Both the position numbers and the translations under genes were made by a program. A stretch of 31,464 nucleotides of DNA from a virus: positions 1-31,464 of the IMG/VR virus record IMGVR_UViG_3300024262_001471. One strand, 5' to 3'. This document shows, in pieces, positions 1 to 31,464 of this stretch. The notes beneath the pieces were generated by a model. It did no database searches. It worked only from the letters and a program-made list of their open reading frames with translations, and was not told where the DNA came from. The stretch's first letter is position 1; the number at the start of each line of letters is the position of its first letter.

Positions 1-503
1 CAATTCTTGGTCACATTCACAAAGAAGGTAGGAATGGTTCAGTCTCCGTCCTTGGAACCCCCTACACCACCAACTTTGGGGAAGCTGGAAAAGATTGCTA
101 CTACGGGGTACTGGACGAACATGGGTTGGAGAAAATACCCGCTAAAGGAGGACCGAGACACTTAGTTGTAGACTATGACAATGTAGAGGACAACCTTGAT
201 TGGATCAATGACGATGGTAACTCATACTTTACATTGCTAAGAATTAATATCAGTACTATCAACGAAGACCAAGATCGCATCGCAGACCTGTGCGATAAGC
301 TAAAGGTAGGATCTATTGAGGTTAAGTACAAGCCTCTACTAGATGAGAAGGAAGAATTTGAAACTGATGGTAGAGTATTTACAACTGCCCTCAACGATGA
401 CCTAATTGATTTCTATATCAACTCAAGTAAAACAAAGATTAATAAAGAGGATCTCCTTTCTGGATTAAAACTTATTCATGAAAATCAACAAGATAGAAAT
501 TAA
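1..503 (+). CDS. SbcD/Mre11-like (gp47-type) recombination nuclease, C-terminal part
   Basis: The gene is cut by the window edge; its reading frame is open from base 3. The first visible residues read ILGHIHKEG, the GHxH block that supplies the last metal ligands of calcineurin-type metallophosphoesterases, followed by the GTPY...FGE...YYGVLD stretch typical of SbcD/Mre11/T4 gp47. About 166 residues are visible, ending with an acidic, less conserved C-terminal domain. In this family the protein is the Mn-dependent nuclease subunit that processes DNA ends for recombination-dependent replication, in complex with the SbcC/Rad50/gp46 ATPase. That partner is encoded directly downstream with a 26-base overlap, which supports the assignment. 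A TTG at 126 could be read as a start, but the metal-binding motif upstream in the same frame shows the gene begins outside the window. Confidence 0.9.
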   Translation, partial: ILGHIHKEGRNGSVSVLGTPYTTNFGEAGKDCYYGVLDEHGLEKIPAKGGPRHLVVDYDNVEDNLDWINDDGNSYFTLLRINISTINEDQDRIADLCDKLKVGSIEVKYKPLLDEKEEFETDGRVFTTALNDDLIDFYINSSKTKINKEDLLSGLKLIHENQQDRN

Positions 504-2064
504 TAACTTTTACTCTATAAAGAAAGTAAAGTTAAGTTTTGATAAGTATAAAGGCATTGTATTAATTGAAGGACAGAACAAAGACACGGGTGGAAGCAAT
601 GGCTCAGGCAAAAGTGTTTTAGTTGAAGCTGTTGTTTGGGGTTTGTTCGGTAGGACTATTAGGAAGTCTACCGAAGAGGCTCTAGTTAATAATAATATTA
701 AGAAGGACTGTAGTGTTAAGATTACGGTCAATGATGACCTCGTAATCGAGAGAGGTAAGAAGCCTGTATTCCTACGCCTATACAAAGGAGACAAGGAGAT
801 CACTAAGGATAATGCTCTGAACACTCAAGCATATATCAACGAGCTTCTCCAAACTAACTACAAAGTGTTCCTAGCGTCTACAGTCTTCGGACAGCAGAAT
901 AACATTGAGTTCATTAACGCTACTCCTGAGGATAAGAGAACTATCATCAAGAACTTCTTGAACCTGGATGATCTGTTCTCCCTTAGGGAATCGGTTAAGT
1001 ATTTAAAAGCACAGTACTCCCAGACCATCAGGAAGCAGGACGCTATCGTTCAGGAGCATCAGAAGAGTATCAAGTCTTATGATAAAAAACTGGACAACTT
1101 ATCTGAGCTTCGCAAAAATGTAGAGGGTAAGTATGATGAGTCTACCTTGTCACTAACTATCTCTGAGGTTATACAGTTAGAAAATGATAACACTTCCATT
1201 GATTGGAAAATAGTTGCATCTAATAAGGAGATTGCTGTGCTAGAAGATAGGATCTCACGCCTAAATGTTAAGTTACATGAGCCAGAGAAAAATAATTACT
1301 GTGATATGTGCGGTCAGTCTGTCGATGCACCCTTCCACCCTAAGAGGCTTGGGCTTGAGATACTAGAGTGTGAAAATCAGGTTACTATGCAGGAAGCTGA
1401 TAAGGTTAGATACCGAGAAGGGATAAAGGATGTACCTATTAGTTCAAGAGAGTACTATCAAATCATTGAGTACAACCAACTCAAGAAGGAGTCTGAAACC
1501 TTTGAGGCTATTAAGACGGACACCCTAGCTAAGATTCAAGAAGCACATGATGTTAAGCAGGAGTACAATAGTAAGTACGAGATTATGCGCTTCTGGGAGA
1601 AGGCATTCTCTGAATCAGGTATAGTTAAGTATATTATTAAGAATGTGCTTGACCATTTTAACTCCAAGGTAAACTTCTACCTGTCCCACCTATCACAAGG
1701 CAAGTTCTTTATTGAGTTTGATGAGAGTTTGAAGGAAACCATCACCCATAACAAGAAAGGGATCCATTATATCTCCCTGTCTGGTGGGGAAAAGAGGAAG
1801 GTTAGCCTGTCTGTGATGCTTGGGTTGCAGGAGCTTTTGAAGATCTCCCACAATCAGAAAACAAACATCATGTTTTTCGATGAAGTTGCTGAAAATCTTG
1901 ACCAAGAAGGTCTGGACGGGCTCTACATACTACTGTCTGAATTAAAGAAAGAGAAGAGTTTGTTCGTAATTACCCATAATAATTATCTCAAATCTCTGAT
2001 GGATAACTCAAAGACCCTCACTATAATAAAGACCAAGGGCTTCTCTAGGCTAACAGGAAAATAA
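478..2064 (+). CDS. SbcC/Rad50-like (gp46-type) recombination ATPase
   Basis: A 528-residue SMC-type ATPase, close in length to T4 gp46. The Walker A loop (GGSNGSGKS) lies at about residues 38-46. A long middle region that should form an antiparallel coiled coil carries a zinc-hook motif CDMC at residues 275-278. The ABC signature SLSGGE is at 433-438 and Walker B IMFFDE at 464-469. Together with the upstream metallophosphoesterase it should form the Mre11-Rad50-type complex that resects double-strand ends to feed strand invasion. The ATG at 478 lies inside the end of the upstream gene, so translation of the two subunits is probably coupled. The family is certain; the specific role follows from T4 gp46. 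Confidence 0.95.
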   Translation: MKINKIEINNFYSIKKVKLSFDKYKGIVLIEGQNKDTGGSNGSGKSVLVEAVVWGLFGRTIRKSTEEALVNNNIKKDCSVKITVNDDLVIERGKKPVFLRLYKGDKEITKDNALNTQAYINELLQTNYKVFLASTVFGQQNNIEFINATPEDKRTIIKNFLNLDDLFSLRESVKYLKAQYSQTIRKQDAIVQEHQKSIKSYDKKLDNLSELRKNVEGKYDESTLSLTISEVIQLENDNTSIDWKIVASNKEIAVLEDRISRLNVKLHEPEKNNYCDMCGQSVDAPFHPKRLGLEILECENQVTMQEADKVRYREGIKDVPISSREYYQIIEYNQLKKESETFEAIKTDTLAKIQEAHDVKQEYNSKYEIMRFWEKAFSESGIVKYIIKNVLDHFNSKVNFYLSHLSQGKFFIEFDESLKETITHNKKGIHYISLSGGEKRKVSLSVMLGLQELLKISHNQKTNIMFFDEVAENLDQEGLDGLYILLSELKKEKSLFVITHNNYLKSLMDNSKTLTIIKTKGFSRLTGK

Positions 2065-2065
2065 A

Positions 2066-3970
2066 ATGGTAAATACTACTCTAAAAGGCATCGGACAGGA
2101 AATTTTTGAAACTCGATACGCTTACCCTGGTGAAACAAAATGGTCTGAGAGGGCTAAAGTGATTGCGAAGACAGTTGCATCGGCTGAGAACGATGAGGAT
2201 AAGGAGAAAATTGAAAAACTTTTTTATGAATCCATCGGATCTGGTGATCTTATTCCTGGTGGTAGGATTATTTTTGGTGCTGGCCGTAGTCGAGGTAATC
2301 ACAACCTTCTTAATTGCTATGTCATTGTACCTGAAGACAGCGTGGATTCAATTGGTAAAACTGTTCAAGATATGTACAAGATTTCTTGTGCGGGGGGAGG
2401 GGTAGGGTTTAATGTGTCCAAGATTCGTCCAAAGGGTGATGATATTGGTAGCGTAAAGTCTTCAGCCCCAGGATCGGTTTCTGTACTTAAAATGATTAAT
2501 GAGGTAGGTGAACATGTACGAGCGGGAAAAAATAGGCGCACGGCTCTTATGGGCATTCTTAATGTCACTCATCCTGATTTGCTTGAGTTCCTTAGTGTCA
2601 AGCTAGACCAAGGCCAGTTAAATAACTTTAACATCTCTGTAGCTATCACCAATCGCTTCCTTGAGGCTGTTGAGCTTGGGGAAGATTGGTACTTTACTTT
2701 CAACAACAAGGAGTATCATTCTTATCACATGACTCGTAATGGGGAGACTAACCTCTCTGTAATCGCTCAAGATGAGGAGGATGCTTTAGCCCGTGCTAAT
2801 AACTTCCATAAAGAAGATTGGAAGGATACATTTGTGTGTGTGGGCCGTGATGATATTAAAGCTAGAGAACTATGGGATCTGATTTGGAAAAATTCCGTTG
2901 AGTCAGGTGATCCTGGCATATATAATATTGACCTAGCAAACAAATACACTAATGTTTCATACTTTGAAAAACTGGATTCAACGAATCCGTGCGGCGAAAT
3001 TTCCCTTCCTTCTTATGGCAACTGCTGCTTGGGCAATGTTAATCTATCTAATATGGTTCTTGATGATGGTACTGACTTGGATTGGAAACGCTTGGCAAAG
3101 ACTGTCAGGAATGGAGTTAGGTTCCTAGATAATGTTCTGACCATCAACACATTCCCTACGGAGGAGTGTAAACTGGTGGGTGAGCGTTCCCGCAGGATCG
3201 GTTTGGGTGTGACTGGACTACATTATATGTTAATTAAACTGGGTTTAAAGTACGGTAGTGAGTCCTGCTTAGAGTTTTTAGAAAGATTATTCAGTACCTT
3301 CAGAGATGAAGCTTACAAGATGTCTATATACCTGTCAAGGGACAAGGCTCCCTTCCCTGAGTTTGATTATAAAAAATATCTTGAAGAAGAATTTGCAAAG
3401 ACTCTCCCCGCTCGTATTAGAATGCTTATCAAACGACACGGGATTCGCAATGCTGTTATGCTTACCATTCCTCCTTGCGGCACTATTTCAATGCTCCACG
3501 GGGTTAGTTCAGGTATTGAGCCTATTTTCTCTGCTATGTATAACAGGCGTTATCGGAATAACAATATTTGGAAAGAGAAATTAGTTGTTGACCCCCTATT
3601 TAGAGAATACTATGACCAAGGAAAACCCCTTACAGCATTCGTTGGAGCCTATGATGTACCTCCAGAGGACCACATCAAAGTACAGGCTACGGTACAGAAG
3701 TTCATCGACTCCTGCATCTCCAAAACAATTAATCTACCAAGTACTTCAACGCCTGAAGAGTTTTCTCAGGCTGCACTAGACTACGCTCCCTATCTTAAAG
3801 GACTTACTGTTTACAGGGCAGGGGCAAAAGAAGGAGAACCCTTGAAGGTTATTCCCTTATCTGAAGAGAATATTCAAAAGTATATGGGAGCCCCCTCTAA
3901 TGAAGCACTTGAGGTTAGTGTCCAGGCAGGAGATGCTTGCTCCCTAGAAGGAGGGGATTGTGGATCCTGA
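2066..3970 (+). CDS. nrdJ: Adenosylcobalamin-dependent (class II) ribonucleoside reductase
   Basis: A 634-residue protein with the ten-stranded barrel signature of ribonucleotide reductases. The radical-site motif NPCGE gives N307, C309 (thiyl radical) and E311. C84 (LNCYV) and C320 (YGNCCLG) match the substrate-reducing cysteine pair, and a C-terminal C625/C632 pair matches the thioredoxin-exchanged tail. The IPGGR..FGAGR and LTVYRAG blocks and the absence of a partner small-subunit gene in the window point to the B12-dependent class II (NrdJ) rather than NrdAB. It converts ribonucleotides to deoxyribonucleotides for phage DNA synthesis without oxygen-dependent radical generation, but depends on host or environmental cobalamin. 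The start at 2066 follows the upstream stop by one base and an AGGAAA box. Confidence 0.93.
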   Translation: MVNTTLKGIGQEIFETRYAYPGETKWSERAKVIAKTVASAENDEDKEKIEKLFYESIGSGDLIPGGRIIFGAGRSRGNHNLLNCYVIVPEDSVDSIGKTVQDMYKISCAGGGVGFNVSKIRPKGDDIGSVKSSAPGSVSVLKMINEVGEHVRAGKNRRTALMGILNVTHPDLLEFLSVKLDQGQLNNFNISVAITNRFLEAVELGEDWYFTFNNKEYHSYHMTRNGETNLSVIAQDEEDALARANNFHKEDWKDTFVCVGRDDIKARELWDLIWKNSVESGDPGIYNIDLANKYTNVSYFEKLDSTNPCGEISLPSYGNCCLGNVNLSNMVLDDGTDLDWKRLAKTVRNGVRFLDNVLTINTFPTEECKLVGERSRRIGLGVTGLHYMLIKLGLKYGSESCLEFLERLFSTFRDEAYKMSIYLSRDKAPFPEFDYKKYLEEEFAKTLPARIRMLIKRHGIRNAVMLTIPPCGTISMLHGVSSGIEPIFSAMYNRRYRNNNIWKEKLVVDPLFREYYDQGKPLTAFVGAYDVPPEDHIKVQATVQKFIDSCISKTINLPSTSTPEEFSQAALDYAPYLKGLTVYRAGAKEGEPLKVIPLSEENIQKYMGAPSNEALEVSVQAGDACSLEGGDCGS

Positions 3971-4019
3971 GGATTTTGAAGAGTTACCTACGGAAGATGA
4001 CCTTAACTGGGAGGAATAA
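3960..4019 (+). CDS. Possible 19-residue acidic mini-ORF at the end of nrdJ
   Basis: A GTG at 3960 opens a 19-codon frame that ends with TAA at 4017-4019 and fills the otherwise empty gap between nrdJ and the next gene. A perfect AAGGAGG box at 3948-3954 sits 5 bases before the GTG. The predicted peptide is extremely acidic (VDPEDFEEL... ending NWEE). The same purine-rich bases also encode the C-terminal redox-cysteine segment of NrdJ, so the ribosome-binding site may be a by-product of that coding sequence. It could be a real micropeptide or chance. The frame is +1 relative to nrdJ. Confidence 0.25.
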   Translation: MDPEDFEELPTEDDLNWEE

Positions 4020-4021
4020 TT

Positions 4022-4543
4022 ATGGCAGCATATGAATGGATTTGTAGAGAGTGTAATATTTGGTGGGATAGAGAGTGTCGTGTAGGGAAAGCTCCTGATA
4101 GAACTAAATGTCCTAAGTGTAAGGCATTATCCCATAGGTATTTCCAACAGTCTGTTCCTATATCCTTTAAGGATGACGGAGCAGGAAACCAGAATAACCC
4201 TGGGGTTCAAGATTTCCACACGGTAAGGCGCAGGTATCAGAAGCACTTTGAGCATGGATATGATAAAGATTCAGGAAATAGGTGGCTCCACCAAAATATT
4301 AAGAAATCTAAGGAAGCTACGGATGATGAGTCTATCCGCTACAAGTCTGCTAACATTAACTGGGATAAGTTTGCTGAATCCCGAGGGATGAACAAGGTGA
4401 GCGAGGCACAGACCAGAAAGAAAATAGAAAGTGCTAAAAAACTAACCGCAGATGCCTATGATAAGGCGAACAAGATGGGCTACAAAGACATAGGTAGCGA
4501 GAAACTAGACATAACAAAACCCAACAAAAACAAACCGACATAA
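4022..4543 (+). CDS. FmdB-type zinc-ribbon protein
   Basis: A 173-residue protein whose N-terminus carries CxxC pairs at C8/C11 and C30/C33, the layout of the small FmdB-like zinc ribbon (AYEWICREC...CPKC). The remaining 130 residues are lysine-rich and probably helical, with no motif I recognise. A GGAGG box lies just upstream (about 4010-4014). Zinc ribbons of this type in phages are usually annotated only as putative regulatory proteins; DNA or RNA binding is an inference from the fold. It lies between ribonucleotide reductase and helicase, and a shorter paralogue-like ribbon is encoded at 22303. Confidence 0.6.
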   Translation: MAAYEWICRECNIWWDRECRVGKAPDRTKCPKCKALSHRYFQQSVPISFKDDGAGNQNNPGVQDFHTVRRRYQKHFEHGYDKDSGNRWLHQNIKKSKEATDDESIRYKSANINWDKFAESRGMNKVSEAQTRKKIESAKKLTADAYDKANKMGYKDIGSEKLDITKPNKNKPT

Positions 4544-4544
4544 T

Positions 4545-5855
4545 ATGGCTTACGATTTTAGCGAGAACATTCAAAGAGGCATTCTCTACCTCTTGAAATC
4601 CAACAAAGACTTTTATCTACAAATTATTAATCTGGTTCAGCCAGATTACTTTGAGTACCCTTCCCATGCTAAGATCTTTGGCAATGTCAAGGCTCATTAT
4701 GAGAAGTATGGTAAGCTCCCGACTGATGATTTTATCATTCAAGACATCAAGCCTAAGCTTGGCTCTAGGGAGAATGCCTCCGACTATGAGGATGAGCTTG
4801 CATACATTAATAATGTAGACACTTCCACAGTAGGCAACACGGAGTATATGCTAGACCTCGTAGAGGGGTTTGCAAAAAAGGAAGCTATGAAAGCAGCGAT
4901 TGCTGATAGCATTTCACTAATTAAGGAGAACAGGATTGATGAGGTGGAAGCCTTGGTTCGCAAAGCTCTCCTTATTAATCGGGATGTAGATACGGGTCAG
5001 GATTACTTTACTGATCTTACTGGTCGTTGGGATCGCATCTTCAATAAGAAAAATGAGGTTAAGTACAAGACAGTCCTGCCCTCAATCAATAAATCCCTGG
5101 AAGGTGGCTTGGGTGCCAAAGAGATGGCAATGGTTGTTGCCCCTCCTGGGGTAGGCAAATCCTTGTATCTTGTCAATCAAGGAGTGCAATCAATGATTGA
5201 GGGTAGGAAGGTCTTGTACATCTCTCTAGAGATGAGTGAGGATAAGATCGCCCAGCGGTTTGATTCTGTTATGACCTTGGTGCCTCAGTTTAAGCTGAAG
5301 GATCCTTCCAACCAACTCACCGTGAAGGAGAGGCTGGAGTTGTTCCAGACGGAGTTCCCAGGTAGCCAATTGGTTATTAAGGAGTTCCCTACAGGTCAGG
5401 CAACAATTAATACCATTCGTAACCTACTGGTTCAGTTGAAGAATTATGATGAGTTTGAGCCTGACCTCCTAATCGTGGACTACCTTGAACTACTGCGTCC
5501 GACTAGGGACATCCAGCAGGAGTATCACGCTCAACAGAAGACCGCAGAGGAGCTTAGGGGGGTTGCTATGGAGTACAACTTCCTAGTCTGGACTGCCACT
5601 CAGACTAACAGACAGGGCAGGATGGTGAAGATTATTACAGATGCAGAACTTGGAGACTCCTATGGTAAGATTAGAACCTGTGATTTTGCTATGTCTCTGA
5701 ACCAATCCGAGGAAGAGTTTGATGAGGGAAAGATGAGAGCCTATGTTATTAAGTCTAGGAATGGTAGGCCCAGGTTCATCGTACCTATGGATGTAGATTA
5801 TAATATCCTTCGCATGACAGAAGGGGATGCAGTATTTGCAGGAGATGATTCCTGA
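4545..5855 (+). CDS. DnaB-like replicative DNA helicase (gp41-type)
   Basis: A 436-residue RecA-fold SF4 helicase. An N-terminal helical domain (about residues 1-150) is followed by the motor. Walker A APPGVGKS is at residues 199-206, then VLYISLEMSEDKIAQR (motif H1a-like), Walker B LLIVDYLELL and an ATQTNRQ segment corresponding to H3. The length and order match DnaB and T4 gp41. It should unwind the fork 5'-3' as a hexamer on the lagging strand and recruit primase, which is not visible in this window. The next gene begins inside its stop codon. Confidence 0.93.
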   Translation: MAYDFSENIQRGILYLLKSNKDFYLQIINLVQPDYFEYPSHAKIFGNVKAHYEKYGKLPTDDFIIQDIKPKLGSRENASDYEDELAYINNVDTSTVGNTEYMLDLVEGFAKKEAMKAAIADSISLIKENRIDEVEALVRKALLINRDVDTGQDYFTDLTGRWDRIFNKKNEVKYKTVLPSINKSLEGGLGAKEMAMVVAPPGVGKSLYLVNQGVQSMIEGRKVLYISLEMSEDKIAQRFDSVMTLVPQFKLKDPSNQLTVKERLELFQTEFPGSQLVIKEFPTGQATINTIRNLLVQLKNYDEFEPDLLIVDYLELLRPTRDIQQEYHAQQKTAEELRGVAMEYNFLVWTATQTNRQGRMVKIITDAELGDSYGKIRTCDFAMSLNQSEEEFDEGKMRAYVIKSRNGRPRFIVPMDVDYNILRMTEGDAVFAGDDS

Positions 5856-6205
5856 TGTCCCTACTTCATAAAAAGGATTACCCAGTACACCCTTTAGAGG
5901 TTCACACGGGAATCAAAACCTTTACCATTCTACAGAAACCGCTAACGAAGGATAACCTGTATGGGTGTGTGGAATTCCCCCTGTCCCTCCTCATTATTGA
6001 TCCTAACCAATGCGAGGCAGACTATAGAGGGACTCTCCTGCACGAAATCTGTCACATTGGGTATGAGATGTATGGCTTAGGGGATGATGATGAGATGCCT
6101 CAGATAGGGAATGAATTTCTCACTACTATCACATCAAATATGATTCAGCAATTAGCTACTCTTAATAAAGAACTCTTTATGTTTATTTTCGACAGCCCTA
6201 AATAA
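5855..6205 (+). CDS. HExxH metallopeptidase-like protein (ImmA/IrrE-like)
   Basis: A 116-residue protein with the zinc-protease motif HEICH at residues 63-67 (H63, E64, H67), preceded by a beta-rich N-terminal half and followed by an acidic stretch and a helix containing NEF that could supply the third ligand. Size and motif placement fit the minimal ImmA/IrrE-type metallopeptidase fold found in many phages. In characterised members the fold cleaves repressors, but no helix-turn-helix partner is adjacent here, so the substrate is unknown. The ATG overlaps the helicase stop by one base (TGATG), so the two genes are co-translated. The motif is seen directly; peptidase activity is inferred. Confidence 0.55.
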   Translation: MSLLHKKDYPVHPLEVHTGIKTFTILQKPLTKDNLYGCVEFPLSLLIIDPNQCEADYRGTLLHEICHIGYEMYGLGDDDEMPQIGNEFLTTITSNMIQQLATLNKELFMFIFDSPK

Positions 6206-6220
6206 TACAGGAGATTTTTT

Positions 6221-6655
6221 ATGAAAGACATGCATCTGAATGATATTTTATTTAGACAGGACAAACCCCTAAACTCTTTGTCCCTCTATAAGAATGGGTT
6301 ATGGGGATTTATACTTCCTGTAAATCCAATCGCAACTTTTGAGGGGCGGTCGTATTATCTTATGAGCGACCCTTTTGGTTTAGTTAAGCAAGGAGTTTTT
6401 GATCCCAAAAAAACAGCTAGGAGAGGATCTCCTGGAGATTATGTGGCTTTAGATCAGTTCGGTTCCTATACCCTAATTACTCCCGCAGAGTACAAGAGTA
6501 TCTTCCCAACCCCAGACTTAAACCCACCCAAGACCCCCAATAGCTCAGAGCAGATTAAAGATCCAAAATTTTTAACGAATATACTTAAAGGATCTGGATC
6601 ACCCGCCTCTAATAGTAAGACAAGTAAACCTACACCCCCAAATACTGGGTACTAA
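6221..6655 (+). CDS. Hypothetical protein with a PGDY-type segment
   Basis: A 144-residue protein with an AGGAG box close upstream of its ATG. The central part (about residues 60-100) contains GSPGDYVALDQFG followed by ITPAEYKSIF, which resembles the small PGDYG-type domain seen in phage and bacterial hypothetical proteins. The C-terminal 45 residues are low-complexity and rich in proline, serine, threonine and lysine, so probably disordered. It sits between helicase and ssDNA-binding genes, which suggests but does not show a DNA-metabolism role. I assign no function. Confidence 0.5.
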   Translation: MKDMHLNDILFRQDKPLNSLSLYKNGLWGFILPVNPIATFEGRSYYLMSDPFGLVKQGVFDPKKTARRGSPGDYVALDQFGSYTLITPAEYKSIFPTPDLNPPKTPNSSEQIKDPKFLTNILKGSGSPASNSKTSKPTPPNTGY

Positions 6656-6656
6656 T

Positions 6657-7088
6657 ATGAATGAACTAATTAAAACTCTCGATGATTTCACATGGGAGAA
6701 CTACAAAGACATCAGCGATGCTTTGGTTAGCTTTAATGACCAAGCGGTAGAAGATGAGATGTTTCGACAAGCATCAATTTACTCCTACTATCATGGTTTG
6801 ATGAGCATGGCTAAGAGGCAAATGAATGAGTGCAATCTAAACATCTCTCATTTTGCAGCCACTCTTAGGAAGACTACAAAGGCATCATCATCTAGCAAGT
6901 TGACCGCTAAAGACCTTGACGATATTGTTCTTAGCGATGATACACACTCTGCTTTGCAGAACCGTTCAGATGATGCTGTTTTTAAATACGAAATGCTCAA
7001 GGGATTGGTCCGTTCCCTAGAACAGAAGAAAGATATGTTGCAGCAGGTAAGTGCGAATCAACGAGAAGAGACCAAACTTTACAAGTGA
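6657..7088 (+). CDS. Possible UvsY-like recombination mediator
   Basis: A 143-residue, largely alpha-helical, charged protein. It has an N-terminal acidic helix, a basic middle with YSYYHGLMSMAKRQM and LRKTTKASSS, the acidic break LDDIVLSDD, and a C-terminal heptad-like helix (KYEMLKGLVRSLEQKKDML). Length and this order of elements resemble T4 UvsY (137 residues), the mediator that loads UvsX onto gp32-coated ssDNA, and the gene lies immediately before the gp32-like ssDNA-binding protein. The resemblance is architectural and by eye, not a demonstrated homology; it could equally be an unrelated small helical phage protein. Confidence 0.4.
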   Translation: MNELIKTLDDFTWENYKDISDALVSFNDQAVEDEMFRQASIYSYYHGLMSMAKRQMNECNLNISHFAATLRKTTKASSSSKLTAKDLDDIVLSDDTHSALQNRSDDAVFKYEMLKGLVRSLEQKKDMLQQVSANQREETKLYK

Positions 7089-7105
7089 TACTACTATCAT
7101 ACAAT
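7078..7105 (+). promoter_or_regulatory. Sigma70-like promoter for the ssDNA-binding protein gene
   Basis: TTTACA at 7078-7083, a 16-base spacer and TACAAT at 7100-7105 each match the sigma70 consensus at five of six positions. Predicted transcription starts near 7112, just before the AAGGAG ribosome-binding site at 7113-7118. A dedicated promoter fits the high copy number expected of a ssDNA-binding protein. Confidence 0.5.
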
Positions 7106-7127
7106 ACTAACTAAGGAGAAACTAACT

Positions 7128-7874
7128 ATGGCTATTGATCTTAATGCGCTTCGTCTGAAGCACGAACAACTTAACAACCCCCAATCGGGTAACAACACAG
7201 ACTTCCTCAAGAAGTTCTACCAAATTCCTGAAGGCACTAATGCCGTTCGGATTCTTCCCTGGAAGGATGACGAGAAGGAGTTCTATGCGGAGACTAAAAT
7301 CCACAGGGTTACTGGCCCTGATGGTAATGTAAAGAACCACCATTGTCGTAAGATTCACGGGGAAAGTTGTCCCATGTGTGATCTTTACTACGCCCTGTGG
7401 AAAACGGGTCGTAAGGAGGACGAGGATCTTGCTCGCCAGATCAAGCCCCGTGCCCGTTACTACATGAACATTCTTGATCGTGAGAGTGGTGAGGTTAAGA
7501 TTCTTTCCATCGGTGTGATTCTTTTCAAGAAGATTATCGGTGCAATGCTTGATGAGGACTTCGGTGATATTACTGATATCGAAGCTGGTCACGATTTCAA
7601 GATCGTGAAAGAGATGGAAGGACAATGGCCCAAGTATGACCAGTCTGCCCCTCGTCCCAAGTCTTCCCCTCTCGGAAGTAAGTCCGAAATTGCAACGAGT
7701 ATGGATACGCTTCATAACATCCATGAGCTTGTTAAGCTTGAAGATTATGAAGATGTTAAAAATGCTGCGGCTCTACTAACTAGTACTGCGGTACAAGGTA
7801 CTGTTCAAGGTACTTCACAAAACGAGGCAGTAAATGTCCCCGACAATGATTACCTCAATAAACTGCAAAGTTAA
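7128..7874 (+). CDS. Single-stranded DNA-binding protein, gp32-like
   Basis: A 248-residue protein with the gp32 core organisation. An N-terminal basic segment that could mediate cooperativity is followed by FYQIPEGTNAVRILPW, the opening strand of the OB fold, then a zinc-binding group H59, C73, C81, C84 (HGESCPMCDLYYALW) close to the T4 gp32 pattern H-x12-C-x9-C-x2-C, then RARYYMNILD. It should coat ssDNA during replication, recombination and repair. Unlike gp32 its C-terminus (NDYLNKLQS) is not strongly acidic. An AAGGAG box 9 bases before the ATG and a good upstream promoter suggest strong expression. The codons look more even than those of the glycan island, as expected for a highly expressed gene. 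Confidence 0.88.
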   Translation: MAIDLNALRLKHEQLNNPQSGNNTDFLKKFYQIPEGTNAVRILPWKDDEKEFYAETKIHRVTGPDGNVKNHHCRKIHGESCPMCDLYYALWKTGRKEDEDLARQIKPRARYYMNILDRESGEVKILSIGVILFKKIIGAMLDEDFGDITDIEAGHDFKIVKEMEGQWPKYDQSAPRPKSSPLGSKSEIATSMDTLHNIHELVKLEDYEDVKNAAALLTSTAVQGTVQGTSQNEAVNVPDNDYLNKLQS

Positions 7875-7880
7875 TTAACT

Positions 7881-8429
7881 ATGAAAAATATTATTCTAAC
7901 CCTCTTACTTACTACAGCACTTGGCATGGGCTTGGGTTCCTGCGCCGCTCTTGAAGGATTCTTCGGAGAAGGTACTGTATTTACGACAACGGATCAACTT
8001 GTGGAAGGCGAAATGGGAGCTATCATCCCCTTCGACCAACTTCCTGATTCGATCAAAGAAAAGTTCCCTGAAGGAACTACTCTTGTCCTGGCAAACAAAG
8101 ATCAACTTAAAGATAATGCTGCCTTTGTCCCTGTTGGGGGTGAGATTGATGGAAACGCCTTGGGTGGTATCATTGACGCTGGTTTCGGGATCGCTACTGC
8201 TTTCCTCCCTGGTCTAGCTGCATGGGAGGGTATTGTTACTCTCTTTAGCTCACGCAAGCGTAAGCACTATGGCAAGGCTATTAAGGCCATCCTTCCTACT
8301 GATAAGAATGTGGACTTTGGTGGGGCTGTTGGCAGCATCGCCTCAGCCCTCGGACTAACACACTCGTCTGCTACTTCGGAAGCAGCGTTTGTTGAAGAGG
8401 AAGAGTGGGAAGAAGAAGAAGAAGCTTGA
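7881..8429 (+). CDS. Phage lipoprotein with acidic C-terminal tail
   Basis: A 182-residue protein starting with a classic lipoprotein signal: basic N-terminus, hydrophobic core and lipobox LGSC, giving lipidation at C21. The mature part has a glycine-rich hydrophobic stretch (about residues 130-150 of the ORF, around GFGIATAFLPGLAAWEG) that may span or touch a membrane, a basic patch SRKRKHYGKAIKAI and a terminal run of glutamates with a tryptophan (EEEEWEEEEE) encoded by GAA/GAG repeats. It follows the ssDNA-binding protein by six bases and is cotranscribed with it, before a terminator. It could be a superinfection-exclusion, spanin-like or envelope-modifying protein, but nothing in the sequence decides. 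The lipobox implies a Gram-negative-type or otherwise lipoprotein-processing host. Confidence 0.65.
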   Translation: MKNIILTLLLTTALGMGLGSCAALEGFFGEGTVFTTTDQLVEGEMGAIIPFDQLPDSIKEKFPEGTTLVLANKDQLKDNAAFVPVGGEIDGNALGGIIDAGFGIATAFLPGLAAWEGIVTLFSSRKRKHYGKAIKAILPTDKNVDFGGAVGSIASALGLTHSSATSEAAFVEEEEWEEEEEA

Positions 8430-8452
8430 CAATTTAATTATTAGACTATTAT
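8426..8452 (+). promoter_or_regulatory. Possible sigma70-like promoter at the head of the glycan island
   Basis: A perfect TTGACA at 8426-8431 overlaps the stop of the lipoprotein gene and is followed after 15 bases by TATTAT at 8447-8452. The spacer is short for sigma70, and transcription from it would start inside the terminator stem at 8453-8481, so it may be weak or fortuitous. Confidence 0.3.
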
Positions 8453-8487
8453 AGGAAGGCATCTATCTTGGGTGTCTTCCTATTTTT
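8453..8487 (+). terminator. Rho-independent terminator after the replication block
   Basis: AGGAAGGCATC at 8453-8463 pairs with GGTGTCTTCCT at 8471-8481 over all 11 positions (two G-U pairs), with a 7-base loop and a T-rich tail (ATTTTTATA) directly after. It separates the lipoprotein gene from the glycan island and is the clearest intrinsic terminator in the window. Escape or read-through must occur, or another promoter must act, to express the island. Confidence 0.75.
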
Positions 8488-8492
8488 ATACC

Positions 8493-9659
8493 ATGAGTAA
8501 CAAATTAAAAATACTTTGTGTCCCCGCTAACGAGGGTGGCTGTGCATATTATAGAATCATTTCCCCTATGAAGAAGCTTGAGGAGCTTTACGGGGACAGA
8601 GTTGAGATCAGGTGGAACAAGAACCCTCTCGGCATTGACGAGAAGAACGGTAAGTGGAGACAGGATTGGGACTTCGCTGATATGAAGTGGGCTGACATCG
8701 TGTTCACCCAGAACCTATCCAACTTCGGGGGAAACTACACGGCAAGGATCGTTGGGAAGGCTAAGGAATTCGGCAAGTTCGTTCACTATGATACGGATGA
8801 TCTACTGACCAATATTTATAAGGGGCATAGGCTTTACAGCGTGTATAAGGAGAAGGGATTGGAGGAGATCACTAAGTTCATCTACTCTCACTCTGACCTT
8901 GTTACAGTAACACAGAGGAAGTTTGCTGAGAGAGTTAAACCTTTTATGGGACAAGGTAATGCGCTTGCGGTTGTAAAAAATAGCATTGATTACAACCTAC
9001 CTTGTTGGAATATGCCTAAGATGGCCCCACCCAAGAAGAAGTACACTCGCTTCGGTTGGGTAGGAGGTATTCACCATGAGCAGGACTTGAGGTACTTCTC
9101 TGGTGTTCCTCACATGGTTAATGGTAGGGCTGGTAGAGAGAATATCTGTTGGGACTTCTTTGGGCACCCACCTCCCAACACTCCTCCTGGAGACTGGCAG
9201 TATGATGTCTGGAAAAAGTACAGGGAGATTATCCTTAGAGGATTCAAGGGAGGTAAGAACTGGAATATTCACTATGCCCAGCAACCTGACCGTTATGGAC
9301 AAATGTTCACGATTATGGATGTTGCCCTTGCTCCTCTAGAGATGAATGCTTTTAATGATTCTAAATCAGAGATTAAGGTAGCAGAGTGTGGAAGGTACAA
9401 AATCCCTCTGGTAGCATCGAATGTAGGTAGTTATGATGAGTGGATTGTGGATGGTGAGACTGGGTTCTTGATTGATCACACGAAGCCTATTACTGAGTGG
9501 GTACGAATCCTCTCAAAATGCGCTAATGATCCAGGGCTTGTGAAGCGTATGGGTGAGAACCTTCACAAGATTACGGAAGAAAACTTTGACATGAACAAGG
9601 TTGCTATTCAAAGGCTTAACTTGTACGAGGAGTTGATGAGTGTCAAAGTCCAAGGTTAA
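8493..9659 (+). CDS. Glycosyltransferase, GT-B fold (GT4-like)
   Basis: A 388-residue GT-B enzyme. The N-terminal Rossmann-like half begins KLKILCVPANEGGCAYYRI. The C-terminal nucleotide-sugar half has the GT4 E-x7-E region (KVAECGRYKIPLVAS around residues 295-310) followed by EWIVDGETGFLID, the usual end of the donor site. It should transfer a sugar from an NDP donor with retention; sugar and acceptor are unknown. A GTG in frame at 8472 would add seven residues, but it lies inside the terminator stem, so the ATG at 8493 is preferred. No clear ribosome-binding site precedes that ATG. It is the first gene of the island and overlaps the next by 20 bases. Confidence 0.85.
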   Translation: MSNKLKILCVPANEGGCAYYRIISPMKKLEELYGDRVEIRWNKNPLGIDEKNGKWRQDWDFADMKWADIVFTQNLSNFGGNYTARIVGKAKEFGKFVHYDTDDLLTNIYKGHRLYSVYKEKGLEEITKFIYSHSDLVTVTQRKFAERVKPFMGQGNALAVVKNSIDYNLPCWNMPKMAPPKKKYTRFGWVGGIHHEQDLRYFSGVPHMVNGRAGRENICWDFFGHPPPNTPPGDWQYDVWKKYREIILRGFKGGKNWNIHYAQQPDRYGQMFTIMDVALAPLEMNAFNDSKSEIKVAECGRYKIPLVASNVGSYDEWIVDGETGFLIDHTKPITEWVRILSKCANDPGLVKRMGENLHKITEENFDMNKVAIQRLNLYEELMSVKVQG

Positions 9660-10422
9660 ACTAGTAAGTTCGTGGACTCGGCCTGGGGGCGGGACTGTAG
9701 CTCACATAAATCTAACTAATTTGTTAAATGACAATGGGTATGATTGCACCTTTTATGGCCCTCACGATTGGCATCTGGATAAGTGTAAATCAGATTCCTT
9801 AGATAAGTGCATTTTAGGGCCTGACGATATTTTGATTAGCCATTACATTAATGTCCCTGATGAAGTTAAAGTTAAACAGCATATTCTGTATTGTCACGAA
9901 AAAGAGGTCTTTCCACTTAAACAGGTTCCTCTGGCGCAGTACGATTTAATCGTATTTGTAAGTAATCTTCAAAAGGAGTGGCAGGGGGTTGATCACCCCT
10001 CTGTAATTATTCCTCCCGCAGTCAATAAGGTAGAATGGGAGAATCCCAATAATAAGGTCGCAGGAGTGATAGGCAGCATTGATTATAATAAGCAAACTCA
10101 CAAATCTATCAAAAGAGCGTTGAAGGATGGTTACAAGAAAGTACTTCTTTTTGGAGAGCTAAATGATACTCCCTATTATAATAAGACAGTGGCTAAATTA
10201 GTGAGATCAGGCAAGGCTGTTATGATGGGGCATGAGGACGAGCGAGAGGCTCTGTACGGGCAAGTAAGCGAAGTCTACCATTCCTCCCTTAGTGAAACCT
10301 ACGGGCTCGTAGAGGCCGAGTGTAGGCTCTCTGGGATACCCTTCAATGGGACCAGTAATGGACAAGAGATTTTGGAAAAAGAGGAGATTTTAGAAAAATG
10401 GAAAAAAGTACTGCATCAGTAA
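9640..10422 (+). CDS. Glycosyltransferase, GT-B fold (GT4-like)
   Basis: A 260-residue protein starting at a GTG with a GAGGAG box about 8 bases upstream, both within the end of the previous gene. It opens with a Rossmann-like segment containing GGGTVAHINLTNLLNDNG and ends with HSSLSETYGLVEAECRLSG, the acidic donor-binding motif of GT4-type enzymes, followed by FNGTSNGQEILEKEEI. At about two thirds of the length of a full GT-B enzyme it is a compact variant. The order and coupling with neighbouring transferases suggest successive sugar additions to one glycan. Donor and acceptor cannot be read from sequence. Confidence 0.75.
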   Translation: MSKSKVKLVSSWTRPGGGTVAHINLTNLLNDNGYDCTFYGPHDWHLDKCKSDSLDKCILGPDDILISHYINVPDEVKVKQHILYCHEKEVFPLKQVPLAQYDLIVFVSNLQKEWQGVDHPSVIIPPAVNKVEWENPNNKVAGVIGSIDYNKQTHKSIKRALKDGYKKVLLFGELNDTPYYNKTVAKLVRSGKAVMMGHEDEREALYGQVSEVYHSSLSETYGLVEAECRLSGIPFNGTSNGQEILEKEEILEKWKKVLHQ

Positions 10423-11105
10423 CAGTTATTTGTTCGAATTATAATTCCGCTAAATGGATTGATGGCTATTTACGCAACATTAATAATCAACTTTTAGCCG
10501 AGTTTGATATTATTTTTGTAGATGCCAACTCAACAGATGGCTCTTTACAGACTATAAAGGATGTTCAATTCAGGGAAGGGATCAATAAGACGGTTGTTGA
10601 ATCTGAAAAGAGGATTACCGTTTATGAAGCCTGGAATGATGCTATAAAGATAGCAAAGACTCCATACATCCTTAATTTGAATACTGACGATAGGCTTTAC
10701 CCCACAGGTCTGCTAACTTACTTAAATTACGCTAAGGTTAACCCTTCTGTGGATATATTTTACGGAAGTTGTGTTGTTTGTGAGGACGCAGATCATCAGA
10801 GGATTACAGGCATAAATCAATGGCCCGAGTATAGCCATGAAACCTTGTTGAAAATGTGCATAGGAGGTCCATTCCCAATGGTGAAGAGATCAAGCTTGGT
10901 TGAAGATGGTTTATTTGATCCTTCCTTTTCCATCTCTGGTGATTACGAGATGTGGCTGAGAATGTCTAAAAAGGGTAGAGAGTTTTTCAAGGTGGTTGAA
11001 CCTGTAGGCAGCTATTACAGGAACCCTGAAGGGGTCAGCACCAACCCTGCTGGTATGCCAGAGCATATTAGGCAAGATACGCTTATGCGGGATATGTATA
11101 AATGA
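10398..11105 (+). CDS. Glycosyltransferase family 2 (GT-A fold)
   Basis: A 235-residue inverting-type GT2 protein. The N-terminus VTVICSNYNSAKWIDGYL is the nucleotide-binding strand and loop. FVDANSTDGS is the second conserved block, NLNTDDRLYP carries the metal-binding acidic DxD-type motif, and the C-terminal GDYEMWLRM corresponds to the catalytic-base region (ED/DYEM...R) of GT2 enzymes. The start overlaps the preceding gene by 25 bases, with GAGGAG upstream. It probably adds one residue of the glycan made by this island. Confidence 0.85.
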   Translation: MEKSTASVTVICSNYNSAKWIDGYLRNINNQLLAEFDIIFVDANSTDGSLQTIKDVQFREGINKTVVESEKRITVYEAWNDAIKIAKTPYILNLNTDDRLYPTGLLTYLNYAKVNPSVDIFYGSCVVCEDADHQRITGINQWPEYSHETLLKMCIGGPFPMVKRSSLVEDGLFDPSFSISGDYEMWLRMSKKGREFFKVVEPVGSYYRNPEGVSTNPAGMPEHIRQDTLMRDMYK

Positions 11106-11851
11106 AATATTCTATAGGGATTACGACCTATAAGCATAGGTTTGAAAAATGGTTTAAACCATTGTTAGATCAAATCAAAGAACTCAGACCTGACATTGAA
11201 GTATTAGTCTGCGTTAATGGGGAAAATACTGAGGGTTATGACGAGGACTTCAGGAGGGAATTTTTTGAATACATTTCTACCAAGAGCAATACCTTTGTCA
11301 CTATGTACCCAACCTTTCGAGGTCTTACTAAGATGTGGAATAACCTGCTAATTGATTCTAGCAATCATCAGGTCTTATTATTAAATGATGATATTACCAT
11401 AACGGATGATACCTTTTTCCAGGCCCTGGAAAGTGTTATCCCCCAGGCCCAACTATTTAAGATAAACGGTAGTTGGAGTCATGCCCTCTTCGATAGGAGG
11501 CTTGTAAACGATATAGGTTGGTTTGATGAGAGGTACTTAGGAATTGGGGAAGAGGATGGGGATTTTGAGTGGAGGTTAGGAAGCAAAACAGGGGGTCAGA
11601 TTGTAGCTAATATAAACCTTCCAGGCGTAATTAATCATGTTGATCATACGGATTGTTTAGAGGGGATGAGAAAAACAAACGGAAAGTACTCTCAGTTTAA
11701 TTTTGATTTTGCGTTCTCTAAGAAATATAGAATAGACGAGGGGATCGGAGAGAACTACGGTATAATGAATAGGAGAGTAGTGTGTGATAGTCCAACTCCT
11801 CCCCTCCACACTACCGAATCGTTCTACTGGGAAAATAGGGATAAACTATGA
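11102..11851 (+). CDS. Glycosyltransferase family 2-like (GT-A fold)
   Basis: A 249-residue protein beginning at an ATGA overlap with the previous stop. MKYSIGITTYKHRFEKWF and VLVCVNGENTEGYDEDF fit the start of a GT2 domain. YPTFRGLTKMWNNLL and LLLNDDITITDD provide the acceptor-side helix and the acidic metal site, and WFDERYLGIGEEDGDFEWRL matches the GT2/GT27-like segment with the catalytic acidic residues. It should use an NDP-sugar donor; specificity is unknown. Confidence 0.75.
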   Translation: MKYSIGITTYKHRFEKWFKPLLDQIKELRPDIEVLVCVNGENTEGYDEDFRREFFEYISTKSNTFVTMYPTFRGLTKMWNNLLIDSSNHQVLLLNDDITITDDTFFQALESVIPQAQLFKINGSWSHALFDRRLVNDIGWFDERYLGIGEEDGDFEWRLGSKTGGQIVANINLPGVINHVDHTDCLEGMRKTNGKYSQFNFDFAFSKKYRIDEGIGENYGIMNRRVVCDSPTPPLHTTESFYWENRDKL

Positions 11852-12657
11852 ATAACATCTGTTTTATTATTGCACATAAGTATTTCAGAGGATACGAATC
11901 TTACTTAAAATATTATATTGATAATATCCAAGAGTTGTATCCAGAAGCGTTGACCGTTGTTGTTGATAACAATTCAAAGTATAAAGATGATATATTTTCC
12001 CAGCTTGAAAACTTAGAGAATGTTGTTCTTTTGGATAATAACAGCGACTCAAAGTTTGAACTAGGGGCTTATCGAGTTGGTTTAAAGTACATCTTAGATA
12101 ATAATCTTAATAATGATTATGAATATTTTGTATTTACGCAGGATAATTTTGTACTCAAGAATAAATACAACTTCAAAGCTATGAAGGATGAGTTGTGCTT
12201 TGCAAGACCGATAAACTCCATGTACGCAGATGGGGAGATTACTGATGTTGTGATTCCCGTTATGACAAAACTTGGTCTTAACGATAGTTGGGATAAAGTT
12301 AACTTCTGTTGGTGTAGTAGCTTTATTGTCGAAAAAACTAAGATTGAACAACTTTACAACTACCTAGACCAAATCAAAGTTATTAGTCGCTGGGAAAGTT
12401 GCGCTGGAGAAAGATATTTGGCAAGGATCCTTTGGGAATTAAATGAACACAATGATTGTGGTGATATTGATGGCAACCAATCAGATCTACCAGTTAGGCA
12501 TTACGATACCTGGAATGTTAATGTTTTTGCCCCATCAACCTCTTACTTTGTTAAGAAAGTTCAACAGAAGAATGAGAATACAGTAGATAAAGATACCGCA
12601 CAACCTATCATTTTTGTTCCACACAAGGAAAACAAAAATGATCATTACAGAGGATAA
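11848..12657 (+). CDS. Probable GT-A-type glycosyltransferase
   Basis: A 269-residue protein overlapping the previous gene by four bases. The N-terminus ICFIIAHKYFRGYESYL and VVVDNNSKYKDD resemble the first two blocks of a GT-A nucleotide-binding domain, and YFVFTQDNFVLKN sits where the DxD motif usually lies (QDN here). WCSSFIVEKTKI and GERYLARIL would be the acceptor side. The classical DxD is not perfect, so this is a divergent member or a relative of capsule glycosyltransferases. The A/T-rich codon use is stronger than in the replication genes. Confidence 0.55.
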   Translation: MNNICFIIAHKYFRGYESYLKYYIDNIQELYPEALTVVVDNNSKYKDDIFSQLENLENVVLLDNNSDSKFELGAYRVGLKYILDNNLNNDYEYFVFTQDNFVLKNKYNFKAMKDELCFARPINSMYADGEITDVVIPVMTKLGLNDSWDKVNFCWCSSFIVEKTKIEQLYNYLDQIKVISRWESCAGERYLARILWELNEHNDCGDIDGNQSDLPVRHYDTWNVNVFAPSTSYFVKKVQQKNENTVDKDTAQPIIFVPHKENKNDHYRG

Positions 12658-12660
12658 TTC

Positions 12661-13437
12661 ATGCCTAGAATGTTTGCTATTTGTGGGGACTCTGGAAGTG
12701 GAAAAACAACTATGGCTGCTATCCTCGATAACTACCTAACTAATTCTACTATCCATGAGTGTGATAGGTATCATAAATGGGAACGAGGAGACACGCATTG
12801 GGATAAGTTTACTCATTTGAATACCTCCGCTAATCATATATCATGGATGATTAATGATGCTGTGGAATTGAAAGCAGGAAATGACATTTTCTGTAGAGAC
12901 TACGACCATAAAACGGGGAAGTTTACAGAGGCTAAAGAGATAAGATCCTGTGAGAACATTATACTATGTGGCCTTCATACTTTTTATTGTCCTGAGGATA
13001 TGTTTATTTTGAAAATCTTTATGGACACTGCTGATGATCTGAAGACTCAATGGAAGATTTCCAGGGATACCAGTAAACGAGGACACTCCACTAAAACAGT
13101 AAAAGATCAAATACTTCGCCGTAAAGAGGATTATACAAAGTATCTCCAACCCCTTATTGAACAGGCGGACATCATAGTTAATTTTTGTAATGAGAAAGAT
13201 ACAGACCGTATTGATTCTGTGAAGGGTATCGGTAGGAGACTAGAATTATTTATAAAAGAACCTTATGATACCACTACTATTGTTAGAAAGTTTAAGGATA
13301 TTGGAGTGAGTACAGACCATCCTATTTCAAGCAGAGAAGGTTACACACAGATTAGTATAAAAAACTATAAGAAATTAGACAAGAATTATTACTATGATTA
13401 TGTTATGCTTTGTATTCAGGATATGATAGCAATATGA
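12661..13437 (+). CDS. Phosphoribulokinase/uridine kinase-family P-loop kinase
   Basis: A 258-residue P-loop kinase with Walker A GDSGSGKTT at residues 9-17. CDRYHKWERG (about 34-43) matches the substrate-side D-x-YH block of phosphoribulokinase, FCRDYDHKTGKF (about 77-88) the conserved IYNH-TG segment, and LKTQWKISRDTSKRGHS (127-143) with RRKEDYTKYLQP (153-164) the R-D...RGHS...RK-D-Y-P block that is closer to phosphoribulokinases than to ordinary uridine kinases. The likely reaction is ATP-dependent phosphorylation of a sugar, sugar phosphate or nucleoside. The true substrate is unknown. The next gene is a class II aldolase and the one after a HAD phosphatase, so it may serve a sugar-phosphate side pathway. 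A GAGGATAA box precedes the ATG. Confidence 0.7.
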   Translation: MPRMFAICGDSGSGKTTMAAILDNYLTNSTIHECDRYHKWERGDTHWDKFTHLNTSANHISWMINDAVELKAGNDIFCRDYDHKTGKFTEAKEIRSCENIILCGLHTFYCPEDMFILKIFMDTADDLKTQWKISRDTSKRGHSTKTVKDQILRRKEDYTKYLQPLIEQADIIVNFCNEKDTDRIDSVKGIGRRLELFIKEPYDTTTIVRKFKDIGVSTDHPISSREGYTQISIKNYKKLDKNYYYDYVMLCIQDMIAI

Positions 13438-14096
13438 AGTGGGAACTAAAAAATTTAGGTGAGGAGTTGTCCAGATTTGTCGTAGGTACAGAGGGAAATA
13501 TCTCAAAACGAACTGCTGATGGGTTTAGGATCAAGGCTAGTGGAGTTTCTCTAAAATATATGGATGAGGATTCATGTGTTGCGTGTACCTTAGATGGAGA
13601 TCCTATGGAGGGAGAGGTCAATAGACCTAGTATGGAGTGGAGCTTTCATTCGTGGATATTTAAGAACTCTACTTATCAAATAATCGCCCACACCCACCCA
13701 ACAAACACTCTAAAGATTCTATGTACTGATAACTTAATACATGAGTTTGCTACTAAGCGGTTATTTCCTGATCAGGTAGTGTTTAACGGGGAGGAAGCGT
13801 GTGTGGTTCCCTACGCTACCCCTGGACTGGAACTAACACAAGAAATACAGGATGCGGTTGGAGAATATATGATTCTTCGTGGAGAGTTTCCAAAGCTATT
13901 ATTATTAAAAAATCATGGGATAATTTGCTGTGCAAATACAGCCAAGGAAGCTATCATAATAACAGAGGTATGTGAGAAAGCAGCGGAGATATTTATAGGA
14001 TCTAAATCCCTGCACTCGGTTGATTTTCTCACGGATAAAGAAGTGAGGAGCATTATGGATCACGAAGATGAGAAATATAGGAGAAAATTAGTATGA
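13434..14096 (+). CDS. Class II aldolase/adducin-family protein
   Basis: A 220-residue protein of the FucA/AraD family. TEGNISKR (19-26) and IKASGVSLKYM form the phosphate-binding loops. RPSMEW gives E68, the position of the catalytic glutamate. AHTHP supplies zinc ligands H86 and H88, and LLLKNHGII supplies H161. The family includes L-fuculose- and rhamnulose-phosphate aldolases, ribulose-5-phosphate 4-epimerase and methylthioribulose-phosphate dehydratase; the zinc site and glutamate are intact, so activity is plausible. The ATG at 13434 forms an ATGA overlap with the kinase stop and is preferred to the in-frame TTG at 13410. Its partnership with the kinase suggests turnover or synthesis of a ketose phosphate or aldehyde unit for the glycan. 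Confidence 0.8.
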   Translation: MKWELKNLGEELSRFVVGTEGNISKRTADGFRIKASGVSLKYMDEDSCVACTLDGDPMEGEVNRPSMEWSFHSWIFKNSTYQIIAHTHPTNTLKILCTDNLIHEFATKRLFPDQVVFNGEEACVVPYATPGLELTQEIQDAVGEYMILRGEFPKLLLLKNHGIICCANTAKEAIIITEVCEKAAEIFIGSKSLHSVDFLTDKEVRSIMDHEDEKYRRKLV

Positions 14097-14401
14097 TTAT
14101 ATATGTTGACATTGATGAGACGATTTGTTTCTATGAGGAAGAAATTGCTTTAGACGGCAAGAAGGATTATAACACAGCTATCCCTAGTTCAGAGAATATA
14201 GCAAAAGTTAATAAGCTATATGATGAAGGAAATACTATTATCTTCTGGACAGCGAGGGGGAGTAGGAGTGGGATAGACTGGACAGAATTTACAAAAAACC
14301 AATTGTCTGGGTGGGGAGTAAAGTTCCATGAGGTACGGTGTGATAAACCATACTACGATCAGTTCGTAGAAGATAGAAGTATAAGGATTGAGGAATTATA
14401 A
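14093..14401 (+). CDS. HAD-like phosphatase (capsule-cluster type)
   Basis: A compact 102-residue HAD-fold protein. The nucleophile motif DIDETI near the N-terminus (D6, D8) and WTARG (motif II) are clear. QLSGWGVKFHEVRCDKPYYD supplies the motif III lysine, and FVEDRSI replaces the usual motif IV DDR by EDR. Small HAD proteins of this kind occur in capsule and surface-glycan clusters of bacteria and phages and probably dephosphorylate a sugar phosphate. It overlaps the aldolase by four bases. The missing cap domain suggests a bulky or protein-bound substrate, as inference only. Confidence 0.75.
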   Translation: MIIYVDIDETICFYEEEIALDGKKDYNTAIPSSENIAKVNKLYDEGNTIIFWTARGSRSGIDWTEFTKNQLSGWGVKFHEVRCDKPYYDQFVEDRSIRIEEL

Positions 14402-15025
14402 ATGAGCTACGATGATATTCACAGAGAGAATAGAGATGCCTTGGTTGAAAAGAATAAAGCATTTCTAGTTGATAAAGTCTTCCTTGAGTTTGGGGTATGT
14501 CGTGGGACCTCTATGGCTATGTGGCTAGAAGCGTACTCCAAGAATGAAGTACCTGAACACTTCCTTGGGTTTGACTCCTTCCAAGGGCTCCCAGAAGAGA
14601 CTGAGGACGAGAACTCTATCTGGCATACGGGAGAGTTTAGTACTGGAGGTGTGATCCCTACTCACCTTACCCAGGGCCGTAATGTTAAGTTTGTCGAAGG
14701 GTTCTATGAGGACTCTCTTACTGATGATGCTGTTGCTTTGCTTGAGGGGAAGAAGGTAGGTCTTATCCATATGGATTGTGATACCTACTCTTCCACTAAG
14801 ACAGTATGGGAATGGCTTATCAAGCATGATCTTCTAGCCAAAGGAGCTTTGGTAGTTTATGATGATTGGGGCTGCTATCTTGAAGCTGACTGTGGTGAAT
14901 ATGAAATTGGAGAGGCTAAGGCTCACGCAGAGATTGAAAAAACCCATGACCTTAGCTTTGTTGAGTTGGGTAGGTATATCGTTGATCCTAAGTTCTATGA
15001 AGTAACCATATTTAGATATGTATAA
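14402..15025 (+). CDS. TylF/macrocin O-methyltransferase-family methyltransferase
   Basis: A 207-residue class I SAM methyltransferase. VFLEFGVCRGTSMAMW is the SAM-binding motif I, HFLGFDSFQGLPEE motif post-I, and GLIHMDCDTYSSTKTVWEWL with ALVVYDDW the metal-binding acidic block typical of TylF-type sugar O-methyltransferases. It probably methylates a hydroxyl of a sugar in the glycan built by the surrounding enzymes. It starts one base after the upstream stop and overlaps the next gene by eight bases. Confidence 0.85.
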   Translation: MSYDDIHRENRDALVEKNKAFLVDKVFLEFGVCRGTSMAMWLEAYSKNEVPEHFLGFDSFQGLPEETEDENSIWHTGEFSTGGVIPTHLTQGRNVKFVEGFYEDSLTDDAVALLEGKKVGLIHMDCDTYSSTKTVWEWLIKHDLLAKGALVVYDDWGCYLEADCGEYEIGEAKAHAEIEKTHDLSFVELGRYIVDPKFYEVTIFRYV

Positions 15026-15926
15026 ACTAGATACTTTTTCTATTAACACCTACCCTCATGCTTTTTACATTGTCCATAATGGTGGAGGATGTGCCTTCGA
15101 AAGTAACAGGCTTTTCATTAAAGAATCTAATGATAATGCTTACCTAATCTCTGGGAACCTTGATGTTCCTGTAGTAAGTTATACACAGCAAGTAGTAGTA
15201 GAAGAAGATGTAATCCCTATTATAACTGCATTCCCCACAGGAGTACATGCCTATGTTGGAATCTTATCAATCCTTCTAAATTACTTTGATAACAAAGTAT
15301 TACTTCAAGGTAAAAAACTCCTCCTGTATAAGAATACACAGGCTGGTATCCTTGAGATCATAAACCATTTAGTATCTGAGAAAAAACTGAATGAGTCTGA
15401 CATACTTTATGCGGACCCAGAGGTGCTATACCAGTTTAAATCTGTAACCTTGATCCCCAACACCCTCCACAGCTATTTCGAGGATGAGACTATCAGAGAC
15501 TCCATTTCAGATTTTGTTTCTGATTACCTTAAAGAAGAGAAGCCTACTTCTTTAGATAATATATCAATCCTAAAGCATTTTGGGTCTGGGGTAACTTCCA
15601 ATATGGGTGCTATAGAATATGAGGTAGCTAAGGCGTTCTCGCACAGCATGGGGTATTGGCTAGTGGAACCTAAAGAGGTGGGAGAGCTTAAGGTAATAAA
15701 CTACTTAAGCAATGCAACTAGAGTTCTTTTCTCTTGGGGAACTACCTTTATGAAGAACTTTGTCTATGTATCGGATACATGTACTAAGATTGATGTGCTG
15801 GTCTTCGGAAGTTCCTTTAGGTATGAGTATGATAACGCAGTCTCCAGAGGCATCTTACCTCATACATTTAAGAATGCTACTATTCACTACCATTTAGACC
15901 CTGACCTTACAACCCTAACCATTTAG
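15018..15926 (+). CDS. Possible GT61-like glycosyltransferase
   Basis: A 302-residue protein of uncertain family. The C-terminal half has the order GAIEYEVAKAFSH, WLVEPKEVGELKVINYL, then SNATRVLFSWGTTFMKNFVYVS, which resembles the GT61/DUF563 pattern in which a helix after the conserved 'E...E' precedes an 'A..i.g.hGA...N..f' segment. The N-terminal half (HNGGGCAFESNRLFI) could be the acceptor domain. The GT61 call rests on this pattern and on its place among glycan genes. It could also be another glycan-modifying enzyme. Confidence 0.45.
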   Translation: MYKLDTFSINTYPHAFYIVHNGGGCAFESNRLFIKESNDNAYLISGNLDVPVVSYTQQVVVEEDVIPIITAFPTGVHAYVGILSILLNYFDNKVLLQGKKLLLYKNTQAGILEIINHLVSEKKLNESDILYADPEVLYQFKSVTLIPNTLHSYFEDETIRDSISDFVSDYLKEEKPTSLDNISILKHFGSGVTSNMGAIEYEVAKAFSHSMGYWLVEPKEVGELKVINYLSNATRVLFSWGTTFMKNFVYVSDTCTKIDVLVFGSSFRYEYDNAVSRGILPHTFKNATIHYHLDPDLTTLTI

Positions 15927-15931
15927 AGGCT

Positions 15932-16372
15932 ATGAGAATAATATCACACAGAGGAAATATTGAGGGACCTATTCCTGAGAAAGAAAACTGCCCAGAGTAC
16001 ATTAATAGTGCGCTTGCACAAGGTTTTGATGTCGAAGTAGATGTATGGTGGCTTCAAGGCCTTTTTTTAGGTCATGATGGTCCTGAATACACAATCTCTA
16101 AAGAGTGGCTGCTGGACCGAAAAGATCATTTATGGGTTCATTGTAAGAACTTAGAGGCAGCGCATCACTTAGCCAAGGAGTTCAGGTGTTTTTGTAGTGA
16201 CATTGACCCATACTGCTTCATGAGCCAAGGACACATATGGGTAAATGATGTAATTGTAAAACCACCACAAAACTGTGTGGTTCCTTTATTAGGTCTTGAA
16301 GATATACACAGTTATAAGTTTAAGGACGCAGCCTTCGCCATCTGCACAGATTACCCCCTAGAATTATTATGA
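15932..16372 (+). CDS. Short GDPD-like phosphodiesterase
   Basis: A 146-residue protein with the glycerophosphodiester phosphodiesterase signature: ISHRGN near the N-terminus (H6, R7), ENCPEYINSALAQGFDVEVDVWW with the E-x-D metal ligands, and LFLGHDGPEY supplying the second histidine. At about 60% of the length of a typical enzyme it covers only the catalytic front half of the barrel, a variant found in other glycan clusters. It may hydrolyse or trim phosphodiester-linked substituents. An AGAGG box lies just upstream. The residues are visible; the substrate is inferred only from context. Confidence 0.7.
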   Translation: MRIISHRGNIEGPIPEKENCPEYINSALAQGFDVEVDVWWLQGLFLGHDGPEYTISKEWLLDRKDHLWVHCKNLEAAHHLAKEFRCFCSDIDPYCFMSQGHIWVNDVIVKPPQNCVVPLLGLEDIHSYKFKDAAFAICTDYPLELL

Positions 16373-17883
16373 AGAATATCCAATTAGTTATCCCTATGGC
16401 GGGAAGTAGTGAAATGTTTACAGACGCTGGCTACGCCAGCCCAAAGTGGTTGATTGACATAGATGGAAAGCCTATGATTCAACATGTTGTTGATCAGTTC
16501 CCTGGAGTTACTGATATATTATTTATTTGTAAAGAGGATGATGTGCAAGATCAAAAAACATACGATACATTACATTCCTTGGGTGGTAAAGTAGTTAAGA
16601 TAAAAGAAAGTAGCGGTGGTCCTATGGACACGGTGCTACAAGCTTCCGAATACATATCAGATGATAAGGAGATTATAATTAGTTATTGTGATCATGGTAT
16701 GGTCTGGGAGTGTAGTTCCTTTTTAGAAAAGATTAGGAGTGGGAACTTTGATGGTGCTATGACTGGCTATAGAGAGTTCCATCCCCATATGTTAGGGACA
16801 ACTAATCTATACACTTTTTTATTACAAGAGAACAATAAACTGCTGGAAGTACAAGACAAAGAGCCCTTTACAGAAAGCAGGAAGTCCGAGTTTGTTTCTA
16901 GCGATGTATTCTACTTTAAAACTGGAAGCATTCTAAAAAAATACATGGAGGCTGCTACCCAAGCTCCAGACCAGAATGGATTCCTTGCCTTAGCATACAA
17001 CCTGTTAGTGAAAGACAGTTTGAGTGTGTATATTCATGAGGTTGATAAGATGTTGTTGTGGGCTACACCAGAAGACTTAGAAATTTATAAGCAATGGTTA
17101 AACTACTTCAATCAAAAGTCGGTTGATAAGGCATCAGAGCAAGACTTCACGGTAATTGTTCCCATGTGTGGTAAGGGGAGTAGGTTTGCCAAGGAAGGAT
17201 ATGAACTACCTAAACCCCTACTCCCTATTGGTGATTCACCTATGTTTGCTGGAGTTGTAGACTGCTTACCGAAGCATACTAATAATGTTTTTATCTGTTC
17301 AAAAGAACATAATGCTGATGAGTTAATTAAGAGTTATTATCCCAAAGCAAAGGTTAGAAGTATTGATTTTGTTACTGAGGGATTTGCGGAGTCTTGCGAG
17401 TTAGGGATTGATCTTATTGACGAGGACACACCCATTATGATTTCTCCCTGTGATAATGGGGTTTCCTACGATGAGGAGAGATTTTTGAGGATGATTGCTG
17501 ATGAAGATAATGATGTTATCTTTTGGGTCATTAGAGGTAGCCAATCAACCGAGGTAAATCCAGCCATGTATACTTGGGCATATGTTGATGAGGATAACTA
17601 CTTACTCGATATGGTTTACAAGGAGAAACCTGATAGTGATTTAAAAACCACCCCCGTAAGTATTGGGATCATGTATTTTAGAAAAGCTAAGTATCTTCTA
17701 GAAGGTCTTTCTAAAAATCGTGATCAGAATATAAGACCAACAGGAGAGCTTTGTATGGATAGCGTTGCTCATCAACTTGTAAAAAGTAACTACAAGGTTA
17801 AAGTGTTTGAGGCAGACCATTACGCTTGTTGGGGAACCCCTGATGATTACAAAACTTACAACTTTTGGGAGAGAGCATTTTGA
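16369..17883 (+). CDS. Tandem two-domain sugar nucleotidyltransferase, N-domain degenerate
   Basis: A 504-residue protein made of two consecutive NTP-transferase domains (about 1-245 and 258-504) that align with each other. The C-terminal copy has the canonical PMCGKGSRF loop (265-273), PKPLLPI, and a CDN metal site. The N-terminal copy reads PMAGSSEMF (9-17), PKWLIDI and CDH, so the glycine and the arginine of the GxGxR loop are replaced. Both keep the lysine of the PK motif. The working half probably activates a sugar phosphate as an NDP-sugar. The altered half may be a regulatory, structural or differently specific domain. The ATG overlaps the GDPD stop and the final TGA overlaps the next start. 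Confidence 0.8.
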   Translation: MKNIQLVIPMAGSSEMFTDAGYASPKWLIDIDGKPMIQHVVDQFPGVTDILFICKEDDVQDQKTYDTLHSLGGKVVKIKESSGGPMDTVLQASEYISDDKEIIISYCDHGMVWECSSFLEKIRSGNFDGAMTGYREFHPHMLGTTNLYTFLLQENNKLLEVQDKEPFTESRKSEFVSSDVFYFKTGSILKKYMEAATQAPDQNGFLALAYNLLVKDSLSVYIHEVDKMLLWATPEDLEIYKQWLNYFNQKSVDKASEQDFTVIVPMCGKGSRFAKEGYELPKPLLPIGDSPMFAGVVDCLPKHTNNVFICSKEHNADELIKSYYPKAKVRSIDFVTEGFAESCELGIDLIDEDTPIMISPCDNGVSYDEERFLRMIADEDNDVIFWVIRGSQSTEVNPAMYTWAYVDEDNYLLDMVYKEKPDSDLKTTPVSIGIMYFRKAKYLLEGLSKNRDQNIRPTGELCMDSVAHQLVKSNYKVKVFEADHYACWGTPDDYKTYNFWERAF

Positions 17884-18602
17884 GAACATTCTATAGTCAG
17901 CAGGGGGAAGATTTTTACATCTTCAAAAATCTGATAAATCAACATCGTTCGGATGGAACTTACTTAGAGTTGGGGGCTTGGGATGGTAATGTATATTCTA
18001 ATACGAAGTTTTTTGAGGATGAGTTAACCTTTAGAGGTATTTTGATTGAACCCATCCCTAAAATTTTTAAACATTTATCTTATCACAGGCCAAAAAATAA
18101 GTGCTATAATATGGCAGTTAAAAAAACTATAGGAACAGTAGAATTTCTTGGAGATGAGCCCACCGCTGGAGTCGCAGAAACAATATCGGATACTATGCTA
18201 AAGGCCAATCATAGTACTTCCCAGAAGTATGAAGTTCCTAGTACAACGCTCTCCTCCATATTAGAAGATGCTTCCTGTAAATACTTAGATATGTTTTTTT
18301 TGGATGTTGAGGGAGGAGAGCAAGAGGTGTTAGAGTCCATGAATTGGGATATTCCAGTGTATATTATTTGCGTAGAGCTAGACGGGACTAATTTAGAGAA
18401 GGACTCAGCGTGTAGGGATATTCTTAGTACTAATGGATTCACTTTCATAGAGCGACTATGCTCTAATGAGTTTTGGGTAAACCAACAGTATGAAAGAAAG
18501 GATATTCTTTTTAAAGAGAGTAGGGAGATAATTCAGGGTCAACATCCATATATGGAACCTCATTGCGCCCCTGAGATTTTTGAAAAATGTTACACACAAT
18601 AA
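17880..18602 (+). CDS. FkbM-family methyltransferase
   Basis: A 240-residue SAM-dependent methyltransferase. YLELGAWDGNVYSNTKFFE is the FkbM SAM-binding motif I, ILIEPIPKIFKHL the post-I strand, NMAVKKTIGTVEFLG the typical 'n.Av...g...f' segment and MFFLDVEGGEQEVLESM the conserved acidic motif. It probably O-methylates a sugar. TTG at 17880 is taken as the start because it gives a 4-base stop/start overlap (TTGA) like the ATGA junctions nearby and lies about 6 bases after GGGAGAG. An in-frame TTG at 17865 would add five residues. Confidence 0.85.
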   Translation: MRTFYSQQGEDFYIFKNLINQHRSDGTYLELGAWDGNVYSNTKFFEDELTFRGILIEPIPKIFKHLSYHRPKNKCYNMAVKKTIGTVEFLGDEPTAGVAETISDTMLKANHSTSQKYEVPSTTLSSILEDASCKYLDMFFLDVEGGEQEVLESMNWDIPVYIICVELDGTNLEKDSACRDILSTNGFTFIERLCSNEFWVNQQYERKDILFKESREIIQGQHPYMEPHCAPEIFEKCYTQ

Positions 18603-19501
18603 TTTGTAATGGAAGCACCTTATGTTATGAAAATACTCCAGGGGTTTATACGGGGGAGTACTATTTATATTGCTGTAGACTCTTAGTAGAGGCTATGAAA
18701 GAGTGTTCCAATAAGATTAATATAATTATAGGACCCTATCACTATACTTTTGACAATAACAATCCTGTGGTTAGATTAGATATTCAACCAGAACATACCC
18801 TAGTCAAGTCAGGAGGTAGATCGGTTTCTGAACCTATTATGGGTAGTACTCTAACCAAGGATGATAAAGAAACTTATCTTGTGAGGATAGACAAGTTTGA
18901 TTATTATAAAAGTTTAGATGGGGTAATTGAATATAGCATCCCAAACATTATTAATATGCATACCTGCTCTAATGAGGAAATTGCTCAGTTCGCAAAAAAA
19001 TGTAGATATATCGCCCCTCTTATTTACGAGACAGATAGATTAGAAAATAATGAAAGATCAGGAGTATTTACGCTCTTCTCTTTAGGAAGTAGCTTTAGGA
19101 GAGAGGTGTTTCACAAATCTACAGGGATAGAAAATATCTCTGGAGTGTTTTGTCCTGCTAAATTGGCCGAGCTATACTATAATAAAGCAATCATGGTTAA
19201 TATCCACCAGACCGATCATCACCACACCTTTGAGGAATTAAGGGTATTACCTGCATTATCCCAGGGTGTGGTTGTGGTTTCTGAGGACTCTCCGTTAAAA
19301 GAACATATCCCTTATTCAGATAGTATTGTTTGGTCAAGCCTTGAGGATATGAATGAGGTTGTTCTTGATGTAGAGAGGAATTACCAAAGCTACAGAGCTA
19401 AACTTTTCACTGAGAAGCTATCTGAAACATTGGATAGGTTGAGACAAAATAATGCAGTTAATATTTCGGAACTAATATGGCAAAACAAAACATCAAACTA
19501 A
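18587..19501 (+). CDS. Probable GT-B glycosyltransferase
   Basis: A 304-residue protein whose C-terminal third has VNIHQTDHHHTFEELRVLPA followed by LSQGVVVVSEDSPLKEHIP and DSIVWSSLEDM. This is the donor-binding half of CgeB/GT1-type transferases (an acidic E-E-L-R...P.L...G..V.SE segment). The N-terminal half has no motif I recognise. Being 304 residues, it is a compact enzyme. It overlaps its neighbours by 16 and 25 bases, so it is part of the same translational chain. Confidence 0.6.
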   Translation: MLHTIICNGSTLCYENTPGVYTGEYYLYCCRLLVEAMKECSNKINIIIGPYHYTFDNNNPVVRLDIQPEHTLVKSGGRSVSEPIMGSTLTKDDKETYLVRIDKFDYYKSLDGVIEYSIPNIINMHTCSNEEIAQFAKKCRYIAPLIYETDRLENNERSGVFTLFSLGSSFRREVFHKSTGIENISGVFCPAKLAELYYNKAIMVNIHQTDHHHTFEELRVLPALSQGVVVVSEDSPLKEHIPYSDSIVWSSLEDMNEVVLDVERNYQSYRAKLFTEKLSETLDRLRQNNAVNISELIWQNKTSN

Positions 19502-20094
19502 GCATCCTGATTTTATCTATACCTAGTAGAATTAGATTTTTGGAAAAGCTAATGTCTAATTTAGAGAAGCAAATTGGGAACAGGCAGGATGTAGAGATAC
19601 TATCCTTAATGGATAACAAGTCGTACAATGTTTCTGATAAGAGAAATGCTATGTTAGCTTTAGCTAGAGGGACACATTTAACTTGGATAGATGATGATGA
19701 TGATGTGGCTAATTCCTATATTGAAAAGATCACAGATGCCATAGAAAAAAACCCGATGGTGGATGTCATATCTTTCGACCAACAATGTTACCTTGATGGT
19801 ATTCCAGCTAAAGTTTTTGCAAAGATGGGAAACCCTCACCAAGACGCTATTCTTGATCCAACTACAGGAGCATATAAAGATATTCTTCGACCCCCCTACC
19901 ATTGGTGTGTTTGGAGGTCCGAGTTAGCAAAGTCTGAACACTTCCGCTTTGGTGTATTTATGCCAGGATCCCATGTTGGGGAGGATATCGACTGGTTAAA
20001 AAGGCTTTATCCTAAAGTAAAAGACAGCGTTTATTTAGAGGGAGAGCAATTACACATCTACACATACTCCAAGGAGATAAGCGAATCAAAATGA
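19477..20094 (+). CDS. Glycosyltransferase family 2 (GT-A fold)
   Basis: A 205-residue GT2 protein. LSILILSIPSRIRFLEKLM is the first strand and loop, SDKRNAMLALARGTHLTWIDDDDDV the conserved helix and metal-binding acidic motif (five aspartates in a row), and PGSHVGEDIDWLKRL the catalytic acidic block (GED). All hallmarks of an active enzyme are present, though it is short. It precedes the GDP-fucose genes and overlaps the first by four bases, so a fucosyl or rhamnosyl-type transfer is an attractive but unproven guess. Confidence 0.8.
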   Translation: MAKQNIKLSILILSIPSRIRFLEKLMSNLEKQIGNRQDVEILSLMDNKSYNVSDKRNAMLALARGTHLTWIDDDDDVANSYIEKITDAIEKNPMVDVISFDQQCYLDGIPAKVFAKMGNPHQDAILDPTTGAYKDILRPPYHWCVWRSELAKSEHFRFGVFMPGSHVGEDIDWLKRLYPKVKDSVYLEGEQLHIYTYSKEISESK

Positions 20095-20996
20095 AAACAT
20101 TATTAACAGGAGCAGGTGGTTTAGTGGGATCAACCATTAACGCAGACCTAGTAATATCTAATAGATATCAGGTAGATCTAAGAAATTGGGATGCTACCTA
20201 TTACTATTTTGAGGACTTCCAACCAGACGCAGTAATTCATACTGCTGCTAAAGTTGGTGGGTTAGGTGCTAACATGAATCACATGGCTGAGTTCTATCGT
20301 GACAATGTTATGATTAACACTAATGTACTTGAAGCGGCTAGAAGAACAGGAGTGAAGAAAGTTGTATCATTCCTGTCTACCTGCATCTTCCCAGCCTCCG
20401 CACAATACCCCCTTACTGAAGATCAACTTCATAACGGGAAACCTCATGATTCTAATTTCGGTTATGCTCATGCAAAAAGAATGCTAGAGGTTCACAGTAG
20501 GGCCATTGCAACCCAGTATGGTTTAAACTATACTTGTGTCATTCCTACTAATATTTATGGCCCCAATGATAACTTTAACTTAGAGAATAGTCATGTCCTC
20601 CCTGCATTGATTCACAAATGTTACCTAGCAAAGAGGGACAACACAGATTTAGTTGTATGGGGTAGTGGTGAGCCCCTTCGTGAGTTTATCTTCTCAAAGG
20701 ATGTAGGAGAGATTACGAAACTAATCCTTGAGGGTTATGAGGACAAAGAACCTGTGATCCTCTCCACTAGTGAGGAGATTAGTATTAGGGAAGCAGTTGA
20801 GACTATTGCTGATGTTATGGGGTTTGAGGGGAAGCTTATCTTTGATAGTACTAAGCCTGACGGTCAGTATAAAAAGCCTACTTCCAACCGAAGGTTAAGA
20901 AACTTCCTTCCTAAGTATAAGTTCACGCCCTTTAGGGAGGGAATCAAGCAAACTGTTGATTGGTTTGTAGAGAACTATGAGAGTTGTAGAAAATGA
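20091..20996 (+). CDS. fcl: GDP-L-fucose synthase
   Basis: A 301-residue extended SDR protein. The NAD(P) loop GAGGLVGS opens the protein and TAAKVGGLGANMNHMAEFY is diagnostic of GDP-fucose synthase (WcaG/Fcl). The catalytic set described for E. coli Fcl is conserved: S96 and C98 (FLSTCIFP), Y125 and K129 (YAHAK) and H168 (NSHVLPALIH). It catalyses 3,5-epimerisation and NADPH-dependent 4-reduction of GDP-4-keto-6-deoxy-D-mannose. The gene order fcl-gmd is reversed relative to the reaction order. It overlaps gmd by four bases. Confidence 0.93.
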   Translation: MKTLLTGAGGLVGSTINADLVISNRYQVDLRNWDATYYYFEDFQPDAVIHTAAKVGGLGANMNHMAEFYRDNVMINTNVLEAARRTGVKKVVSFLSTCIFPASAQYPLTEDQLHNGKPHDSNFGYAHAKRMLEVHSRAIATQYGLNYTCVIPTNIYGPNDNFNLENSHVLPALIHKCYLAKRDNTDLVVWGSGEPLREFIFSKDVGEITKLILEGYEDKEPVILSTSEEISIREAVETIADVMGFEGKLIFDSTKPDGQYKKPTSNRRLRNFLPKYKFTPFREGIKQTVDWFVENYESCRK

Positions 20997-21955
20997 AAAA
21001 AGCACTAATAACAGGGATTAGTGGGCAGGATGGATCTTACTTAGCGGAACTACTACTGAGTAAGGGATATGAAGTCTGGGGTCTTTTGCGTAGGCACTCC
21101 GTCCCCGAGAATCAAACCAGTAGGCTAGAGGCAATAGGTATCTTAGATGATCTTAATCTAGTGTATGGGGACATGACGGACCTACCCTCCTTACTTCATA
21201 TCTTAAAGGATGTTAATCCTGATGAGATTTATAACCTAGCAGCCCAGTCCCATGTTAGGATTAGCTTTGATCAACCAGCATTCACTACGCATACAGACGC
21301 AGTAGGTGTTCTTAATCTATTAGAAGCTATGAGGCTGATGTGTCCTGACGCTAGGATGTATCAGGCTGGCTCCTCTGAGATGTACGGTAATGAGTGTGAT
21401 GCTGATGGGTATAGGAGAGAGGATACTCTCATGCGCCCTGTGAGTCCGTATGGTTGTGCCAAACTGTATGCTTTTAACCTGTGTAGAACTTACCGCACTT
21501 CCTATGATATGTTTGTTTCTAATGGTATTCTGTTTAACCATGAGTCTCCGAGGAGAGGATTAAACTTTGTTACCAACAAGGTAGTAGATGGTGCAGTTAA
21601 AATTCGTAAAGGTAAGCAGTTGGAGTTAGCCCTAGGTAATCTAAACGCTACTAGAGACTGGGGCCATGCTAAGGATTATGTTAGAGCTATGTGGATGATG
21701 CTACAGCATGATGAGCCTGATGATTTTGTATGTGCTATGGGAGAATCCCACTCTATTAAAGAGTTATGCGCTGAAGTCTTTGGACAAGTAGAGTTGGATT
21801 ATCAGGACCATGTAACTATTGATAGGAAGTACTTTAGACCTACTGAGCTTCATGACCTTAAAGGAGACTCCTCTAAACTTCGCAGAGTTTTGGGGTGGGA
21901 ACCTGAGTATACTTTCCAAGGTATGATTGAAGAGATGGTAGCAGCTAGACTATAA
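20993..21955 (+). CDS. gmd: GDP-mannose 4,6-dehydratase
   Basis: A 320-residue extended SDR enzyme with the NADP loop GISGQDGSYLAELL, the catalytic S/T-E pair in AGSSEMYG, Y-x3-K in PYGCAKLYA, and FNHESPRRGLNFVTNK, a hallmark of Gmd. It turns GDP-D-mannose into GDP-4-keto-6-deoxymannose, the substrate of the upstream Fcl. Both enzymes look complete, so the phage should make GDP-L-fucose in the infected cell provided the host supplies GDP-mannose. It is the last gene of the glycan island; a TATAAT box for the next gene begins in its final codons. Confidence 0.95.
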   Translation: MKKALITGISGQDGSYLAELLLSKGYEVWGLLRRHSVPENQTSRLEAIGILDDLNLVYGDMTDLPSLLHILKDVNPDEIYNLAAQSHVRISFDQPAFTTHTDAVGVLNLLEAMRLMCPDARMYQAGSSEMYGNECDADGYRREDTLMRPVSPYGCAKLYAFNLCRTYRTSYDMFVSNGILFNHESPRRGLNFVTNKVVDGAVKIRKGKQLELALGNLNATRDWGHAKDYVRAMWMMLQHDEPDDFVCAMGESHSIKELCAEVFGQVELDYQDHVTIDRKYFRPTELHDLKGDSSKLRRVLGWEPEYTFQGMIEEMVAARL

Positions 21956-21961
21956 TATACC
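21927..21961 (+). promoter_or_regulatory. Promoter with -10 box 5 bases before the MazG start
   Basis: TTGAAG at 21927-21932, an 18-base spacer and a perfect TATAAT at 21951-21956, ending five bases before the ATG at 21962. The sequence ACTATAATA recurs at the same distance before the recA-like and beta-helix genes. Transcripts would begin at or inside the start codon, so the mRNA would be leaderless. Confidence 0.5.
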
Positions 21962-22303
21962 ATGAGCGAATATTACCATTTTGATGTGTACCAGTATAAA
22001 TCACAAGAGACAGCAATATACCCTGATAAGGGAGACAATCTCTACTACCCAGCCTTAGGTCTTGCAGGAGAAGCAGGAGAGGTCTGTGAGAAGATCAAGA
22101 AGATCATGCGAGACAAGATGGGGGTTGTAACTAAAGAAGATGCTGTAGAGCTTAGTAAGGAGCTTGGGGATGTTCTCTGGTATATCTCTGCCTTAGCTTC
22201 TGAACTTGATGTGTCTCTTTCTACCATAGTTGAAGATAACTTAGAGAAGCTTAAAAGTAGACAAGAGCGCGGAGAGTTACAAGGATCAGGAGATAATCGC
22301 TGA
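21962..22303 (+). CDS. MazG-like NTP pyrophosphohydrolase
   Basis: A 113-residue protein of the all-alpha NTP-PPase superfamily. ALGLAGEAGEVCEKIKKIM carries the ExxE-type metal ligands and LSKELGDVLWYISALASE the second acidic motif (E-L-G-D). Phage MazG-like enzymes hydrolyse (d)NTPs or ppGpp-like nucleotides and are common in marine phages. No ribosome-binding site is visible before the ATG, but a TATAAT box lies 5 bases upstream. It shares a one-base overlap with the next gene. Confidence 0.88.
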   Translation: MSEYYHFDVYQYKSQETAIYPDKGDNLYYPALGLAGEAGEVCEKIKKIMRDKMGVVTKEDAVELSKELGDVLWYISALASELDVSLSTIVEDNLEKLKSRQERGELQGSGDNR

Positions 22304-22512
22304 TGCCTCTATACGAATACGAATGTACGGACTGCTCAGGTAGGTTTGAAACCTTTGAAACAATGACGGAGAACGCTAGTTCCCCTGTTCCGAATTGTCC
22401 CAAGTGTGACCCTGAGCAAGATAAAGAGACAACTATGTTTCGTTACATGGGAGGCAACCCACCATCATTTAAAATTGAGGGTGGTGGAGTCCACAATCCA
22501 GGCTGGCATTAA
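22303..22512 (+). CDS. FmdB-type zinc-ribbon protein, short
   Basis: A 69-residue protein with the FmdB start MPLYEYECTDC and CxxC pairs C8/C11 and C32/C35 forming one zinc ribbon, followed by a glycine-rich tail PSFKIEGGGVHNPGWH of the kind that ends many FmdB-family proteins. A longer protein with the same N-terminal ribbon is encoded at 4022. Regulatory or nucleic-acid-binding roles are presumed for the family and not proven. Confidence 0.75.
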   Translation: MPLYEYECTDCSGRFETFETMTENASSPVPNCPKCDPEQDKETTMFRYMGGNPPSFKIEGGGVHNPGWH

Positions 22513-22514
22513 CA

Positions 22515-22553
22515 ACCAAAAAGTCAAGGATTAACGCACTACCAAAAAGTCAA
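22515..22553 (+). repeat. Direct repeat upstream of the recA-like gene
   Basis: The 13-base unit ACCAAAAAGTCAA occurs at 22515-22527 and again at 22541-22553, 26 bases apart start to start (about 2.5 helical turns). The second copy ends four bases before the -10 box. It could be a binding site for a phage activator, replacing the poor -35 region of this promoter. Confidence 0.6.
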
Positions 22554-22557
22554 CAAC

Positions 22558-22568
22558 TATAATAGTGT
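22558..22568 (+). promoter_or_regulatory. -10 box of the recA-like gene, probably leaderless
   Basis: TATAAT at 22558-22563, within AACTATAATA, ends five bases before the ATG at 22569. No recognisable -35 hexamer lies 16-18 bases upstream; the direct repeat occupies that place. No ribosome-binding site precedes the ATG. Confidence 0.5.
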
Positions 22569-23555
22569 ATGGATAACACAGTATTAAAGAGACTTAAAAA
22601 CGCAGGATTGTTGTCAGAACAGGTGCCCAACATGGGCTTTGTTTCTACAGGCAGCTATGCACTAAACAAAATCATTTCAGGTGATTTCACTAAGGGCATT
22701 CCAATTGGAATGATCACTCAATTTATTGGGGAGTCCAGCACAGCTAAGACTGTGTTTGCCACACACATTCTGAAGGAAGCACAAGCAGCAGGACATTACA
22801 CCATGCTTGTTGATTCAGAGAATGCGTACAATCCTGAGTTCGCTACGCATCTTGGAATTGATCCCAAGAAGCTGATCTACTCCACTCCTGAAACATTGGA
22901 GGAGTGCTTCCAAGTTATCGAAGACACAGTACTCGCCATTAGGGAGACAGATAAGGATACCCCTATTGTAGTTGCCTACGATAGTATTGCTGTGTCTCCC
23001 TCAAAAGCAGAGTACGAAGCAGATAACTATGAGGGTAACAATATGCAGGGAGCCATTAGAGCTAAGTCTACTGGTGCTTGTTTGCGTAAGATGAACCCCT
23101 TGATGAGGAAGCATAAAGTTGCTTTAGTTATTATTAACCAAATTAGAAATAAAATTGGTGTAATGTATGGTTCGCCTGATACCGCAGCAGCAGGTGGAAA
23201 ATCATTAGAGTACTACTTGGGCGTAAATTTAAAGTGTATCTCTAATAAAACCAGCGACCTCATTAAGAACGAGCATAAGAATGTTATCGGGATTCAAGGC
23301 AAGGTGCGTAACACAAAAAACAAATGCTCCATCCCCTTCGGAGAGTGCGAGTTTGAGTTGATGTGGGCTGATGGGCTGAACCCCTATGGTGGGGTCTTGA
23401 AGCAGTTAGAGGGTGAGGGGCTCGTTACTAGGAGTGGCGCATGGTATACTGTAGTAGGTAAGGAGAAAAAATTTCAATCAAAAGAGTTCCAAGCCCAGCT
23501 TGTGGACCCAGAGGAGCAGGGTTTTGCCGATATTCGCAAATTATTCGGGATTTAG
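22569..23555 (+). CDS. RecA/UvsX-like recombinase
   Basis: A 328-residue RecA-fold strand-exchange protein. The Walker A loop GESSTAKT is at residues 54-61, MLVDSENAYNPEFA carries the catalytic-glutamate region, IVVAYDSIAVSPSKAE is Walker B, and VIINQIRNKIGVMYGSPDT with AAAGGKSLEYY is the L2 DNA-binding region seen in RecA. It should coat ssDNA and pair it with homologous duplex, working with the gp32-like protein and the possible mediator at 6657, and receiving ends from the SbcCD-type nuclease. Transcription appears to start next to the ATG. Confidence 0.92.
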   Translation: MDNTVLKRLKNAGLLSEQVPNMGFVSTGSYALNKIISGDFTKGIPIGMITQFIGESSTAKTVFATHILKEAQAAGHYTMLVDSENAYNPEFATHLGIDPKKLIYSTPETLEECFQVIEDTVLAIRETDKDTPIVVAYDSIAVSPSKAEYEADNYEGNNMQGAIRAKSTGACLRKMNPLMRKHKVALVIINQIRNKIGVMYGSPDTAAAGGKSLEYYLGVNLKCISNKTSDLIKNEHKNVIGIQGKVRNTKNKCSIPFGECEFELMWADGLNPYGGVLKQLEGEGLVTRSGAWYTVVGKEKKFQSKEFQAQLVDPEEQGFADIRKLFGI

Positions 23556-23557
23556 GC

Positions 23558-23585
23558 TTGTAAATAATCTGCGAGGGGGTATAAT
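23558..23585 (+). promoter_or_regulatory. Sigma70-like promoter after the recA-like gene
   Basis: TTGTAA at 23558-23563, a 16-base spacer and TATAAT at 23580-23585. Transcription would start near 23592, leaving a short leader with a good ribosome-binding site (AAAGGAG) before the ATG at 23610. This is the conventional counterpart of the leaderless-looking promoters nearby. Confidence 0.65.
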
Positions 23586-23609
23586 AGAGGGAGACCAAAG
23601 GAGTCCACC

Positions 23610-23894
23610 ATGATTGATGACAAATTTTACGAAGAACTATCTAGCCTAATCAATGGAGCTTTTGATGGGGTGTATGGCCGCAAAGTCTCTAGCCCTAAAA
23701 TAAGGAAACCTATTATGCAAACTGAAACTATTAAACCCGATCCCAGCAGGGATCATTTCCCCAACCTTTACGAGTCCATTGAGGACTATACTGCCCAGAC
23801 TGGTAAGCGATTCCGCATGACCAAAGAGCAGAAGTCCCGTGAACTCACCCGTGAACAAGCTTTTTCTGAAATGTACTTAGGAGGTACAAACTGA
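23610..23894 (+). CDS. Hypothetical phage protein, 94 aa
   Basis: A 94-residue charged protein with a strong AAAGGAG ribosome-binding site and its own promoter. The N-terminus (DDKFYEELSSLINGAFDGVYG) may form a helix. The C-terminal half (ESIEDYTAQTGKRFRM, then EQKSRELTREQAF) is basic and probably helical, as in small regulatory or DNA-associated proteins. No family is recognised. It is coupled by a one-base overlap to the DUF932 gene. Confidence 0.65.
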   Translation: MIDDKFYEELSSLINGAFDGVYGRKVSSPKIRKPIMQTETIKPDPSRDHFPNLYESIEDYTAQTGKRFRMTKEQKSRELTREQAFSEMYLGGTN

Positions 23895-24679
23895 TGGTAA
23901 TTAAAAACGAAGAACTACTACGAACTTACGCCCCTGCCGCTTTTGCAACAGCACCAGAGGAGGGTAAAGTCTCTGGACGCTACACCTTCCTCCCCACTAC
24001 TGATATCCTTGAGATCCTTCAGGACGAGGGCTGGACTGCTTGGAAGGCCCAACAGGTCCAAGCTAGGAAGTGGAGTCAGGATCACGCCAAGCATATTATC
24101 CGTCTTCGCCATGAAGACATGGATATGCAGTCTTTTGGTGTGGGAGACTCTTTCCCTGAGATGCTGCTTATTAATGCACACAATGGTCTTGGTGGGTATA
24201 CTCTCCAAGGTGGAATCTTCCGCATGGTTTGCTCTAACGGAATGGTGATCTCTGAATCGGACTTCGGTAAGGTTCATATTCGCCACATCGGATTTAAGCC
24301 TGAGCAGGTTGTAAAAGCCTCTAAGCAACTTATTCTGGACTCGTCCCGAATTGCAAGCAAGATTGATAGCTGGCAAGAGACTGAAATGACTCAACGCAGT
24401 CGTAAAGACTTCTTTACTGATGCTGCTAGACTTCGCTTCGATGCGCCTGATGAGGGAATTGTTACTGACATTGCTACCCCTAGGCGAGTAGAAGATCAAA
24501 AAACTGATCTTTGGACTACATTCAATGTAGCACAAGAAAACCTCCTGCGAGGAGGCTTCCGCAACGGTATGACAAATAGAATGGTGCGGCCAATCTCTAA
24601 TATTCAAAAAGATGTGAATTTGAACTCTCAGCTTTGGGACTTGGCCTCTACATATAGTGAGAGCGTAGCTCTCAACTAA
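23894..24679 (+). CDS. DUF932-family protein
   Basis: A 261-residue protein with the hallmarks of DUF932 (phage/plasmid-like protein): YTFLPTTDILEILQDEGW near the N-terminus, then EMLLINAHNGLGGYTLQGGIFRMVCSNGM split across about residues 90-118, with the diagnostic R-x-V-C-x-N-G-M. The family is widespread in phages and plasmids. Its biochemical role is not established. An old-looking A/G hairpin region and the next gene follow. Confidence 0.85.
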   Translation: MVIKNEELLRTYAPAAFATAPEEGKVSGRYTFLPTTDILEILQDEGWTAWKAQQVQARKWSQDHAKHIIRLRHEDMDMQSFGVGDSFPEMLLINAHNGLGGYTLQGGIFRMVCSNGMVISESDFGKVHIRHIGFKPEQVVKASKQLILDSSRIASKIDSWQETEMTQRSRKDFFTDAARLRFDAPDEGIVTDIATPRRVEDQKTDLWTTFNVAQENLLRGGFRNGMTNRMVRPISNIQKDVNLNSQLWDLASTYSESVALN

Positions 24680-24684
24680 TCCTT

Positions 24685-24717
24685 AGAGGGAGGGGGGGTT
24701 ATCCCCTAATCTCCTCT
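24685..24717 (+). other. Imperfect hairpin after the DUF932 gene
   Basis: AGAGG/CCTCT (24685-24689 with 24713-24717) and an inner AGGGG/CCCCT pairing can form an interrupted stem in the 56-base intergenic gap. There is no T-run after it, so an intrinsic terminator is doubtful; it may be a processing or stabilising structure. Confidence 0.3.
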
Positions 24718-24735
24718 TCCTCGCTATACCTTATT

Positions 24736-25104
24736 ATGCGAAAAAAAGATTACGATCATAGAGAGCCCTTCCTAGTAGACGAGAACGGACTATATGTTAC
24801 AGTCTCACAGATGGGATTTTACATGAATAGACCCAGGAAAGAAATAAAGTTCAACGCTACTGATACAGAATTTTTAAATTACTACAAGAACTGTTGCTTA
24901 TACAACCTAGTTTATGATATGATGGAAGAAGACTCCACCTGTGCCAAGATGTATTGGGATGCTGACCTTGAGTGTGTCTCCCTATCCTTTCCAGTAAAAG
25001 GTGAAGTGGCTCAAGCATTTGCACAAGTGGGCCGTGTCTTTGAAGTGAATAACTTTGATGATGATGGTGATGATGACGAAGATATTTACGGCATTTTCTC
25101 ATGA
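24736..25104 (+). CDS. Hypothetical protein with acidic, aromatic-ending tail
   Basis: A 122-residue protein of no family I recognise. It contains a compact alpha/beta-looking body (about 1-100) and a C-terminal run DDDGDDDEDIYGIFS, in which a string of aspartates is followed by aromatic residues. This arrangement resembles the protein-interaction tails of ssDNA-binding proteins, but there is no OB fold that I can see. The aspartate run is encoded by GAT/GAC repeats at about 25055-25080. TATACC lies 5 bases before the ATG, a weak copy of the leaderless promoter layout. Confidence 0.6.
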   Translation: MRKKDYDHREPFLVDENGLYVTVSQMGFYMNRPRKEIKFNATDTEFLNYYKNCCLYNLVYDMMEEDSTCAKMYWDADLECVSLSFPVKGEVAQAFAQVGRVFEVNNFDDDGDDDEDIYGIFS

Positions 25105-25295
25105 AAGAAAAATATTCAGATGGTGCAGGTTCTAAGAAAGAACTGTTTAAGAAAAACAAAAAGAATAACCGAAAAATCCGTAAAGCCTACGATAACGCAT
25201 CCTATGATAGTTCAAAGGATAGCCCAGAGGATTTAGACGAGTGGTACGAACTCGATGATACTGGGTTTGAGAAATTTACAAATGGAAAGCGTTAA
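25101..25295 (+). CDS. Small lysine-rich hypothetical protein
   Basis: A 64-residue protein, basic in its first half (KKELFKKNKKNNRKIRK) and acidic in the second (DSPEDLDEWYELDD). The charge split suggests a disordered or partner-binding peptide. It starts in an ATGA overlap with the upstream gene and overlaps the hydroxylase gene by 14 bases. No function is suggested by the sequence. Confidence 0.5.
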   Translation: MKEKYSDGAGSKKELFKKNKKNNRKIRKAYDNASYDSSKDSPEDLDEWYELDDTGFEKFTNGKR

Positions 25296-25878
25296 AACAC
25301 ACAACTCAGGGGCAACTTATATTACGGCTAAAAAAGTTATTTCTGATGAGTTGTCAGATAAACTAATAGCTTTAGTTGATGAGAGAGGGAAACGATCTGA
25401 TTGGTCTAATAATCCTGAATGCTTAGAGTATCAGATTGCTAACCCTTTTTCTAAAGTCCGTTCTCCTAATGATGAGAGAGTTACAGAGGTACTAGCAGAC
25501 CTATTCGGTATTGGTGAGAGCTTTTTAAGACACGCAAACTGGAACTTTGGAAATAATGTCTGTGATATAGTTACAGGGCATCATGGTTTTTGGATTCTTA
25601 AGTACGAAGAGGGAGGACATTTTTATCCTCATTGTGACTGGGACTCTGGCCCTAATGGTATTCGCCCTCCTATAGTCGCAACCACTTGTCTCCTGCTTAA
25701 TGATACTTTCCGAGGAGGTGAGACGATTCTATTCGACTCTAAGGCCCAACCCACTATAATAGAGCGTGAGCGAGGTTCTTCCCTTTCTTGGGATGGGTTT
25801 ACGCAACATAAGATAGCACCAGTCACAGAGGGCACTAGATACGCCCTTGTTATACATTATACAGGAACAATAAAATGA
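25282..25878 (+). CDS. Prolyl 4-hydroxylase-like 2OG-Fe(II) oxygenase
   Basis: A 198-residue double-stranded beta-helix dioxygenase. GGHFYPHCDWDSG provides the iron ligands H117 and D119, GGETILFDS is the conserved strand of P4H-type enzymes, FTQHKIAPVTEGTRYALVIHY provides the third ligand H176 and the 2-oxoglutarate-binding R186. It should hydroxylate a proline or similar residue in a peptide using O2, 2-oxoglutarate and Fe(II). Phages commonly carry such enzymes with unknown targets. The ATG at 25282 is chosen over one at 25255, which would extend the overlap to 41 bases. Confidence 0.85.
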   Translation: MESVKTHNSGATYITAKKVISDELSDKLIALVDERGKRSDWSNNPECLEYQIANPFSKVRSPNDERVTEVLADLFGIGESFLRHANWNFGNNVCDIVTGHHGFWILKYEEGGHFYPHCDWDSGPNGIRPPIVATTCLLLNDTFRGGETILFDSKAQPTIIERERGSSLSWDGFTQHKIAPVTEGTRYALVIHYTGTIK

Positions 25879-26129
25879 GTTGGATTTGGGGAGAGAAAAA
25901 ATCAGAAGATAGAGTGAAGATGGATTTTACGGCAAAGAATCGCCGTAGAGACTTAATTACTAGAACTGTTAAGGTTCACCTTGAGTTAGAGATGGAATAT
26001 CCACAGAAGCTTGATATCATTCAAGGAATTAGGGAAACTAAAACCTCTTTCGATCTTCCTCTAGGTATTGCGTTAAAAGAAGCTCATATCGCCCATATTG
26101 AAATTCTAGGGGATCCTGATGATAAGTGA
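25875..26129 (+). CDS. Hypothetical protein, 84 aa
   Basis: An 84-residue protein overlapping the hydroxylase stop by four bases. It looks like a short beta-alpha-beta unit: TRTVKVHLELEMEY as a strand, LDIIQGIRETKTS as a helix and AHIAHIEILGDPDD as a second strand. No family is recognised. Confidence 0.55.
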   Translation: MSWIWGEKKSEDRVKMDFTAKNRRRDLITRTVKVHLELEMEYPQKLDIIQGIRETKTSFDLPLGIALKEAHIAHIEILGDPDDK

Positions 26130-26298
26130 CCTAGAAATGTCGTGGAAGCCCTTTGGATATCCCTTCACTTATGGGGAGTGGGACGATTTAGTGACATGGT
26201 ATGTTCAAAAAAAGATCTCAAATGCCCTAGATACTAAAGAGGAGAACAATTATGCCCACAACTTACATTCCCAAAAATTCGATTCTTGGCCCCGCTAG
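26119..26298 (+). CDS. Possible small gene filling the gap before the AAA+ operon
   Basis: An ATG at 26119 opens a 59-codon frame ending with TAG at 26296-26298. It covers the otherwise empty 122 bases between two genes, overlaps the upstream gene by 11 bases and the downstream one by 47. An AGGGG box lies about 6 bases before the ATG. The translation (DLEMSWKPFGYPFTYGEWDD, then TWYVQKKISNAL) is rich in aromatic residues and looks protein-like. The long downstream overlap is unusual and lowers confidence. Confidence 0.4.
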   Translation: MISDLEMSWKPFGYPFTYGEWDDLVTWYVQKKISNALDTKEENNYAHNLHSQKFDSWPR

Positions 26299-26590
26299 GG
26301 TCCAGAGGATTGCAAAAAAACTTATTGACGAGGCTGGAGAGGATAGAACCTTAGCCTTAGAAGCCCATAGATTCTTTAGAGCTATGGTAGACGAAAACCC
26401 ACAAGATGCTGCTGCTAAGACCTTAATGGTTGACGCACTCAAGGTTGCCCAGGCATCTAAAAACAATGTGGTAAAAATTCTCAATCTTGTAATCAAGATG
26501 GAAGAAACGACTTCAGACCCAAAAACTAAAGCATCGAAAGGTGCAGGTAACTCGGTATTTAACGAGTTAGATAACCTACTAAATGAGTAA
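26252..26590 (+). CDS. Hypothetical helical protein upstream of the AAA+ unfoldase
   Basis: A 112-residue, mostly alpha-helical protein with a good AGAGGAG ribosome-binding site. RVQRIAKKLIDEAGED, ALEAHRFFRAMVDENPQDAA and TLMVDALKVAQASKNN read as three amphipathic helices, reminiscent of a helical-repeat or adaptor-like fold. It ends eight bases inside the next gene, so it is co-translated with the ClpA/ClpC-like unfoldase and could be its partner or substrate adaptor. That role is inferred from position only. Confidence 0.6.
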   Translation: MPTTYIPKNSILGPARVQRIAKKLIDEAGEDRTLALEAHRFFRAMVDENPQDAAAKTLMVDALKVAQASKNNVVKILNLVIKMEETTSDPKTKASKGAGNSVFNELDNLLNE

Positions 26591-27914
26591 GCAAAAAACC
26601 TATCGTGTTGTATGTTCCGAACTAAACCTAGTACTCTTTGTAAAAGGGTACTCTTTAGCCGAGGAGCAGAAACTTTATACTTCCCTTAGAAACAAAATTC
26701 TCAAAGAAGTGAAGCCTATTAAGGTGGAGGATTACAAAAGCTTTATCGTTAAGAAGTTTTTGATTGATGCTGATGCCTTCTTTGATATGCTAGGAACTGA
26801 TGATGTTCAAGAATTGATAGATGCTGTTGATGCCGCATATAACGCTATCACAGAGTTATATCCTCCCTTCACCCTGGAATTCATTTGCACAGATTTGAAT
26901 ACAGACACCTTCATGGCGGGTGTTCAAAAGAGATTTATAAAGCATCTCAAAGATCAGATCAACCTAAAGCATGAAGAGGGCTCTAGTGTCACCATAACTT
27001 CTATTGAGCAGATTAGGGAACTAGAGGACTATCTCAAAGAGAATATCATTGGACAAAGAAATGCTTTGGACTCGGTGGTGAAGTCTCTTAAACTTATGGC
27101 TTCTGGTTTAGCTGGGCACTCATCCTTTTTGTTTGTTGGCCCTACAGGAGTTGGCAAGACACAAGTAGGTAAGCTGCTTGGAGAGAAGTTTAGTGGTAAT
27201 TTCTATAAGATCAACTGTGCTGAGTATGCAGGGGGACATGAGTATGCCAAGCTGATTGGTTCTCCCCCAGGCTATGTAGGACACACGGAGAAGAGCCTCC
27301 TAGCCGAGAAAGCAGAGCAGTCCAATAGATGGGTGTTCTTGTTCGATGAGATTGAGAAGGCCCACCACAAGCTGTACGACTTCCTCCTGTCCCTGCTAGA
27401 CGATGGCACTTGCACAGATAATATGGGACAGATCTTAGACTTCTCAGAATCAATCTTCATCTTCACCTCCAATCAAGGAGTGGGAGAGATTAACAGGAAC
27501 CCCGTAGGTTTCGCTAAGTCGCCAGAGATCACGCAGGATATTACAGACACTATTATCACAGAGTCAGTTAAAAAACACTTTAATCCTGAGTTTCTGAACC
27601 GAATTGATGAGATCGTTTTGTTCTCCTCTCTTAATAAAGTAGAGGTTAAGAAGATTGCTGAGATCCAACTAGGTATGTTACCCATCAAAGTAACGAAGCC
27701 GCTTGTCGATTTCGTAGTAGAGAAGGGTTACTCCGCTGAGTACGGAGCCAGAAACATTGCAAGGTTTATCAAGAATAATATTACTGATAAGATTGCCGAT
27801 GCTGTTCTGAATAGATTAGTTCCTAAGAAGGACGGAGACTACTTTATGTCTAGGATTGTCAAGGGCGAGGTCAAGATCATAGATACTAAAAAATATAATG
27901 TATCTTCTTCTTGA
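26583..27914 (+). CDS. ClpA/ClpC-type AAA+ unfoldase
   Basis: A 443-residue protein with a single AAA+ module related to the D2 domain of ClpA, ClpC and ClpB. Walker A GPTGVGKT is at residues 186-193, the pore-loop region contains GSPPGYVGH, Walker B VFLFDE is at 251-256, sensor 1 is in FIFTSNQG, and EFLNRIDEIVLF carries the arginine finger. After sensor 1 the motif VGF at 308-310 sits where ClpA (IGL) and ClpC (VGF) have their ClpP-docking loop. The first 150 residues are not a Clp N domain and I do not recognise them. It may unfold proteins, possibly delivering them to host ClpP, since no protease is encoded nearby. Confidence 0.85.
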   Translation: MSKQKTYRVVCSELNLVLFVKGYSLAEEQKLYTSLRNKILKEVKPIKVEDYKSFIVKKFLIDADAFFDMLGTDDVQELIDAVDAAYNAITELYPPFTLEFICTDLNTDTFMAGVQKRFIKHLKDQINLKHEEGSSVTITSIEQIRELEDYLKENIIGQRNALDSVVKSLKLMASGLAGHSSFLFVGPTGVGKTQVGKLLGEKFSGNFYKINCAEYAGGHEYAKLIGSPPGYVGHTEKSLLAEKAEQSNRWVFLFDEIEKAHHKLYDFLLSLLDDGTCTDNMGQILDFSESIFIFTSNQGVGEINRNPVGFAKSPEITQDITDTIITESVKKHFNPEFLNRIDEIVLFSSLNKVEVKKIAEIQLGMLPIKVTKPLVDFVVEKGYSAEYGARNIARFIKNNITDKIADAVLNRLVPKKDGDYFMSRIVKGEVKIIDTKKYNVSSS

Positions 27915-27938
27915 GAACTAGTTCTACTCCGCTATAAT
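27911..27938 (+). promoter_or_regulatory. Promoter of the tRNA cluster with a palindrome in its spacer
   Basis: TTGAGA at 27911-27916, a 16-base spacer and TATAAT at 27933-27938. Transcription would start near 27945, three bases before the first tRNA. The spacer and -35 region contain the perfect 12-base palindrome AGAACTAGTTCT at 27914-27925, which could be an operator. Confidence 0.65.
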
Positions 27939-27947
27939 ACTCCGTAT

Positions 27948-28024
27948 GGGGCGGTAGCATACTTAGTAAATGCTCTGATCTTATATGTCAGCGATAGAAG
28001 GTGCAATTCCTTCTCGCCCTACCA
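27948..28024 (+). tRNA. tRNA-Ile, anticodon UAU
   Basis: A 77-base cloverleaf folds by hand: 7-pair acceptor stem (two G-U pairs), D stem GCAT/ATGC, anticodon stem CTGAT/GTCAG, loop CTTATAT with anticodon TAT at 27982-27984, 5-base variable loop, T stem GAAGG/CCTTC with loop TGCAATT, discriminator A and an encoded CCA. It reads AUA, which is frequent in this phage. The D loop (ACTTAGTAA) lacks the usual GG pair that contacts the T loop, so the tRNA is atypical. Confidence 0.85.
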
Positions 28025-28052
28025 CACAGAAACGAAAAAAAAGGAAACTATT

Positions 28053-28265
28053 ATGAATGAAATCAATGAAAAGTATTTGGCACGGATGTTAGAAGGAGCA
28101 GAGCAGGGTCTTAGTCAGGTTGAATCTGGGATTACCCAGATGGAAGACCAGATGGGGAAAATGCTTGAGCAGAAAGAGGAGATGGATACAGCTATTACGG
28201 AGTTGAAAGAACTTCTTGGCTTGAGTAAAGAAGAATCTAAAACTCCTGAACTCCTTGTTGACTGA
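28053..28265 (+). CDS. Small coiled-coil protein between tRNA genes
   Basis: A 70-residue protein with an AAGGAAA ribosome-binding site, encoded between tRNA-Ile and tRNA-Leu. Residues 10-58 (ARMLEGAEQGLSQVESGITQ onward) show regular heptad spacing of L, V, I and M, so an almost continuous coiled coil is likely. It is strongly acidic overall. No family is recognised. It may be an oligomeric scaffold or a small regulator. Confidence 0.65.
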   Translation: MNEINEKYLARMLEGAEQGLSQVESGITQMEDQMGKMLEQKEEMDTAITELKELLGLSKEESKTPELLVD

Positions 28266-28280
28266 GGCATTAAGTAATGC

Positions 28281-28357
28281 GGGACGGTAGCCCAATCGGT
28301 AGAGGCATCAGACTTAAAATCTGACAAGTGCGGGTTCGAATCCCGCTCGTCCTACCA
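28281..28357 (+). tRNA. tRNA-Leu, anticodon UAA, short variable loop
   Basis: A 77-base cloverleaf: acceptor GGGACGG/TCGTCCT, D stem GCC/GGC with a loop containing CGGT, anticodon stem TCAGA/TCTGA, loop CTTAAAA with anticodon TAA at 28315-28317, variable loop CAAGT (5 bases), T stem GCGGG/CCCGC with loop TTCGAAT, discriminator A and an encoded CCA. It should read UUA. Bacterial tRNA-Leu normally has a long variable arm, which is missing here. Confidence 0.9.
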
Positions 28358-28359
28358 TT

Positions 28360-28436
28360 GCGCCCTTAGCTCAACTGGATAGAGCAACAAACTTCTAATT
28401 TGTAGGTTTCAGGTTCAAGTCCTGAAGGGCGTACCA
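28360..28436 (+). tRNA. tRNA-Arg, anticodon UCU
   Basis: A 77-base cloverleaf starting two bases after the preceding tRNA: acceptor GCGCCCT/AGGGCGT, D stem GCTC/GAGC, anticodon stem ACAAA/TTTGT, loop CTTCTAA with anticodon TCT at 28394-28396, variable loop AGGTT, T stem TCAGG/CCTGA with loop TTCAAGT, discriminator A and an encoded CCA. It reads AGA, a codon used heavily across this window. Confidence 0.93.
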
Positions 28437-28456
28437 AAACAAGACTATAATACGAT
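28422..28456 (+). promoter_or_regulatory. Promoter with -10 box 5 bases before the beta-helix gene start
   Basis: TATAAT at 28446-28451, in GACTATAATA, ends five bases before the ATG at 28457. CTGAAG at 28422-28427, inside the 3' arm of tRNA-Arg, lies at the same 18-base spacing as TTGAAG before the MazG promoter. The resulting mRNA would be leaderless. Confidence 0.5.
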
Positions 28457-29278
28457 ATGAATAAAATTATTTTAACTACCCTCTTACTGCTAGGTGCTAC
28501 CGCGCCAGCAATCGCTGATGTTATTACCGTAGACGGTACTATCATTGACGGACAAACTTTTACGAGTCAACTCTCTGTGAAAGCTCACGATGTCGTTATC
28601 CGAAACTGTACTATTGATATGGCTTGGGATGGTTCCGATGGATTTTACGGCATCTCCAATGTGTATTATGACGCTAATGGAGATCCCCGCTCAACTAATC
28701 TCTTGATTGAGAACTGTACTGTTCGGGGTGGAACTACTGGAATCTATGTCCACCATGCTAATGTCTTCTTTAATGATATCCAAGATGTGGGCTCTGATGC
28801 TATGAAATGTAGTACTAGAGGCAATGCCCGCTTTATTGGAAACCATACTGCTCGTCTTGGTTTAATTCCTGGTTCTCATGCAGATGGTCTTCAACTGGTT
28901 GGAGGCTCTAATGTTTTAATTGCTTACAATCACTTCGACATCCCCATCAGCCATGCGGATAGCGGTCCTTGGGGGTCAAACGCTGGAATTATGATTCATG
29001 ATGGAAACGCTGATATCTCACGCATTTTCATCTTCCGCAATCTCTTTGATGGTGGAAACTATTCCATCTTCCTTACTCACAAGAACGGTTCCCCTTGGCA
29101 AGCTCCTACCCTGTGCCGTGTGAACTACAACACCTTTACCCATGATTACCGCTTTGGTCCCTTTTCTTGGGACTACGATCCTCTGATTCAGGTTAATGGA
29201 AACCGTTGGGATGATGGAAGCCTTATGGATTATGGTCAATGGGACATCAACACTTGGGACAACTGGCCCAACCAGTAA
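28457..29278 (+). CDS. Secreted right-handed parallel beta-helix protein
   Basis: A 273-residue protein with a Sec signal peptide (basic start, hydrophobic LTTLLLLGATAP, predicted cleavage after AIA at residue 20). The mature part shows repeated rungs such as DVVIRNCTIDM, NLLIENCTVRG, ARFIGNHTARL, VLIAYNHFDI and IFIFRNLFDGG, the N-x-x-I/V-x-N pattern of pectate-lyase-like beta-helices, together with SHADGLQLVGGSN. Such folds act as polysaccharide lyases, hydrolases or phage depolymerases. A catalytic set cannot be assigned by eye. It has its own promoter and no ribosome-binding site, and it appears to be exported from the infected cell. Confidence 0.75.
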   Translation: MNKIILTTLLLLGATAPAIADVITVDGTIIDGQTFTSQLSVKAHDVVIRNCTIDMAWDGSDGFYGISNVYYDANGDPRSTNLLIENCTVRGGTTGIYVHHANVFFNDIQDVGSDAMKCSTRGNARFIGNHTARLGLIPGSHADGLQLVGGSNVLIAYNHFDIPISHADSGPWGSNAGIMIHDGNADISRIFIFRNLFDGGNYSIFLTHKNGSPWQAPTLCRVNYNTFTHDYRFGPFSWDYDPLIQVNGNRWDDGSLMDYGQWDINTWDNWPNQ

Positions 29279-29286
29279 TTAAAACT

Positions 29287-29715
29287 ATGGCTTCTCAGAA
29301 ATCGTTAGATAAAACTTATATGAGGATGGCTGAGGAGCTATCAAAACTATCTTATGCAGAAAGAAAAAAGGTTGGATGTCTCATTGTTAAAGACACGCAG
29401 ATTATATCGGAGGGGTACAATGGTACTCCCACAGGGTTTGATAATGCCTGTGAGTACTACTCCCATGTCGATGAGATGTATACTAAGCCCGAGGTTCTTC
29501 ATGCAGAATCTAATGCGATCACTAAACTCGCTAGATCGACAAACTCTTCTAGCGACAGCACTCTATATGTCACCTTGGCTCCTTGCTTCGATTGCAGTAA
29601 GCTTATCATTCAAGCTGGGGTGAAGAGACTGGTTTATAAAGATACCTATAGAAAAGATGGGTTAGCCTTACTAGATAAAGCTGGGGTAAATGTATCCCAG
29701 ATTGGAGAAAATTAA
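29287..29715 (+). CDS. dCMP deaminase
   Basis: A 142-residue zinc-dependent cytidine/deoxycytidylate deaminase. GYNGTPTGFDNACEYY is the substrate-binding loop, LHAESNAI gives the zinc ligand H72 and the catalytic E74, and LAPCFDCSKL gives zinc ligands C100 and C103. It converts dCMP to dUMP, feeding thymidylate synthesis for phage DNA, and complements the ribonucleotide reductase and MazG-like genes. ATG 29287 is preferred to an in-frame ATG at 29239, which would overlap the beta-helix gene by 40 bases. Confidence 0.9.
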   Translation: MASQKSLDKTYMRMAEELSKLSYAERKKVGCLIVKDTQIISEGYNGTPTGFDNACEYYSHVDEMYTKPEVLHAESNAITKLARSTNSSSDSTLYVTLAPCFDCSKLIIQAGVKRLVYKDTYRKDGLALLDKAGVNVSQIGEN

Positions 29716-29716
29716 T

Positions 29717-30085
29717 ATGAAAAATTTACTAACAGAGAAGAACTTTATGTGGCTCGCAATCATTGCACTCGCCATCCTTAGCTTTACCAAGCCCTTCAAC
29801 AAAGGAAGGCAGAGTGAGCGTAAACGAATGACCCCCAATCAAAGCCATTGGGATCAGGAAGAGCGAGGTATGAAAATTGAGCGACAGAAGTGTATGAAAC
29901 AGCGGGGTAATAGGAACCTCTCCCCTGAGCAGCGTAAGGCTGCAAAGGAATTGAGTGAGCTAAGTGAACCAGACATGATGGAGTTTTACCGCTCGCAAGA
30001 GTCTAATGAGCATATGAAAGCTAATGAGCCTCGCTTCGGAGCGCACGATTTCTTTCTAGGCCAGGATGCCAAGCTATGGGAGTGA
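29717..30085 (+). CDS. Membrane-anchored hypothetical protein
   Basis: A 122-residue protein with an N-terminal transmembrane helix (about residues 10-23, FMWLAIIALAILSF) followed by a highly charged, probably helical cytoplasmic or periplasmic domain (RQSERKRM..., LSPEQRKAAKELSELSE). It looks like an inner-membrane-anchored small protein. Candidate roles such as spanin, holin regulator or exclusion factor are possible, but none is indicated by a motif. ATG 29717 follows the deaminase stop by one base and is preferred to an upstream in-frame alternative at 29690. Confidence 0.6.
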   Translation: MKNLLTEKNFMWLAIIALAILSFTKPFNKGRQSERKRMTPNQSHWDQEERGMKIERQKCMKQRGNRNLSPEQRKAAKELSELSEPDMMEFYRSQESNEHMKANEPRFGAHDFFLGQDAKLWE

Positions 30086-30282
30086 TTGATTACTATATTA
30101 TTTACCTCGCAAAACAGATGCGACCTGATCTAGTAAAGGATGGACTCTTACCTAAGAAACTCCAAGAGTATCTTCTAAGCATAGAGACTTATGCGGCTAA
30201 ATCAGAAGGATCAATCCAATCTAGACAGATTGTAGCTCTTGCTTTAGCCACCTGGGATTTACTTGAGCGAGGTGACATCTAA
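30076..30282 (+). CDS. Hypothetical helical protein, 68 aa
   Basis: A 68-residue helical protein overlapping the previous gene by 10 bases and the next by one. DYYIIYLAKQM, KLQEYLLSIETYAA and SRQIVALALATWDLLER read as three helices. No family is recognised. Its conserved-looking aromatic and leucine pattern supports a folded small protein. Confidence 0.55.
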   Translation: MGVIDYYIIYLAKQMRPDLVKDGLLPKKLQEYLLSIETYAAKSEGSIQSRQIVALALATWDLLERGDI

Positions 30283-30698
30283 TGGACCAATACTTTAACG
30301 ATTACTTAAACTTTAGAATGGATACTGATATGACTGATAACAATAGACGGATAAATGATCAAGAGATTGATTCTTATTACCAGGATTACCTGGACCGATA
30401 CCCTTGGGCTAAAGGAACTAGGAGTAACCTTGAGGAGCCTAACCCTAGGAGTTCTTTTGTCCCTGAGGGCAGTATTGATCCTGATATGGTAAATAACCCA
30501 GACCACTACACTCATAACGGTATAGAGGCTATTAATGTTATAGAAGCAAAGCTAACTGGTGAGCAGTATGAAGGTTATCTCCAAGGCTCAACTATGAAAT
30601 ATCTTTTGCGGAGTAATTATAAAGGTAAGAGGGACGAAGACTTGAAGAAGGCACAATGGTACTTGAACGCTTTAGTGAATAACAATAACCCATCTTAG
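30282..30698 (+). CDS. DUF3310 protein
   Basis: A 138-residue protein. The C-terminal half matches DUF3310: NPDHYTHNGIEAINVIEA, then YLQGSTMKYLLRSNYKGKR and DLKKAQWYLNAL. The family is nearly confined to phages and is of unknown function. The N-terminal 60 residues are tyrosine- and aspartate-rich with no recognised domain. It overlaps its upstream neighbour by one base. Confidence 0.85.
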   Translation: MDQYFNDYLNFRMDTDMTDNNRRINDQEIDSYYQDYLDRYPWAKGTRSNLEEPNPRSSFVPEGSIDPDMVNNPDHYTHNGIEAINVIEAKLTGEQYEGYLQGSTMKYLLRSNYKGKRDEDLKKAQWYLNALVNNNNPS

Positions 30699-31190
30699 AT
30701 GTTTTACGATACATCCTGCTACCCATTTACGAAAAAGCTTGAGGATAACTGGGAAGAAATCCTTGTCGAATACCAGAATTTAAAATCTGGGGCAATTCCC
30801 TATCCTGAGACTCATTTGTATGAAGGGGAGTGGGATGTGTTTCCATTCTTATTCTTTGGTGAGATCTTCTTCGATAACTGTAGTAGCTGCCCCAAAACCT
30901 GGGGTGTGTTAGGTGATCTCCCAGGATTAAAGACCGCCAGCTTCTCTATTTTGAGAGCAAACACTAAAATTTCGCCCCACACAGGATTTACAAAGAAAGT
31001 ATTAAGATGCCATCTTTCTCTAAAAATTCCTGACTCCTGTGCTATAATGGTAGGGGACGAGGAGTGGACTTGGCAAGAGGGCAAGTGCTTCGTCTTTGAC
31101 GATACTGTTTGGCATTCAGCTTATAATGCTAGTAACCAAGATAGAGTTGTATTACTCTTAGATTTTGAAAAAACCAACAAAGAATCATGA
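30699..31190 (+). CDS. Aspartyl/asparaginyl beta-hydroxylase-like 2OG-Fe(II) oxygenase
   Basis: A 163-residue protein of the Asp/Asn hydroxylase fold. ISPHTGFTKKVLRCHLSL carries iron ligand H94 and R103 of the 'HxG...R.H' motif, and FDDTVWHSAYNASNQDRVVLL carries H139 and the oxoglutarate-binding R149. PKTWGVLGDLPG matches the segment before the core. It should hydroxylate a protein side chain or small molecule with O2 and 2-oxoglutarate. It is the second such enzyme in the window. It starts directly at the upstream stop and ends in an ATGA overlap. Confidence 0.85.
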   Translation: MFYDTSCYPFTKKLEDNWEEILVEYQNLKSGAIPYPETHLYEGEWDVFPFLFFGEIFFDNCSSCPKTWGVLGDLPGLKTASFSILRANTKISPHTGFTKKVLRCHLSLKIPDSCAIMVGDEEWTWQEGKCFVFDDTVWHSAYNASNQDRVVLLLDFEKTNKES

Positions 31191-31464
31191 AATTAAGTGA
31201 ATTAGCATTAGTATGTGGTATTGTGGTGCCACCCATAGCCTTCGCCACTAGTAACTTCTCCCAGAACCCAGAAGGGTTTATCCCTATGTGGTCAGAGCAG
31301 AAGGGTAAAGGGTACGAGACTACCCTTATCAATACTCACCAAATTATTAGCATTACACCTATTTTTGATCCTGCTCTAGTATTGTCTAGGGTGCGTAACC
31401 CAAGATCTGAATACTTAGATGTTACCTTCTCCGATGGTACAAGGCTAACTGTTGATGAGCAGTA
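31187..31464 (+). CDS. Exported hypothetical protein, 3' end outside the window
   Basis: The gene starts in an ATGA overlap with the upstream stop and is open to the window edge, giving 92 visible residues. MKLSELALVCGIVVPPIAFA is a short signal-peptide-like start with possible cleavage after AFA. The following part (TTLINTHQIISITPIFDP, then YLDVTFSDGTRLTVDEQ) looks beta-rich. The family is unknown, since the C-terminal part is missing. Confidence 0.6.
   Translation, partial: MKLSELALVCGIVVPPIAFATSNFSQNPEGFIPMWSEQKGKGYETTLINTHQIISITPIFDPALVLSRVRNPRSEYLDVTFSDGTRLTVDEQ

Follow-up and report, generated by a model that had tools for sequence, protein, structure and literature searches.

A conserved phage gene module with a putative phosphoribulokinase-type kinase, probably supplying a glycan precursor

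A kinase, an aldolase-fold enzyme and a HAD-type phosphatase encoded at positions 12,661 to 14,401 of a viral DNA stretch of 31,464 nucleotides (the window; IMG/VR record IMGVR_UViG_3300024262_001471) are part of a five-enzyme module, completed by a protein of predicted glycerophosphodiester phosphodiesterase (GDPD) fold and a two-domain nucleotidyltransferase. We consider it very probable that this module supplies a glycan precursor and that its kinase is of the phosphoribulokinase (PRK) type and not a uridine kinase. The product is most likely an activated precursor of an unusual kind, used to build surface sugars and made by chemistry that we infer. A preliminary description had read the three genes as a dedicated sugar-phosphate side pathway within a glycan island, and this interpretation is partly supported overall: the conserved company of glycan-type genes speaks for it, and the unit is larger than the trio. 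The module is common among viruses, where annotation leaves its genes without a function or gives them a wrong label. Large phages thereby share a gene set that, across many phyla, neighbours genes for cell-surface glycans. Should our reading prove correct, it would identify where rare glycan units of ketose or alditol type come from, extend the PRK kinase family into glycan synthesis and define a set of just five enzymes suited to a one-pot assay.

Gene content of the module in the window and in other phages

All genes described for the window lie on its plus strand. The kinase is an unfused P-loop protein of 258 aa (12661-13437; PF00485, E 2e-33) and contains the strings DRYHKW, ISRDTSKRGHS and RRKEDYTKYLQP that had been singled out as PRK-like. 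It is followed by a class II aldolase/epimerase-fold enzyme of 220 aa with an intact zinc site (13434-14096; PF00596, E 1.6e-30) and by a compact HAD-type phosphatase of 102 aa (14093-14401; phrog_1238, E 4.5e-26). Direct reading of the sequence showed that the kinase stop and the aldolase start overlap in an ATGA (13434-13437), as do the aldolase stop and the HAD start (14093-14096). The positions, the families (PF00485, PF00596, a HAD with DxDxT motif) and the coupling by ATGA overlaps or close spacing given in the preliminary description were all confirmed. The aldolase start was placed at the ATG at 13434; a TTG upstream, at 13410, is likewise open. The next gene begins at 14402, directly after the HAD stop.

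Two genes outside the conserved core separate the trio from the rest of the module. One encodes a TylF/Methyltransf_24-type methyltransferase (14402-15025; PF13578, E 3.8e-10), a frequent neighbour found in 28 of 61 sources that were not dereplicated. The other encodes a 302 aa protein (15018-15926) that gave no Pfam match up to E 10 and was not among the 45 most widespread neighbour clusters. The core resumes with a short protein of 146 aa (15932-16372), for which a GDPD TIM-barrel fold is predicted. Its AlphaFold2 model (mean pLDDT 96.2) had the GDPD structure 1v8e as best Foldseek match (E 3.4e-4) and aligned to 1o1z with a VIA-align Z of 10.6 and an rmsd of 3.2 over 138 residues. Residues H6, E35, D37, H48 and K72 were invariant in 35 aligned rows, a His/Glu/Asp/His/Lys pattern that we take to be the catalytic pattern of glycerophosphodiester phosphodiesterases. 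The last core gene encodes the two-domain nucleotidyltransferase of 504 aa (16369-17883; PF12804, E 8.4e-17; PF00483, E 4.9e-10; phrog_3980, E 2e-89). A motif comparison found the motif of its N-terminal domain altered in the window's lineage, and in the window's own clade this first domain looks degenerate. For the second domain the closest structural matches were HddC-like and PntC proteins (6jq8, E 2.8e-4; 6pd1, E 3.1e-4), and the related phage nucleotidyltransferase of L008 matched PF01128 at E 2e-7.

The kinase used as bait yielded 36 dereplicated viral loci, loci sharing more than 30% of sampled 25-mers having been dropped. Among the 32 of at least 14 kb, the aldolase was present in 29, the HAD in 32, the GDPD-fold protein in 32 and the nucleotidyltransferase in 31; the corresponding counts in 26 control glycan loci picked by GDP-mannose dehydratase (GMD) were 2, 3, 4 and 4. 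Kinase, aldolase and HAD occurred together in 29 of these 32 kinase loci versus 1 of the 26 control loci. The viral relatives behind the dereplicated counts were the best 80 of 160, the best 80 of 585 and 80 of 112, and with the GDPD bait the confirmed stretches in a single viral collection numbered at least 585. Some rows of the kinase profile, having been cut at the first GDS, include a stretch of the fused N-terminal domain and could have raised the kinase counts; the same cutting left at least two rows of the kinase alignment (A5) short. The profile called none of 16 module loci without a kinase kinase-positive, and many of these carry the gene for the N-terminal domain.

The preliminary description had expected a conserved three-gene module. 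The set does recur in other phages, but strict contiguity was seen in only 20 of 55 loci having all three genes, and in 46 of 61 sources no more than 120 bases separated the HAD gene from the aldolase gene, neither count being dereplicated. The kinase, aldolase and phosphatase travel together as members of a larger, widely conserved gene set, to which the GDPD-fold gene and the nucleotidyltransferase gene must be added. Four kinase-bearing records, including one of 131 kb, gave no aldolase, so this enzyme may not be needed in every version of the module.

Residue-level comparison of the enzymes with known families

The kinase appears to be of the phosphoribulokinase rather than the uridine-kinase type. 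It scored 116 bits against PF00485 (cut-off 22) with the P-loop GDSGSGKT, and its match to the NCBIfam subfamily PRK07429 (144.3 bits, under the cut-off of 236) exceeded its matches to the Udk families (65.2 bits of 180 and 54.6 of 220.3, both under the cut-off). A residue comparison showed that the window kinase retains D35, H38, R42, Y81, H83, H106, K132, R135 and R140. Ru5P-binding and catalytic residues of PRK named in the accessible parts of PMC5241800 and PMC9978339 map to D35, H38, R42, Y81, H83, K132 and R135, and these seven were kept in 21 of 21 phage members and in 10 of 10 chosen bacterial members. The likeness to the plant/cyanobacterial and methanogen enzymes treated there covers the P-loop, the catalytic Asp-His pair, the Ru5P-binding His, Arg, Tyr, His and Lys, and the ATP-binding Arg. 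E. coli Udk has Y, Y, L and R where the kinase family has H38, H83, H106 and K132, and all four PRK-specific positions were kept in the same 21 phage and 10 bacterial members. In the tree, the kinase family was separate from a branch (support 100/99) that united E. coli Udk with five further PF00485 proteins. Because of the pocket residues and the tree placement we favour PRK and reject the uridine kinase identity.

The kinase nevertheless differs from known PRKs: the window protein falls under the PRK07429 cut-off, and the family stands apart from the PRKs in the tree and has a glycan context and fusions to glycosyltransferase-fold domains. At the position of the Walker B Glu, common to PRK and Udk, the window kinase has C103, and Glu was present in 0 of 21 phage and 2 of 10 bacterial members, so these kinases may differ in how they bind metal or even in whether they are active. 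In most phage relatives the kinase is the C-terminal half of a protein of about 480 aa, and the domain N-terminal to it has a GT-A fold (best Foldseek match 3zgf, E 2.6e-6). The bacterial kinases carry an N-terminal domain with 7-10 predicted membrane segments (38 of 38), which was weakly GT87-like in two of four tested.

The aldolase-fold enzyme scored 106.8 bits against PF00596 (cut-off 22.2), and its E68 and zinc histidines H86, H88 and H161, whose integrity had been reported earlier, were invariant in 23 aligned phage rows. It fell under every NCBIfam cut-off listed. The best match was PRK06557, an L-ribulose-5-phosphate 4-epimerase subfamily (71.6 bits, cut-off 251), the second best RU1PAldHalo, the haloarchaeal ribulose-1-phosphate aldolase (68.4 bits, cut-off 300), and the L-fuculose-1-phosphate aldolase equivalogs gave 66.2 bits of 264 and 49.7 of 400. 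With FucA and AraD it shares the fold family, the three zinc histidines, the phosphate-loop Asn and Gly, and the Glu at FucA Glu73. Among the FucA phosphate-site residues, Asn29, Gly44 and Ser71 are kept and Thr43 is replaced by Ser. It departs from them in having Met/Ile at FucA Ser72, in a variable column at FucA Tyr113, where the alignment is uncertain, and in combining an Asp at AraD Asp120 with Glu, the FucA aldolase residue, at AraD Asp76. AraD Tyr229 has no counterpart. The residue aligned with AraD Asp120, D113 of the window enzyme, was invariant in the 23 phage rows, in a stretch of uncertain alignment; Asp120 is named as catalytic for epimerisation (PMC5434028).

The HAD protein matched no Pfam HAD family above the cut-off in a Pfam scan. 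Its DxDxT motif is formed by D6, D8 and T10, and these together with T53, K85 and D94 (motifs DxDxT, WTARG and KPYYD) were conserved across 60 relatives, each in 95% of them or more. Phage HADs of its family carry the label phosphoheptose isomerase, which the DxDxT motif, suggestive of a phosphatase, does not support.

A candidate route and its alternatives

Under the reading that we prefer, the trio would be the sugar-phosphate-supplying half of a glycan-precursor module. The kinase would phosphorylate O1 of a pentulose 5-phosphate, either ribulose 5-phosphate or an isomer, the HAD would take off the 5-phosphate of the resulting 1,5-bisphosphate, and the nucleotidyltransferase would activate the pentulose 1-phosphate to an NDP-linked pentulose or derived alditol. 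The aldolase may equilibrate or reshape the pentulose 1-phosphate by reversible cleavage to DHAP and glycolaldehyde, or by 4-epimerisation. Glycosyltransferases beside or fused to the kinase would then attach the activated unit, and the resulting phosphodiester would be the substrate of the GDPD-fold protein. Of the individual chemistries considered, this route through a pentulose 1,5-bisphosphate is the most probable, although we put it forward tentatively; it is supported by the conserved Ru5P-pocket residues and by precedents in haloarchaea and Campylobacter jejuni. Against it count the loss of the Walker B Glu, the sub-threshold scores and altered FucA residues of the aldolase, the kinase-bearing records in which no aldolase was found, and the degenerate look of the first nucleotidyltransferase domain in the window's clade.

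In the non-carboxylating pentose bisphosphate pathway of halophilic archaea, as described in the accessible part of PMC9700705, a HAD converts RuBP to Ru1P and a FucA-type aldolase cleaves Ru1P to DHAP and glycolaldehyde. That account has a kinase, a HAD phosphatase and a FucA-type aldolase, with HAD and aldolase in one operon and with RuBP, which the present trio would use, as intermediate. The haloarchaeal kinase, in contrast, acts on ribose 1-phosphate and is followed by an isomerase, and the pathway is catabolic and, so far as that part shows, without nucleotidyltransferase, GDPD-fold protein or glycosyltransferase. None of the Pfam-scanned window genes suggested a ribose-1-phosphate kinase or an R15P isomerase. 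C. jejuni HS:5 offers the other precedent: as set out in the accessible part of PMC10918830, its CDP-6-D-fructose/CDP-6-D-glucitol pathway lies in a glycan locus, and a fructose-6-phosphate cytidylyltransferase (PF01128, IspD) activates a ketose phosphate directly. Unlike the module, this is a two-enzyme route in which a reductase follows the cytidylyltransferase, described there without kinase, aldolase or HAD. The earlier statement that no established phage pathway with exactly this trio was known holds in that none was found in the literature, but the haloarchaeal pathway is a close chemical parallel. No published description of the module was found in a literature search that covered few subscription journals.

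Kinase, HAD and nucleotidyltransferase also match the step order of heptose synthesis. The kinase could accordingly make a 1,omega-bisphosphate of another sugar, from which the HAD removes the omega-phosphate and the nucleotidyltransferase forms an ordinary NDP-aldose, as in ADP/GDP-heptose synthesis, with the aldolase-fold enzyme preparing the sugar phosphate as an epimerase or isomerase. The proximity of the second nucleotidyltransferase domain to HddC-like and PntC structures and the label on the phage HAD family fit such a scheme, but heptose kinases are of PfkB/GHMP type, the module kinase is homologous to PRK with the Ru5P pocket kept, and the HAD's own motif does not support its label. 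We regard this explanation as possible but unlikely. The aldolase-fold enzyme may instead be an AraD-like 4-epimerase that makes an L-configured or rare pentulose phosphate, which kinase, HAD and nucleotidyltransferase then activate. The PRK06557 match and the invariant D113 speak for this reading; the Glu at AraD Asp76, the lack of a Tyr229 counterpart and the uncertain alignment around D113 weigh against it, and we consider it unlikely.

Two further alternatives would place the enzymes outside glycan synthesis. A carbon shunt turning ribulose 5-phosphate into DHAP and glycolaldehyde for infection metabolism, and located in a glycan island by chance, would use chemistry that is identical to the catabolic chemistry of haloarchaea (accessible part of PMC9700705). 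We judge it very unlikely because of the gene company of the aldolase: among 45 dereplicated loci of 14 kb or longer, it had the nucleotidyltransferase gene beside it in 41 and the GDPD-fold gene in 42; the fusion of the kinase to a glycosyltransferase-fold domain in most phages and the GT2 and GtrA genes of the cellular module count against it as well. That the kinase serves phage nucleotide salvage as a uridine/cytidine kinase and has no connection with the aldolase is extremely improbable: it shares the family PF00485 with such enzymes, but its residues and tree branch differ from theirs, glycan genes are its constant company, and some module-bearing bacteria (e.g. G005) encode a separate Udk-like PF00485 protein.

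Cellular relatives and cyanophages

Bacteria and archaea of many phyla carry an operon of the same kinase and aldolase with nucleotidyltransferases, a GDPD-like protein and a different HAD. In 40 bacterial and archaeal kinase loci, not dereplicated, we counted the aldolase in 35, a nucleotidyltransferase in 34, GT2 in 31, the GDPD-like protein in 29, HAD_2 in 27 and GtrA in 12. The GDPD-like proteins of phages and bacteria were related at profile level only (probability 93.3, E 2.6e-7), and single-sequence Pfam and PDB searches with the bacterial protein gave nothing useful. Orthology of the phage and bacterial HADs was not supported, the hhalign probability being only 12%, and the phosphatase therefore seems to have been replaced.

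A broader hypothesis is that a route not yet described, common to phages and to scattered bacteria and archaea, converts pentulose 5-phosphate to a 1,5-bisphosphate (RuBP or an isomer) independently of carbon fixation and leads on to a nucleotide-activated ketose or alditol destined for surface glycan, the kinase being fused to glycosyltransferases, and that in phages of Calvin-cycle hosts the kinase was lost because the bisphosphate comes from the host. Taken as a whole, we consider this quite unlikely. Matches to psbA/hli were found in 7 of 16 kinase-free module records versus 0 of 34 kinase-bearing ones (counts that ignore relatedness), a contrast that supply of the bisphosphate by a Calvin-cycle host would explain and that also counts in favour of the preferred pentulose route. 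Among cyanophages, the five complete genomes that contain module genes (with the aldolase in two of them) all encode CP12, an inhibitor of host PRK, and this speaks against host supply of RuBP. When photosynthetic cyanobacteria were tested for a module without kinase, 12 of 244 genomes proved to have the nucleotidyltransferase, and in at least one of them (G083) the 9.6 kb that were read contained no further module gene. Kinase and aldolase were absent from the stretch read in the psbA-bearing G190 and G300, and likewise in genomes without psbA; G207, G228 and G233, all without psbA, have the nucleotidyltransferase-HAD-GDPD core and no kinase. A PRK-type kinase was not found in the genome of Synechococcus phage S-SM2, whose LPS genes are left open as to functionality in the accessible part of PMC3037559. 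The S-SM2 LPS gene cluster resembles the module in its aldolase, HAD, GDPD-like and two-domain nucleotidyltransferase genes, and differs in a GT61 gene that lies between the nucleotidyltransferase and the aldolase.

Module content in viral genomes

The window is a 31,464-base virus record from IMG/VR. The kinase (12661-13437; PF00485, E 2e-33), the aldolase (13434-14096; PF00596, E 1.6e-30) and the HAD gene (14093-14401) are open frames on the same strand of the window, and the first two matches lie far over the Pfam cut-offs. Two ATGA overlaps, read directly in the sequence, join kinase to aldolase and aldolase to HAD, confirming the positions and coupling given in the preliminary description. 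The sole good match of the HAD gene was PHROG family phrog_1238 (E 4.5e-26). Glycosyltransferases, methyltransferases, a GDP-mannose dehydratase and a GDP-fucose-synthase-like gene surround the trio, and ribonucleotide reductase and RecA genes flank this glycan island on either side. Positions 15018-15926, between a methyltransferase and the GDPD-like gene, encode a 302 aa protein that belongs to no known family. PHROGs and cyanophage records tag the compact HAD family as phosphoheptose isomerase, yet it contains the HAD phosphatase motif; Synechococcus phage S-SM2 has two copies (9654-9965 and 11295-11624 in its locus L128).

A kinase scan yielded 57 viral loci and an aldolase scan 29. The 57 kinase loci, three new aldolase loci and the window gave 61 sources, in which the commonest families were the kinase (60), the HAD (60), a ~150 aa GDPD-like protein (59; window 15932-16372), the aldolase (56) and a two-domain nucleotidyltransferase of ~520 aa (51; window 16369-17883). 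The genes typically run from kinase through aldolase, HAD and ~150 aa protein to nucleotidyltransferase, with extra genes interspersed, and all five were present in 46 of the 61. The module thus goes beyond the proposed trio to five families. Co-occurrence of the trio held (55/61 sources, the window included), but strict contiguity, defined as gaps <120 bases, was found in only 20 of these 55.

Co-occurrence was examined with four baits and one profile set, after near-copies and loci <14 kb had been dropped. Loci found with the kinase (n = 32) contained the aldolase in 29, the HAD in 32, the GDPD-like protein in 32 and the nucleotidyltransferase in 31; the aldolase bait (n = 45) gave kinase 27, HAD 42, GDPD-like 42 and nucleotidyltransferase 41. 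With the GDPD-like bait (n = 48, from the best 80 of at least 585 relatives) the counts were nucleotidyltransferase 46, aldolase 39, HAD 39 and kinase 24. As a control, the GDP-mannose dehydratase from the window's island was used as bait (n = 26) and gave kinase 1, aldolase 2, HAD 3, GDPD-like 4 and nucleotidyltransferase 4. From these counts, the core consists of the GDPD-like protein and the nucleotidyltransferase, to which HAD and aldolase are usually added, with the kinase as the most optional member. A search run without a positive control found no aldolase in four records that carry the kinase; these are 19 to 131 kb long and may be fragments.

Orphan relatives of the aldolase in loci L187, L190, L192, L197, L200, L202, L204-L209 and L212, and in Synechococcus phage S-SCSM2R (L130), lie outside glycan islands and adjoin small genes of unknown function. 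The only kinase matches in the phages collection were PRK/uridine-kinase family genes in OR851030.1, AFYI01000003.1 and AGRM01000003.1, which are filed as phages and resemble Salmonella host DNA.

Kinase and aldolase

Substrate and catalytic residues of phosphoribulokinase (PRK), as named in PMC5241800 and PMC9978339, map to D35, H38, R42, Y81, H83, K132 and R135 of the kinase. All seven were identical in 21/21 phage members, in 10/10 bacterial members chosen from 38, and in two structurally characterised PRKs. At positions 38, 83 and 132, E. coli uridine kinase (Udk) instead carries Y, Y and R, and H106 shows a similar contrast, Udk having L there. A tree of 40 rows set the Udk branch apart (support 100/99); 19 of the 21 phage kinases shared one branch (95/94), and the window kinase joined those of L003, L004 and L073 (100/98). 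The residues and the tree bear out the earlier phosphoribulokinase-like assignment and indicate a kinase of PRK type. Two observations argue against calling it simply a PRK: 21/21 phage and 8/10 bacterial kinases lack the Walker B Glu, and the window kinase scores 144 of the 236 bits of the PRK cut-off.

Its domain context links the kinase to glycosyl transfer. Most phage versions form the C-terminal half of a ~480 aa protein, whose modelled N-terminal half (mean pLDDT 90.3) matched GT-A glycosyltransferases, with 3zgf as the best hit (E 2.6e-6); the kinase is unfused in the window, as in the related L003, L004 and L073. Cellular kinases lie at the C-terminal end of a ~690 aa protein, for which a Kyte-Doolittle count predicted 7-10 membrane segments in 38/38, and N-terminal parts gave a weak GT87 match, below cut-off, in two of four tested.

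E. coli FucA and AraD served as references for an alignment of 11 phage aldolases and 7 of the 35 bacterial ones, with residue roles taken from PMC11841055 and PMC5434028. The aldolase keeps the zinc histidines, E68 as the equivalent of FucA Glu73, and the phosphate loop for the most part; Met or Ile replaces FucA Ser72, the column of Tyr113 varies, and an invariant D113 aligns with AraD Asp120 within a stretch of uncertain alignment. The top NCBIfam matches, a ribulose-5-phosphate 4-epimerase subfamily (71.6 bits) and then haloarchaeal ribulose-1-phosphate aldolase (68.4 bits), were both far below cut-off. The aldolase seems to be a separate subfamily for which cleavage and epimerisation are both possible.

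Core proteins and cellular counterparts

The window's ~150 aa protein has a GDPD fold. Its AlphaFold2 model (mean pLDDT 96.2) had a Thermus GDPD as best Foldseek match (E 3.4e-4), VIA-align gave Z 10.6 and rmsd 3.2 over 138 residues against 1o1z, and the first ten VIA-align rows were GDPDs nearly throughout. Across 35 rows of the family H6, E35, D37, H48 and K72 never vary, which is the residue pattern of the GDPD active site. Members of this family abound in viruses, with at least 585 confirmed stretches in the viral_contigs collection. In the nucleotidyltransferases of the window, L003, L004 and L073 the first domain lacks the usual glycine-rich SGxGKRF and PKP motifs (AGSSEMF and PKW in the first ~250 codons of the window's gene) and the C-terminal domain is intact, so the window's module may make do with one active domain.

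When a single genome of each species was scanned with the kinase alignment, 40 cellular loci emerged, from Lachnospiraceae, Paenibacillus, Cohnella, Leptospiraceae, Gastranaerophilales, Omnitrophota, Bacteroidetes, Aenigmatarchaeota and others. These loci, with near-copies retained, many broken by contig ends and Pfam names taken from the Paenibacillus locus, contained the kinase protein in 38, the aldolase in 35, the nucleotidyltransferase in 34 (one fused gene or two), GT2 in 31, a ~195 aa GDPD-like protein in 29, an HAD_2 phosphatase in 27 and GtrA in 12. The module is common to phages, bacteria and archaea. When phage and cellular families were compared profile against profile, the probabilities were 100% for kinase and nucleotidyltransferase, 99.9% for the aldolase, 93.3% for the GDPD-like protein and just 12.1% for the HAD. 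This places the cellular phosphatase in a different HAD branch and suggests that the module conserves the phosphatase reaction rather than the gene.

Candidate pathway and kinase-free variant

In the haloarchaeal non-carboxylating pentose bisphosphate pathway, as described in PMC9700705, an HAD phosphatase converts ribulose 1,5-bisphosphate to ribulose 1-phosphate, which a FucA-type aldolase cleaves to DHAP and glycolaldehyde. That pathway uses ribose-1-phosphate kinase and an isomerase, whereas the present module has a PRK-type kinase, which in their place would lead from ribulose 5-phosphate to the same intermediates; the nucleotidyltransferase would act next. Activation of a ketose phosphate by a nucleotidyltransferase has a precedent in fructose 6-phosphate of C. 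jejuni (PMC10918830). Given these intermediates, the nucleotidyltransferase and this precedent, the likeliest branch point would be pentulose 1-phosphate, with each substrate and product inferred. The constituent families are known, and the module is probably a glycan-precursor pathway. The literature searched gave no published account of the module as a unit; PMC3037559 mentions the S-SM2 LPS cluster and leaves its function open.

Among the 29 dereplicated aldolase-bait loci free of the kinase, 13 were orphan aldolases in other surroundings. The other 16 carried a second type of module, which mostly comprised nucleotidyltransferase, GT61 (15/16), aldolase, HAD and GDPD-like gene, often with the GT-A-type gene after them. 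Its cultured carriers are Synechococcus phages S-SM2 and Bellamy, in whose full records a search without a positive control found no kinase. Of the 16 second-type records, three had psbA, six had hli-type matches, just some of which passed the family cut-off, and seven had either, vs. none of 34 mostly longer kinase-bearing records (Fisher p = 1.1e-4, relatedness of records ignored). This contrast fits a supply of RuBP by Calvin-cycle hosts, or it may merely reflect lineage. CP12 is an inhibitor of host PRK, and its presence in all five complete cyanophages checked (7/21 records overall) speaks against host-supplied RuBP. In the stretches read of two psbA-bearing genomes, G300 (L394) and G190 (L395), no kinase or aldolase was found; both are of the same phylum as genome G002 and carry nucleotidyltransferase and GDPD-like genes.

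Follow-up and report, generated by a model that had tools for sequence, protein, structure and literature searches.

The DNA analysed here (the window) is an IMG/VR fragment of 31,464 bases and not a whole genome. Its 26583..27914 ORF (+ strand, as are all features given below) encodes a protein of 443 aa, P0001, which was identified as a single-ring AAA+ unfoldase of the ClpA/ClpC D2 type from the ORF itself, its Pfam domains and its sequence matches in the PDB. Directly upstream lies a gene for a 112 aa protein (26252..26590), which overlaps the start of the unfoldase gene by 8 bases and whose product is, judging from its sequence, probably helical. The window carries T4-like genes of replication and nucleotide metabolism, which encode an SbcC-like subunit, ribonucleotide reductase, a DnaB-like helicase, a single-strand binding protein, UvsX and dCMP deaminase. 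Both in the window and in a relative of 129,906 bases (G024), the neighbours of the unfoldase gene are genes for replication, nucleotides and sugars and not for tail proteins. Between UvsX and the unfoldase, a conserved 261 aa phrog_12094 protein is encoded (23894-24679; present in 18 of the compared loci), which we take to resemble DUF932-type proteins. Just downstream of the unfoldase gene are tRNA-Ile(TAT) (27948-28024), tRNA-Leu(TAA) (28281-28357) and tRNA-Arg(TCT) (28360-28436); Ile, Asn, Leu and Arg tRNAs occupy the equivalent place in G024. Positions 8472-21955 are filled by a long series of genes for glycosyltransferases, methyltransferases and nucleotide-sugar epimerases, among which several ORFs lack a PHROG match.

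Two Pfam domains were matched in the unfoldase with scores over the cut-off: AAA_2 at residues 180-344 and ClpB_D2-small at residues 367-416 (27681..27830), the latter with a sensor-2 GAR motif at residues 388-390. The motor motifs are Walker A GPTGVGKT (residues 186-193; 27138..27161), pore loop 1 GYVG (residues 230-233; 27270..27281), the Walker B region VFLFDE (residues 251-256; 27333..27350) and Arg340 of the NRID motif, a conserved residue at the arginine finger position (27600..27602). Walker A and B, pore loop, sensor and Arg motifs are all conserved among the homologues, and the unfoldase is therefore likely to be active. ClpC from Staphylococcus aureus and Bacillus subtilis gave the top PDB sequence matches. 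In the structure search ClpC taken from ClpC-ClpP assemblies ranked first, closely followed by ClpB and Hsp104, and an NCBIfam scan ranked ClpA above ClpB, both far under their equivalog cut-offs. Unlike full-length ClpA and ClpC, the protein has one AAA+ module, with neither the two-ring build nor Clp_N, and the zinc-binding domain of ClpX was not found by the Pfam scan. It does not fit ClpB or Hsp104 either, since a ClpP-docking tripeptide is present and the AAA+ module is single. An earlier note, made from the letters of the window, had placed the ORF at these coordinates with VGF at residues 308-310 and had described a single AAA+ module resembling the D2 domain of ClpA/ClpC; both readings were reproduced, the second by the AAA_2 and D2-small domains and the ClpC matches. 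In one locus (L222, positions 2700-4200, on the same contig as L252) a homologue of the unfoldase is split over several frames by apparent frameshifts or assembly errors.

The VGF tripeptide (27504..27512) was assigned to the ClpP-docking loop by alignment and by its conservation among homologues. In a phmmer alignment it falls exactly over the VGF of B. subtilis ClpC, as the earlier note had proposed for ClpC. ClpA from Escherichia coli has IGL in the same loop; the automatic alignment is gapped there and the register was set by eye. LGF is the corresponding tripeptide of Prochlorococcus ClpC. No docking tripeptide was found in E. coli ClpB or in two Prochlorococcus ClpBs, in agreement with the statement in the same note that ClpB-type disaggregases lack the loop. 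In an alignment of 36 homologues F310 is invariant (36/36), G309 is kept in 33 and replaced by S in three, and only V, L or M occurs at position 308; of the surrounding loop columns (300-327) most are variable, with entropies of 1.3-3.6 bits, a contrast that exceeds chance. Among 70 distinct homologues the tripeptide reads VGF in 35, LGF in 21, MGF in 10, LSF in three and VGY in one, so that (V/L/M)GF accounts for 66/70. The published docking consensus is (L/I/V)-G-(F/L) (PMC8745299), which, taken strictly, does not cover MGF (10/70 homologues). An AlphaFold2 monomer model of the unfoldase has a mean pLDDT of 82, and residues 306-310 fall below 50; the loop is thus predicted to be flexible and not packed, as a mobile docking loop would be. 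Burial of the triplet in the fold, which the note had named as the finding that would speak against docking, was not seen in this model, and because of the low pLDDT the conservation of the loop is hard to explain by packing.

ClpP was searched for by using the Pfam model PF00574, which a ClpP too divergent for the model would escape. The model found no match in the window, where the earlier note had likewise seen no ClpP, and a wider search gave the same result in 47 records of the family and in further family records (about 50 overall). Among them are G024 and G054 (130,604 bases), in which no ClpP was found at E values up to 10. G054 spans the joined ends of G024 and its own ends meet inside G024; the two genomes are circularly permuted relative to each other, and both are therefore essentially complete. 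ClpP is encoded in three further phage records whose Clps are larger, so some phages supply the protease and the single-ring family does not. These are the records of loci L049, L052 and L071 (G061, G063 and G050), each with both a larger Clp ATPase and ClpP; in L049 the two genes lie about 1.3 kb apart. A literature search by phrase for phage-encoded ClpP returned no matches.

Residues 1-134 (26583..26984) form a phage-specific N-terminal domain, delimited by modelling and by searches. The earlier note had held that the first 150 residues are not a Clp N domain; no Clp_N match was obtained there with Pfam, and the boundary of the separate domain lies close to residue 134. For residues 1-134, no Pfam family was seen, no match was obtained in INPHARED and none was found in bacterial genomes. 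Modelled alone, they gave a confident structure (pLDDT 89.5), a beta-hairpin followed by helices, and in every fetched locus that has this domain it is joined to the motor. Among the structures listed, no fold match was significant (E at least 0.06, Z at most 4.1); several of the weak, non-significant matches are to tail-assembly chaperones or tail proteins. The top one, a tail protein of phiAxp-2, is encoded directly before a 4.8 kb ORF; a tail-assembly chaperone gene usually stands just ahead of the tape measure gene. Two other weak matches are not clearly in the chaperone position. The top two VIA matches were the PICI-like ORF19 (Z 4.1) and YqbN (3klu; Z 3.0), which we take to be an XkdN-like tail chaperone. 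The likeness to tail-assembly chaperones is treated here as a lead only. A relationship to T4 gp26 or gp51 was also considered, and the profile comparison was negative.

The unfoldase family is carried by uncultured, mostly marine tailed phages. When cultured relatives were searched by tblastn in INPHARED, identities stayed below 60 % and nearly all matches covered the AAA+ part alone; the upstream partner gene had no match there. In a tree with a small taxon set (five cellular ClpA, ClpB and ClpC sequences), all 47 single-ring phage proteins cluster with full support on a long branch, apart from cellular ClpA, ClpB and ClpC and from other phage Clps; this tree does not place them inside ClpA or ClpC.

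The 112 aa protein or a remote homologue of it (about 132-136 aa; hhalign E 1.6e-8) is encoded directly upstream of the unfoldase in 43 loci. Across the family, an upstream protein of 104-136 aa is encoded in nearly every unfoldase locus, and in most loci its gene overlaps the start of the unfoldase gene by a few bases. When the search was started from the upstream gene, the unfoldase came next wherever the locus reached far enough. By analogy, the small protein is a candidate adaptor or partner of the unfoldase: ClpS is the adaptor of ClpA, and in E. coli clpS adjoins clpA in a similar arrangement, although nothing suggests homology. Two other identities were tried. A T4-type small terminase (gp16) found no clear support, with no PF11053 match and an hhalign probability of at most 3 %, and comparison with UvsY was negative. 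A second cluster of partner proteins gave a weak match to phrog_322.

Because the docking tripeptide is kept and no ClpP was found in phages of the family, the motor probably borrows a protease from the host. Our preferred reading, to which we assign a probability of roughly 0.6, is that this single-ring phage unfoldase docks on host ClpP and redirects it to selected proteins. The unfoldase would form a hexamer whose conserved (V/L/M)GF loops dock on host ClpP, substrates would be threaded by way of the GYVG pore loops, and the phage-specific N-terminal domain, probably together with the small upstream protein, would choose the proteins delivered to host ClpP. The conservation of the tripeptide is most simply read as docking on host ClpP. 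The earlier note had proposed such a hijack of ClpP, which the computed results support in part: its three observations hold, with the loop retained across the family, no ClpP match even in the essentially complete relatives and a non-Clp N-terminus; the hexamer, direct binding to ClpP, the adaptor role and the substrates are what we infer. A more elaborate version, in which an N-terminal domain of the phage structural-chaperone type has replaced the Clp N-domain and, with a dedicated small adaptor, makes host ClpP phage-programmed, is advanced tentatively and appears rather unlikely in this full form.

Among other readings, the least improbable, though still unlikely, is that the protein works as an unfoldase or chaperone independently of ClpP and remodels phage proteins, for instance in virion assembly, with its N-terminal domain behaving as a tail-assembly chaperone does and the docking loop being inherited or optional. 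The resemblance of the N-terminal domain to tail-assembly chaperones and tail proteins, including those of phiAxp-2 and YqbN, would suit such a role, and a review of jumbo phages notes that phage ClpA and ClpX may aid virion assembly (PMC7824862). Those fold matches are all weak, however, the gp26 and gp51 profiles gave nothing, and the gene is surrounded by replication, nucleotide and sugar genes, not by tail genes; nor would an unused tripeptide be expected to persist in 66/70 homologues.

The same persistence, in phages with no ClpP of their own, would also be accounted for by a decoy that fills the docking pockets of host ClpP, displaces host ClpC or ClpX and so shields phage proteins. Interference of phages with host Clp systems has known precedents, such as SPO1 Gp53 acting on ClpC (PMC6873191), but a passive decoy would need neither Walker A and Walker B nor the pore loop and Arg motif, all of which are conserved here, and we regard it as improbable. 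Slightly less probable again is a structural or hexamer-contact role of the tripeptide unrelated to ClpP: F310 is invariant even where S replaces G309, as such a role might lead one to expect, yet the loop is of low confidence and without defined structure in the monomer model, and the tripeptide both fits the ClpP-docking consensus and stands at the docking position.

With the D2 ring of ClpC and ClpA, as it works in ClpCP and ClpAP, the phage unfoldase shares the AAA+ D2 module, the GYVG motif and a docking tripeptide in the same loop; it differs in having one ring, without Clp_N or the D1 ring, in its long separate branch and in its phage-specific N-terminal domain. ClpX, which uses an IGF-type loop to dock on ClpP, is like the phage protein a single-ring unfoldase; by sequence, however, the phage protein belongs to the ClpA/B/C D2 type, and Pfam found no ClpX zinc-binding domain in it. 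Phage Clp ATPases as such are already known: jumbo phages carry ClpA, ClpX, ClpP and ClpS, and use of host ClpAP has been proposed for phage ClpS (PMC7824862). In contrast to these, the present family is single-ring, belongs to genomes of about 130 kb where complete and without ClpP, and has its own N-terminal domain and a fixed small upstream gene; such a single-ring family in uncultured T4-like phages, with no ClpP found, is new. SPO1 Gp53 is an adaptor-like phage protein that acts on host ClpC (PMC6873191) and is thus also a phage modulator of host Clp, but in the present case the unfoldase itself would come from the phage. If docking on host ClpP is correct, the phage brings the whole selector-and-motor half of a host protease, which goes beyond an adaptor or an inhibitor, and nature has provided a ClpC-type motor of one ring whose recognition domain was exchanged. 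With its two genes the unit is compact and open to experiment, and it could show which proteins it pays to degrade while marine bacteria are being infected.

A possible host is suggested by G054, which is contig QCKN01000003.1 of the single-cell assembly of Prochlorococcus sp. AG-409-P03, the IMG/VR and GenBank entries being copies of one contig; a search of the AG-409-P03 genome located the unfoldase at the same coordinates as in G054. This contig (locus L197), which lies within a Prochlorococcus assembly, is a T4-like phage genome of about 130 kb that is circularly permuted, essentially complete and devoid of psbA. The host link comes from this one assembly, for a relative whose unfoldase protein is about 51 % identical, and psbA, a sign of cyanophages, was not found in the relatives searched; for both reasons a cyanobacterial host is not certain, and the link to Prochlorococcus is suggestive but not firm. 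No ClpP match was obtained within the AG-409-P03 assembly, presumably because the assembly is incomplete. The same assembly encodes ClpC and two ClpBs, and each of the 12 genomes nearest to AG-409-P03 that were searched contains between three and eight ClpP-family matches.
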